Source: Thalassia testudinum
Taxonomy: Eukaryota > Streptophyta > Magnoliopsida > Alismatales > Hydrocharitaceae
Length of the DNA stretch: 64,000 nt
Assembly (NCBI GenBank): GCA_037157565.1
Contig: JAZHRO010000036.1
Span: forward strand, 14,868,501-14,932,500
Direction of reading: 5' to 3'
The position numbers were made by a program, and so were the translations under genes. Of the stretch, positions 1-64,000 are shown piece by piece; within the stretch, counting starts at the first letter, position 1; each line of letters starts with the position of its first letter. Under the pieces are notes generated by a model. It worked only from the letters and a program-made list of their open reading frames with translations, was not told the DNA's origin and did not search any database.

Positions 1-600
1 TCAATTAGACGGATCTAGAATCGACAGACCCGACAACCTAGTTAAAGCTGGATTATTCAACCGAGGGGACTATACAAATCTGGCATATCTAACTAAAAAA
101 TAGACAGATAGACAAACTTTCTACCTGACTATAAGGCTAGGACAGAAGGATAACCCTATCCGAAAGATGTTCACTAGCCAGCGGTTACCATATTCGTTAC
201 TCCATTGTCACGACTCTTGAGAATAGTGGGTAACGTGCATCCAAACGTGCACAACATGGTATTGATTTGATCAACCGTTACAATAAGATCTCGAGGATCA
301 CGCAAGGCAATTAATGGCCATGTTACGGAAAAGTTACACTATTTAAGTGAGCTATCGCTCCCTTATAGGGGCATGCAGACACAAAGCAAGAGAGAGGAGA
401 GTATTCTTTTGTCTTCTTTATACTTGGTGAAATTTTGAGGGCTTATGTACCCTCCCTAAATGTAGACCTTTATAGGATGGAACTGGGTCACCAAACTTCT
501 CTTATCTCTTGGTGTGATTGCTTATTCTCTTTTTATTTAGGTGGATCCTTTTCCTATCCATAAGCCCGATAGGGTTCTGAAAATGTGGGCTTCGATCGTT
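1..600. repeat. possible LTR fragment
   Basis: No open frame of interest is present. A TATA-like CTATTTAAG at about 339-348 is followed by purine-rich sequence of the kind found at the R region of plant LTRs. No terminal TG/CA pair, primer site or polypurine tract could be placed. If the ATP synthase g gene extends left of the window, this lies in its intron. LTR identity is an inference from texture only. Confidence 0.25.
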
Positions 601-1120
601 TGGTAATAGAAATCCTCCTTGGCATTTTTATTTCTTCCATAAACATCCTATACATGATCCTATGATGGACAGCTCAACAGCTGGATCCATATGGTCCATT
701 CGTACTCCATAGAATTTTCCATTGAGTTTCAAAGATTTATTCATATAACATAAGAAGATGCTGCAAGACACTTGAATCTCCCAACCTCTGTTAATATGTA
801 TGACATCTTCCATCTTGTTGGATATGCTTTAATCATTTAAAACCCATTTCTCCAGAATCCACTGAAAACCATTTTCAGATATTGTAATTAGGGAGCTTTA
901 CCTTACAGCTAGTGTTGTTAGGTAAAATGTTTGAGCGAATGTAATTAGTTAGAACTTAGTGATAATTTAGAAATGAGTGTGAAAGGTATATTACTAATTG
1001 AGGAGAAGGTGAATCCTATAAGTCCGGTATAAAATTGAGATCTCAAAAGCCCAACAAGGAGAGATTTGGTTGAAGTTGATCCAGAAAAGGATGATAGGAG
1101 GCCTAAAATTACATGGGGTT
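601..1120. other. unassigned sequence, probably intronic
   Basis: AT-rich sequence. A 61-codon minus-strand frame at 628-813 looks protein-like but has no homology I can name and no clear splice context. It lies upstream of the ATP synthase g terminal exon, so it is most simply intron. Confidence 0.3.
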
Positions 1121-1239
1121 GAAGTAGCAAATAAGCTTACAGAGATTAGTGTTGTCAAAGGCGAGAGGTACTAAAAGGCGAGGGAGATCCAAAATGCTTG
1201 AGACGCTGGGTGCTCGTCTGAGAGAAATGAGGTACTAAA

Positions 1240-1240
<1 letters not shown>

Positions 1241-1322
<82 letters not shown>

Positions 1323-1345
1323 TGTATGTATGTATATACACACAC
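1241..1345. repeat. microsatellite (TA)n then (TATG)n then CA
   Basis: An uninterrupted TA run from about 1242 to 1295 passes into about ten TATG units up to about 1335 and a short CACACA. This is plain sequence observation; no function is implied. Confidence 0.95.
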
Positions 1346-1869
1346 AATAACCAAAATATGATATGTTATGCAACCATATATATAATATACATGATGTGTA
1401 TGATGTGTAAATGACTAGACAAACAAGCACAATACACATACATATGTATATTGATATGTATGATAGGTGCATATACAGTTTCGTACATTTACGTATCTAC
1501 ATATACAAATGTATACATTATATTTATATGCTTTTACGTTTATATGCTATACTTATGCACGCGTATATGCAAATATATATTTATATGTATAAGTTGACAT
1601 GTACATATATGTATACACAAACATACAAAATATGTGTATAGTTGTATGTATATATATATATATATCTACTATATGTATATATCGATTTAAGCACATGTAT
1701 ATGTATGCATCTATGCATATGTGCCTAGACATATCTATGCATATGTGTGTTTAACTAAGAGAGAATGCTCAATAATTAGGTAAAAAGAAATTAAAATCTT
1801 TAAAAGTATTTTAAAAAAAGAAAGAAAAACCAGCAAACTTAGTTCAGGTGCTCGCTCAGAACTCCTAGA

Positions 1870-2200
1870 GCTTGTTTGGTTGGCGGAATAGAGGGGGAAT
1901 TAGGGCCGAATGTTGTGTTTGGCAACTTTTATTCCAGCCTCGGCAGATTCCGGAGTAAATGAATTCTGCCGAAGAGGTGGAATTCGTTTATTTCACTGTT
2001 TTATTCCGCCTCTCTCAACTTCACCATACAAAATTTGTTTGTTCCTCCTACCAAACACCTCAGGCGGAATAAACACTTTTAATTCGTTGATGTGACAACA
2101 AACACAACCAAACACTTAGACAGAATAAAAACTCTTAATTCTTCCTATTCTTTTACATTCTTTTTTTATCTATCTTAATTATTCCTCAAACCAAACAGGC
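1870..2200. mobile_element. MITE-like element, about 331 bp
   Basis: The ends form imperfect terminal inverted repeats: GCTTGTTTGGTTG at 1870 and CAAACCAAACAGGC ending at 2200. CCTAG is present on both outer sides (1864-1868 and 2202-2206). The interior is AT-rich and contains further copies of GGAATAAA-like words. Ends of the form GCCTGTTTGGTT are common in plant MITEs. The superfamily is not settled because the duplication length is ambiguous. Confidence 0.6.
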
Positions 2201-2391
2201 CCCTAGTGCCTTGGCCCAGGCGCTCGCCTAGGCAACACCTTAGGCCAATCAGGCAAGGCGAGGCCTAGCGAGGCACTAGGGCCTTGCCTCGCCTCAACTT
2301 GGCGCCTAGGCCACCTAGGTGAGCGCATGGACAGCATTGACAAAGATCGACTTTCTTGCCTGACCGAAGTAGCAAATAAGCTTACAGAGAT

Positions 2392-3313
2392 CAGCTTCCA
2401 TCGTTCAATTGGTTCCAAGCCAGACTTCTGATCCACTTCCATCGACCACCGAGAAAAAAAAAGCTTTCAGAGAAATACCAATAATAGTCAGCCCTTTTTA
2501 TAAAAGAGGTAATAGTTTCCTCCGATTCCTCGTCAAAAAGATAGTATCTGAGTGAGGAATCTTGTTGGAATAGGCAATTCAATAGACTGGGATAGCTTTT
2601 GAGAATTCATGTAGTGGGCTTTCCTTGCTGAAGAAATAAGAACCGTGGAGATGTATCATACCATGGTTGCAACTTTGTATTGGTCGGCACATCACGGTAG
2701 AAACACGTGGCAACTCACCATGTCTCAACAGCCCTCTGTTAATTTCAAGCATGATTTGCTTCAATCAGAAGATATCTTTCTCTGTACTCTGTTTTTTGGA
2801 TATGTATGAACAATAAATGTGCTTAATAGAAGCTGATTTACTCGGAACAACTCATGGCAACAAAAAAATTAGAAACAATTGAGAATAAAAAATGTTTATT
2901 TGTAAGCGCTGTCCTTAAAAAAGGAGAGAAACCGTATTGATGCTTCAGTTACGAAAAATGAAGCTAGCGAACTTGATATTTCTTTATTCAAAAAGAATTA
3001 ATTTGCTGTCAGGAATCCACGAGGAAGAGGGAAAAGATATCGAATAATTATGTGATTTTAGGGTAATATTGGTCTGAGCACTCACCGCACGTAAATTCCT
3101 CATGGAGTTTTCGCATCTAGGATTCTTGAAAACTAGTTGATATTTGCCTTTTTTGTCCAAGCTTTCTAGTTTCTCCTTTCTGTCTCGTCATCCTTAAGCA
3201 TACATCCAGGGAATTGGTAATTGTAGTTATGCAGGACTTTGGGATTATTCTTGTAAGGGGTGTTCTATGATCACTATTAGCATCCTGATCGAATATGAAT
3301 AACAATTCTACAG
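2392..3313. other. intron-like sequence before the ATP synthase g exon
   Basis: The stretch ends in TTCTACAG at 3313, a good 3' splice site directly before the coding exon. Short minus-strand frames (2391-2582, 2579-2764, 3117-3305) are present. The last of these lies antisense to the splice region and partly next to the real exon. No upstream exon of the same gene was found back to position 1. Confidence 0.5.
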
Positions 3314-3503
3314 CATACCTGGACGATATGAGGCATTCTGGAAAGAGCTGGATTATGTGAAGAACCTTTGGAGAAACAGCGAGAACCTGAAAGTTGAGAA
3401 TGCCGGCATTGCTGCCCTTTTTGGACTCGAATTGTATGCTTGGTTCTGCGTCGGGGAGATTGCCGGGAGAGGGTTTACAATCACTGGCTACAAAGTTAAG
3501 TAA
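3314..3503 (+). CDS. mitochondrial ATP synthase subunit g, terminal exon (partial gene)
   Basis: This exon encodes the C-terminal 62 residues of the g subunit of mitochondrial F1Fo ATP synthase, a small inner-membrane Fo protein that supports dimerisation of the complex. The frame runs from ATA at 3315 to TAA at 3501-3503. It begins IPGRYEAFWKELDYV and contains NAGIAALFGLELYAWFC and GEIAGRGFTITGY, which match the conserved plant family: the EDAGIAALFGLE-like stretch, the single transmembrane helix with its GxxxG-type glycines, and the short tail. The exon opens after TTCTACAG, with one base left over to complete a codon, which fits the usual split just before IPGR. Upstream exons (normally about 60 N-terminal residues) are not visible in 1-3313 and probably lie outside the window. 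The frame has no lesion and uses the expected stop. A processed pseudogene is unlikely because the splice site is present. A truncated duplicate cannot be excluded. Confidence 0.85.
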
Positions 3504-5084
3504 CAGTCGAGTTCTTCTCGGGAATCACATACCACTACTTTTAATCCGTGTTTGTGCATGTTGTTCTAGCAAAGCAGTTGGTGAGGGTAATAAGCGGCAG
3601 GAATTTTTGTATTACTTTGACTCAGCCATGATATGTTTTATTCGTTGTAGCTACGCAGTTGGGATGTTCCATCAGCCAACTATCGCCTCTCATATTGGTC
3701 GCTGCCCGCCTCCTTTTGTTGCACTCCCTTGAATCAGCATTTTATTATATTGCAATTTTGTTGAAGCAGGGAACTAAATTTGTTCGATTTGAATCAAATC
3801 CTTAAAGAAGCAGAGCTATGAAAATGTATGTAGCTTGTAGCCAAACTAATGCATCTTCTTTCTCCAGTTATATTGAGCTAGTAACCGGTCAGCTTACAAT
3901 GAATGTGGGTGGGTACAATGCAAAATTAAAGAGCTAATATGGATAGAACTTAAAAGTATCCAGCAAACTAAGCTGCACGCTGCGGAGAAAATTCCTCCCT
4001 CGTTCCCCGTCCAATGCCCCTGTTCTCTTCATTTTAATTTTTTCAACCATATGATATACGATAATGCATTTTATGTAATTATCCAAAACTCAACTTTTAC
4101 CGAGAAAAGGGTTTTGCGTTTAAACACACCTAAATGTTGCCTTAAAGCCCTCCTTTGGATTCTCGTGGCGCAATATAATCTACTTAAATTAATTTTGAGC
4201 AAAATTATCACAGAAATGTCCTGATCAGAACATGAGGGTATATTTCGATTACTACCCCTCCTCCTTTGGCCTATTGCTATAATTCGAATTGTATGAAATT
4301 CATGTGCGATGGTAATATGATTACGTGTGAATGGATTTTCATAGAACCAAAAGTAGCACGTCAAGTGGAGGCCTGGGTTGAATCTTACTTTTGCTGTCGA
4401 GGAAGGGGAGGACGAAATGAAATGATGCATTACGACACAGGGTGATGCCTTTCGGATTCTTTTAGGAAACGGAATCTTTTTTTGTGAAGTGATCAACGTG
4501 GCGAGTTTAGGTCGCAGGGGATTTGTGGTGCTCTCTATTTGGGTTTGGTTAAAATTTTTTAATCAATTTTGCATCCCTAGCTTTGGGAAGGAGGCTTACC
4601 GATGCGACCATTGATGATTTTTAGTTTGTTGGCGAGGGTTACAAACCCTATGACCAATCATTATTAAGAGGAAGCCTTGAGCATCGTCGAGCATATGTAC
4701 ATTTTCCGTTCATATAAATGATTCAAACTTTTGCATGCCATCCTCGACTTCTATAAGACCATTTTTTCTTAAGAAGATCATGAATGACTAAGAGAGTAGT
4801 AACTACTTTACCTGAGGACAACCAAATAGTATTAAGCTCAAGTGTCCCTCTCCCGTCTTTCACACAGACACACACGCGTGCACGCACACACACCCCCCGA
4901 TGTGCACAGGCGTGACCTGCTATTTTTACAATAAGGTAATCCATGATGGATGTCAAGCAGTAATGGCCTAATGGATTAAGGTAGTTGCAATAATTTCACA
5001 TTTTAGTCGCAATATACTTTTCTAGACGTTGGCTCCCTTGCGCATATTCATCTTATCAATTAACTGATGGAGGAATTTCGGCTT
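3504..5084. other. 3' UTR of ATP synthase g and intergenic sequence
   Basis: The first few hundred bases are presumably the 3' UTR. AT-rich stretches around 3740-3790 could hold the polyadenylation site but no single signal stands out. A short CA/CG-alternating tract lies at about 4860-4896. A 141-codon minus-strand frame at 4071-4496 has no recognisable domain. No other gene was found. Confidence 0.4.
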
Positions 5085-5099
5085 ATTTCGTCCATTTAG

Positions 5100-5210
5100 C
5101 CTAATTTGGTCAAAAGAATTTTAAATTCAAGATATCTTGAGTAAGAGAGATTTGAACCCCTAGATGTCTCTTGGGTTTAAGCAGCGGTGGGGCCAATCAT
5201 GGGATAGAGT
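5100..5210 (-). repeat. possible tRNA-derived (SINE-like) segment
   Basis: On the minus strand GGTTCAAATCTC (5147-5158) matches a Pol III B box. About 40 bases before it in sense are TTGGCCCCACCGCTG, a weak A-box-like sequence, and AAGATATCTTGAATTTAAA follows. No tail or target duplication was found, so this is only a suggestion. Confidence 0.25.
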
Positions 5211-6720
5211 GTAGAATAGAAATATAGGCATGAGTGAACATCGGGAAGGAGATTTGACACTTAAACCTTCAGAAATTTGAGGAAAGGAGAAAAACTCTCA
5301 AGAATTTTCTTAATAAATGGTTCACTCAAAGCAAAAAGCAAAGGTGCATGTCTCCCTTTTGAAAGAGTTTCAAATAGATTCAATGCGATCTATAAGAAAT
5401 TCTTTCCCAAATATGAATATGATAATCACACCACAGTGAAGAAAAGATGTAAAAGTAAAGACAATAAGTTTATTTACACTAGTAAAAGTTTAATGTCTTT
5501 TGTTTGCTCGCAAGAGAACCTAGATAAGAAGAAGATAAAGCACAAAGTGACAGTGACAGAATGATAAAAATCACACATTTAAAGGTCTAGTCTCCTATTT
5601 ATAGACTTTGTATGAGATGAGGTCACCATTTTGTCGGATTCTAGTTGTCTCCCACTCTCGAATCAGGATTGGATCTTTTAAAATCAATATCTTGAAATTT
5701 CTTGGTGTCGAATATTTCTTGATTTTTTTCTCTAGGAAAACTCATGTGGCTTTCCTATGTAGCTCTTTTCTGCAACATTCGAATGACATCATTTGCTTAA
5801 CTCAAAAAGATAGTATTACTTTCCTTTAACAAATATTTGAATATCCAAGACATTAGAAACATATGAATATTAAAACTTCTCTCCATTCATGATTGGAGGT
5901 AAATTTCTCATAATAGCATATAATATCTAGCTCCATAGAGCATTATATATCTTTAAATTTTATCCTTTGCATAAGAAAGGAAGGAAACTTGGGCATCCTG
6001 ATTGTTAAAAGATTTACCTTTAGGATGATTATTGTTACTCAATGGAATTCACTCATACACATAGATGGCATAAGTTTCTCACTATTTTTTACCAAGTAAA
6101 GATATTCAAGAAACCTCCGAAGAAACTTGAATGTCTAGAGTAAATTAGTCAAATTTTTTTTAGATATTTTACTAATCTTGGCTGAAGAGCCATTTTTCGA
6201 GATATTTTATTAGTCTTGGTTGAAGAACCATATTCCAAGTATTCTCAACATTTCTCTCAAATTTAGCTAAAGAGCTATGTATCTAAGTATTCAATAATGT
6301 TTTCTTCTCAAATAAGGCTAAAAGGCCATTTCTTTTTGAGAATACGATATCTTTCTCAAATTTGGCAAAGCCATTCATGTGAGAATCCCTTGTTACTATT
6401 CTCATTGTTTGAGAAGTGAAATATTCTTGATCATAATAAGAATTTCATTCTTACTACATGGATGCTTTTTTCTTGACACAAATCCTTTGAGGATTCTAAA
6501 GACAAGATGACCCTTCTTAGAATTTTGGTTATCTTTCAAGGACAACTTAACCTTGAGAATGTGAGTACTCTCCTCAAAAAAAGATACTCCTTAGATGAAT
6601 AAGGGATCACTCCTCTGAGAATAAAATAATAAATAATTTCCAAGATCTTTTGAATTCTTTAGTGTCTAACAATTCGATTTCATATTTCTTGTCATTACTT
6701 GGATAATCTTGCTTTCCTGT
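5211..6720 (-). repeat. probable LTR on the minus strand, ends not resolved
   Basis: CTATAAATAG on the minus strand (5595-5604) is a strong TATA box, and the sequence upstream of it in sense (5605-6720) carries an array of short inverted motifs typical of an LTR U3. The 95-codon plus-strand frame at 5277-5564 lies on the transcribed side and has no recognisable domain. Terminal TG/CA dinucleotides and a duplication were not identified. It could belong to a copia element next to the one whose LTR follows. Confidence 0.35.
6177..6374. repeat. array of five GGCT-n-AGCC inverted motifs
   Basis: Five related units recur: CTTGGCTGAAGAGCCAT (6177), CTTGGTTGAAGAACCAT (6215), TTTAGCTAAAGAGCTAT (6262), AAGGCTAAAAGGCCAT (6314) and TTTGGCAAAGCCAT (6361). 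In each, the left and right arms change together (GGCT/AGCC, GGTT/AACC, AGCT/AGCT), so the inverted pairing is kept although the bases differ. Confidence 0.75.
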
Positions 6721-6999
6721 AAACCTTTTCCGCACTCACTTAGATGATCAAATTAGAAACAATTATGATTATGAAATGAGGTAATTTCTGTTAATGTCAA
6801 CCCTTTAAATATTTTGGAGATTTATAGAAAGGGATAAATTGCTAAATAAACTAGAAAAATATATGTGCTATATTTATGTGTGTCAACCCTCAAAATGTTG
6901 GAACTCAAGGTACTTATTGAAAAATGAGAGCACACTTCTTTGGAGAGATTAAAGAAAAGGTGCATTTGTAACAAATAAGTTGTAATTTTTCCTTACTTA

Positions 7000-9870
7000 T
7001 TATTCTAGATAACTTGTAAAGATCCCAAAGATTCCTCTACATGAACTTATAGTTCTAGGATTCCAAGTTTGATCAACTTAGGAATCCACACCCAATGGGT
7101 CAAAACATCCTAGAACCTCCATCACATTCAAATTAGATGTATAGCAATCATATTAGAAGTCTGACACATGATTAGATGTCTGAGACACCCATTAGACCTC
7201 CAACACTTATGCATTAAAGCTTAATAATTTTGCTTTAAGATCCTAAATTTTGAGATTTTGTGTCAAGACACCAAATCTAAACCTTAATTAATCTTTTAAA
7301 CATTCACCAAGTTAGTTAGACGTCTTACAAGATGCCTGATATTTTGTTTAGACATCTCTGCAGACAACTCTTGCACCTACACTAAATCTAGGAACTCAAA
7401 GACGCTGTACTTGGATGTCTTATGTAGCAATCAGACGACTTGACTTTCCATTTAAGCTGTCTAATAGTTTGATGATACATTTGATCACATGACCCAAATC
7501 TAGATCTTTTTGTCTCACAAATTAGTTGACACTCATTTTCTATCATATGCCTAATTAGTACTTGTTTCAGACGCTTAGTATGACCATTAGATGTCTGATT
7601 TTTGTTGTCAGCTGAGTTACTTTTTGCAATCTTTTTCTAGCTCGAGAGAACTTTACTGAAATCTTTGCCAATGGCCATTTAACCTCTTCAAGGACTTCCT
7701 AAACCCTTTTATGTGTTCCGTGAATACCCCTTTAGCTTCCTTAACAAAGGATACATGTTGGGAACCATCAAACCCCACTCGATAATTAAAGGGGGTTGGA
7801 ACTTGAACAATTCAATCCCTGATTATCCGTGGCATTATGGAAGCGTGGAAACATAGGTGTTTAAAATTTTTCTTCAAATCAAAACTAGGATTAATGCCTG
7901 GAAATCTGAGATATTGAAATCAAGAAATAATAACAACCTATGTAACTGGAACTACGTAGGAAGATCTACTATTTCCCTATTATGGGATCCCCACGAGTAA
8001 CAATATTATACTTGTGTGTGGCTTAGCACAACACCTCACGTGTTGTGCCTCCTTAAATAAGTCCTGCCTAGAGGGACTATCTTCTTCTCGGTAGGCAGAT
8101 GAAGCCCTTGGCACCAAGAACACTTAATCTTGCTTTGTGTAGTGTGAACCATTCATGCTCTGCAAACTCCTTCATAATCCACGAGGCGATCATCGCCTCA
8201 AATGCACTAAGAATAGCCTCTACCATAGGTTTAATAACCCACAACATGCACTAGTTTGACGTCCAATGTTCTGCGTGGATGTTCCCTTGGATCCTTGGAC
8301 ATTTAATTTGATGCTTGGACGCTCGGTCATAACTGCAAGCAACGTGTCAGGCACCACCCACCTCCACACTTGGCCATCCAACCATTGAAGAAGGGCATCG
8401 ACTAGAAAAGAACTTGGTTGTCTCCCTTCTTCTATTGGCTCTCCTTTTGGCACTGGGCTTTAGAAAGAAGCAGAGTACGTCAACGACTTTTCTTCACTTG
8501 CTTGGTGGAGAAGGTGTTTGCACACAATTAGAATCAATTAGGGTTCCCCAACTAGGTTTAGGGAGATATTTATACGATCCCAAACCTAATCCTAATATGG
8601 TGTGAATCCTTAAATCTCCATCCAAGAGTTGGGATTTAATCTTACTTGATTTTTATAGGATTGGCCCATAATAACTTACGATATGTTTAGATCTAGTATC
8701 TAAACATTGATTAATTACAATCCAACCCTTGGATGTTATACATAATCAAATTATGTGCAATTAATCACTAAATTAATTGTGATTTAACTCAAATCACATT
8801 AATCAATCCCTAAGTAGGAACTCACCAAAATCATTATTGGTTTCATCATGCCAATAACGAAGAACTCAAGATTTGTAAAATTATGGTGCCATGCCTCCCT
8901 CAGGAATTCAAACTTCCTGTGAATCATTCACACTAGAAGACATATCTAACCCCTAGAATTAAATCCTTGATTTATTGTCCATCCTATCATGGGTTACACA
9001 TTTTTCATGTTCTCGTATCATTAGGACAAGAATGAAGACTAAATCATTTTCCAAAGGACTATCTTCTCTTTCATGTGTAGGTTTGATCAGGACCTGTATG
9101 GCCATGTATGAATTTCGTACTTTCCAATAAATGCAGAGTGTTTTCGTACTTTCCAATATATGCGGAGCGAGTGTGAGTCTCCTGATCTGTTGCATACACC
9201 TACGATAGACGATCTATGTGACTCCTTTAAGAGATCATGTGCCACCTGTGTCCTTATATGCATACCAGTGTTCCAGTTTCAACATTGAGGTGGGTGCATC
9301 AAGTATCGACCCTATTGAGTGATTTGGCTTAGGTTGGTTTACATAGGGCACAAAACTCCAACAATACCCCTTAAAGCTCACAAGTCATTCATAAACCCTC
9401 ATAAGCTCTTCAAGTGCTTTTCTTGCCCTCCTATGCTCAACTCCACCATGCTGAGAGCTCACCTTCCCTTACCGTAACATTAACTCATTGAAAGGGGAGT
9501 GAACTAAGGTTATAGAAGCAAGATTAATCATTCTATCTTTGGGGCTTTATAAGTGTCTTTTGTATTTTTCTTTATTTGTTGTAATTAGGTATTCAGCATC
9601 TCTTTCTACATGGAGGAAAGAAACTCTTCGATTGGGACTAGAGAGAGTCTTTGTACTTGAGTCATACCACCCTCAATTTAAAGTGGTGTGGTTAGTGGTT
9701 TTGTGATCGATTTGTGATCGGAAAATCCTAAGTTAAGGAGACTAAGTGGCGATTTTTACCTTCGAGGTTTTTCATCTAAAAATCATGATTTTTGTGGTGT
9801 GATTTTTATCTATTCATTTTATTTTTTTTAAATTAATTGCTCTAATCACCTCCCCTTTAATGCACTCTTA
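7000..9870 (+). mobile_element. copia (SIRE-like) 5' LTR, interrupted; start approximate
   Basis: The 3' end (about 9680-9870) parallels the end of the solo LTR at 30813-32241: a TCCTAAgTt..GAGA block, then GTGG-rich sequence, then CTAATCACCTCCCCTTTAATGCAC, which corresponds to the CACCCCCC...GTGC ending of SIRE-like LTRs. A degraded tRNA-Met primer site and copia gag follow. Words like AGATGTCTGA recur at 7130-7610, as in the related LTR at 28.2 kb. The LTR is split by the solo LTR at 7756-9363. The start lies somewhere near 6.7-7.0 kb. Confidence 0.55.
7756..9363 (-). mobile_element. solo LTR, 1608 bp, inside the copia LTR
   Basis: It starts TGTTGGGAACC and ends ACTCCAACA, giving TG..CA termini. 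It is flanked by ATACA (7751-7755) and ATACC (9364-9368), a 5-bp duplication with one change. The sense strand is minus: GTATAAATATC at 8565-8575 is a TATA box on that strand, and the minus-strand start TGTTGGAGTTTTGTGCCC is typical of copia LTRs. No internal region is attached, so it is a solo LTR. Confidence 0.8.
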
Positions 9871-9871
9871 T

Positions 9872-9887
9872 TTGTTATTAGAGAAGG
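9872..9887 (+). other. decayed tRNA-Met primer binding site
   Basis: TTGTTATTAGAGAAGG directly after the LTR end resembles the copia primer site TGGTATCAGAGC with a few substitutions. Its place between the LTR end and gag supports the reading. Confidence 0.6.
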
Positions 9888-9971
9888 TTCTCATGAATTA
9901 GGAGTCTCTTCTGATGAGGATCAATGAAGGGATGAGTTACCGCCATTGAATGAAGTGATGGGAAATCAACT

Positions 9972-10932
9972 ATGAAGCCACCTTACATTGGCAGTACAAA
10001 TTATAGCTACTGGAAGCTTCGAATGTCAATGCCATTACAAGTTGACAACTTTGCCATATGGGAGAGATATGAGTTGCAGGAGAAACCTGCCATCTGGTAT
10101 ATGGATGAGCAAACTCAAGAGCTAACCTTGAATTCGAGGGTAATGAATGTGTTGTACTATGCCCTCAGCCTAGACAAAATTCAATCGTGTTTTGTAGTAC
10201 AAGATCTCTCACAAGATTTGAAGAACTCTCCAAGCCACACATGAAGGCACTAACATGGTAAAACTTCAAAAATTATCCTTTTGACCCAGAAATTCTAAGC
10301 CTTCACTATTAAAGAGGAAAAGAAGTTCAAGGATAAGTACATGATATTCACACTAATCGTGAACAACCTCAAGTCCCTTGAAAAGACATTTTTCAAAGGA
10401 GAACTTCAAGCAAAGCTCGTCAATCACTTAGATCATAGTGGAAGCAAAAAGCCATTGCAATAGAGGGAGCTCAACAAATTGAGGAGTTGGACATGGATGA
10501 TCTACTAGGGAACCCCACTACGTATGAGAATAAGATGGAGAACAAAAGATTAAGAGAGGATTACATAAGCCAAACCAGAAGTCACTTGCTTTCAAAGTCG
10601 AAACCAACTTCGAGGTAAGCTCAAATGAAAAAGACTTAGTTTTATTTGCTAAACGTTGTCATAAGTTTATGAGAAATAGGAAGGATAGAAAATTGAAAAG
10701 GAAAGAAGAGAAAGTCGTGGTATGATACAATTGTAAGAAGGGTTACATTCTAAAGGATTGTCCACTCTTAAAGAAGGACGAGGATAAGAAGAAGATAGAC
10801 AAGAAGCATAGCACTAAGTTTAAGAAATTCAAATTGAAGAAGAAAGCTCTACAAGCTACATGGGATAATTCGAGCTCAAGTGAAGAAGAAGAGGAGATTG
10901 AAGACTCCTTCTAGGACACCACATGTCTAGGA
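9972..10932 (+). pseudogene. copia gag, N-terminal and central part, disrupted
   Basis: Capsid-type Gag of a Ty1/copia element, the structural protein of the cytoplasmic retrotransposon particle. The first 90 codons (9972-10244) include GSTNYSYWKLRM and NVLYYALSLDKI, the signature of plant copia Gag (DUF4219/UBN2 family). THEGTN follows after a frame change, then FKDKYMIFTLIVNNLKSL and LDMDDLLGNPTTYE. At 10722-10770 a CCHC zinc knuckle can be seen in decayed form (YNCKKGYILKDCP, with its first Cys codon lost next to a TGA). Several stops and frameshifts make it non-functional. The frame is cut at 10932 by a SIRE-like solo LTR and resumes at 28921, with the TAGGA duplication marking the join. 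Confidence 0.85.
10928..10932. repeat. target-site duplication TAGGA (left)
   Basis: The partner is at 28916-28920. The pair brackets the SIRE-like solo LTR, and without the insert the gag reading continues across one copy. Confidence 0.85.
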
Positions 10933-11216
10933 TGTAATTCCTGACAAAGGGGGTGAGATCGAGCGAGATACATAATAATGCGGAAATATAAAGAAACAAT
11001 CTCGCAAAAGCAATCCCGCAAATGATCACAATGATTTTAGGTGGAAACCCAAACCCGTGTAAAAACCACTACCTAAACCTCTCGTTTTAGGATTTCCCGA
11101 TCAGCTTAGTCGATCAAATCTACTCATCGAGCTACTTAACCGAGGTAGTTCAACCTCAATACAACAACGCTACTTACACAAGGGTAGCGTACCTCAAACC
11201 AACACTACTTAGGTAG
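10933..11216 (-). mobile_element. SIRE-like solo LTR, left segment
   Basis: This is the 3' end of a minus-sense LTR. It begins TGTAATTCCTGACAAAGG on the plus strand, i.e. ends CCTTTGTCAGGAATTACA in sense. It is interrupted at 11217 by the Athila-type element and continues at 27632-28915. The joined length is about 1.56 kb. Confidence 0.8.
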
Positions 11217-11862
11217 TGATTAGTGAGAAAATCATTGCGAAAAGTTTGAGTTTGGAAAACCTAAGTCATTGCAAGTTTGCAAGAAAATCCACTACCAAAT
11301 AATATTTATAACTGAAACTCTAGTGAATTCCAGGTCGAACACGAGGAGGCTACGTTGATTATATCCGCAATTATATTTTTTGTATTTTTTTATAAAGGAA
11401 ACATTCACAATGGCTATAAATACTAAACTACTTGCAATATAAACGAGAGAGAGAGAGAACAACTTTTATATCTAAGATAATGTCAATTACAACTAATTTC
11501 TATAATTAGAAAGCTGAAAATCTATACTAAAAAGTAATAAAAAGATAGGGGATGAGAGATTATCCACCTCGGCAAATGCTTAGAGGACGAGCTAGACGGG
11601 CAACGCTTGGAGAAAGGAGAGCAAAGACAGAGGATGGAGGGCGAATCTGGAAGAACTGGGGATGAGGCAGGGCATCGACGTCGCGAGATCCACTTCCGGA
11701 ACGGGGGCGAGAGGATGGCTGGCGAGAGCTTCGTGAAAGGGGTGAGAAGTGGAAAATCTTATTTTTTCTAACTCTAGTGGAGCTTCCCACAGCTTTGGAG
11801 CACTAGAGCGAGCTTGAGCATTGTTGAAGGAAGGGATTAAGAAAATGGAGGGAATGTGGGCT

Positions 11863-11870
11863 CTTTTATA
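11863..11870 (-). promoter_or_regulatory. TATA box of LTR copy A
   Basis: TATAAAAG on the minus strand. The same box occurs at the matching place in LTR copies B (26279-26286), C (17420-17427), E (46132-46140) and G (40539-40546), which fixes their transcription direction. Confidence 0.75.
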
Positions 11871-12508
11871 GGCTTTTGGAGAGGGTTAAAATGGTCATTT
11901 TAGATCATTGGGATCGTGTGTTCATGACATGGGACAAGGGTCGTGCCTCATGCTCCCACGTCCTCATGTTTGAGGAGCACGTGCTATAGGGCCAATTGAT
12001 TTTCCCACGTACCTGGCGTGGAGAAATGCCAGCCATCAAATCTTGATCGAACGACCGATGAGGACTATAGACATCTTAACTCGCTAGGTCTTCACACACG
12101 TGAGTGAGGCTATCACCGTTGGATGGCCATCGCAAGGCTGAGCTTCACACATGTGGAGATTGGTGACCGATGAGCTTCTCAGCTAACTGGTCATCCATCG
12201 AGCTAGCTAGTTGCACGCTCAAGAGATGCGTGCCCCCGGGTGACCAGCGCATTTCTCACTTAGCCAGTCACCCGACTGGTGTGCGATTAGCTAGATAGGT
12301 GGCCGTTGATCTTCGATCGTGGGGCCTTAATTGTGTGCAAGAGCACGCAGCAGATCTACTCACCGCATGTACGATTTCGCATAGACTAGCACGTCAAATC
12401 GCCTGTGCATCGTGCGTGAATGTCCTCGTGCCACGTGTCGAATTCGACGTTGTTCCATGAGGATCGCACGACTCTAATCGACTGGAGCTCACAGCTGTGC
12501 ACATAAAT

Positions 12509-12578
12509 CCTATGGGCGGGAATCAAACCTACACCCATGGCTTGGGAGCACCTCCTTCAACCATTGTGCCAAGGGAGC
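12509..12578 (-). other. tRNA-like block in LTR copy A
   Basis: On the minus strand GCTCCCTTGG is followed by an A-box-like TTGGCACAATGG (12561-12572) and a B-box-like GGTTTGATTCC (12519-12529), with tRNA-like spacing. It is not a good tRNA gene because acceptor pairing is weak. Matching blocks occur in LTR copies B, D and E. Confidence 0.65.
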
Positions 12579-12710
12579 TAAAGTGTTGAGTTGAGGAATT
12601 CCCTGCAGCCGGTGGTCACGCAATCGCGGTCATTGGATTTTCATCCAACGGCTAAGATTACCCGTCGAAGGAGCCTTTGAAGCAGGGTGGGCGATGTTGA
12701 GCAATCTGGA

Positions 12711-12728
12711 TGGTGCCACATGGCACCA
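12711..12728. promoter_or_regulatory. 18-bp palindrome in U3 of LTR copy A
   Basis: TGGTGCCACATGGCACCA has arms that pair almost perfectly. Homologous places in copies B, C, E and D carry related palindromes, two of them with an intact G-box CACGTG. Confidence 0.6.
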
Positions 12729-13182
12729 GCTGGACCATTCATCTTTAAATGCTTGTAAGTGGTGCCACGAATGCCAGATTTGGGCGATTGTCGCGCCGTT
12801 GGGTTGAGATCATCAATCTGAATCCATCCGTGTGGTTGGATTTGTCGTCTAGGGTTTGAATTTTCACCACCTTACCCCTTGGCCTCTGATCTTCCTCTGA
12901 TTGCATATGATGCTACGGAGGTTCGATCGGGGCGATCTCGAAGGCATTAGACTCCGATCATCACCTTGATCAAATCCGTATGGTTAGATCTTCAATCCGA
13001 GGCTCATATAAATATTACCATGTCCCCTGAACACAAAAGAGATGAATTAATATACAATTTATACAAAATAATCTAAATGCATGATGATGTATATTATGCA
13101 ATATTTATAATGCATGCTGCTTTTATGACACTAGGAACATGCATAAATAGACATTTTACGCTAATTAGATGTGTGCACATCA

Positions 13183-13198
13183 CACCCCCATGCCTATC
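13183..13198 (-). other. polypurine tract next to the 3' LTR
   Basis: In sense GGCATGGGGGTG directly precedes the LTR start TGATGTG. Together with the next 25 bases, CACCCCCATGCC plus TCTTTTGCTAGTCCCTAGCAAAA is nearly identical to the same place in the LARD element at 49917. Confidence 0.8.
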
Positions 13199-14607
13199 TT
13201 TTGCTAGTCCCTAGCAAAACTACATGCTATTTATAAAATAATTAGGATCCAATTACTTAGGCAATAGTTATTTCTTGACAGTAAGAAACTTCTACTAAAG
13301 ACCTGAACTACAAAGATTCAACAGCGTTTGGGTGTCTGCTAAAATTCAAACCGCCCCCAAGCCCTCGCCTTATTTCAAAGCAAGCATATATATATTTCCT
13401 TTTCTTTTTTTCTAATTATTTTGGATTTTTTAGTTTAAAGTTTCAGAGCATCTTTCTACAGTTATCTAACCCACCCAAAACTCAAAAAGAACTATAAGTT
13501 CTAAGCATCATTTTGTAACTGTGATAGACTCGTTGATTGGCAATCAGAATAGACTTTAGGTTTCTATGCCTCTAGGTGACCTTGAAACGAAATTCTCTTT
13601 AAAGGTGTATCTGTCCGACTGGTACCTTTCTCCCTACCTTTTATTTTTATGGGATCAACATAAGGACAAACCCAATGTATATCTTCCCAGCTTATTCTAC
13701 TTCCCTGCTTCTTCCTAAGTGTTTAGGAATTATTTGTGCATTCTTGTGAGCTGGGTTCTGGATAACCGACCAATGGGGTGTCAAACCCACGGGCAACTTG
13801 CCAGCCATACTCGTGCGGTGAAGTATGGCTTATTTATTTTTTTCTTCTTTTCTATTTCTCATCAATTTTTTTTTCTTCTTTTTGGGTATTTTTCTATTTT
13901 TTCCCTTTTTTTTGAATAGGTGGCTTCTCTGATCTAAGATTTATCTAAAGGCAGCAGAAAGAGAATGGTCGTGTGCTTAGGTGCTGGACAATCAGCCAAT
14001 GGGGCATCAAACTCATGACAACTTGCTAGCCATACCACCCTAGAAGGTTCATTAGCTACCCAATTTTCTGTTAAAATCGTCGAAAAGTGAGTCAGTGCAA
14101 ATAGTGTGTAGATGCTTTTAACTTAAAGTCCCCTCAAATCAGAGGGCAAGTTGATAAGTAGTGTACTTATCACCCAAACTTATTTAACCAATTAGAAATG
14201 AATTTACGAATGGCAAGGACTCGAGAAACAAGTCCACATTTTAGTGAACACTCGGGCTGATTAAGCCCAAAGACTTGAAGGGTTTAAGTGTTCAGGTCTT
14301 ATCGTATCATTCCCTAAAGTTGAAAAACTTCTAATGCCCAAGTTCTCTTTTCCTAATTTTTTTTTATAATAATAAAGGAAAAAATAAGGGAAATTTACAA
14401 GAAATCCACAAGCTGACAATATGATTCAGAAATGAATCTACCCCTCCATGCCTAGCTTATACAATGTCATTGAAAATAAAAGGTATGAGAAAAGGGTAGA
14501 ATGAAGAATATATCACCTATATTCCTTGATGCTCTGGTCAGCTCTGAGTCAGACTGTACAAATGCTGAGTTTAGTACCATCAACTAGATGGGGTCCAGCC
14601 AAAGAAG
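13199..14607 (-). other. Athila 3' non-coding region
   Basis: This lies between integrase and the polypurine tract. It contains a 53-bp imperfect repeat pair (13758-13810 and 13984-14035; both contain CAATGGGG and AACTTGC) and a second polypurine-like motif at 14439-14452. The plus-strand frame 13719-13919 is only a T-rich shadow. Confidence 0.65.
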
Positions 14608-15640
14608 TTAGATTAAGGTCAAAGCAACCTTATCTGAGATGAGTTCTGGAATAACATGGTCAACATAAGGTTTTAGACGTCTGTTGACCTTGAAAGAGTT
14701 ACCTGTCTTCAGAAATCTCAACGGCCCCATTTGGGAATATCCGATCAATGATGAATGGGCTATTCCATTTCGACCTAAGCTTGCTGGTAAAGAGTTTAAG
14801 TCGAGAATCAAAGAGCCAGACCTTCTGGTTCGGCATAAAGCTCTTGCATGATATCAACTGGTCATGAAGAGCTTTGGTCCTAGCCTTATAGATCTTGGCA
14901 TTCTTATATGCTTCATTTCTAAGCTCCTCCAACTCAGATAGTTGGAGTTTCCTGGTCTTTCCGACTAAACTAAGGTCAAAATTGCATTTTTTTAATTGCC
15001 CAGAATGCTCGGTGTTCAATCTCTACAGGTAAATGGCATGCCTTACCATACACCAAACGAAACGGTGCCATGCTGATAGGCGTCTTGTATGTTGTATGGT
15101 AGCCCCAAAGAGCATCATCTAGCTTTTGAATCCAGTCTTTCCTATCAGGCCTAGTCATTTTCTGCAGGATGTTCTTGATCTCCCGATTAGAGACCTCAAC
15201 CCGTCCATTCTTTTGGGGGTGGTAAGGTGTGGAAATCCTATGGTTCACCCCATATTTTGCTAGTAAGTTTCGGAATTGGCATTGGTGAAGTGAGTACCAC
15301 CATCACTAATGATGGCCCTAAGATCCTGAATCGACTGAAGATATTCTTCTTGACAAAATTGATGACCACCTTATGGTCATTGGTTCGGGTGGGAATAGCC
15401 TCAATCCACTTGGGCACGTAGTCAACAGCTACGAGAATGTATTGTGTTCAAATGAAGGGAGGAAGGGTCCCATGAAATTGATGACCCAAACATCAAAGAT
15501 TTCGATGGGAAGAATCAGGTTTAGAGGCATCATGTCTCTCTTGGCTATGCTCCTGAGTGCCTAGCATCGAGAACATGACCTCGAGAATTCCTAGGCATCC
15601 TTGAATAAAGACGACCAATAAAATTCAAATTGCAAAATCT
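14608..15640 (-). pseudogene. Athila integrase (catalytic core and C-terminus), disrupted
   Basis: Integrase inserts retrotransposon cDNA into the chromosome. Reading in sense from high to low coordinate: FDVWVINFMGPF (the family has IDFMGPF, and the first catalytic Asp is Asn here, 15465-15482), [26 protein letters not shown] (second catalytic Asp, about 15288-15316), then [20 protein letters not shown], containing the third acidic residue (VEVSN), in 14976-15248, followed by [17 protein letters not shown] and [20 protein letters not shown]. The C-terminal part, [19 protein letters not shown] and [13 protein letters not shown], is in 14699-15019. These are Athila hallmarks. Frame changes near 15260 and 15000 and the D-to-N change make it inactive. 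The HHCC zinc region near 15560-15640 is badly decayed. Confidence 0.88.
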
Positions 15641-15646
15641 TTGCAG

Positions 15647-16120
15647 TCATTTTTTTCCTGGAGAAATATCCACCACATGCAGATGCATGGCAGAACTCAA
15701 GTATGCTTTGAAATTCACTTTCTGAGACACATCGACAAATAATTTGATTAGAGCTGATGCGGTATAGCTCAGGGTTATCCCAAAAGTAATATTTGACCTC
15801 GGATACAAGTCTATCCCATTGTTACTTGGTCCAATCCTGGGGGATTTGACCAATGACCAAATAATTCACCATGTGAGCAAACGAAGGGGTTTGGACACCT
15901 GAAACTGTAAGAATTGTCTTGTCCGGGAAGGTGTCAGTAATCATAATATTTGGACAAGAAGAATCAATTAGAATTCTCGAAAAATGATCCGCCACTACAT
16001 TTTGTGCCCTAGATTTGTCTTTAATTTCAAGATTGAATTCTTGAAGTAAAAGAATCCATCGGATGAGCTGAGGTTTGGCATCCTTTTTGGCCAAGAGATG
16101 TCTCAAGGTCAAGTGGTCAG
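15647..16120 (-). pseudogene. Athila RNase H C-terminal part and connection to integrase
   Basis: In sense it begins TDHLTLRHLLAKKDAKPQLI followed by RWILLLQEFNLEIKD and NVVADHFSRI, the end of the RNase H domain that degrades RNA in RNA:DNA hybrids. PDKTILTV and MVNYLVIGQIPQDW follow, the usual linker of Athila polyproteins. Its first residues are the direct continuation of IIYTD at 20250, where a solo LTR has separated them. Confidence 0.87.
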
Positions 16121-16723
16121 TGTTGTGAGGCGTTTAGCATCAATTTATGAAATTCACATCGTAGTATGGTTGACAAAACCACTACAGCATTTAAATTTAT
16201 AAAACTCGAAATTAATGTGACTCTGAGGTCGTTCGTAGAGAGCAAATGTAGAATTCATAACACTACTCCTAATTAATAATACTGAGCACAATAAATTAAG
16301 GACCAAAGATATATTCAATGAATAATGTGCACAAAAATATATTCAATAATAGCATTCTTATCTCAAGAGATCAGTGGGATAAAATGAATAGAACCTCAAA
16401 ACAACGGTGAATTAGATCACCACATAAATCCCACATTTAAGCATATATCGAATGTCTCAATTAACTCCAATTTTCCAACAATGTCTCAACCACTTATCCT
16501 CATGAATAAGTCCACAGCATCAGAGCTCAAAATTAAGCCAAGGCTTCAGACATCTCAAGCAAGGCTCAGACGCCTTAAGCAATCACAAAGCACAGCAAGA
16601 GCATAGAGCACTAGCACAAAGGCACCAAGCCTCAACAGAGACCTTAGAGATGCTAAGTATAGAACGCACAGGCACACATCTCAAGGCAACAGGTCACATA
16701 TCCTGAAGCAAACCCTCCCCCCT

Positions 16724-18208
16724 TAGTTGCATGAGTTTCGCGTGTTTGAAATCGGGGTTACGAGTAACTTGTCGTCGTAGTTGCAAAACACGTCGATTAG
16801 ATAAAATTTATACCGAAACTCCCTAGTCGAACACAGGGAGGAGACGTTTACTTTACGTGAAAACTGCGCTTCGATTTGTTTCTTTTTGGTATTTTAGGGT
16901 TTTGTTATTTTTTTGTATTTTTGTAAGAAGAAAACAAGCAAACGTATCACAAGATAGAGATGTGGAACAAATCTGATATATATTACTTCCAATGTCAATT
17001 ACAATAAACTATGAAAGCATAAAAAGAGAGGGGGTGAGAGGAAATCTCCCGAATCGACTGTTCGGCAAGACGACGGCGCTTGGCCGAAGCTCGGACGAAG
17101 GAGGTGAGGAGCGGGACGACGGAGGTGAGATGCAGGAGGACGTCAGGTTGAGGAAAGCTTCGGCATGGCTCTGGAATGGAGGTGAGAAGACGGAGGTGAT
17201 CTGCTATCGGAATGGAGGTGGGAGGACGGCTCCAAGGCGACCTATGAATAGGGATGGGAAGTTGGAGGAATATTTGGTGGGGCAGAGGTTCGTTACACTA
17301 ATAGGCGCCTTGGGAGCTTGAGAACAAGCTCTAATGGAGCATCGGTAGGCTTGCTAGAGCTTGGGAGTAGGTGGGAGTAGAGTAGGTAGAGATCGCTTGG
17401 AAGGGAGGGGGTGCAGGTCCTTTTATAGTGGAGAAGAGGCAAAAATAGGTATGGGACCATTAGTGACATTCAGGCCGTCGCTAGAAGTGTCGCTGTAGGC
17501 AGCTCATGCCTGCTCATGCCTGCTCAAGCCCAAAGCAAGCTTTGCTGGCGCACAAAAACTTAGCGCGGCTGTAAGCGTCTCTATAAGTCCAGCTCATGCG
17601 TCGCTGTAGGTCTAGCTCACGCATAGCTGGCCTGCGCTCCCCTACCTTGCTGCGTGCGCACGCCCACGCGCTGGCGCTGTACTGTGCGCATGCACGCCTG
17701 AGCGTGTGCGATGGCGCATGCCTGCGCTGGGCGGCCTGGGCTACGCCACGTGGCGTAGTTTGGGCCGTCCATCTTCTTATTGTTGTATTGGCAGCTACAG
17801 AGGTCATATTGAGTCGATTTTCATGCCGTTAGGCTGCGATAGTCGACCTGAACCATCTGCGCAGTCGGATTTGTCATTTGAAGCTCCAAATTATATCTCC
17901 TAGTCCCTTGGCCATTGATCTTCCTTGAACTGCATATGGTGCTACAGGACTCTGATCGAGGCAATTTTAGAGGCGTTGGACTCTGATCGTCGTCTTGATC
18001 AGATCCGTACGGTCGAATCGTCAATCCAAGGCTCCGAAGTAAATATCCTTCTCTCCTAACCACAAAAAGGATGTAATTAACCTAAATTATATATTACTCT
18101 AAATGCAGAATGATGCATGCTATGCAATATTTATAATATGAAATGCAAATCTAAGCCTAGGAATATGCATGAATAGGCATTTTACCCTCAATAAATGTGT
18201 TTACATCA
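16724..18208 (-). mobile_element. Athila-type solo LTR (copy C), nested in the family-2 LTR
   Basis: It is flanked by a perfect CCCCT duplication (16719-16723 and 18209-18213). In sense it starts TGATGTAAACACATTTATTG. The other end reads TAGTTGC on the plus strand, i.e. the expected TG has become TA. It shares with copy D the ends, the word TCGAACACAGGGAGG (16827) and a TATA box (17420-17427). At 1485 bp it is shorter than copies A and B and lacks the tRNA-like block. GC-rich sequence at 17.5-17.8 kb includes the 18-bp palindrome CTACGCCACGTGGCGTAG (17741-17758). Confidence 0.88.
17741..17758. promoter_or_regulatory. 18-bp palindrome with a G-box
   Basis: CTACGCCACGTGGCGTAG is a perfect palindrome around CACGTG, a core bound by plant bZIP and bHLH factors. 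It sits in the U3 part of copy C, matching the palindromes in copies A, B and E. Confidence 0.65.
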
Positions 18209-20249
18209 CCCCTCCACTCAGATCTCTTTTCTCCCCTTTTAGAATCGGGTATTCAGGTATTCAAGTGAGTAATCAGATTCGGGTAGGGTCCAGGCTCACC
18301 AGCGTGGGTAGTGAGCGAGGAGTGCATGAGAGAGTGAGAGGGACCTTACCCCGTGTCTAAGGCGATAATCCTTCAACACGATTTGCTCTTATATGGTGTT
18401 GGCAGCCCTTCTCTCCACGAGGTGGGACTAAATGTCCTGCCTCACTCCTTCGCACAATAGCAGATGGAAGTGGCTTGATTTGAAGTAGTTGCTCGTCCTT
18501 TCTTCGATTGGAGTCACAGTTGAGTGCGTGAGTGGATTCTGCGCATCCTGGAAATGGTAGCAAGGTTGGAGCCGGTCGGAGTGGGGTGGTCGGAGATGAA
18601 GATGATGACGGCGACGAGACGTCCAGTGAATACTTGCAAGTCACAAGACAGCCTCTTGACCTAATTAAACCAACGCAAGGTGTTCGCCGTGAGGTGAGGA
18701 AGTTGATGACGGTGGTGGCGAAGTGTTTGGAGCTTCATGATGGCCGAACAGAGTCAGAGATGGTGAACAGAAGGTGAGTTGTTCGATGGGGCAAAGGGGT
18801 GAGTGATTGGTGGAATTTCTTAAGGGGTTTTGAAGGTGGTACTGTGGCGATGCTTATGGGAGTGACATTAGGGTGAATGGTGGTATGTGGCAGTGTGGCA
18901 AGCTTGTTGGAGCTACGTCGGAGGTGTAGAAGACGGAGAGGGAGATGTAGTGGTCGAATCGAGGAATAAAGGAGTCAAGGAGGATCTAAAAAGGGAAAGC
19001 AAGGTTTAACCTATCTAGCGAATGAAAGAGATGAGGAATTGGTGTCGGCTTTGATTGGCTGGCACCAAAGATGAAAGGAACTCTGTTAAGGGGAAGCGAT
19101 GACAATGAAGGGGTAGATGTCCTCTGCTTTGGTTGGCGAGAGGTGGAGGAAGGAGAGGGAGGTTGTTGCTTGGCCAATTTGGTCATTGGCTGGCCTGAGG
19201 AAGCTTTCGAGGAGGGTCACCGGAGTTGAGCTGGAGGGTGGCCGGAAAAGGGAAGAATTGGAGGCTTCTAGGCCTAAACTCGACTACGAAAGCACCTAGG
19301 ATGTACGCGAACTTTTATAGAGGAGTTTCAGACCCTTAGTTGCAAGGAATCAATGCGAATTCATTACAAATAAGCAAGGAAATCTCACTAAAATCATGAA
19401 TTCTCCCGAGCTTCTAGAGTTGATTTCGATCCTTGGAATCAAGTCCAACGGATTAGGCAACTTCTCTAGATCAATCCCTCCAAATTTGGAGGGATTTGGC
19501 TGAGGAATCAAGGAAGAATCCTCGATTGAAGGTCGGTGGGCTTGGGTTCAAACCTACCATGGTAGCAAGGACCCATCTACAAAGAAGATGAGAAACTTAG
19601 GGACCTAGATGCAAGAAATTTTGAAAGCTAGGGGCTTAGGTGTGAAGAACAGAGTTTTAAGGGACTAGATTGCAAACTAGATCAATTGGGCCCAAATTTT
19701 GGCCTTAAGCTAATTTGAACCCAAAGAATCTAATGGTAAAGTTGGATTTTAGTTTTGATCATGTTTGACTGGGCAATTTACACAGAAGCTCAGATTAAGG
19801 CAAAATCCCGTCTGAAGCTCAATCCAAGGTCAAAATAGGTTCAGATGGTCAAATCAAGGGTGCCAAATCTTTCAGAATATTTTTCTATAAATTTTAGGTG
19901 GTTTAAATGAATTTTATCTTGACCATAACTTCTTTAATTCAAGTAGGTATGAAACTAGGGTTTTGGGTGTTGTTTTGGTTCTCGAAACACGTGAAACCTT
20001 ATCTTCTGTCTATGTGGACCTACTCTTTGGACTTTAATGTTCATTTGACCTTCAATTAACCCCTAAGAAACCCCATGGTTACTTTGCAATTATGATGTGA
20101 TGTTAAAACTACAAATTTAACCCTTGTATTATTTTCTTCTTAAAATGGATCTGAGTGGAATTATGGCTCTCAGGCGATCATGTAGGAGAATTTGTCACTT
20201 GATTTCCACTCATTTAACTTAGTTATAGCTAATGATGGTGTTACCATCA

Positions 20250-21602
20250 GTCGGTATAGATGATGACATGAGTTCTTAAAAGATAAGCCCTGAATTTTTC
20301 CAACACAAAAACTATAGCTACCAATTCCTTTTCTGTAATAGTATAGTTCCTATGGGCCTCGTCTAGAGTTTTGCTAGCGTAATAAATGGCAGAGGACTTT
20401 TTATCTATCTTCTGACCCAAGACAACCCCGACTGCGTAATCAGAAGCATCAGTCATAATCTCAAATGTGGTTGTGCAGATCGGTGGTTGCAACATCAGAG
20501 CACAAGTGACTGCTGTTTTGAGTAAATCAAATGCCTTGTGGCATGATTGATCAAATTCAAACGGCTTGTATTTGGCCAAAAGGTTGCTCAAAGACCGAGC
20601 AACCTTAGAAAAGTCCTTGATGAATCTTTTATAAAATCTCACATGACTAAGGAATGATCAGATTTGTTTAACAGATGCAGGTGGAAGAAGTTTGGAGATA
20701 GCATCCACCTTAGTCTTATCAACATCAATTCCCCAATCAGTGACTACATGACCCAAGGCGATGCCTTCCTATGTCATGAAGTGACTCTTCTCCCAGCTAA
20801 GGACCAATCAAGTTTGGATACATCTCTTTATGATCAATTCCAAATTAGACAGGCAGGTTTCAAATGAATCTCTGAAAATGAAGAAATCATCCATGAATAC
20901 TTCCATACAATCTCCCACCATGTCAAAAAAGATGGCAAGCATGCACCTTTGAAAAGTCGCAGGTACATTGCAAACCCAAACGGCATTCTATGGAATGCAA
21001 AGGTTCCGTAGGGATAGGTGAAAGTTGTCTTTTCTTGGTCGTCGGGATGGATAGGGACTTGATTATATCCTGAATAACCATCCAAGAAATAGAAATACAT
21101 TTTCCCAGCTAACCTTTCAAGAATTTGGTCGATGAAGGGCAAAGGGAAATGATCATTTTTCATGGTTGTGTTCAGCTTTATATAATCGATATAGACTCTC
21201 CAAGAGGAAGCTAAACGGGCCATGATAGATTCGCCTTTCTTGTTAGTCACAATGGTAATCCCGGCTTTCTTGGGAACAATTTGCATAGGACTCACCTAAG
21301 GACTATCCAAGATCGGGTATATGATACCTTATCAAGACACTTAATTATTTCCTTCTTGACCACTTCTCGCATAGTGGGGTTCAATCTCCTCTGCATCTGG
21401 CGAGAAGGGCGGGATCCATCTTCCGTAAAAATCGATGATTACAATAAGATAGATCGATCCCCCTAAGGTTATGGATGGTCCAACCAATTGCCTCTTTATG
21501 TGCCTTTAGGACCCTAATCAATTTTGATTCTTGCTCCTTAGTCAATTTTGCACTAATAATCACAGGGAGCGTCTTCTTTGGTCCTAAGAACTCATATTTC
21601 AA
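20250..21602 (-). pseudogene. Athila reverse transcriptase and RNase H N-terminal part, disrupted
   Basis: In sense the order is YEFLGPKKTLPVIISAKLT, EAIGWTIHNLRGID (21381-21602), then MQIVPKKAGITI, WRVYIDYIKLNT, HFPLPFIDQILERLAGKMYF, FLDGYSGYNQVPIHPDDQEK and FTYPYGTFAFHRMPFGF (20834-21295), all classical reverse transcriptase blocks. The YxDD-type box is VFMDDF at 20883-20900, reached after a frameshift. RFYKRFIKDFSKVARSLSNL and TDASDYAVGVVLGQ (with the first RNase H Asp) lie in 20247-20642, ending IIYTD at the insertion site. At least one frameshift between FGF and VFMDDF breaks the frame. Confidence 0.9.
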
Positions 21603-22500
21603 ACTTTCTGGAAATGGTTTAAGTTCTAGTTAGGGTAGGCTAATAACAAAAGGAAGGAAGGATGCTGATGAAGATTCATCAGGACAATCCAGTGGAACAC
21701 GTTGTGAATGAACAAAATCAATAACCTCTTCAAAATGTGGTAGGTCTACCATAGAGGGTCATGGTTTAGGTTCATTAGTATGGGAGGAATCCTCGAAAAC
21801 AATAACAACCATACAAGTCTCAATATTTAAATCATTATCCTCGAGTTCCCCAACATATCCACAATCCTTAAATTTGTTAATTGCCTTGAAAATATCGAGT
21901 TTCAATTTTCTGTCCCCAAAGGCGATTTCCATACTACAGCTTTCACAATTGATACTACTCTTAGCGATAGCCAAGAATGAACGCCCCAGAATGATGAGCG
22001 TGTTCCTTAAGTCTTCAGGTACATCCATGTAAAGGATAAGGAAATCTACAGGAAAATAGAAATCCTTGACCTTGACAGTAACATCCTTAATAACACCTTT
22101 CGGATTTGTGATCGAATGGTCCATTAATTGTAGTGTTATTGAGGTCAGCCTGAGTTCACCTAATTCAAACTTTTCAAACAGGGAAGTTAGAGTTTGGTTT
22201 ATAGATGCACCTAGATCTAAGAGTGCCCGATCAAAGGTATAATCCCCGATAACAATGAAATCAAAAGGACACCTGGATCTCTCTTTTTCTGAGGGAGGTG
22301 ATGCAAGATAATAGAACTAGCCTGCTTGGAGAGTATCACCTTCCTTGGGGTTGATTCTTTCAGCTTACACTTCTGAGTGCATAAATCCCTCAAAAACTTA
22401 GCATAAGTCAAAATATGCTTAACAGCATCGAGGAGTGAGATATTGATTTTGACATTCTTGAATATATTCAAGAGCTCCTCATTGCTATCAACATGCTTCT
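21603..22500 (-). pseudogene. Athila aspartic protease region
   Basis: Retropepsin cleaves the Gag-Pol polyprotein. In sense, NIFKNVKINISLLDAVKHI and YAKFLRDLCTQKCKL (22217-22471) precede YTFDRALLDLGASIN (about 22195-22245), where DLGAS is the catalytic Asp motif usual for this lineage. LGRSFLAIAKSSIN follows, the flap-side ILGRPFLA motif (21759-22124). Frameshifts separate the parts, and the linker to reverse transcriptase has a stop near 21630. Confidence 0.83.
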
Positions 22501-22682
22501 TCTTTCTGGGTTTTAACGAGGCTTTAGGGAATGGGACATGAGTAAGATCATTGGATTTGGGGTCTTGAGCCTTAGTTTCTTGTATTTATCCTTTCCTTCC
22601 TCAGGCTCACCAGAGTTTGATTGACTAGAAGAGGGTAGTTTAGGATCCTGGGTTTGCGTTCTACTCCTCAAGGTAACAGAGT

Positions 22683-24250
22683 TTACAAAATCATACGGGT
22701 TCGGCTCTTGGGGAGGGTTAGGAAAGATCGAAAGGGCTTGATTAGCCAGATATCTAGGATTGGATGAAGAAGCAGAAGAAGGACTTTGCTAAACCACCTA
22801 AGCATGTGAGTGTGAGTCTCTCTGATTCCCGTACCATTGGGCTCGATTGCCCTGATTTTGTATGTTATGAGGTTTGGGTACGAGTTGAGATGGCAGAGAT
22901 CCGAGTTGACGGGTATTAGCAATGAGCCCAAATTGCAAGTTGTCTAGTAAGGTTTTCATTTGTTTCATGAGCTGGAGCATGGGTCCTTGCATTTCCACCA
23001 TCTGACAGTTCAAATCAGCCTGCCCTGCGGGTTGACAGGCATTCCATGTTGGCTGATTGACCTAATTAGAGGGCAGCTGAGTATATACATGACCCTAACC
23101 CATTGGTCTTTGCGGTGCATAATTACTGGGTCGGATTTAGGTCGTTGCCCCAGGTTTTTCCAGGAGAAGTTAGGGTGGTTCCTTCAATCCGAGATGTAAG
23201 AATTTGGATATGAGTTGGACCTAACATTCTCCTGTATAGCATACACATCCTCATAGGGCGAGGATGGTGGGAAAGAAGGAGATGGATCAGAGAGAAACTG
23301 GGATCAAAGGCCCCAGTTTGGAACCCATGGGGTTCCGAGTAATGCTGGCTCACAGGTTGATCAATTTCTAATTGATTTATGAACTCCTGTCCCGTAGGAG
23401 CTCGTGAAGAATGGAATCTTGAACTCTGGGATTGAGTGGATCTAGAAGTATTTGCAGAGTTTCTAGCCATCCACTCTTCCATTCCTTTTGGAACCAAGTC
23501 CACTTTATCAAGTTTGTTGCAAATCAATTCCATATTGAATGATTGAGAGTCCAGGACCTCATTAGCATTCGATCTGGGTTGTTGGGACCAGTTGAAAGTG
23601 TCCATGGAGGCATGCATCTTTGTTGAGAAAATTTCCTCCACAAGAAGCGCCCACGTGATTACAGAGTTGCTTAGCAATCCATGATAGAAAATTTGCATGA
23701 GTTACTATTTCGGCACCTCGTAGTGTGGACACTTCTGCAACAGATCCTGGAATCTCTCTGACACACCATGAAGAAGTTCCCCTAACCACTGGACAAAAGT
23801 CGTAATCACCATCGCAATGCATTGGTACTCCCAATAAGGAAAATTTTCTTCTGGAAGGCCGATTTGAGATCATTCCAAGTAGCTATCGGCCTCCCAATTG
23901 TTCGATACCAATGTGCGGCTTATCCCTGAGAGTGTGGGGGAAAAGCCTCATGATCATCTACTCCTCGTTCACATTTCATGCTTTCGTGGTCTGGACCAAA
24001 GTGGTCAAGTCTTCCAAATGCTGAAACGTGTTTTCAGAGCTAAGCCCATGAAAATGTTTGATCAGACTTAAAACCTGGGGCTTGATTTCCACGTCACCAG
24101 CTAGAATCTGGACACCGGGATGTTTTCCATAATTTGAAGGATCATAGAAATCCTTCAAGGGCTGAGCACCCTGACCATTCATTCGTTGAAACCATTCTTG
24201 TATTTACTGCAATTGTTCCAGCTGCCTTTGCAGCATCTCATGCTAATTCT
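22683..24250 (-). pseudogene. Athila gag, disrupted
   Basis: Structural Gag protein of the element. In sense, GVQILAGDVEIKPQVLSLI followed by KHFHGLSSENTFQHLEDL (23976-24182) is the start of the retrotransposon gag domain (PF03732 type). FLIGSTNAL-like and SERFQDLL-like stretches follow with frame changes. QIFYHGLLSNSVITW and STKMHASMDTFNWSQQPRSN (23123-23698) correspond to the conserved IQTFYNGL and NNYQWP regions. The rest (22683-23013) is low-complexity Gln/Asn/Pro-rich sequence with no zinc knuckle visible. Several frameshifts are present. Confidence 0.83.
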
Positions 24251-25584
24251 AAGGTAGAAGAGGTGGTTAATCAGCCATGGGATCTACTTGACTAAAATCC
24301 AACCTATGCCTTCTGGAATAGTCTAATGGTCCTTCTAAGCGAGGATATTCAATGACCTCCTTCTAAGCATAAATCAGGAAGGGGTCGGAAGGACTGGAGA
24401 ATAGAACTATGTAGCACAACAATATAAGCCTATCCTTAAGTTGGGTATCCTAAGAACCTAGGCTCCAAGATATATTCAGACCACAACACGAATTTTGTGT
24501 TGTCCTTAATCCAGAAGCTGGTTAGTTGGGCAAACGAAGTAGGGGGAGCATGTCCCAAAGGTCGCTAACTATGCCAAACCCCTGCTTGCTTAAGTTGTTT
24601 GACAATCAGGCCCCCTAACATAGCACCTTGTAGAGAAAGCAGACGTCACAAATTCGCACCACAGTTTGAGAAATACCCTGAAATGGACTGATTGGTCCTA
24701 AGGAAATGTCTACTCAATTTTAGATTAGGCTTAGGATAGTAGTGCTTTTGGAATGTGATGGGCCCTTAATATGGGTTGTGCCCTTAATGATTGATTGAAA
24801 TGTGGAGCAAGTGCACAACCAAGGTTTTCAAGCAAGATTATTTGGATGAGTAGATTTTAGAGTTCAAATCTTGCTTAAGTAGCTTTTAGGGTTTGAATTA
24901 AGGTTGATTCAATCAAGTTCACGAGACACACCACGATTTGCAAACATGGGTGAAGATGTTTTCCTTTGAAATCAAAATAAGATGGAGTCCTTGGTACTGA
25001 CATAAAATGTTTACCCTAAGGAGCAAGCTACTTGATGAATTATTTTTAGATGAAGTGGTGCAGCCCAAACAACTCAAACAATTGGCCTTGATGCACCACT
25101 AAATTAGGCACACAAGGTGTTATCTAATCTGATTTCTACTCGATTATATGTTGATGAGTATACCAGTTCCAAAAATCGGTTTACCAGTTGAGTGAGAAAA
25201 ATCAGAAGAGGTCGTATACCTCAAGTTGTGGGTGTATGTGATGTGTATGATAAGAAAATCCCACAATTAGATCAAAATTTGTTTCATATTTTTTTATAAG
25301 CGGAGGGTGAGGTGAGTGGAGGTGACAACCAAACAACCAAACAAAGCCTAGGGCTTATGAGAGCACCTAGGTTAATTAGGGTTTGAATTAAAGTGACAAA
25401 ATGAAAGCTATGGAGGGGGAAAGAATGGGGGAGCACTTACAAGGGTCTTCAACCGCACTTTACTCCTGTCTATAGCCCTTAGATCTCCTTATCGTGACAC
25501 CTACAAGACAATATAAGAAATAAAAGAGAGGTTAGAGAGCAAATAAGTATGAGAAATGCGAAAAAATAATCGGGATCTGTTGCC
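24251..25584 (-). other. Athila 5' leader
   Basis: Non-coding sequence between the primer site and gag. No open frame or conserved motif was recognised. Confidence 0.6.
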
Positions 25585-25602
25585 TCCCCGGCAACGGTGC
25601 CA
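25585..25602 (-). other. tRNA-Asp primer binding site of the Athila-type element
   Basis: In sense TGGCACCGTTGCCGGGGA, three bases after the end of the 5' LTR. It is complementary to the 3' end of plant tRNA-Asp with one mismatch (A for G at position 5). Confidence 0.93.
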
Positions 25603-25605
25603 AAA

Positions 25606-27631
25606 TGATTAGTGAGAAAATCGTTGCGAAAAGTTTGAGTTTGGAAAACCCGAGTCATTGAAAGCTCGCAAGAAAATCTGCTACCAAATAATATTTATAA
25701 TTGAAACTTTGGTGAGTCCCGGGTCGAACACAGGGAGGCTACATCGATTATATCCGCAATTATATTTTTTTGTAATTTCTTTATAAAGGAAACATTCACA
25801 AGGGCTATAAACAACTAACTACTTGCAATATAAACAAGAGAGAGAGAGAACAACTTTTATATGTAAGATAATGTCAATTACAACTAATTTCTGCAACTAG
25901 AAAGCTAAAAATCTATACTAGAAAGTGATAAAAGGATGGGGGATGAGAGATTATCCTCCTCGACGAATGCTTCAAGGATGAGCCAGACAGACGACACCTG
26001 GAGGAAGGAGAGCGAAGACAGAGGATGGAGGGCAAATGTGGAAGAATCAGGGATGAGGCAAGGCATCGACATCGCAGGATCCGCTTCCGGAATAGGGGCG
26101 AGAGGACGGCTGGCGAGAGCTCCGCAAAGGGGTGACAAGTGGAAATTTTATTCTTTTAACTCTAGCGAAGCTTCTTGTAGGTTGGGAGCACTAGAGCGAG
26201 CTTGTGAATGTTGTTCTTAGCTCTTTGGGAGGTTGCGAGATGGAGGAAGGGATCAAGAAAATGGAGGGAATGTGGGCTCTTTTATAGGCTTTTGGAGGGG
26301 GTTAAAATGGTCAATTTAGATCATTGGGATCGTGTGTTCATGGCATGAGACAAGGGCCGTGCCTCATGCTCCCACGTCCGCACGTCTGAGGAGCGCGTGC
26401 TACAAGCGCCAATTGATTTTCTTGCATGCTTGTCATGGAGAAATGCCAGCCATTAGATCCTCAACAAGTAGCTGCGAATGGTGCTCTGATCGCGCTTCAA
26501 ATCTTGATCGGACGGCCGATGAGGGCTGTGGACGTCTTAACTCGCTGGGTCCTCACATGTGGGAGGGAAGTTATCACCGTTGGATGGCCATCACAAGGCT
26601 GAGCTTCACACACACAAAGATTGGTGACCAGTGAGCTTCTTAGCTAACTAGTCATCCATCGAGCTAGCTGGTTGCACGCTCGAGAGACGTGCACCCCTGG
26701 GTGACCGATGCGTTTCTCACTTAGCCAGTCACCCGGCTAGTGCACAACTAGCTGGACAAGTGGTCGTTGATCTTCGATCATGGGCCTTGATCACGTGCAA
26801 GAGCGCACCTCATATCTTTTCACCGCGCGTACATTTCGCATAGACTAGCGTGTCGAATCGCGTGCGCATGTCCGCATGCCACGTGTCGAATTCAACGCTA
26901 TTCAATGTGGATTGCGCTGCTTTAGCCGACTGGAGCTCACAGTTGTGCACATAAATCCCAAGGGCAGGAATTGAACCTGCTCCCATGGCTTGGGAGAACC
27001 TCCTCCGACCATTACGCCAAGGGAGCTAAAGTGTTGAGTTGAGGAATTCCCTGCAGCCGATGGTCACACGATCGTGGCCATTGGATTTTTATCCAATAGC
27101 TAAGATCGCACGTCCAAGGAGCCTTTGAAGAAGGGCAAGCAATGTTGAGTGGTCTGGATGGCACTACGTGGAACCAGATGGATCATTCATCTTTAAATGC
27201 TTGTAGGTGGTGCGATGGATGTCAGATTGGGTCTATTTTCACATCGTTGGGTTGCGATTGTCAGTCCGAACCCATCCATGAGGTTAGATTTGTCATCTGG
27301 AGTTTGGATTTTCACCACCTTGCCCATTGGTCTCTGATCTTCCTCGAACTGCATATGATGATACAAAGGTCTGATCGGGACGATCTCAGAGGCGTTGGAC
27401 TCTGATCGTCGCCCTGATCAGATCTGTATGGTTGGATCTTCAATTCGAGGCCTAAATAAATATTGCCATGTCCCCTTACCACAAAAGGATGCAAATTAAT
27501 ATACAATTTGTACAAAATAATCTAAATGCATGATGAAGCATGTTATGCAATATTTATAATGTATGATACTTCTATAACACTAAGAACATGCATAAATAGA
27601 TATTTTAGGCCAATTAAATGTGTGCACATCA
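25606..27631 (-). mobile_element. 5' LTR of the Athila-type element (copy B, 2026 bp)
   Basis: This is collinear with copy A. In sense it runs from TGATGTGCACACATT (27631) to CTCACTAATCA (25606). The TATA box is at 26279-26286, the tRNA-like block at 26957-27026, the palindrome at 27159-27176 and the R/U5 word TCGAACACAGGGAGG at 25725. The plus- and minus-strand frames inside are shadows. Confidence 0.92.
26957..27026 (-). other. tRNA-like block in LTR copy B
   Basis: On the minus strand GCTCCCTTGGCGTAATGG (A-box-like, 27009-27020) is followed by GGTTCAATTCC (B-box-like, 26967-26977). This is the best-preserved of the four copies. Confidence 0.68.
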
Positions 27632-28915
27632 AGCAGTTTACCTCAAACCCCTCCTCTTCGAGAGGAGTATTTTGTCTCGCAAGAGAGACAAGAATTCGCA
27701 AAGCGAATACCCAAACAAAGACAACTTACAATAGTCCTATAGAACCATAAAGTATAAATGTTAAAGCTTCTATAGGCAAAAGATACTTCCATTTGATGGA
27801 AGTGCATTGGCTAGCAATGCGGTATGCGTGAACCACGTAAGGCACAACGATTTCTCGTATACAAAGGTGGGAGAGCGGGTGCACAACTATGATGGCGCTC
27901 TCAAATGTGTAGGATAATCTTGGAGAGCAACAACACTTCTCTAAATGATTTCTCTCTTCTCTTAGACACAATATGTGTGAAAGTAGTATATCAAGGTGTG
28001 TTTAACAAAGGAAGGGTCCTCCTCTATTTATAGATGGCTTAGAAACTCTTAGGAAGTCTTTGGAAGGTCCATGTTGCTGTTGAAGACAAATCCAAGGCAG
28101 ATCAAGTCGGAATCTAGGTCATAATGATTCTAACAGGATTATCAAACATTTGGATTTAAGGTCAGACGTCTGGCTCTTCGTCTAATCGAAAGGTTAGTCA
28201 TCTAATACAGAAGGGTGTTGGATCATGACAGACGTCTAAGAAGTCATTTTAAGATGTCTGAGCAATTAATCAGACGTCTAATTCTAAGATGGATTTCTTC
28301 ATGTTTTGACCAAATCGAAATAGGGTTCTAGTGTTTTTTGGTCAGACGATAGATAGGACGTCTGGCATAATGTCTAATCATCTAGAAAGAGGATTCTTTG
28401 CGGGAATGGATTTTCTGAGAAGCTAACAGCTATAATCATCTGATAAAAAGTGATTTGGGTCAGATTTAGCCTAATGTCTATTTATCAAATGTCTGAAGTC
28501 CATATTGGATGTCTGATCGGGCTGTCTGATTACTATTTTGGTTCTCTAAGTGATTTCTAAGATTGTCTAAGTATCCTAGGTTAATGAGTGTTCCTAGGAC
28601 TCTAGGTATGATGCTTTGGGCTTTTTAACATTTATATAAGAAAATAAAAGAGTAAAGTACATAAAGACAAATACATTGAGATAAGAAAATTCTATCCTAT
28701 TCTTCTTCTTACTTCTTCAAGTTCCCGCTTCACACGAGGTTCCATCACCTCTTCTCCTCCGTCAAGCTCTCCAATCTGCCATGGATGCAAGCTTGAGCTC
28801 CTTCACACTTGATTCCATTTGCATTTAACCTGAAACTTGTATTCAAATACAAATGTCAAATAACAAGTGTTTTGTTATCATCAAAATTAGCGATCATGGT
28901 GCCCTTGCACCAACA
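27632..28915 (-). mobile_element. SIRE-like solo LTR, right segment
   Basis: In sense it begins TGTTGGTGCAAGGGCACC (28915), with TTTTGATGATAACAAAACAC shortly after, a feature of SIRE/Maximus-like LTRs. The TATA box CTATAAATAG lies at 28024-28033 (minus). U3 upstream of it holds repeated AGACGTCT words. The TAGGA duplication lies at 28916-28920. It continues leftwards at 10933-11216. Confidence 0.85.
28163..28364. promoter_or_regulatory. array of GACGTC (C-box) palindromes in U3
   Basis: CAGACGTCTG (28163), CAGACGTCTA (28229 and 28271) and GGACGTCTG (28356) all share GACGTC. Decayed forms such as AGATGTCTG lie between and after them up to about 28525. They sit about 130-330 bp upstream of the TATA box in the sense direction of the LTR. 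Confidence 0.75.
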
Positions 28916-28920
28916 TAGGA

Positions 28921-29487
28921 CTCATGGCTTTGGGAGATAAGGGCCATGAAGACCAAGAAGAGGTACCTGCTTGTACTCTTAAAGAATTTCAAGAAGCATT
29001 TGATTCTTTAATTGAAGAATGTAAAGTAGTCAAGTCAAATAATAAAGTTCTAAAGATTGAGATTAGAGATTTAAAGATGTCTAGAGATTTTCTACGAGAT
29101 AAAGTTGACTCTCTTGAAAAGAAAAATGGCATGATTGCTTTAGAAAACAAAAATTTGGAAATAACTAAGGATTATCTTGTTGAAAGAAATGGCTTCTTTG
29201 AAAAAGAGAATTGCTTATTACAAGAGGAGACTAAAATTTTCAAGAATAAAATAGAACTAGAAAAAGAGTTTGTCTATCTTAGGGAAAAATCAAACCAACT
29301 CCTTGATTTAGCTAAGTTCACTGAGGGAGAGGACAACCTAGATAAGCTAATTACACATCAAAAACCATCTTCTAGTAAATTTGGTCTGGGTTATTATGAA
29401 GCCAATCCCTCTACTAGCCAAAAGGAAAATGGGAAGGAAACCCTAAAGAAGGGAGCTACTCACAAATTTGGATGTAAACTCACTTAG
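28921..29487 (+). pseudogene. copia gag, C-terminal coiled-coil part
   Basis: This continues the gag interrupted at 10932. The uninterrupted frame of 187 codons starts MALGDKGHEDQEEV and is a long charged heptad-rich region (for example EFQEAFDSLIEECKVVKSNN, then repeated L/I-spaced Glu/Lys segments to about residue 150). It ends with KFGLGY, the DKSGLGY-like motif common after the knuckle in SIRE-type Gag. Coiled coils here are thought to help particle assembly. The frame ends at 29487. Although this piece is open, the gene as a whole is broken upstream. Confidence 0.8.
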
Positions 29488-30080
29488 ATCTCAAAGAAAA
29501 ATCTTGAAACTTGTGTTGTAGGAAATGATGAAGTAAACTTCAATAATTGGATATACACTATCAAAGATGGACAAGTTCAAGTCAAGAAAAAGGTAGGCCT
29601 AAAAAGACCCAAAACAAGCCAAAGACGAAAATCTCAAGGGATCTTTTGTAGGAGCCAAGACGACAATGAGGAGAAAGAGACAAGCACCTATTATTGGAAT
29701 TGGAGGCTACAGATGGGGGTATGGTCCCCTCTGGCAACAACTATATTATTGGCCTTGGTAAAATTGGTAACCCTCAATCTCCTATTTCTTATGTTTCTTT
29801 AATTAAAGTATTAAAACAAAACTTGTTAGCCAAATTTGTGATAAGGAATACAAAGTTGTTTTCACTTCTAAGTTTGCAATTTAGCATGCCATAACAAATG
29901 AAACCCTTCTAAGGGGAGATAGATATAAATATATTTTACATAGTTTAGTATAATAAAGATGCAACATATGATTGCTTGATTGCTGATGAGGAAATAGATA
30001 TTTAGCATAAGACATGGCAACGAATTCATATTCAACTAGATAATTCATGCTTAACTTATGGTGGTTTGAGAGCATTTAAG
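29488..30080 (+). pseudogene. copia protease / pre-integrase remnant
   Basis: Short pieces in changing frames match the end of the copia aspartic protease: GNNYIIGLGKIGNPQSPIS within 29694-29894, like the GKIIGIGKIGN strand. The GAG-pre-integrase region follows (ETLLRGDRYK, then CLIADEEIDI with a stop, HKTW). After about 30080 all similarity stops, so reverse transcriptase, integrase and the 3' LTR of this element are missing. Confidence 0.65.
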
Positions 30081-30812
30081 GCATAATTGCACTAGGTTAG
30101 TACATTATAAGTATTAATGCATCATAATATAAATAATGCATTTTTAGGTCATTTATTGTATTTTATAGCTTATCTTTATAATTGTGCATTCATGTACATT
30201 TGTTTGTTTTTGCAGGAACCAATACCAAACCTCAAATGGAGTTCAACTGGGCTCAACTATCCTAAACTGGACTCACCTAACCCCATCTAAACTAACCCCA
30301 AACCACTCTACATGCCCAACCTAAGCCATGTAAGCCCATGCCACCTTTAGTTGCACTCAAGAAATAAACCCTAAGTCTAACCAAGAGAAACTACGGCCAC
30401 TTATCTCTAATCTCCACCATCTATTCTTACCTAAAGGCCTCAAAAACTCAACTCAAATCCAACCCTAACAACCTTGTGGCTGACCCTTAATCCTTTCCAT
30501 TATGGACGGCCAACACACCCTCCATTCCACTTCCACTCAATCTCAACCCTACACCATATACCTAACTAACCCTAGCCTATCCAAAACCCCACGTCAATTA
30601 GCCTTCCATCATGGGTGTCCCTTCTTACCATTCAATCCTAGCCCTCCAATCTCCTTGATCCAAGGCTCTCCTCATTTACTAATCATATTAATTCCCTACT
30701 TCTATTGAAGCAACCCTTGGACGACCTTATGAAGACATCTCTCTTCTTTGGACTCCCCCCCTTTGGGTCATCTTCTCCTACATTAATTCTTCACCTTTCC
30801 ACACCACCCTCC
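30081..30812 (+). other. unclassified leader-like sequence (left of solo LTR)
   Basis: AT-rich sequence ending in TTTTTGCAG|GAACC at about 30216 is followed by pyrimidine-rich sequence with many CCTAACCC/CCAACCC words. The same layout recurs at 32.36-32.70 kb and 61.75-63.3 kb, so it is probably retrotransposon leader DNA. The 68-codon frame 30502-30708 has no recognisable content. Confidence 0.45.
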
Positions 30813-32241
30813 TGTAGGTGCATAAGCAATTAGGCATTACATTAACCTTTAATGATGGTTTTGATGATAACAAGCATATCAAGTGAATGAGATTAAAATT
30901 GGATCTTATACATAAATATTGTAAGATTAATTTTTAAGCTGAAGCTCTCTTGACGAAATACGAAGCCAAGAAGGAGAAGATCAAAGTTAGGTCTCTTTAT
31001 ATTTAGGAATTGAGTTATAATTTTATATTATTTAGAATGTAAGGAAAGCCCCAGATTAGATTAGCATCAAATTATGTTACTAGGGTACCACTTGCATAAG
31101 TCTGTAAAATTCAAAACACTCTAGCTAATTCAGTCAAAAATGTGATAAAGCATATCCTTAGGTGTTAGTGGATCATCCTAGAATCCCATAGGTTCAACAA
31201 AATTGATTTGGATAGTTAGAGGACTTTTATAGTCCATCTAACGTTAGGTAGAAGCTACCTAACGTTAAGTCTAAAGTGAGTTTGGAGCATCTAGCGGATA
31301 GCGAACTTTGCATTGAACTGAGTATCTAACGTTAGATAGTTGACCTAACGTTAGACAACATTTACCTAACGTTAGGTAGGCTATTTTGGGCCAAATTAAG
31401 AAACTCCAGAAGATAACGAACTTTGCACCTAACTGAGTTCCTAACGTTAGATAGTTCACCTAACATTAGATCACTTTTACCTAATGTTAGTTAAAGTACT
31501 TTCTGACCAAACTCATTAGCTAGCAGCAAAAAAAATTAGGAAACATTTTAGCCATTGCAGAGGGGCCTTATGCACTTCTAAAGTAGTCCAAACATCCCTC
31601 TATATATATGAGATGGTTTCCCACTCTTTGAAGGTTAGAGAACACATCATAACATACTCTAAATCTCATTCAAGCCCACATTCAGCTAAACTTACATTTG
31701 GTGTTCATTGGAGGTGATTTGAGCACTTGTTCTTGAAGGCCAACTTCCTTGGAGCTCAACCACCATAACTCCTTACTTTGTCACCTTCATACAATCACTA
31801 AGGGAGTTTATCTTTAGTCTCCTTGATAGCTATTTTATAAGACCTATTTCATATCGTTTTAGGGTTATTCATAGGAGCTAAATTCTGTTTTAATTTAGTT
31901 TTCTTCTATCATCTACTTGTAATCTGAGGACCCAGGTTGTGGGTTTCTCTCCTCTTAAGTGAGAGGGGTTTGCTCTTGATTGGAATATCAAGAGGGCTTA
32001 TAAAAGGCTTTGGCACCCCATAAGTACTAGTTAGTATTCCGAGTTTGACTTGAGGCAAAATCCTAAATTGAGAGATCTAGGTAGTGGTTTTTACCAGGGG
32101 TTTGGTTTCCACGATATACACTTGTGTTGTGGTTGATGATATATTTGTGAAATGATTGATTATCTTTTATATCTACATTAATTTCAATTAGCATTATTTT
32201 TACCGCCTTTAGCACTAATCACCCCCCCTCTAGTGCCTTCA
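30813..32241 (+). mobile_element. SIRE-like solo LTR, 1429 bp
   Basis: It starts TGTAGGTGCATAAGC, with TTTTGATGATAACAAGC soon after, and ends CACCCCCCCTCTAGTGCCTTCA in two overlapping words. A perfect CCTCC duplication lies at 30808-30812 and 32242-32246. The TATA box is TATATATA at 31601-31608 (plus). An array of CTAACGTTAG palindromes lies upstream in U3. No internal region is attached. Confidence 0.92.
31238..31490. promoter_or_regulatory. array of CTAACGTTAG palindromes in U3
   Basis: There are five exact CTAACGTTAG copies (31238, 31326, 31345, 31366, 31441) and three with one change (31259, 31460, 31481). Part of the array is a tandem duplication of about 117 bp, starting GAACTTTGCA at about 31304 and 31421. 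The centre AACGTT is the T-box form of the ACGT core. The array is about 110-360 bp upstream of the TATA box. Confidence 0.85.
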
Positions 32242-33174
32242 CCTCCCTCCTACCAAAACCCTAGTCCACACCAACTTCATCTTTGCCTTCATCTCCGCAG
32301 GATCCTTACTTCTTCTTCTACATCTACAAGGGTAAGAGGATTGGGTGGATGATAATTCCATATTTATTAACACAATTTATGCCTAACTAGTGTTATTTTG
32401 AAGGTAGTTTAGGTCATACTACATTTGTATCGGTTAGATTAGCCATTTAGTAGCATTCTGTAAATAGTGCATATTTTTTGATTTTATGCAATATTCCCAT
32501 TAGCTATATCTAGTACCTTGATCTCCTTATTTATATGTGTGCAGGAGCCAAATGTGAGACTAACTGGAGCTTCGCAAAGGGGAAATTTGGATCTGAGCTC
32601 ATTTATGATATGTGGCTGAGTCATTTTCTAAACCTATTTCCTAGCCCAATTAGTTCTAACCCTAGCCTATTTAGGAGCCTAATTTTTCCACACCTAGGAC
32701 CAAGTTAACTGATCTTTAACGATCGATTCGCATTAAAAATAGTATTTAATGTGTCATTATTGTAGTATAGATGTTACACATGCAAATCGATGTTGCGCCA
32801 ATTTTATTTATGTACAATTTTATTGGTTTGTTTCCAGGTTGTTCACTAGGAAACAGTTATTGATATACATCTCTCTAAGTCCAAAAATATTTTTTTATTC
32901 CAAAAATGTTAATTTTATTTACAAAATGAATGAATCAATCAAATAATGAATGAATTGGTTAATTATTTACAAAAAAATCCGTTAATATGCATCACAATAC
33001 CTGAAACATATGTACAATAAACAGGCAAAAAAAACTAGCTATTACTACAATATGTTAGTTATATACAACTAATACAAGGAATACCCAAGTATATGTACAA
33101 AAATATCTAATAATATCTACTATACTAAATCATATTAACATACTAATGTCTATAGTAACATATATTATATATAC
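32242..33174 (+). other. unclassified leader-like sequence (right of solo LTR)
   Basis: This continues the sequence split by the solo LTR (CTACCAAAACCCTAG), then a second AT-rich segment ending GTGTGCAG|GAGCC at about 32546, repeating the arrangement at 30.1-30.3 kb. From about 32710 it becomes AT-rich without recognisable content. Confidence 0.4.
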
Positions 33175-33385
33175 AGTAACATAAATAAACATTGTTGTAG
33201 CCTTAGTAAAATATATACATGACATAAGGCAAAAACATTATCTATATTGACATATATAGCTATGCACAGTGACATATATATACATTACTAAAACCTTAGT
33301 AACATATTTACATAACCTAAGGTAAAAATTGTTACTTACACTATTGTATATACATATATACAGTGACATATATATCTGTAACTAA
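33175..33385. repeat. 93-bp tandem repeat, about 2.3 units
   Basis: Units start AGTAACATA at 33175, AGTGACATA at 33268 and AGTGACATA at 33362, with spacing of 93 and 94 bp. Each of the first two contains CCTTAGTAA and CATAAGG/CCTAAGG words at equal places. Confidence 0.65.
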
Positions 33386-33460
33386 AGCTCTACTTATTTA
33401 TATACATAAGAGCTCAAACAAGTACTTACTCTACTTATACATATACATATATCTATACAA

Positions 33461-33461
<1 letters not shown>

Positions 33462-33509
<48 letters not shown>

Positions 33510-33525
33510 GCACACACACACACTA
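33462..33525. repeat. microsatellite (TA)n then (CA)n
   Basis: A TA run from about 33464 to 33506 is followed by CACGCACACACACACAC. Confidence 0.95.
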
Positions 33526-34139
33526 TATACATATCTTATTTACTTAATTTATATGCATATAATTATACTGTATTATTCATATACATATGTACATGCACAC
33601 GCACAGGCGTAAGCATAACTCAACACTGTCTAACACTTAGCCATTTCACAACTAACTCCTCTTCCTCTTTTTCTCTCAACACTTAGCCATTTTAGGTGCC
33701 CTCTCTCTCAACACACACAATTGGTTCAGTTCACTGTTCCTTAACCAAAAAATTTGATTTTTTTTAATTGGCGAATCAGCCATTTGTAGGATACACAACA
33801 CCCATATGAGTGGGACCAGACCACTATTAAACCCAGCTCTAGTTTATTGATTATGCATTAATGTTTGATTGTAGGACCATTATTGGACCCACACAAGCCC
33901 AGCTATAATGCGTGGCCCCTGGCCCAAGCACTGTTCCAATATTTACTCAAATGCTAATATATATGCTCAAGAGTATCAGAGAGGTAATGGTAATGGGTTC
34001 GCCCTGCGCTATGAGAACTAAAGAGTCGGCGTCAATGATTCAATTTATACCATTGTGTGCGGTCTAGAGCCACCGATGTGGCGCTAAAGGAGCGCTGAAA
34101 TTGGCGTTGCGTTGTGCACGTAATTGTGCGAGATTCGAG

Positions 34140-34970
34140 ATTTTATTTAATCAAAATTTAAATTAAATTATATCATTGTAAAGCCCTTATATAGGGATAC
34201 ATAACTGTATAATTACTGTACAAAAATAAGTTATTTAGATATGTAATAAATTAGTTAAAATTTATAGTTTATACATATTAATTTAGCGTTTAATTTGTTA
34301 ATTAACGTATAAATTAGTGACTTAATTACAAAATTGACTTTATACAGAGTTAATATACATAATAAATTATCTATTACATAATTTTATTATATTTTAGGAA
34401 CTTTATTTTAATTTATGTACAATTAAATACATGTTTTAGATAGTTTTACATATAAATAATCTATAAATACTATAGTACACTATAAATATAGTTTAAATAA
34501 GTTAAAAATAGTTAATATAATATAATACAAGTATACATTATAAATTATCTCAGTATTAACTTAAAGTGCTAATTTATTTTATTTTAAGTTAATAAATTAC
34601 TTAATTAACCTAATAACTTAATTATCTACTGTAAATACTTAATTAAATTAAATTACAGGCATTATACAGTACATAATACATAGTTAAATATGTATGTACA
34701 GTATTAGGTATAATTATATACATTTAAATAGGTTTATATAATTACTTAATTTAGTATACATTTAAGTTAATATAAATTAATAGATAATAATACAATAAGA
34801 TTATATATACAATAAATTATTCTAAATACTTAATTTAATATATAGAATACATATATTAGTTAATTATATACATTATGTATATGTTATACAATATATACAC
34901 TTAGCTTAGGTTTACTATATATATACAAGTATATACATGATATACAAGATATTTTTGAGATTTTTCTAAT
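34140..34970. repeat. extremely AT-rich block
   Basis: About 830 bases built almost only from TTAATTA, ATATA and TACAGTA-like words. No open frames. It lies inside a 1.4 kb segment whose edges carry similar inverted words (GGTTCAGTTCACT near 33724 and AGTAAACTGAACC near 35087), so it might be an AT-rich transposable element. Confidence 0.5.
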
Positions 34971-36305
34971 TTTTATGGTTTTTATATTTTTAGGGGAGGT
35001 AGGGGATGAGAGAGAAAGAGTGAGATGGGAGAGAGAGAGATTTGTTTTTGGTAATTTTCAAGTTTGGTCCTTTTATTAAATTTCCAAGTAAACTGAACCA
35101 TTGGTATATTCTACGAAGTTGAAGATTCAGAATACTTTGAAATTTTACATACACCTAAGAAAATACCTAATCTTACTCAAGAAAGGTTTATTTTATTTTT
35201 TTATGATTTTTTTATATTTTTTCGTATTTACAAATCAACCCAACTTAGGCCTTGAATGAGTATTTTAATAATGAACCTAAGGCCTCATAAAGAGTTTTAA
35301 ATGTTGAAAATGCTAAATATGCCAGTCAAAACCTTCAGCACATCACATGAAAGATAATTGAGCGAATAAACATGATTTTCATCTTGATTTTCATTAAAAT
35401 ACTCATTTGGACAATTATACTCATGCAAGTAGCTAACATAAGAGATTAAAAATGAGATTTACAAGCACTTCTAGTTAGATTTTTGTCAACAGTGTACATG
35501 AATGCTTGTTTCAAAAAGTTCTAACACTGAACACAAGTCAGCTTCTTTAAATCCTTAATTCCAACCAAAATCCACATGAAAAGCCCTTAAAACAAGTCTG
35601 CTGCTGTCTAAATAGCAGTCGTTACAACTGCTGCTATTGCTGCTGTTCAATGCTACTAATTTAGCCTCTGCTATAGCTCAATCTTGAATCAGACTACTGC
35701 AGCTAATTCAGCAGGCAATGGCTGGTTCTGAAATAGACCTAAATCAGACTTGAAAAAGTCTGATCTAAAGTACTCAAATCACCAAATCATGCTCAAATCC
35801 CACGAGAATCAGCTAGAAATCTTTGCACAAAAACTTTTGAAGGTCTGAAAAGATAGAAACCAACTTTTCATTTCAAAATCCACTTGAATCCCATTATGAC
35901 TTTCTCCTTTCATTATAGACAATGTAAAGGAATACATCATAAAAAGGGTTCCAAAAACCATTTGTAAACCACTTCATACCTGCCTTATTAATCTCTCAAA
36001 TTCACTGATAAAACCAAGTTTTCAGATTGAGAGTCTTTCTGAAGTAAGAATCCATGTCACCCCTGATTTGGGCTTTTACTCTAGATTGATTACTTATCAG
36101 ATCATCTGATCCTCTTAAACACCATTGATTGGTGTTCAAGGTGATCTAGTGATCATCTCAGAATCATTTGGATCCTTATTCAACCTCAAATCAGTATCAC
36201 TGATTAAGCTTGGCCAAACTACCCAAAATTCAACTCAAATTGGGCTTATGCTCATCTAAAAATTAAAAATCACATCAAACACCTTAGATTCATCGCATTG
36301 CACCT
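34971..36305. other. unassigned repeat-like sequence, left of solo LTR D
   Basis: No open frames of note. A TGCTGCTATTGCTGCTG-rich stretch is at 35.6-35.7 kb. The sequence ends ATTGCACCT at 36305, next to the solo LTR duplication. It is probably the left portion of the family-2-like LTR whose right portion is 38133-39663. Confidence 0.35.
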
Positions 36306-38132
36306 TGATGACGGCATGTTTTGAGAATTAAAATCAGGGTTTGGAGAACCCGTCGTCGTAGCTCGCAAAACGTGTTTTTCAAATACAATTTATAACCGAA
36401 ACTCCAAGGGAGTCCCGAGTCGAATACAGGGAGGCAACGTTTACTTTGTTTGAAATCCACGCTTCTTTTTGTTTCTTTTTGGTGTTTTGGGGTTTTGTTA
36501 TTTTTTCTTTTATTTTTATAGAAGAAGAAAGCAAGATAGATCATAAAAGAGATGGAACAACTATGATATATCATGCAAATGTTTATTACAATATTCTATG
36601 AAAGCATAAAAGAGATAGGGGTGAGAGAAAATCTCCCGAATTGGCTGTTCGGCAAGATGACGGCGCCTGGCAGAAGCTTGGATGAAGGAGGTGAGATGCA
36701 GGACAACGGAGGTGAGATGCAGGACACCGAGTAGAGGAATGCTTCACCAAGGCTCTGGAATGGAGGTAAGAAGATAGAGGTGATCTTCTACCAGAATAGA
36801 AGTGGGAGGACGATTCCACGGTAACCTATGAAGGTGGTGGGATGAAGGATGAATATTTGGTGGGAAATAGGAATATTACACTAATAGGAGGCCTTTAGAG
36901 CTTGAGAGGAAGCTCTAATGGAGCTTTGGTACGCAACTAGAGCTTAGGAGTAGGTGGGAGTAGAGTAGGAATAGGGGGTGTAGGGGTCCTTTTACAGTGG
37001 AGGGAAGAAGAAGAAATTCGTGTATAGGGCTGTAGTGACAACTGCAAGCGTCACTAAAGACCCTTGCAGTAGTCGCTGAAGATCACACCCCCACCGCTCA
37101 TGCCTGCAGCTGTCCTCGCGCCTACAGGCAATTAGTGACGGCTGCAAGCGTCACTGAAGGCCCACCTAGGCTGTCGCTGAAGGTCCATGCCAACTCACGC
37201 ACACGCACACACACACGCTTCACAACTACGCGCGAGCTGTCGAAGGAGGACCATTCGATAGGAGATGGACTATCTTGATTGTGCGGAGATCGCACCGCTT
37301 GGCTGGCATTGGATCGCGCGTGGAGATGTGCATCGATGCCTGCGTGATCACCTCCACTAGATCGACGGTCATCCGTGCACCCACGTAACTGCATCTTATC
37401 CACCGTCTGCGATCGAGCGATCGAAGTTAAGCGCGCCTTGCCGCTGGGCTAGATTGGAGGCTCAGCGAGATTTGACCCCACACCTCTTGTTTGCAACCCG
37501 CATGCGCTACCATTGTGGCAAGGAAGTGTTTGAGTTGCGAGGATATCATGGGAGCTCCGGGTGCAAAGGAACCTCAGCCGTTGGATCTTGATCCAACTGC
37601 TGTGGTGAGAGATCTCGGATGATGAGGGGGCGCCAGTAGCCATTGACAGTCGATGTTGGGCGGCCGAAATGGCGCCATCCAGGCTGTCCATCTTCTTTCT
37701 GTTGCAAAGGGTGCCACAGTGCTTGGATCGAGGTAATTTTTGCACTGCCGGACTACGATCGTCGCTTCGGATCCATCCGTATGGCCGAATTTTTCATCTA
37801 AAACCCGTAAGGATGTCGCATTGCCCTCTTGGCCATTGATCTTCCTCAGATCGCATAAGGTGATACGGGATTCCAATTAAGACGATCTCGGAGGCGTTGG
37901 ACTCCGATCATCATCCTGATCAGATCTGTACATTCGGATCATCAATCTGAGACCCTAAAATAAATCTCCTTCCCTCTTGGCCATAAAAAGGACGTAATTA
38001 ACCTAAAATATACACAACTACTCTAAATGCAGGATGATGTATACTATGCAATATTTATAATATGAATTGCAAATCTAAGCCCAGGAACATGCATGAATAG
38101 GCATTTTAACCTAATTAAATGTCTCTACATCA
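36306..38132 (-). mobile_element. Athila-type solo LTR (copy D, 1827 bp)
   Basis: In sense it starts TGATGTAGAGACATTTAATT (38132) and ends with the reverse of TGATGACGGCATG (36306). Flanks CACCT (36301-36305) and CACCC (38133-38137) fit a duplication with one change. It shares the R/U5 word TCGAATACAGGGAGG (36420), a tRNA-like block (37458-37528) and TGGCGCCA at 37670-37677. The TATA position reads CTTTTACA, a one-base decay. Confidence 0.85.
37458..37528 (-). other. tRNA-like block in LTR copy D
   Basis: On the minus strand TTGCCACAATGG (A-box-like, 37510-37521) is followed by GGGTCAAATCTC (B-box-like, 37467-37478). The middle of the block differs completely from copies A and B, while the two boxes are kept. 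Confidence 0.6.
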
Positions 38133-39663
38133 CACCCAATTGAGTGAATGAAAACTCGAATCACTCAATTAAATTCGTTTAAACCAAATGGACTCGAAAT
38201 CGCAAAATTGGGCATGAAATCCAAATCTGAAAGAATCTAGCAAATCAGTTCAATTAAAACCAGATTGGGGGGGCTTTGTGAATTTATGGAGTGAATGGGA
38301 GACCTCCCAAGTGGATTTTAGGCTCAAATTTAGATCTATAAGCCAAGGCTTCAGATCTGAATTTGACCTTAATGGAGGGATGAACAATGAATAAAATGCG
38401 AGGGAAAATCAAAGAAAATGAATTATGAGGCATAGGGAAAGCTGTATGAATCGATGCGAAAATGCGGGAAGCTCCACTTTGATATGAATTGATTAGAGAG
38501 GTTGGAGTGGCTCTAAACTAATCTACTCCTAGCGAACACTAAATCAGATCAGATCAACCAATGATTACTATGCTAACTAATTTAAGCTACACTAGAAAGC
38601 ACTAAACTATACTAAGAAAGCAGTAAATCTAGCTATCTAAGGGAAGAAGGTGACTCTCTGGGAACAACAGCTGACGACTGAAGAGGACGAATGGGGAGGA
38701 ACCTCCAGTGGAAGAAGGAGACTCTCATGGGCCAGTAGCTGGCGGCTAAAGGTGACGAACAGAAGAGGAAAGTGGTCCCCATCACCGTCCACCAAGGAAG
38801 GGAGGGGGCTGCTAGAGCGGTAGAGTGAAAGGAACCACTCAAGGAGGAGGGAGTGATTAAGTGTGCGCACGAGCTCAAGGAGGAGCTTAAGTAGCCAATT
38901 GAGTGAATCAAGACACCGCCCTGGTGGATTTAGGCGATTAGGGCATGGGTGGTGGAGAAGGGGAGAGAGGAGCGTGCGCACGTTCAAGTCAAAGTGCCAC
39001 CGTTGGATCAGATCTAGAGGACGCAGTGAAGCTATGCGTAAATGTGTGAGAAGATTGGTTTTGGATCATCCCTAGGATCGAAGATGCATAGAATCAACGA
39101 CCATGATCGATCGTGTTCTTCGGCTACGATGCACCTGTGCTAGCTTAGGTGTGTTGGTGATTTTGCGCATAAGGCCAAATGGTGAAGGGGTAGAGAAATT
39201 GCAACAAATCCCATAAGTGGCGAGGAAAGATGGCAGAATAGTCCTTGGAGTTGCAAAGAGGTCCCCAACGGCTTACAATTAAGTCCCTGACGGCTTGAAA
39301 TGTGAATAGATGTTATGTACTAAGGACCTATATGTAAAGTTCTAAATGCAAGGACCTAGTAATGTCCAAATGCTACCAAGATTTTATTGAGACTCAATTG
39401 AACATTTAAGAAGTTGATTTCATTTTCAATTTGAACTTTTGAACTCAAACATGTGTTCAATTTGCAATTGGATCATCAATTTACATTTTTTAATAGAATA
39501 TCTCATTTTATGACCTAAATTTGCATTTTAACACAAATTTTCTATTTTAGGTCATTTCTGTTATTTCCCACACTTAACTCATTTCATGTGTTAATTGTAT
39601 AGTGTTTAACCAAGTTTCTAGCTTAACTTAGGCATTTTAGCTATGATGAGCCACACCTCATCA
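38133..39663 (-). mobile_element. family-2-like LTR, right segment
   Basis: In sense it starts TGATGAGGTGTGGCTCATCA (39663) followed by TAGCTAAAATGCCTAAGTTAA, close to the start of the family-2 LTR at 20249 (TTAGCTATAACTAAGTTAAA). It shares AAGCCAAGGCTTCAGA (38342) with the copy at 16531. The left end was not found. Solo LTR D sits inside. Frames at 38633-39075 are shadows. Confidence 0.6.
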
Positions 39664-40003
39664 CTAACCTAGCCAATTACCCACATTAAGTGGCCAACCA
39701 ACTTAGTCCAAAAGTTTACCCTATTAAAACCCTAACTAGAACCTATCCTTTCTACCCTTCCTAATCACCACCTACACTTAGCTTAGCCACCAAGTAAAAC
39801 CCTTAGTGCCTGACCATATCCCTTCCTAATATAACATCATGGCTAGCCACCATAGCTACCACATCATCATCTCCAATCCCCTCCCTTGATCCTAAATAAA
39901 TCCTAAGGCCTAAAACCCTACCTAAGCCCACAACATATCCCCTTCAACCACCCACTCTAACTGCCCATATCTCTTCCCAACCTAAGTACCTATGGCCGGC
40001 TAT
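39664..40003 (+). other. element H sequence, segment 1
   Basis: Pyrimidine-rich sequence (CCTAACTAGAACC, CTACCCTTCC and similar) that continues after insertion G at 44945 and, after insertion E, at 59902. It is probably part of the LTR or flank of element H. Confidence 0.4.
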
Positions 40004-43000
40004 TGTTAAGGTTGATTTTGCGTGAAATATAATTAAAAGAGTCATAGTATAGTGCACGAAAAAACCTCAATCAAAAATAAAGTTTACGAAACTCTTTTTG
40101 GCAGTCTCGGTCAAACGTAGGGAGGTAGAAAACGTTCTAATTTGATTGACTTGAGAAAATGCGCATTGTTCATGGTTAATTTCTAACAAACCTAACTCTA
40201 ACCTAGAGACTAAATCTAACCTAACCTAAGCTAATCTAACCTGAAATCGCAATCTCCAATTCCCATATAAAGACCTCATTGATGGTATTATCTTCACGCA
40301 TTACGAAAGCATACGTAAGGAAAATGTAGAAGTTGAAAGTATGGGTCTCCGTGAGCACTACTTTGATCCTATGTACGCTACCAAGCAAGTTCAAAAACAC
40401 ATTGGCATCGTTAATGTGGATCGGAGTTGCCAAACAACTTTTTTTATTTTTCTTTTGTGTTTTTTCTGTACTTTTTTCAATATTCAAAATAAATCGCAAC
40501 TAATGAAAACCTAAGTGAAATGAAAATCGATGACTGTGCTTTTATAGTTGATTTGGTGGGATGGTTGAATCAAAAGGCGTACAAGATGCGAAAATGCGTC
40601 AGGAGTTGGTTGTGTTGTGGTTGTTATTATCGTAATGATGAAAATGATAACTAGCATATTTTTTCTATTTTTTTCTTTTGTGATATTTTTTAATTTTTTT
40701 ATTTGAAAGAAAACAAGTACGAGAAGACCTAAATATAATTACGTAAAACCCTATGTGCTAGATGGTGTGCGTGTGATGATGATGTGGTAATGAAGGGGAC
40801 GACCACCTCTCCTTGATGGCGATGGTGGTGATTGTGGAGGTGAAAAATCCATGAAGATGATGGTGATAGTGAGATCGATTTCACAAACCAATCATAAATA
40901 ATATGATGATCGAAACCAGGCACTAGATTGCATCACAAGAATGATCACATGATAATGCTGCACAAAAATAAATGTAGAGGAAAGCTTGCATAAAAATAAA
41001 TTTACACTATAAGAAGGCCACCTTGTTGGTCATGCCTTAAGGGCCATCGACTCTAGAGGGTGGTGGTGGCTAGACCTGGCCATTAGGGCCATCTACATGC
41101 CACAATAAAAGAAGAGGACACACCCAAGGCAAGGGAGGGCCTAGGCATGAAGAAGAAAGATAGAAAAACACTTGCGCAAGGTAAATAAAATAAGAAGATG
41201 GAGAAGGGATACTAGTATAAAGTTGATTGGAGGGTGACGATGGTGATCCGGAGAGGATGTCAGGGCCAGCCTTGTAGAGGTGGAGAGGTAAGGTGTAGTG
41301 GACGGCCTTGAGGTGGAGGAGGAAGGAGGAGGGGTGGTGACAAGAGGAAGAAGGTGAAGAGAGGATAGAATGCTAGGAGAGGATAGAATGAATTGGTGGT
41401 GTAAGGTTTTTGGCTTTTTATTGTGAGGGGAGGATAAGTTGATGCAACTTAGAGGTGGGAGGGTTGTTGGTTGTCGCCAACTTTATTTGGTTGAGGAGGA
41501 CTAGGTTGGCATGGAAAGGTCTAAGGGTGTGTGTGTGTTTGAATTAGGTAGATGTAGGTTGTAGTTTTGGTTGGAATTGGGTTGGGTTGACCTAGTTAGG
41601 ATGGGTCCTAGTCTAATTAGGTGGGGGTGAGTACAAATAGATCTATGTGAGTCTAATTAGGAGTGGTTTGACCTAATTAAATATGGGTGACCCTAATTGA
41701 ATCTTGGCTAAGCCAATTGACTGGATAAGAGTCAATTTAGGTTGTCCTTAACCTAATTAGGGATCTAGTAGGGGAGTTGGGTTAAGGTTTAGTAGAGTTG
41801 GGATAGGGATAAGTGGATAGGTGATGATAATGCCATCATTAGTCATAAATAACTTAAATTAGTCAGAATCCAATGATTGATGCTCCTAAACGAATGCTTG
41901 AGGACCATAATTCTTCACTGATCTCATTTAAGAAGATAAGGAAACATGGTTAATTCTGTTGTTTTAACAGCACATCACAAATGTAGATTAACACGGGGTT
42001 ACTTAGGGGTTAAATAAAGGACAAAAAGAAATTTAAAGACCAATAAATGGGCTTACACTGACTAAATCAGGGTTTTGCAAATTTCGAGGGTGAAAAAAAT
42101 ACTAAAAATCCTAATTATCAGCCACACTTTAATTAAAAGGGTTCCGGTCAAGATTAAATCAATGTAAACCTCCTACAATTCATGGAAAAATATTCTAGGA
42201 GGTTTGGTACCTTTGGTTTGACCAACTGAACCCATTTTGACCTCAAATAGAGATTTAGACGGGAATCTACCTTGATTTGGGCTTCTGTGCAATTTACCCA
42301 ATCAAACATGGTTAAAACTAAAATCCAAGTTCACCATTAGATTCCTTGGATCCAAATTAGGTTAATGCCAAAATTTGGGCCCAATTAGAGTTCATTCTAA
42401 CCAAGCTTGAATTATAGCCCCTAGAAACTCTATTTCTCGCATTCAGACCCCTAGTTTTCAAGTTTATTACAAATAGGCTCCTAACTTCCTCGTCATCTTC
42501 ACAAAAAGGTCTGTTCTACCATGAATAGTCTGAATGGAATCCCTAACCCAAACCCGCAAACTTCATCCGATGATTTCTCGTTTGTTTCAAGTCAAATCCC
42601 TCCAAATTTGGAGGAATTGATCTTGAAGTGATCCTCTATCAAATGCACAAGGCCATGAGGCCTGACTTGATTCCTACATAGCTAGCGAGCTCTTTGAAAA
42701 TCATGGATTTCAGTTGCTTCAATTACAAGGAAATCTCGCGAATTCCTCACAATTGAGGGTCAATTCCTCTTCTATTTAAGCTCTCCTAACTCCCAATGTG
42801 TTTCCCAGTCGAGTTTAGGCCACAAATCACCCTTCTTCTCCGGCTGTTCTCCAACTCGACTCCAGCGATCCTCACACCCTCCCTCTTCCATGCTTGCATC
42901 CGGCCAAAGAGCAACACCAAACCCCTCCCCAAGCTCCTCCAACCCTAGTCTACCACCACTAGGGCCCCTTCCTCCTTCCTCGTCACCATTCCACCTCATC

Positions 43001-44939
43001 GGAGAGTTCATCTTCTCTGCATCCAGTGAGGCAAGCTGGCAAGGATTCCGCCTTTCTCTCATCCAATAGCTAGGCTCCCTACTTCCTCTCCCTCTCTAAA
43101 CTAGAATTAGGTCCTTAGCACCTCAATTCAACCGCCGATTCACACTCTCCCCCTCAGCTTCTCCGCCTCCGACGTGATCATACAACTACCACATACCACC
43201 AAACGCCTCACCAACACCACCATAAGCTCTGTCTCATCTCCACGAACAAAAGCCCTAACTTTATTGAGCGTTTTGACCACCCAACATCTCTGCTAGAGAA
43301 CCCAACATTCCGCCGACCATCTCGACTCCGTCCGGCCACCCTCATTCACCAATCACCTTGCCACCACCACCATCACCTTCCATGCACCTCGGCGAAATTG
43401 CTGAACATTCTAATTGGGCCCAAGAGGTCATTCTCTTGTTTCAGGATCTTCGTCGGACATCTCACCATCGCCATCACCTTCTCTGTCATCATCTTCCGTG
43501 CTCTGACCATCTCCAGCCTCAATTCCACCTCCAGCTGACATGAAACTCATCCACAAATCCACCTACTGCTTCAATTGAGCGAGAGAGCAACACCAGCAGC
43601 TACAATCAAGGAGATCTTCCACAGCAGCATCGTATGAAGACAAAGGACTATTTTAGTCCCACATCGAAAGTGGAGACTTTTGAAATGCGTATATAATGCA
43701 TTTGGTGTGACACCTTATCGCCTCAACATTGAGGGGTGAGTTCCCTCCTCACTCACTGTACACACCTTGCCCGTGATCACGTGCACGCTGGCTTGGTCCC
43801 TCAGTCTCGACCCGATTACCCAAGAACCCACATACCCTTAATTCAGATCTAAGGAGAAAGAAAGAGAAAGGAAATTTTAAGGGGGAAGGGGGGAGATTTT
43901 GCACTGTAGCTCCTCAGGATGTGTGCCTAACACTTAGGCAATTCCAGAGGGTTTGTGCTGGTTGAACTTAAGGTGTCTAAGGTTCTCTCAGGACATTTGA
44001 TTTGAGAGAAAAATTGGTCTTGGCTACTGTGGAGATATTGAAATCTGATCTAATGTGGCTAAGTGTTTGACTACTGTTGAGAAATTGATTCTGACTTAGC
44101 TTGAGACTATTGTTGACCTTGGGAATTATGCCTAATTGAGGAGCTTAATTGGTGGTTCAAATCACCATTTTTATGATCTAATTATCTTTTTGTCCCATTA
44201 ATTCTATGATATATTTTTGGATTCTAATTGAAATATATTTGATTATTCATTGCATATCTTATGATTAATTATTGTGCTCATTGATTGAATTATTTGCCTA
44301 GTGATTGAATTCCATATTTGCTCCCTGCGAACGACCTCGAAACTCATGGATTTTTTGAGAATTATAAATTTAAATGTCGTATCGATTTTCGTCGCTATAC
44401 TACAACGCATTATTTTCCTAACTACAATGATTTCCGACTGCAACAATAGGGTTTATGGATAGTGGGGATAGGAATATGGATAGTACTATCCATGGTTCTA
44501 GGATTAGGATTAGATTGTCCGAAGGCAAGGGTGGTTCAAGATTCTAAAATAGGAGTAAGACTATCCTAGGCTTTATGGATAGGGAAAGGGGTAGGTCTAG
44601 GGTTTCTTCTTCTTTATTATTTTATGCAAGCTTTTCTCTCTTTCTCTCTCTTCAGTCTTCAGTCCTCTTTATTCCTTTTCTTTATTCTTCTTGTTCAACA
44701 ATCTACAGTCTTCCTCTCTTCAGTTATCCTGCATCCAGGTCAGGTTCATCTCCTGATCTCCTTATTGCCTGCAATCAAGAATAAAGCATCAAATAACAAC
44801 GCAACATGGCAGTCTTTTATGTACAACTATACATAAGGATAAGATGCAATATACGAATGATATGCATGCAATATTTACATATTAGCTAGGATTCCAACAT
44901 TATTTAGGTTGATTATGACCTATGCTTGCTATGCAATCA
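40004..44939 (-). mobile_element. Athila-type LTR insertion G, holding a family-2 solo LTR
   Basis: The left end TGTTAAGGTTGATTTTGCG is followed by the family words GTCATAGTATAG and TCAAACGTAGGGAGG (40110). The TATA box TATAAAAG lies at 40539-40546 (minus). The far end has ATGATATGCATGCAATATTT like the other Athila-type LTRs and stops at TATGCAATCA (44939). Flanks GCTAT (39999-40003) and ATTAT (44940-44944) agree apart from two transitions. Without the nested LTR it is about 2.3 kb. The minus-strand frame 40236-40499 is a shadow. Confidence 0.55.
41822..44445 (+). mobile_element. family-2 solo LTR, 2624 bp
   Basis: It starts TGATGATAATGCCATCATTAG and ends CGACTGCAACA. A perfect ATAGG duplication lies at 41817-41821 and 44446-44450. 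It is homologous to the copies at 16121-20249 and 46842-59448, including GCTCCCTGCGAACGACCTCG (44320) near the 3' end. The 3' part includes CACCTTATCGCCTCAACATTG. Frames inside (42772-43543) are shadows. Confidence 0.93.
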
Positions 44940-44944
44940 ATTAT

Positions 44945-45425
44945 ACACAACCACCCTCCGCCTTTGGATCTTCATCTAAAGGCCTTGATTAATCCCACAA
45001 AAATCCTATCCTAATCCCTTCTTAAGACCACTATTGGACGATCACACCACTACTTTCAATTCTAGCCACCAAAAATCAATCTAAGGACCATAAATCCACA
45101 TCCAAGTGGTCGGCCATAAGAGCCCAACTAACCTATGTTGGCTACCCCCCCTTAGCCTCATCTCAACCCTTGATTACTCCTCTAATCTAACCCTATCTAT
45201 CCCTTAAGTTCCAACAAAAACCAACCTATCTTCTACCTAAAGTTTAAATCCCAACCATTAATTCCTAAACACCTAATCTTGGCCCTTTGTTTTGGTGACC
45301 CAAGGAAACTTGGATCCACCAATCACAACCCTTCATCCTCTCTATTTAAACCCTACCCACCTCCCCCTTTGATCCATCTTTTGCCCTCCAAAAACCCTCC
45401 AGACTTTAGCCTCTCTTCTCAAAGT
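44945..45425 (+). other. element H sequence, segment 2
   Basis: Sequence between insertions G and E, rich in CCTATC/CCACC words, ending CTCTCTTCTCAAAGT before the GCAAG duplication. It resumes as CCTACCTTGG after 59901. Confidence 0.4.
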
Positions 45426-46611
45426 GCAAGGATGAGTGAGATTTGTACGTGAAAAGATTTGAGTTGAAAATCCATCGTCGTAGTGCATAAAAATCTGCTA
45501 CCAGATAAAATTTATAACCAAAGCTCAAGGTGAGACCTGAGTCGAACACAGGGAGGCAAACGTTTGGTTTTGTAAATCCACGTTTGCTTTATTTATTTTT
45601 GGTTTTTTTTCTTTTGCAATTTTTTTGGTATTTTTATAAGGCAAGAGATTAAGTCAACAATATCTAGATAATCTACTTGCAAAATAAGAGACAAAAAGAG
45701 AGAAAAAGAGAGAGAGAATATCAATATTTATCTAACTAAAGTTTGCTACAAATAATCAAGAAATTAGAACTACACTAGAAAGAGAATAAAAGATAGAGAG
45801 AGGTGAGAAGAATCCCCCTCGACGGCTGCTTGGAGGACGACTTGCTTTAACGGTGCCTAGACGAAGGTGGTAAGAGGCTAGAGGAAGAAGAACGAAGTCG
45901 GAGGATGGAGGGCGAGGTAGGGCGATGTGGCAGCGAGGATCTACTTCCGGGTCGGGGTGAGAGGACAGCCACGGGATGCTCCACGAATGGAGATGAGAAG
46001 TGGGAAAATATTTTACTTTTCTACTCTAAGGAGCATCTCAGGCTTGGACCAGCTCCTTGGAGCTTTGGAGGACATGTGGGAAGAACATGAAGAGATGAAG
46101 ATGAACGAAGGGGGTTGAAGGCTTTTTATAGTGGAGGAGAGGAGGGCATGGCCGTTCTTGGGCTATAATGGGTGAGAATAAGACATGCATGCATGTCTCT
46201 TGCTCTTGCTAGACGTGAAGAGGTTTCCCCAGCGGGTGGATTCGCGAGGAGGAATGTCAGCCCTTCGATGCTCTTCAAATGGTTCCAAAAAAGCCTTGGG
46301 ATCGCGCTCAGTCATGTGCACATGATCGTTGGTGAGGAAAAGAAGTGCGAGCGAGGAGATTCAACCGCTGAATCTCCATCAAAGGGCTCAAATCACACGA
46401 AGCCTGCGCTCATATCGCACCTCAGATCGAAATCAAACGGCTGACAATGCACCAAACGTCTTAAGATCATGCCCGCATATGATCACGTGTGTGATTTTGC
46501 ATGATCACACATGTAGAGGACTCCTCATCTGGCGCACGAGATTGCACCGCGTGGAAGCCTCAGGGCCGCTCAATGGAGATCCAGTGTTCAATTTTCAATT
46601 GCTGCGGAGAG

Positions 46612-46690
46612 GGTGCCTCAGTAGGACTCGACCCCACTCCATCTACTCCAAGTAGAGTGCTTCACCAGTGTGCTACAAGCCCAAGTGTGT
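46612..46690 (-). other. tRNA-like block in LTR copy E
   Basis: On the minus strand TAGCACACTGGTGAAGC (A-box-like, 46659-46675) and GGTCGAGTCCTA (B-box-like, 46622-46633) are kept in a block otherwise different from copies A, B and D. Confidence 0.62.
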
Positions 46691-46812
46691 CACATTTTTT
46701 ATTTAACATTCCTATACTCTTAGCCATTGAAGAAAATCCAATGGCTGAGATTAAAGCCAGCTATGAGAGGCGAGGGTAGGTAGTGGCGGTGGGTGGTCTT
46801 AGGTAGTCTGGA

Positions 46813-46830
46813 TGGCACCACGTGGCACCA
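46813..46830. promoter_or_regulatory. 18-bp palindrome with a G-box in LTR copy E
   Basis: TGGCACCACGTGGCACCA is an imperfect palindrome around CACGTG. It lies only 11 bases before the family-2 insertion and corresponds to the palindromes in copies A, B and C. Confidence 0.6.
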
Positions 46831-46841
46831 TCTATAATGTC

Positions 46842-47147
46842 TGATGGTAACACCATAATTCATCAAACTAGCTTAAATTAATTGCAATCAAGAGATAAAT
46901 GCTCTTAAATGATCGCCTGAGGACCGTAATTCCACTTTGACCTGATTTGAGAAGAAGACAATAAACAGGGTTAACTCCATTGTTTTAACAATACATCACA
47001 AATATAGATTAACCACAGGGTTATTCAAGGGTTAATTAGAGGTCAATTGAGCATTAAAGACTAAGAAGTGGGCTTACATTGATTGAATCAGGGTTTCATG
47101 CATTTCGCGAACCAAAACAAAATTAAAAACCTTAATTATTAGCCCCA
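46842..47147 (+). mobile_element. family-2 LTR, left segment (interrupted by the LARD)
   Basis: It starts TGATGGTAACACCATAATTC and runs parallel to 41822-42130. It ends ATTATTAGCCCCA, where the last five bases are the LARD duplication. The remainder is 57189-59448, giving about 2.56 kb in total. The target duplication of this LTR is unclear (ATGTC left, TTTTT right). Confidence 0.85.
47143..47147. repeat. target-site duplication CCCCA (left)
   Basis: It is identical to 57189-57193. Removing the LARD restores ATTAGCCCCACTTAATT, which matches the uninterrupted family-2 copy (ATCAGCCACACTTTAATT). Confidence 0.93.
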
Positions 47148-47658
47148 TGGTGGCTCCACGTCGTTTGTGTTGACAACCGGGTTTTATTGTTATAGCGTCG
47201 TAGTATAGCCAGTTGTTGCCATCATTTCAAATATATAAATTTTTTTTACTCGGAAAAGAGTTCCCGAGGTCGAACTCAGGGAGCAAGTTGTATTCTAGAG
47301 ATATACATGTTTCTTTTACAAAAATAAAGAAAGAGAGAGAAAGAATTTGTTGTCTTCTTTTCTCTTTGTTTCTCCTCGTCTCAGATCTTCTTCTTCTTTG
47401 TCTGCAGAGGTGATGTTCTTCTTCTGCAGTGGTGATGCTCTTCTTCTTCTTCCAGCTGTTCCTGCTCTTCCTTTTTCTTCTGTCTTTCTTCAGATCTTCT
47501 TCTTTCTTCTTTGTTTTTCTTCTTTCAGTTCTTCCCTTGTTCTTTTGTGTTCTCCTCTGCCTCGCCTTCTTCTGTTGTTCTTCAGATCTCCTTCTTTCTT
47601 CTTTTCTTTTTCCAGTCAGGACGTCGCCCCTCCTTCTTTCTTCTTTTCCCTTCAGGAC

Positions 47659-47684
47659 GTCGTCTGATTTCCAAATCAGACGAC
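47659..47684. other. perfect 12-bp inverted repeat in LARD R-U5
   Basis: GTCGTCTGATTT and AAATCAGACGAC are separated by CC. It is repeated unchanged in the other LTR at 54931-54956. Confidence 0.85.
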
Positions 47685-48344
47685 TTAAACTGCCTGTTGC
47701 TACAGTGTCTCCCTCAGCTTCCTTCTTCTTCCGCGGTCCTTCTTCTTCACCTGTGCCTGCACACTTCAGAGCTTACGTCAGAGGACAAAACCTACTCTAC
47801 ACCCTCCCCCCCCGCGTCTCTCTCTCTCTGAAACCACTCTTGGGAAAGCTCTCCCAGAGCTGCCGGGTAGTCGGGTACGGGTCGCGCCCGGGTCCAGGCC
47901 CACCGGTGTGCGTGGTGGGCGAGGAGTGCAGGTCAGTCTTAAGTCAGGTCGGGTCAGGTCCGCGGGGCGTGAGCGCGGACGAGACCGGGTAACCGGGCGG
48001 GTGAAGGGGACCTCACCCCGTGTGCTGAGGCAGTAAGGCTAATGCACAAAATCAATTTAAACGGTGAAAAGGTTGTGAGGCTTACCGATGTGGGACTAAA
48101 CGGAGGCCTTTCCTCGTGTGCACCTGCTGGGAGACCGCGGCCTAGCTTCTGCAGCTGCGGCTTCGATTTGCGTCGGTTGCTGGCTGCCTGCCTTCGCAAG
48201 ACTCCCCGTAATCCGCAGCAGCTGGAGACCGCCCTCAAGCCTGAAGCGCGGGAGAAGCTGCTTCAATGTGCGTTAATGGCGGTCGAACCTCAAAACCTGT
48301 CGGACACGAATATGGCCTCTCGGCCTGATCAAACCACTGGGGAA

Positions 48345-48367
48345 CCTTCGCCGTGGCACGGCGAAGG
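48345..48367. other. 10-bp inverted repeat in LARD LTR
   Basis: CCTTCGCCGT, loop GGC, ACGGCGAAGG. It is the same in the second LTR at 55617-55639. Confidence 0.85.
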
Positions 48368-48714
48368 TGTGGAGCTGCGCGGCAAGCCGCAAGGTGGTGT
48401 CTGGCGGCAGCCCTAGGTTGGACTGCAACCGGAGGAATGGGTTTGTTCGGGGGAGCGTTACGGAGGTGTGGAGTGGCAGTGGAGGGGTGGGGGGTGCTTA
48501 GTGTGATGAGGCGGAGGTTCGGTGAGGGTCGGCGAGGTGTGTGAGGCTGTGGAGCGATGGGAGCATCTCGCCGGAGGGTGGCCGGAGACGAAGGGGGTGA
48601 CGATGGTCAGGGTCGGTCGAGGGCATAATTGAACAAATTGAAACCGGGGAAAGAAAGAGGAGAGGAAGGGAAGTAGTTCTAGCTTACTTGCAGGGACGAA
48701 GGGGGAGCAGCAGG

Positions 48715-48737
48715 GCGACAGTCGTATCGACTGTCGC
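48715..48737. other. 10-bp inverted repeat in LARD LTR
   Basis: GCGACAGTCG, loop TAT, CGACTGTCGC. It is the same at 55987-56009. Confidence 0.85.
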
Positions 48738-48982
48738 CGGAGAAGAAGATGCTCAGGGAAAGGGGCGGCGGCGAGCAGAGAGCCGGAGAGACGCCAGCTG
48801 GGTGCGGCGTGGCGCGGGAAGAGCAGGGGAGGAAGTCTCTGCTGCTGGTATTGCGGCAGAGCGAAGAGGAGGAGGGGGAGGAACCGCCGGAGCTGGTGAG
48901 CGTCTGCCGGAGAGAGAAGAGAGGAAAGTTGGGGGTTTTCTCCGTCAGTTCCAAGCTGCCCCGGTCGGTAGAGCAACGGGGG

Positions 48983-48992
48983 GTATTTATAG
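48983..48992 (-). promoter_or_regulatory. TATA box of LARD 3' LTR
   Basis: CTATAAATAC on the minus strand. The copy in the 5' LTR (56255-56264) would drive the element transcript, starting about 30 bases further downstream in sense. Confidence 0.75.
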
Positions 48993-49064
48993 GGATCAAA
49001 ACAGGGGGGAAGGCGGAGGGAGACGACGTGTCTCCCTCGCCGGAGGATGGCCGGAGACGAAAAC

Positions 49065-49098
49065 CCATACCGTCCGTGCGTTCGCACGGCCGGTATGG
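49065..49098. other. 16-bp inverted repeat in LARD U3
   Basis: CCATACCGTCCGTGCG and CGCACGGCCGGTATGG are separated by TT, with one mismatch. It lies about 70 bp upstream of the TATA box in sense and is the same at 56337-56370. Confidence 0.85.
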
Positions 49099-49193
49099 TG
49101 GGCTACAGCGACCAGGGGGTGTCCCTACGACGGCTGACGACGCAGGGCACCCCCGGTTTGCTTGCCAGGCTTTCCCCCTCACCCTGCGCGGCG

Positions 49194-49224
49194 CCATGCT
49201 CCGCGCAAGGTCGCCGGAGCATGG
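49194..49224. other. 10-bp inverted repeat in LARD U3
   Basis: CCATGCTCCG and CGGAGCATGG are separated by 11 bases. It is the same at 56466-56496. Confidence 0.85.
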
Positions 49225-49916
49225 TGCTGGCAGGTTTTGCAGGGGGGACCTGAATGCGAAGAACGAAGGAGAGTTAGGGGCCAAAATGCGATGGTTCAAA
49301 AGTTGAGGGCCAAAAAGTAAATATATGAGGACCAAAGTGTAAAGTCGGTCAAGGAGGTTTCTTCTTAGGCTCAAGTTTTTATACATGATTAATTAGGACC
49401 TAAGGAATCTGATGGTGAATTTCATTTCTATATTAAACCTTGTTTGACCGGTCAATTTATGCAAAAACCCAAATTAAGTTATTAATTGGGCATGGTTCTC
49501 AATGTAGGTCAAAATGGGTTCTGAAGGCCAAATTGAAGGTTCTAAACCCTAGAGATTATTTTTCTATGAATTTTAGAGGGTTTATTCTATTTTTACTTTG
49601 CCTCGAACCTCGTGAATTGAAGTGGGTTGTTTTAGGGTTACAGATTATCATTTAGTTTCTTGGAAGTGCTGTAGCCCTTGCTAGATCATCTCATCCCACT
49701 TTTATTCTTGTTAAGTTGCTTTGACCTATGTTTGGGCCCTGAATTACCCTGTATGCAGATTATACTGGTAAAATTGCATTTTTACCCCTTATGACTTGTT
49801 TTCTTCTCAAACTCAGAATTCTCTGAGTTAAGCCTTTCCTTAAGATATGTAGGAGCTTTTATCCTTTGTATTAGGTCAAAATGAGCTAGTTATGGCTCAT
49901 GATGAGGTTCTCATCA

Positions 49917-49932
49917 TACCCCCATGCCTAGC
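49917..49932 (-). other. polypurine tract of the LARD
   Basis: In sense GCTAGGCATGGGGGTA directly precedes the 3' LTR. The following interior bases (CTTTTGCTAGTCCCTTAGCA on the plus strand) match those at the same place in the Athila-type element. Confidence 0.8.
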
Positions 49933-51430
49933 TTTTGCTAGTCCCTTAGCAAAAACTTAAGGTTTCAACCCTTGTTCTAGACCATGAAGTTTTTAATAGT
50001 TTTAGATAAGTGCCTTTTTTATTTGAGCATAGATTAGGTTAGAATGCTGACCATAGGCCTAAAAGGTACTCTAGTACTAATCAAGATCCAAATCTGTCTA
50101 GCCTTAGCCTCAGTCTTTAGCAAAGGTTTTTAAGGTCCACAAGAACTAACCTAGGGTTTATTGGACTTTGTGGTTAAAGCACCCGTGCTTGAAATGATTT
50201 TAGCCCTGGCTCAGTTCGCAGTGCGTTTTGTAAGAGAGAGATAGAAAGTTTTTCTGTTTGGAGAGTTTTCTCTCTCTTTTTCCTTTTAGTTCTAGCTTAG
50301 GATTGGCCTTTCAACACGGTCTGTATCAGATTCCTTGCTCCCATCATCAATCCTCAAGGGTTCCTGGCGATCGATGCTTCGAGATAGCACCGCCCATGGC
50401 AACCCCCGGAACCCTGGCTATTGAGATTTTGAGATAATCCCATCCATGGTGTTCCGTGGCCGAATCCAGACCCTGGCAATTGACACTTCGAGATAATGCC
50501 ATCCATGGAATCTGAACCAGTAGAGTGCTTACATGCTCCCAGTAGGATATGTAAATATCCTAAGAGACAAGCACCGAGGAGATGATATTTTGTTACGCAT
50601 CTTCGAGGGGATTTCCCGCCTCTCTGCGCTGGGAACTCGTCCAAATCAACTTGTGTTGATCGGCCGCTCCTATTCTAGGTGTTCTTTTCAGAATTTTGCG
50701 ACGCTTCTGCGTGATTCTGATTTTTACGCTTACTGAACCAGGCTGTGTGTGAGGTTAGGGTGCTTAGGTTAACGAGGCCGAATACTCCCTAAGCCTTAGA
50801 CCTAATACTTCAGCTTTTCATTTTCCTCAACCTCTTGAGAAGTGTCCAGATCTTAATGGGTACTAAGAGTCTATTCAAGAATGCCTAAGGTTTGCATTCT
50901 TACTAATCTCATTGTGCACTTTTCAGTTATTTTCTTGACTGAGGTCTAGAACTTAGGTTAATTCCTTAGTTCCTTACTAATGACTATCACCTTTTCTCAT
51001 AATTTTGTGCTCCTTTTTCATTTTGTTTCTTTTCTCCTTCACAAAATTTCCTTCTCCTCTTTTCCTCTTATTCTTTTTCGAAAATTTTTTAATTTTTATG
51101 GTGTTTTTGGCATATGTGAATTTTTTTGTTTGAAACCTTTTCTTATAAGTTTTTGCACTTTCATACCCCCCCATGCCTAAGATTTGCAATGTCCTCATTG
51201 TAACCTAGGGGTTTTTATTCAACTAAGTTCATACATTAGGATAGCTGTTTTGATGAGTGAATGGGTCGGGGTGACTGTTGCGGACGATTTCTAATCTCAG
51301 ATGCAAGCACCTGAGGTGGAGTCGGCTGTCCTAAAGTGTGAACTTCAAGTGCAAAAAGCTGTCAGAACAAGTTTCAGGTTTTCAAAGAGAATGACGGGCT
51401 GCCTCCCGTTGAGCGCTAAATTTGATGCCT
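49933..51430 (-). other. LARD 3' non-coding region
   Basis: It contains three imperfect units (50363, 50413, 50472) that share CCTGGC, TTCGAGATA-like and CCATCCATGG words, and a second polypurine-like motif TACCCCCCCATGCC at 51164-51177. That motif is placed 1.25 kb from the LTR, as in the Athila-type element. Frames here (50354-50644, 50977-51198) have no recognisable content. Confidence 0.6.
51164..51177 (-). other. second polypurine-like motif of the LARD
   Basis: TACCCCCCCATGCC on the plus strand (GGCATGGGGGGGTA in sense). The Athila-type element has TACCCCTCCATGCC at 14439-14452, at nearly the same distance from its LTR (1247 versus 1256 bp). It could be a second plus-strand primer. Confidence 0.55.
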
Positions 51431-53296
51431 TCAGCCAAGCGGGAAATGTGATGGAGAGGGGATGGTCAAATCAGCGGAGTTTTGTATGACAAGCACCTTG
51501 ATTAAGAGCCTGGTTGGTCCAACCAGGTGCTTGTTCAGATCAACAGGCTGATGATGCAACCAAAACCCAATCAATCTGGTGGGTTGATAGATGTGGATAA
51601 AAAGGTGTGGAACCCACCATATACTATGAAGCTTAGATAGATGTGGAAGTGTAAACGCAGGGTTTGGCTGAGTCAAATCAGCCTGGTCAAAGTAGGGACT
51701 CGTAGAATAATCAGTGGTTGATGCAGGAACCCTACAGGGGTGATTAGAGAATGATAGAATATGGTATGTAGTCTGATCAATGTTCGAAACCCGATGTGGA
51801 AATGCAATCGGCTCGGTGAGAGGTGAATCTGAATAGAAATTGAGTCCGGTTGCGGGTCGGGGTTTGGGAGAGGTTTCGATCCGTTCTGTGTGTGCGGACG
51901 AGGTGGCCATTGTGTACGAGGGCTCTTCTAGAAACAGATGATAGGTGGTTTTCTGTAGAGAGTCCTCTGGGTAACTATCAAATGCCGGAAGAGTGTCTGT
52001 AGGATGAAAGGAATCGGATTCGAGACAAAATTTGGATTCTTGGTTGTAATCACTCTTGGCATTTTCTATTTTTGGTTCCTGAGGATCGAAAAGGAATGAT
52101 TCTGTGTTATCAGTGATCTCGGGAATCAAGACCTCAGAGTCGGAGTCAGAGTCATGTGAACTGAGGTCGTAGATAGGCCTGGCGTGTTCAGGAAGGGGAA
52201 TCTCTCCGCAATTATAGTCAGATCTGAAATTGTCGGAGAGTTGGCGAAAATGAGATTCATGATCATGAATTCCACCACAGCAAAAATCATCAAATGTGGA
52301 ATCAGCAGCCTGATTGGGGTCTAGCCTATATGTCAATTCTGGGCTCGAAAAGGTATTCTGTCTAGGCTCAAGCTCCAAGCTGGTAGGATAGACCCAATTA
52401 AAATCCAACTCGTCCAACTCCTCAGTCTCTGTATCATAAATTGGCATGTTCTCTGGAAAATCTATCAGATTTTCTGAAGATGTTGGAGAGGGATATTCAT
52501 CAAATAAAGGCCCGGAATCATAGTCTGTAAAAATTTGATCTTTCTCATAAGGGGCCTCATAATCTTCCCAATAAGTTTCAGATCTAGGTTCTAGGCTTAG
52601 GATGTGGGTAGAATTATTAGAACCTAAGTCCGAATAATCTTCGAGGGCCACCTTATCAAAATAAGGGGCGGAATTTATACCCTCAGAAGGTTCAGTTCTG
52701 ATCTCATTGTTGCAGGAGTTTTGAAATTCTAGGCTTGGCAATTCATGGTCTAAGTTTGGCTCATCATTGTGTTCTCCTGCAATATCCCACCCTAATTCAA
52801 CATTGTCTTCTATCTGGGTTGGGATTTTACAACCACTTTGTGCCTCAATCCCGAGATCTGGGAAACTGGATTGTTCCTTAATACTGTTCCAAGATGGTTC
52901 ATCCTCTGTTTCTGGTATATACGGGTATTTCTGGTTGATAATTTATTCTACTGATTTCATCATTTCTACCCGTTTCATAAGGGCATCTTGGTGTTGTTCC
53001 CAAAGTACAGGATTTGTCAAGCATTGAAGGTATTCAGATTGGTGTAATTTTTCCATCTCAATGTATCCTGTCATGAGCATATCTCGGGTTGATCCTTTTG
53101 AAATTTCAGTCAATAGAATTTGGGCACAGTTTATGATGAAAGCTGTGGTTGTTGGGACATCAACCTGAATGTTTTCTACTGGTGTTGAGGGTTTGATTTC
53201 ATAGGTTTCAAGGGCATCCTCAATCATCTTATCTTTCATGGATCTCAGATATTCAGGTTTTTTGAATGGTAGTCTTGCTAGGTAATTAGGCTGCAT
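51431..53296 (-). CDS. unidentified acidic protein frame of the LARD, one internal stop
   Basis: I do not recognise this protein. One reading frame runs from an ATG at 53294-53296 to TGA at 51431-51433, broken only by TAA at 52943-52945, giving 117 and 503 codons on either side. I translated across the stop and found the frame open. The first part is mixed and probably helical (QPNYLARLPFKKPEYL, INCAQILLTEISKG). The second is strongly rich in Asp, Glu, Ser and Pro (EELDELDFNWVYP, DLSSHDSDSDSEVLIPEI) and ends in a more hydrophobic tail (IWWVPHLFIHIYQPTRLIGF). No gag domain, zinc knuckle, DTG/DSG protease motif, YxDD box or integrase motif is visible. It occupies the place of gag-pol between primer site and 3' region. 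It could be a captured host gene, a remnant of an extra retrotransposon frame, or an element-specific accessory protein. Upstream the frame closes with TGA at 53342-53344, so a spliced start is possible. Confidence 0.6.
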
Positions 53297-54396
53297 AATT
53301 GGATCAGGTGGTGGAATCAAGATATAGAACCAAAGTTTGAATCAAGATGGAAGAAGGGGATTTTGTTCAGAATCAGAGGAAAGAGGGGCTATGTGAATGA
53401 TTTCTGCAAAAACAAAGGAGCCGAGGTTTAGCCTCGGGGAGAGTGAATTTCTATAGGAGGTTTCAAGGACCTCCTGAAAAATACTGAAGGGCTGGATGAG
53501 ATAAGCAGGTGCTGGACCCAATCAAGACACCCAAAAATTGTTGGGTGACTATAGAGGTTCGGGGCAGATGGACCCCTTGATCAGAAAGATCGTCCACCTG
53601 AGAATTACCTGGGCAGCCAGAGAGGGAGAGTCCCGCGAAGACCCCTACACGGTAGAGCGTCCCCACGGGTTACAGGGTTTCCCCCACCCGACCTCTCTTG
53701 TCACTGAGATTCCAGGTAGACCAGAATGGGGATCTTGACCTCTTAAGTCTACCAATTTTTACTTTAAGATCAGGGTGCTTTAAGGTTTCACTTGAATTCT
53801 TAGGTATTTTGAGTGAGAAAGTGACCTAATTTTAAGGTTGGTTGACCCAAGGAGTCAACTTTACCTCTTGTTCCCTTGAGAGCTTTTGGGTCCTTTCTTT
53901 TTGGGTTCAAGTGTTTAGAGAGCCAATTGTTTAGGGTTTCTCTTAATAAGTATGTTCAATCAATGGTTTAGGCACACTTCTTTTGGATTTTCTCCATTCT
54001 TGATTTAAGTAGTGTGTCTCTAAAGCCCTAATGTTGAATCTTAGGTTGGCTCTACTTGGTCCAGTTAGTTCTTTGTTGGGTAATTAGGGCTCAAGCAAGA
54101 ATGTGTTAGCCCTTAAATACCCTTAATAGTGTGCAGGACCAATGAGTTGAAAACATGCAACTCTTTATGGTTACTAAGTATGGAAGACAGGTTAGCCCTA
54201 TATTGCTTGTTCTTCTCTTTTTTTTTTCTCTTTAGAGTTTAGGGGTTAATAGCGAGAGGAGAAATTTACCTGTCCTCGGAGTGGTTGTTGTGCGGTTGCT
54301 TGTCTTCTTGATTTCCTGTAGTTTTCTGCACAAAAGAGAGGAGATTATCAGAAATTAAAAAGAAACAGGAATGTTTACCTCTAGAATAGCCGTTGC
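53297..54396 (-). other. LARD 5' leader
   Basis: This lies between the primer site and the unknown frame, with no recognisable coding content. A T-rich tract is at 54216-54232. The plus-strand frame 53538-53738 is a shadow. Confidence 0.6.
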
Positions 54397-54414
54397 TCCC
54401 CGGCAACGGCGCCA
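54397..54414 (-). other. tRNA-Asp primer binding site of the LARD
   Basis: In sense TGGCGCCGTTGCCGGGGA, an exact 18-base complement to the 3' end of plant tRNA-Asp including CCA, five bases after the end of the 5' LTR. Confidence 0.96.
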
Positions 54415-54419
54415 AAAAA

Positions 54420-57188
54420 TGGTGGCGCCACGTCGTTTGTGTTGACAACCGGGTTTTATTGTTATAGCGTCGTAGTATAGCCAGTTGTTGCCATCATTTC
54501 AAATATATAAATTTTTTTTACTCGGAAAAGAGTTCCCGAGGTCGAACTCAGGGAGCAAGTTGTATTCTAGAGATATACATGTTTCTTTTACAAAAATAAA
54601 GAAAGAGAGAGAAAGAATTTGTTGTCTTCTTTTCTCTTTGTTTCTCCTCGTCTCAGATCTTCTTCTTCTTTGTCTGCAGAGGTGATGTTCTTCTTCTGCA
54701 GTGGTGATGCTCTTCTTCTTCTTCCAGCTGTTCCTGCTCTTCCTTTTTCTTCTGTCTTTCTTCAGATCTTCTTCTTTCTTCTTTGTTTTTCTTCTTTCAG
54801 TTCTTCCCTTGTTCTTTTGTGTTCTCCTCTGCCTCGCCTTCTTCTGTTGTTCTTCAGATCTCCTTCTTTCTTCTTTTCTTTTTCCAGTCAGGACGTCGCC
54901 CCTCCTTCTTTCTTCTTTTCCCTTCAGGACGTCGTCTGATTTCCAAATCAGACGACTTAAACTGCCTGTTGCTACAGTGTCTCCCTCAGCTTCCTTCTTC
55001 TTCCGCGGTCCTTCTTCTTCACCTGTGCCTGCACACTTCAGAGCTTACGTCAGAGGACAAAACCTACTCTACCCTCTCCCCCCCCGCGTCTCTCTCTCTC
55101 TGAAACCACTCTTGGGAAAGCTCTCCCAGAGCTGCCGGGTAGTCGGGTACGGGTCGCGCCCGGGTCCAGGCCCACCGGCGTGCGTGGTGGGCGAGGAGTG
55201 CAGGTCAGTCTTAAGTCGGGTCGGGTCAGGTCCGCGGGGCGTGAGCGCGGACGAGACCGGGTAACCGGGCGGGTGAAGGGGACCTCACCCCGTGTGCTGA
55301 GGCAGTAAGGCTAATGCACAAAATCAATTTAAACGGTGAAAAGGTTGTGAGGCTTACCGATGTGGGACTAAACGGAGGCCTTTCCTCGTGTGCACCTGCT
55401 GGGAGACCGCGGCCTAGCTTCTGCAGCTGCGGCTTCGATTTGCGTCGGTTGCTGGCTGGCTGCCTTCGCAAGACTCCCCGTAATCCGCAGCAGCTGGAGA
55501 CCGCCCTCAAGCCTGAAGCGCGGGAGAAGCTGCTTCAATGTGCGTTAATGGCGGTCGAACCTCAAAACCTGTCGGACACGAATATGGCCTCTCGGCCTGA
55601 TCAAACCACTGGGGAACCTTCGCCGTGGCACGGCGAAGGTGTGGAGCTGCGCGGCAAGCCGCAAGGTGGTGTCTGGCGGCAGCCCTAGGTTGGACTGCAA
55701 CCGGAGGAATGGGTTTGTTCGGGGGAGCGTTACGGAGGTGTGGAGTGGCAGTGGAGGGGTGGGGGGTGCTTAGTGTGATGAGGCGGAGGTTCGGTGAGGG
55801 TCGGCGAGGTGTGTGAGGCTGTGGAGCGATGGGAGCATCTCGCCGGAGGGTGGCCGGAGACGAAGGGGGTGACGATGGTCAGGGTCGATCGAGGGCATAA
55901 TTGAACAAATTGAAACCGGGGAAAGAAAGAGGAGAGGAAGGGAAGTAGTTCTAGCTTACTTGCAGGGACGAAGGGGGAGCAGCAGGGCGACAGTCGTATC
56001 GACTGTCGCCGGAGAAGAAGATGCTCAGGGAAAGGGGCGGCGGCGAGCAGAGAGCCGGAGAGACGCCAGCTGGGTGCGGTGTGGCGCGGGAAGAGCAGGG
56101 GAGGAAGTCTCTGCTGCTGGTATTGCGGCAGAGCGAAGAGGAGGAGGGGGAGGAACCGCCGGAGCTGGTGAGCGTCTGCCGGAGAGAGAAGAGAGGAAAG
56201 TTGGGGGTTTTCTCCGTCAGTTCCAAGCTGCCCCGGTCGGTAGAGCAACGGGGGGTATTTATAGGGATCAAAACAGGGGGGAAGGCGGAGGGAGACGACG
56301 TGTCTCCCTCGCCGGAGGATGGCCGGAGACGAAAACCCATACCGTCCGTGCGTTCGCACGGCCGGTATGGTGGGCTACAGCGACCAGGGGGTGTCCCTGC
56401 GACGGCTGACGACGCAGGGCACCCCCGGTTTGCTTGCCAGGCTTTCCCCCTCACCCTGCGCGGCGCCATGCTCCGCGCAAGGTCGCCGGAGCATGGTGCT
56501 GGCAGGTTTTGCAGGGGGGACCTGAATGCGAAGAACGAAGGAGAGTTAGGGGCCAAAATGCGATGGTTCAAAAGTTGAGGGCCAAAAAGTAAATATATGA
56601 GGACCAAAGTGTAAAGTCGGTCAAGGAGGTTTCTTCTTAGGCTCAAGTTTTTATACATGATTAATTAGGACCTAAGGAATCTGATGGTGAATTTCATTTC
56701 TATATTAAACCTTGTTTGACCGGTCAATTTATGCAAAAACCCAAATTAAGTTATTAATTGGGCATGGTTCTCAATGTAGGTCAAAATGGGTTCTGAAGGC
56801 CAAATTGAAGGTTCTAAACCCTAGAGATTATTTTTCTATGAATTTTAGAGGGTTTATTCTATTTTTACTTTGCCTCGAACCTCGTGAATTGAAGTGGGTT
56901 GTTTTAGGGTTACAGATTATCATTTAGTTTCTTGGAAGTGCTGTAGCCCTTGCTAGATCATCTCATCCCACTTTTATTCTTGTTAAGTTGCTTTGACCTA
57001 TGTTTGGGCCCTGAATTACCCTGTATGCAGATTATACTGGTAAAATTGCATTTTTACCCCTTATGACTTGTTTTCTTCTCAAACTCAGAATTCTCTGAGT
57101 TAAGCCTTTCCTTAAGATATGTAGGAGCTTTTATCCTTTGTATTAGGTCAAAATGAGCTAGTTATGGCTCATGATGAGGTTCTCATCA
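54420..57188 (-). mobile_element. 5' LTR of the LARD
   Basis: It corresponds to 47148-49916 with a constant offset of 7272. The differences seen are scattered single substitutions (for example T/G at 47155 versus 54427). The promoter TATA box is at 56255-56264. Confidence 0.95.
56255..56264 (-). promoter_or_regulatory. TATA box of LARD 5' LTR
   Basis: CTATAAATAC on the minus strand. This copy is in position to start the genomic transcript. A 16-bp inverted repeat lies just upstream in sense. Confidence 0.75.
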
Positions 57189-59448
57189 CCCCACTTAATT
57201 GGAAAGCTTTTGGTCAGGATAAAATCAATCTAAACCTCCTAAATTTCATATAAAAATATTCCAAGAGGTTTGCTACCATTGGTTTGACCATCTAAATCCA
57301 TTTTGACCTAGAACAGAGTTTTAAACGGGAATTTACCTTGATTTGGGCTTCTACATAATTTACCCAATCAAACTTTGTCAAAACCCAAATCCAAGTTCAC
57401 CATTGGATTCCTTGGGTTCAAATTAGGTTAACACCAAACTTTGGGACCAATCAAAGTCCATCTTGACCTAGTTTGCAATTCAGTCCCTAAAATCTCTATC
57501 CGTCACATTTAAGCCCCTAGGTTTCGAATTTTTCACAAATAGCCCCCTAACTTCATCTTATTCACAGTTATGCCCCTGCCACCATGAATAGTGTGAACGG
57601 CGGTCAAAACCTAGCACTGCCACCTTTGACTGACTCAAAACACCAACAAATCATCACTAAATCCCACCAAATTTGGTAGGATTGGTGTTCAGACGATGGA
57701 GAATCATTCAATCAAAGAAAGCATGGGTTTTTCTTGATTCGAAATTTGACTCCCATGTATGTAAACCTCCAATTTAAGGCCCTAATGGAGCTCTATATAA
57801 GCTCCAAAGGGATTAGCAACCAATTTGAGCCCGGTTCCAAGCCAAATCCCCTACTACTTCTCTTCTTCGGCCACCTCTACTGTAGCTCTGGCGACCTTCT
57901 TCCTCCGTCATCCTCCGGTCGGCCAAAGGTCAAATTGACCGACCCTCCACCTTCCTCTCTCTCTTCCACCTCTCGCCGACCAAAGCGAAGGCACTCTCCC
58001 CCTTTCCTCGTCGCCCTATCTCTCACCAGAGGTATCTTCGTCCTCGGCTTCGACGGCCACACCAGCGAGGGCTCCCTATCCCCTTCGTCCCTTAGATTAG
58101 GTTCTTCCTCCTCTCCCTCTCTAAATCCTTCCTATACCCTTAGACCTTAGTATTAACCACCGTACACCTCTCTCCCCCATCATCTTCTCCACGATCGGTG
58201 AAGCTCTAGTGAGCTCACCTGGCCACGTCACGCCACCAAATGACCCTACGACACCACCAAAACCTTCCATTCACTCCCACCATCAAAATCCCTCTCCTAA
58301 TTTAGGGTTTCATCCACTCCACACTCTCTCTAAACAAACCACCTCACAATCATCCTTGCCATCACCGATAGAGCACCATGCACCTCCAATCTCCTTGCCT
58401 CCATCACCGTTAAGTTCCTTGTCTCATGGCAAATCTCCTAAACCAATTAATTGGGTCGAAAGGCTGTTCTTGTGCATTAGAGGTGTTCATCGGTGAGCTT
58501 CGAATCTCCACCTTCGTCCGCAACCCTTCGGCCGTCATCATCACCATTGTCATCTCCATGACCTACGATTCATCTTGACAAAACTCTCCCTGCCAACAAT
58601 CGAGCGAAAGCGCCTTCAATAGCTCAAATTGGAGCTCCAATTCACAGCATCTTCACAGAAGGAAGAGGAGGCTGTTTAGTCCCACATCGTGGGCACCAAA
58701 CTAGGAGAGGCACATAAAGGGGATTCTTGACATAAGTTCACTACCTCTCACAAGGGGTGAGGTCCCCTTACTCTCTCCCTTACTCCTCGCCCACCACCAC
58801 TGTCGATGGGCCTGGTCCCTATACCCGACCCAATTACCCGCTATTATTCACCCGTATATCAAGTTCTGTAAGAGGAAAGAGAAAAGAGAAATTCTGAGGA
58901 GGGTAGGGGAGGTTTTGCCTCGAGGTGCGTGCATACATGCCTCTATGCTCAACACTTAGCCGATTCAAGAGGGTTGTGCCTTGTGCTTGTGCTAAGCCTT
59001 GGCGACTTTAAGGTGTCTAACCTAAGGATCTGACATCTGATTTGAAGGCACTAAGGACTTATTGAATATTTGGCTTACATGGTTAAGTAAAAAATTAGAG
59101 TTCTGTTGGCATTGAGATATGTGCTTAATTGTTGGGTATAATTAGTGATTCAAATCACCATTTTTAGGTTTTAAATTCTCCCTTTATCCCATTGATTTAT
59201 GAGATACAAATTGCTATTATTGAATATCATTTTGAGTAGATCATTTATTCATTGAATATCTCATTATGAACTGGTTATTGTGCTCATTACTTATTACTTC
59301 GATTAGTGATTTGAATTCCATATTTGCTCCCTGCGAACGACCTCGAAACTTACGTTTGTTTTTCAAGCACTTATAAATTTAAACATCGATTCACTTTTGT
59401 TGAGTATACTACAATGCATATTTCAAACTCGAGGAAAGCTTGTTAACA
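57189..59448 (+). mobile_element. family-2 LTR, right segment
   Basis: It begins with the CCCCA duplication and continues CTTAATTGGAAAGC, parallel to 42128 onward in the complete copy. It ends CGAGGAAAGCTTGTTAACA. It includes GGGGTGAGGTCCCCTTACTC and GCTCCCTGCGAACGACCTCG (59322), as in the other copies. Frames 57734-58496 are shadows. Confidence 0.88.
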
Positions 59449-59896
59449 TTTTTCATCTTCTTTTGCTCGTAGATGACACCACGAATGTTGGATTAGGTTG
59501 ATTTTTGCATCTTTGGGCTGCAATCGTCAATCCGGATCCATCCGTGTGGTTAGATTTGTCATTTGAAACTTCAAATTGTATCACCTAGCCCGTAGTCATT
59601 GATCTTCCTCGAACTGCATAAAGTGCTATGGGACTTCGATCAAGGCGATTTTGGAGGCGTTGGACTCCGATCGTCGTCTTGATCAAATCCGTATGATTGT
59701 ATCATCAATCCAAGGTCCCAAAATAAATCTCCTTCTCTCCTAGCCATAAAAAGAAGCGAATTAACCAATAATTTATACAATCTATCCTAAATGCAGAATG
59801 ATGCATGCTATGTAATATTTATAATGTGGAATGCAATGTTAAACTTATGAACTCACGTAAATAGACATTTTATCGTGAATAAATGTGTATTTATCA
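59449..59896 (-). mobile_element. Athila-type solo LTR (copy E), right segment
   Basis: In sense it starts TGATAAATACACATTTATTC (59896). It continues with the words GACTCCGATCGTCG and CTAAATGCAGAATGATGCAT found in copies A-D. GCAAG follows at 59897-59901. Confidence 0.88.
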
Positions 59897-59901
59897 GCAA
59901 G

Positions 59902-60428
59902 CCTACCTTGGTGCTTCTCTAGGTGCGCCTTCACATCTACTTCTTCACCATTGCCAAGGCTTCATCTTCGAGGCCATCGACCAATCTTAAATTTATTTTA
60001 CTTGTTCTGGTTATTTCTATTAGATTTTTAGTTCTAGTTCCTTCTACTTCTAGTTGTAATCTTCTAGTTTTAGTTGTAAGCTTTCTTCTACTTTTAGGTT
60101 GACTCTGCTTCTTAATAAAAGTTCTAGTTGCATTATTTCTACTTACCTTTGAGTATTTGTTCTATTTTTGGTTTCATATTCGTCTTCATTCTAGTTTCAA
60201 TTCTCGCAACTTTGTTTCGTGCTATTTAGTCTATTGGCTTTGCGAATAACATTTCCATATTCTAGGAAAGCGTAGCAATCCAGTTGCCTCCCTATGAGAC
60301 AACTCAGACTCCACTTTGGGAATAACATTTTCATTTTCTTGAGTTCGATACGAATAAATTGTAAAAGTAACTACGGAATTTTTACTACGATGAACACATT
60401 TTATACACTTATAATCTTGTTTAAATCA
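59902..60428 (+). mobile_element. element H: 3' end of its 5' LTR
   Basis: It continues from segment 2 (CCTACCTTGG) and ends GTTTAAATCA, five bases before a decayed tRNA-Asp primer site. It contains GTTGCCTCCCTATGAGAC and ACTACGATGAACACA, the R/U5 words of Athila-type LTRs in plus orientation. With insertions G and E removed, the visible H sequence before the primer site is roughly 1.35 kb. Confidence 0.6.
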
Positions 60429-60433
60429 CTCTT

Positions 60434-60451
60434 TGGCATCATTGTCGGAGA
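60434..60451 (+). other. decayed tRNA-Asp primer binding site of element H
   Basis: TGGCATCATTGTCGGAGA differs from the tRNA-Asp complement at five positions, all C-to-T or G-to-A. Confidence 0.75.
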
Positions 60452-63400
60452 GACATGACAATTACTTATGCTTTCACTTTTGCTTTTCATTTGCATTCAT
60501 CAGATCTAGCTTTCTCTCTTTTTGTTTGTTGTCTTGTGTGTAGGAAACTACGCGTACACATGGGGATCGAATCGTAAAGCAAAAATGAAGAAAGTGCAGG
60601 TGAAGATCAATAGGTAAGTTTTTCTATCTTAGGATTATGAATATTTGTGAAATATAGGTTTATTTGCATCTAGATTAGCTGCATAAAAAAAAAATTATCT
60701 CATCTCCTTGGTAGTTTGAAGTTTGCCAGAGTTATCTTTTAGAATTACCAATTTGAATTTTCAGGCAGACTGCAATCTTGTGATGCAAAAAATTATTCCG
60801 TGAGATTTATTATTCTGAAAATCACAAAATTTAGATTGAACGTGAATTTTGTAGTTAGGATTAATCCCTCAAAATTTTGAACCCTAACTCCAAGTACAAA
60901 AAATTAAGAAATTTGTGGATCAGACCTATATCAAGTACTAATCTTTCTCCTGATTTCACACACCGTTTGAATTTTCATATTTTTCTACTTATCCAAATTG
61001 AGTGAAATTACTTGAGTTGAATTACTAGTCAAATTGTTCTCTAAAAAAAATTGAGAATTTTTGGGCAACTTGCACATTCTGATTCACGAAAAATAGTAAC
61101 TAGGGGTCATTTATGATTTTTGGATCGAAATACACAAATAATTGGGGAAAAAATATTTCTCAGGTTTGAAAAAATATTAGAAAAATATTTTTTGTGTGCC
61201 TAATTGAGTGGTACTCAAAAGGCATTAATTTCTTTTTTTTGGGTTGCACCACTCAAGTCAATTAAAATCGATTCATCATTAGCAGTCGCTTGAAATTTGG
61301 GTCAAATCTTAGGGTTTGGAATAGGCACACATACTTTTGAACTTCAAAGGCAAATTACTATCGTCGTGCTTGTACAACCTTGTGTACCAACATGAATTTG
61401 ATTGAATCCACTTAATTCTAAACCCTAAAAGAAGGCTTAACAAGACTTGAATATTAAAAGCTACTCATTTAATTAAGTCTTATTTGCAAACCAATTGTTT
61501 GACATGCACACACTTTCTAAATTGGTCTAATTGGGCAACTACCCCCATCACGCCTATCATCTAACCCCACGCACTATATAGCGTAAGCCCTAATTAATTT
61601 GATAGACAAGCCAACTAGGTTGGAATTTTCTCTAAGTCAGGCTAGACTTGATTGGTTTGTATGAGAACTTGTTTATTTGGACCAACTGGTGTCAAGAAAG
61701 GTCGGTGCGGTAATAATTGCACAGCAATCATGGGTCCAAAAGTGACTAAATTAGGCTAAATACCTAGCTTATATTGTAAATTGACCATGCATTTCATGCA
61801 TACCATGCATCTGCATTCTTGCATATTCTTAACCTATTTTCTCCAATTTTATGGACCTGTTACTAATATTGTTAATTTATGTATGTAGGTCCATTGGAGG
61901 AGCAAGATTTGTGCTGAAATGAAAATGTGGGAGATATGTGAAGACTGCAACAAGCAATTCCCATAACAGACGAGAGGGAGACAACAATAAGAAGATTCAG
62001 AAAGAGGAGAGAAGGAGAAGACAAACCATGCATGTACCCTCACACACCCACTATCACATTCACACACACCACAACCCTCACCTTTATCCACACACTTTAA
62101 TTCCCAAGCACATGTATTTACATTACATCTCCACACATGCATATATGCATGAGCACATGATTGCACATAACCCAACCTAGAACCCTACCTAAACCCTCAT
62201 TTAGATCACCCATCTTGTCCTGAACCATCCCCTATTAATCCCTTAGAACCTAGGATCCAAAACCCATCACAAAATACCCCAACATACACTTTTAGCATGG
62301 TTTTGGATGTCCAACAATAGTTTTGGATGCCCAAAACCCTTCGACTCACTCAAAATCAAACTCAAGAACCTATAATACTCCACCCAACCTCAGCATGGTT
62401 GTCCAACACACTCTTTGGACGTCCAAAGCAGACAAATTGGAAGTTTGGAGCATGTTCCGGATGTCCAATCCAGATCCAACCTCAAATTGTATCATCTAGA
62501 ACACATTCTAGACTTTTGATTTTGACACTTAACGCGTCCAGACTTAGTTTTGTATGTCCAATGGCCTTTCCTAGAAACATTAACACATGGCCAACACACT
62601 TTTCACCTCCTTAAACCACCATTAGGACACCCAATTAAATCCAAACCACTACTACCCTTAGTGTGCACCTATGCTAGAACCCTCTAAAAGCCTTAAGTTG
62701 TGCCTCTTATCCTATGCTTAAAGCCATCCCCAGGGGCACCATACCTTAGCCTAAACTCTATGAAAACCTACCTCCATAGCCAAAACCCACCCCTTCCTCT
62801 TCATTCTCTACCCAACACCACCCTCTCCACTCTCCACTTCTCCTTTCCTCTCCATGGCCATGGTGGACGATCATGAGCCCTCTTCCACCATGTTGGCTCA
62901 ATGTTTAGGTGGTGTATGCCCTTGGACCAACGATCTACCACCCATCCCACAAGCCATCTCTTGGCATGGGACCTTCCTTCTTCTCATCTCCTTTTTCTTC
63001 TTTCTTACTAGTGTAGCTCTTTTTATTTCAATGCAAGTAGATTAGTTTCTTATTGTTGTTCTTATTTGGCTCTTCACACACACTCACACTCCACCACACG
63101 CACACCACTACCACCACTCACTCACTCTACACACATCCATATCACCTTCACAAGCCACTTTCCACCACGCTGACTACCACCATCATCCACCCACGCCATC
63201 ACCACCATCACTCCCCTTCCACTTGAACATGCCATCTCCATCTCACCATCTTCTTTTCTTTTTGTCGAATGTAATAAACTTGTTTGATGTTTTCTTTTAT
63301 TTTGTATAAATGGACCTGGGAATCCTTACTCAAGACCATGATACATTTCTATTTCTTGTTATCCTTTTAATTCCCTAAATTCAAGCGACCATTGACCTTC

Positions 63401-63754
63401 GTGTTGAGGACTTCGCACCCCTTCTTGAGTATTCAAGGTCATCTTAACGATTGTATTTTCATTTCCTATGCAATTTTCCCTTTTGTTAAAAAAAGTTGAG
63501 CTTTCATTTCATTGCTCTTGTGTTGTTTCTTTCCCTTGTTACTTATTCAAAAGACGAAAAAAGTAAAGTGAGAAAAGACCAAAAAAATCTCAAAACAAAA
63601 AAGTCAAAAGAAAAAAAAGATTGAGAGAATGACCTAAGCGAGAGAGTGCTCTAAATCTTCTCCCTGAGGATGAAACGACCAGATCTCAATACTCACCACT
63701 AACTATTGAAGTTAATTGATTTGAGATTCATTAACTAAATTTGACTTATGGTGA
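60452..63754 (+). other. element H 5' leader
   Basis: A long region before gag without convincing frames. It contains an AT-rich part, then pyrimidine-rich CCTAAACCC-like sequence (61.85-63.3 kb, resembling 30.2-30.8 and 32.2-32.7 kb) and a group of GGA(C/T)GTCC palindromes at 62303-62560. Frames 61938-62180, 62327-62614 and 62854-63045 show no domain. A nested, unresolved LTR cannot be excluded. Confidence 0.45.
62303..62560. repeat. cluster of GGATGTCC / GGACGTCC palindromes
   Basis: TTGGATGTCCAA (about 62303), TTGGATGCCCAA (62324), TTTGGACGTCCAAAG (62412), CCGGATGTCCAA (62457) and related words near 62395 and 62549. The complete form TTTGGACGTCCAAA has a GACGTC core, like the array in the SIRE-like LTR at 28.2 kb. 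Confidence 0.6.
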
Positions 63755-64000
63755 GTACGAAAACTGCACTACAACAATTATTTAAGCAACCTTCCTCACG
63801 TATCCAACAAGGAGTTGAGAAGCTCCTTCCATAAAATGTTTTTCCCTATAGGGAATACCAATGCACCAAGAAGAGCTATCAGTACCTTCTCCCACCAACC
63901 AAGAGAACAATTTTATGAAGCTTGCGAGAGATTCATGGATCTGATTAGAAAATGCCCATATCATGAGGTTCCTAGATGGCAATTAGTGCAAATCTTCTTT
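63755..64000 (+). pseudogene. element H gag, start of domain, cut by the window end
   Basis: An open stretch of 82 codons after a TGA at 63752-63754 reads ELRSSFHKMFFPIGNTNAPR and EQFYEACERFMDLIRKCPYH followed by EVPRWQLVQIFF. This is the retrotransposon gag core (PF03732 type) of Athila/Tat-like elements, close to the usual FFPxGKTNALR and CPHHxxPxWQLVQxFY. Upstream sequence in other frames has stops, so gag is probably already broken here. The rest lies beyond position 64000. With the primer site at 60434 and plus orientation, this gag belongs to element H. Confidence 0.8.

Follow-up and report, generated by a model that had tools for sequence, protein, structure and literature searches.

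A Recently Inserted LTR Element of Thalassia testudinum, Probably a Non-Autonomous Athila-like LARD with an Accessory Frame

Introduction

Non-autonomous LTR elements are commonly regarded as empty passengers. Large elements of this kind, LARDs, are described with LTRs, a primer binding site (PBS), a polypurine tract (PPT), and an internal region without gag-pol (PMC9033089). Among Medicago TRIM/LARD elements, ORFs over 700 bp are reported in 4 of 11 families (PMC2533021). In rice, the defective element Dasheng is tied to its helper RIRE2 by sequence similarity, located at the LTR ends in the account given (PMC9033089). Diaspora/Calypso of the soybean Athila lineage is described with a long LTR, a PBS that lies 5 bp after the LTR and matches 18 nt of tRNA-Asp, and a long leader with predicted splice sites before the coding region; at that time, according to the 2005 Diaspora paper, no introns were known ahead of gag (PMC1142308). 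Retand, a plant Ty3/gypsy group, is reported to carry extra ORFs, and some of its members are recently active and non-autonomous (PMC11963269). For yeast Ty1 and Ty3, a bipartite PBS is described, in which a second contact between RNA and primer tRNA reaches into the D arm (PMC5371799).

The element described here lies in a 64,000-nt stretch of T. testudinum DNA, the window. It has the LTRs, PBS, PPT, and gag-pol-free interior of a LARD. Unlike other LARDs as these sources present them, it carries a frame with relatives in separate sequence collections, and it shares cis signals with a gag-pol element that the window also contains. Similarity ties it to a type of helper as in Dasheng/RIRE2, but through the PBS and a PPT block, with no match found between its LTRs and the gag-pol element. 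Long LTR, leader, and PBS resemble those of Diaspora/Calypso; Diaspora, as described, encodes gag-pol; in our element no gag-pol is found, and an unrelated frame is present. This frame is in sense and showed no TRP28 (Transposase_28) domain, in contrast to the antisense TRP28 ORFs of Retand. Unlike that of Ty1/Ty3, the second tRNA contact is a proposal here, and its putative site, which would pair with tRNA-Asp nt 3–16, is 53 nt ahead of the PBS. If an element without copying machinery does keep a protein, such passengers would be able to make a contribution themselves. Were a second tRNA contact to hold for a plant gypsy element, it would broaden the picture drawn from yeast Ty1 and Ty3.

Results and Discussion

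The boundaries of the element were determined by exact alignment of the two LTRs, which differ by 9 substitutions and 0 indels over 2,769 bp; BLAST returned the same 9 mismatches. The termini are TG..CA, and 4,503 bp separate the LTRs.

47143–47147, no strand: target-site duplication (TSD) CCCCA, copy 1
47148–49916, minus: 3′ LTR, 2,769 bp, at the PPT side (from LTR alignment and PPT)
54420–57188, minus: 5′ LTR, 2,769 bp (from LTR alignment)
57189–57193, no strand: TSD CCCCA, copy 2
46842–47147, plus: older related LTR, the insertion target, first part, with the TSD copy as its final 5 bases
57194–59440, plus: older related LTR, second part; 3′ boundary approximate, no TSD identified

Because the PBS is on the minus strand, this was taken as the sense strand and 54420–57188 as the 5′ LTR. 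The older LTR interrupted by the element is probably a solo LTR. In a paralogous LTR at 41822–44445, the corresponding site is uninterrupted, an empty site. Joining the LTRs at 41822 and 46842 into one element was rejected, with identity of about 63% and no PBS after the first; the LTR at 41822 also has its own 5-bp duplication, ATAGG, which counts against the pairing. The start of the young LTR is 61–64% identical to three related LTRs, and blastn returned no second copy of the element within the window.

The cis signals are arranged as follows.

54397–54414, minus: PBS TGGCGCCGTTGCCGGGGA, tRNA-Asp type, 5 bp after the LTR
56256–56263, minus: TATAAATA box, LTR position 926; the second copy starts at 48991
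54455–54460, minus: AATAAA, candidate poly(A) signal by inferred role, LTR position 2729
49917–49931, minus: polypurine tract CTAGGCATGGGGGTA beside the 3′ LTR
51168–51180, minus: second PPT-like sequence TTAGGCATGGGGG within the internal region, at a distance of 1,249 bp to the 3′ PPT
49933–49954, minus: hairpin TTTTGCTA-AGGGAC-TAGCAAAA, closely preceding the PPT

The PBS TGGCGCCGTTGCCGGGGA pairs at 18 of 18 nt with the 3′ end of a plant tRNA-Asp. The PPT, ending in TAGGCATGGGGGTA, abuts the 3′ LTR, and its uninterrupted G run is just five bases. A first-pass annotation had read indel-free 2,769-bp LTRs with about nine differences by eye, a perfect CCCCA duplication, an exact tRNA-Asp primer site, and a TATA box and PPT; the alignment and coordinates above bear out each of these. 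It did not cover the strand, the 125 + 503-codon frame, the related LTR on either side, or the PBS/PPT layout shared with a gag-pol element.

Its further claim that the element has no pol of its own also held, as gag, RT, and integrase were all undetected by ORF scans and tblastn. Pfam gave no gag or pol family match in any of the 11 ORFs of at least 60 aa touching the internal region on both strands, nor in the 5 ORFs scanned out of 13 listed for each LTR. When 69 frame pieces (68 from 13183–25605 of the minus strand, nested LTR included, and a gag fragment at 63755) were compared with the element by tblastn, nothing scored better than E 0.029; with the same queries, the gag fragment at 63842 was recovered at an E value of 1.9e-7. 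The element is considered non-autonomous on the strength of these negative searches. TR-GAG elements are defined by a gag domain, and none was found in the element by Pfam ORF scans or tblastn. Pfam matched neither a gag domain nor the Athila ORF-1 domain in the element; the latter is reported in 16% of Athila elements (PMC6317226). Retand-type antisense Transposase_28 was absent from the 11 internal ORFs of at least 60 aa on both strands, and no retrozyme-type hammerhead ribozyme for an LTR reached the Rfam gathering score in the window. Tautomerase-like and ALGX matches of short ORFs (both E 0.13) were too weak to be accepted. An LTR pair with TSD, a PBS, and a PPT, together with absent gag-pol and an internal region above the 4 kb given as the LARD size criterion (PMC9033089), would place the element among LARDs.

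The window also holds a decayed gag-pol Ty3/gypsy element whose PBS is of the same type with one mismatch. A 37-bp PPT block is 94.6% identical between the two (E 2e-6), and the two PPTs are spaced 1,249 bp apart in our element and 1,258 bp in this neighbor. Taken singly, the similarities of the PBS (E 0.045) and of the internal PPT (E 0.88) are weak. Where the neighbor has gag-pol, our element has its internal frame. RT and RNase H of the neighbor scored above the Pfam cutoff, and its integrase match rve_3 (E 4e-4) fell below it. This neighbor exemplifies a kind of helper rather than the actual one, because it is old (its LTRs are 81% identical), a blastn comparison of its LTRs with the young LTR was negative at E 1, and a second tRNA site was not found in it. 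The Athila-like placement would rest on the PBS/PPT layout, the element having no RT for a phylogeny.

We consider it likely that this is a recently inserted, non-autonomous Athila-like Ty3/gypsy LARD, copied by a gypsy helper and carrying an accessory frame of its own. Pol II would transcribe from the TATA box at LTR position 926, and the long leader may then be spliced, an idea based on consensus-like sites spotted by eye, with an acceptor-like site near 53405, or bypassed, leaving the internal frame translatable. The RNA would be packaged and then copied from tRNA-Asp by helper proteins, taken as Athila-like because the PBS and PPT block match that helper type, and the helper integrase would insert the product with a 5-bp duplication. 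The product of the frame, which a stop codon splits in the present copy, would assist the element.

A candidate second contact with the primer tRNA is found near the LTR end.

54468–54481, minus: GCTATACTACGACG, complementary to tRNA-Asp nt 3–16, in the 5′ LTR; second copy at 47196–47209 in the 3′ LTR

This complement forms 14 pairs with tRNA-Asp, 2 of them wobble, and sits 53 nt upstream of the PBS. An origin as a relic of tRNA copying was ruled out by this position. One possibility is that the 14-nt complement serves as a second contact for the primer; in an extended complex, the tRNA 3′ end would sit on the PBS and the tRNA 5′ part on the LTR site. The odds are evenly balanced that it is instead a target of 5′ tRNA fragments in host silencing or a chance match. 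A 19-nt 5′ tRF of tRNA-iMet is reported to target Athila6A, and a 5′ tRF-Asp exists in Arabidopsis (PMC8215267). Duplex energy gave 95 (young LTR), 57, 863, and 319 per 2,000 for four LTRs with the site, and 841 and 116 per 2,000 for two LTRs without it; the tests disagree, and the LTR scoring 116 without a site is about like the young one. However, the tRNA concerned is the same as that of the PBS, the 53-nt upstream layout would suit an extended primer complex, and contiguous runs of such length are rare in simulated LTRs, being equaled in 1 of 150 for the young LTR and 0 of 150 for the LTR at 41822. None of the literature matches listed describes such an additional tRNA site for a plant gypsy element, which is no proof of absence.

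The internal frame is divided as follows.

52946–53320, minus: first part, 125 codons, first ATG at 53296; relatives P0004 and P0005
52943–52945, minus: in-frame TAA splitting the frame
51434–52942, minus: second part, 503 codons, TGA at 51431–51433; relatives P0003, P0006, and P0007

The TAA is in frame, and therefore the full protein may not be made by the present copy. The second part is acidic (pI 4.3) with a basic stretch in its final 73 residues, and has no ATG before codon 166. The longest open frame in 1,000 simulated internal regions was 270 codons, compared with the 503 observed; second-position G is low at 0.10. Five protein relatives are 62–86% identical to the 125 + 503-codon frame in aligned blocks. 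P0003 and P0006 align along the second part and P0004 along the first, P0005 departs after about 60 residues as if by a frameshift, and P0007 is alignable at its end only. Pfam yielded no accepted domain in the frame; a PTHB1_GAE match of the first part (E 0.06–0.17, below cutoff) was not accepted. Profiles of both parts found no match in a PDB sequence search, nor did the frame in PHROGs. The first part was modeled as helical at low confidence (mean pLDDT 46); its predicted fold was unusable, as was that of the second part's final 174 residues (mean pLDDT 39). Searches by alignment, and for the viral contigs also by four DNA patterns, found none of the relatives' DNA among viral or prokaryotic contigs, which says little about plants. 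The literature matches listed contained no description of the frame, again no proof of absence.

Judged from sequence, this is probably a conserved accessory frame. Its most likely product is a protein of the element that aids it, for instance by binding RNA, by promoting packaging, or by evading silencing. It is possible, though we lean against it, that the frame is a functionless passenger, a decaying env-like or captured-gene remnant left after gag-pol loss. The in-frame stop, the large in-frame gaps by which the relatives differ, and the apparent frameshift of P0005 are consistent with decay; most Ogre/Tat/Athila elements are reported to carry extra ORFs, whose function the REXdb paper questions (PMC6317226), and long ORFs are described in half of the 11 Medicago TRIM/LARD families (PMC2533021). 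Against this, the frame has stayed open in two relatives, P0003 and P0006, that are about 65% identical to it. Neutral simulation, which modeled no indels, left zero stops in 1.0% (P0003) and 2.4% (P0006) of 3,000 runs; P0007, whose compared sequence includes a non-homologous portion, was left out. The protein search favors open relatives because it covers predicted proteins only. Furthermore, the frame precedes the internal PPT-like sequence, which is the place of gag-pol in the neighbor, and does not lie between the two PPTs.

Retention of the strongly conserved frame end for an RNA structure in packaging or dimerization, rather than for protein, appears unlikely. P0007 has the same last 64 residues as the frame despite its different upstream sequence, and in the frame-end region folding around the near-palindrome CCTGGTTGGACCAACCAGG surpasses that of 199 of 200 shuffles (z −3.58), but P0003, P0006, P0007, and the window frame all terminate at the same residue. 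With the accessory protein as our preferred reading, a bolder and doubtful extension is that a plant gypsy lineage traded gag-pol for one conserved protein of an undescribed family and has its RNA copied by way of an extended tRNA-Asp primer complex.

The first-pass annotation had suggested that the family may still be mobile. It had placed the insertion at roughly 0.1–0.2 My, assuming 1.3e-8 substitutions per site per year, a date that LTR divergence of several percent would have contradicted. The K2P distance is only 0.00326, corresponding to 125 ky at this assumed rate (57–237 ky from the 95% interval of the substitution count). The estimate depends on the rate, with 7e-9, 2.5e-9, and 1.3e-9 giving 233 ky, 652 ky, and 1.25 My, respectively. 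Assembly duplication of the LTR is unlikely because the flanks are unique, the TSD is present, and the nine differences are scattered. That the likeness stems from gene conversion or assembly copying of one LTR, the element then being older, is very improbable: the first 789 bp of the LTR are free of differences, expected by chance in about 5% by our own arithmetic, but the remainder carries nine, the flanks are unique, the TSD is perfect, and the 503-codon frame is open.

The young element and its age

The first-pass annotation had described the element at 47148-57188 as a very recent, non-autonomous insertion, with two LTRs free of indels that carry about nine differences.

47148-49916 and 54420-57188, minus strand, LTR pair of the young element, 2,769 bp each

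Alignment of the two LTRs yielded exactly 9 substitutions and 0 indels. The LTR termini are TG..CA, and the flanking CCCCA duplication was found on re-examination. The primer binding site (PBS), next to 54420, has minus-strand orientation, and this sets the reading direction of the element as 57188 to 47148. Transitions account for 6 of the 9 differences, and 3 of these transitions fall at CpG and 2 at CHG sites, as expected for methylated plant DNA. Under the assumed rate of 1.3e-8 substitutions per site per year the age would be 125 ky (57-237 ky), in line with the proposed roughly 0.1-0.2 My, and slower rates give a greater age. The suggestion that the element has no pol of its own also held, as an ORF scan and tblastn found no gag-pol trace. 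No gag-pol match came from the 11 internal ORFs with at least 60 aa, and tblastn with 69 pieces returned only 7-29-residue alignments with E values of 0.029 or worse. The insertion is real, recent, non-autonomous and of a known kind. Two of its features deserve follow-up: a probably conserved frame that stands in place of gag-pol, and what may be an extended primer site.

A frame in place of gag-pol

53320-52946, minus strand (sense), internal frame, first part, 125 codons
52942-51434, minus strand (sense), internal frame, second part, 503 codons

Both parts share one reading frame and are split by one TAA. The longest open run over 1,000 simulated internal regions was 270 codons, compared with the 503 observed. 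Searches of JGI and ENA protein sets gave P0003, P0006 and P0007 as relatives of the second part and P0004 and P0005 as relatives of the first, while Pfam, PDB and PHROGs gave no acceptable match. P0003 showed 47% identity in a gapped alignment spanning 70% of the query, and its two tblastn blocks were about 62% identical. P0006 showed 65% identity, and P0007 65% across half of the 174-residue query. Identities to the first part were 74% and 86% for P0004 and P0005, respectively, with P0005 departing from the alignment near its end in a frameshift-like manner. These relatives suggest that the frame standing in place of gag-pol is probably conserved. Acidic for most of its length, the second part turns basic at the end. 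Conservation is strongest over its last 64 residues, which also occur in P0007, preceded there by different upstream sequence. Because the stretch coding them folds well as RNA (z -3.58), their conservation may be partly structural.

Comparison with a gag-pol neighbour

11217-27631, minus strand, decayed Ty3/gypsy gag-pol element, LTRs 81% identical

RVT_1 and RNase H matches in this neighbour, which we take to be Athila-like partly on RT motifs, exceeded the Pfam cut-off, and its integrase match was weaker. It would represent the type of helper on which the young element may depend. Its PBS differs from that of the young element by one base. Just ahead of the 3' LTR, 37 columns align between the two elements at 94.6% identity (E 2e-6). 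A second sequence resembling the polypurine tract (PPT) lies 1,249 bp from the 3' PPT in the young element and 1,258 bp from it in the neighbour; the PBS match (E 0.045) and the internal-PPT match (E 0.88) are each weak by themselves. A hairpin before the PPT is common to both, with different loop lengths, and the PPT junction had the lowest folding z (-4.1) among 80 scanned windows (mean -0.8, SD 1.2). The young element is not assigned to Athila because RT is absent from it. Its PBS type and 5-bp offset fit that lineage, as represented by Diaspora (PMC1142308). Separately, a retrotransposon gag fragment (PF03732) at 63755-64000 runs past the window end and is probably another gypsy element.

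Insertion site and related LTRs

46842-47147 and 57189 to about 59440, older LTR hosting the young element
41822-44445, solo LTR of a related family, with its own duplication ATAGG
about 16150-20249, minus strand, third related LTR, within the RNase H region of the gag-pol element

The solo LTR is about 63% identical to the host LTR, with no interruption at the insertion point. Around the third LTR, the Pfam RNase H match stops at 20250 and resumes at 16133. Over its first 279-670 bp the young LTR shares 61-64% identity with these three LTRs, which places the young element and its target in related families.

A candidate second tRNA-Asp contact

In the young LTR, GCTATACTACGACG stops 48 nt short of the LTR end. 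It is the complement of nt 3-16 of tRNA-Asp, the tRNA that also matches the PBS. Matching stretches of 16 nt (44392), 12 nt (59405) and 11 nt (16167) occur near the ends of the three related LTRs, which are therefore not independent cases; neither LTR of the gag-pol element has such a run of at least 11 nt. The motif was spotted first and tested afterwards. The observed run was reached in 1 of 150 simulated LTRs for the young LTR and 0 of 150 for the 41822 LTR. In LTR ends, shuffled tRNA bodies reached it in 0, 0 and 2 of 300 cases for the young, 41822 and 59440 LTRs, respectively. Speaking against the site, gapped duplex energies did not distinguish the LTRs that carry it (95, 57, 863 and 319 of 2,000 shuffles as good) from the LTRs that lack it (841 and 116 of 2,000). 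Bipartite primer sites occur in Ty1 and Ty3, and in Ty3 the D arm touches U3 (PMC5371799). From its complementarity, GCTATACTACGACG is possibly part of an extended tRNA-Asp primer site. The alternative to primer contact is that the complement serves as the target of a 5' tRF (PMC8215267).

Other LTR features

The young LTR opens with the inverted repeat TGATGAG-AAC-CTCATCA (57172-57188 and 49900-49916). Relative to it, the related LTR at 20249 (minus strand) starts TGATGGT-AAC-ACCATCA, with both arms altered together, and imperfect versions are present in the related LTRs at 41822 and 46842. LTR positions 601-2200 form a GC- and CpG-rich block (59-66% GC versus 34-45% elsewhere in the LTR). 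A 32-bp near-perfect palindrome, CATACCG..CGGTATG (49066-49097), was seen by eye about 75 bp upstream of the TATA box; it recurs at the corresponding position in the second LTR and is a possible promoter element.
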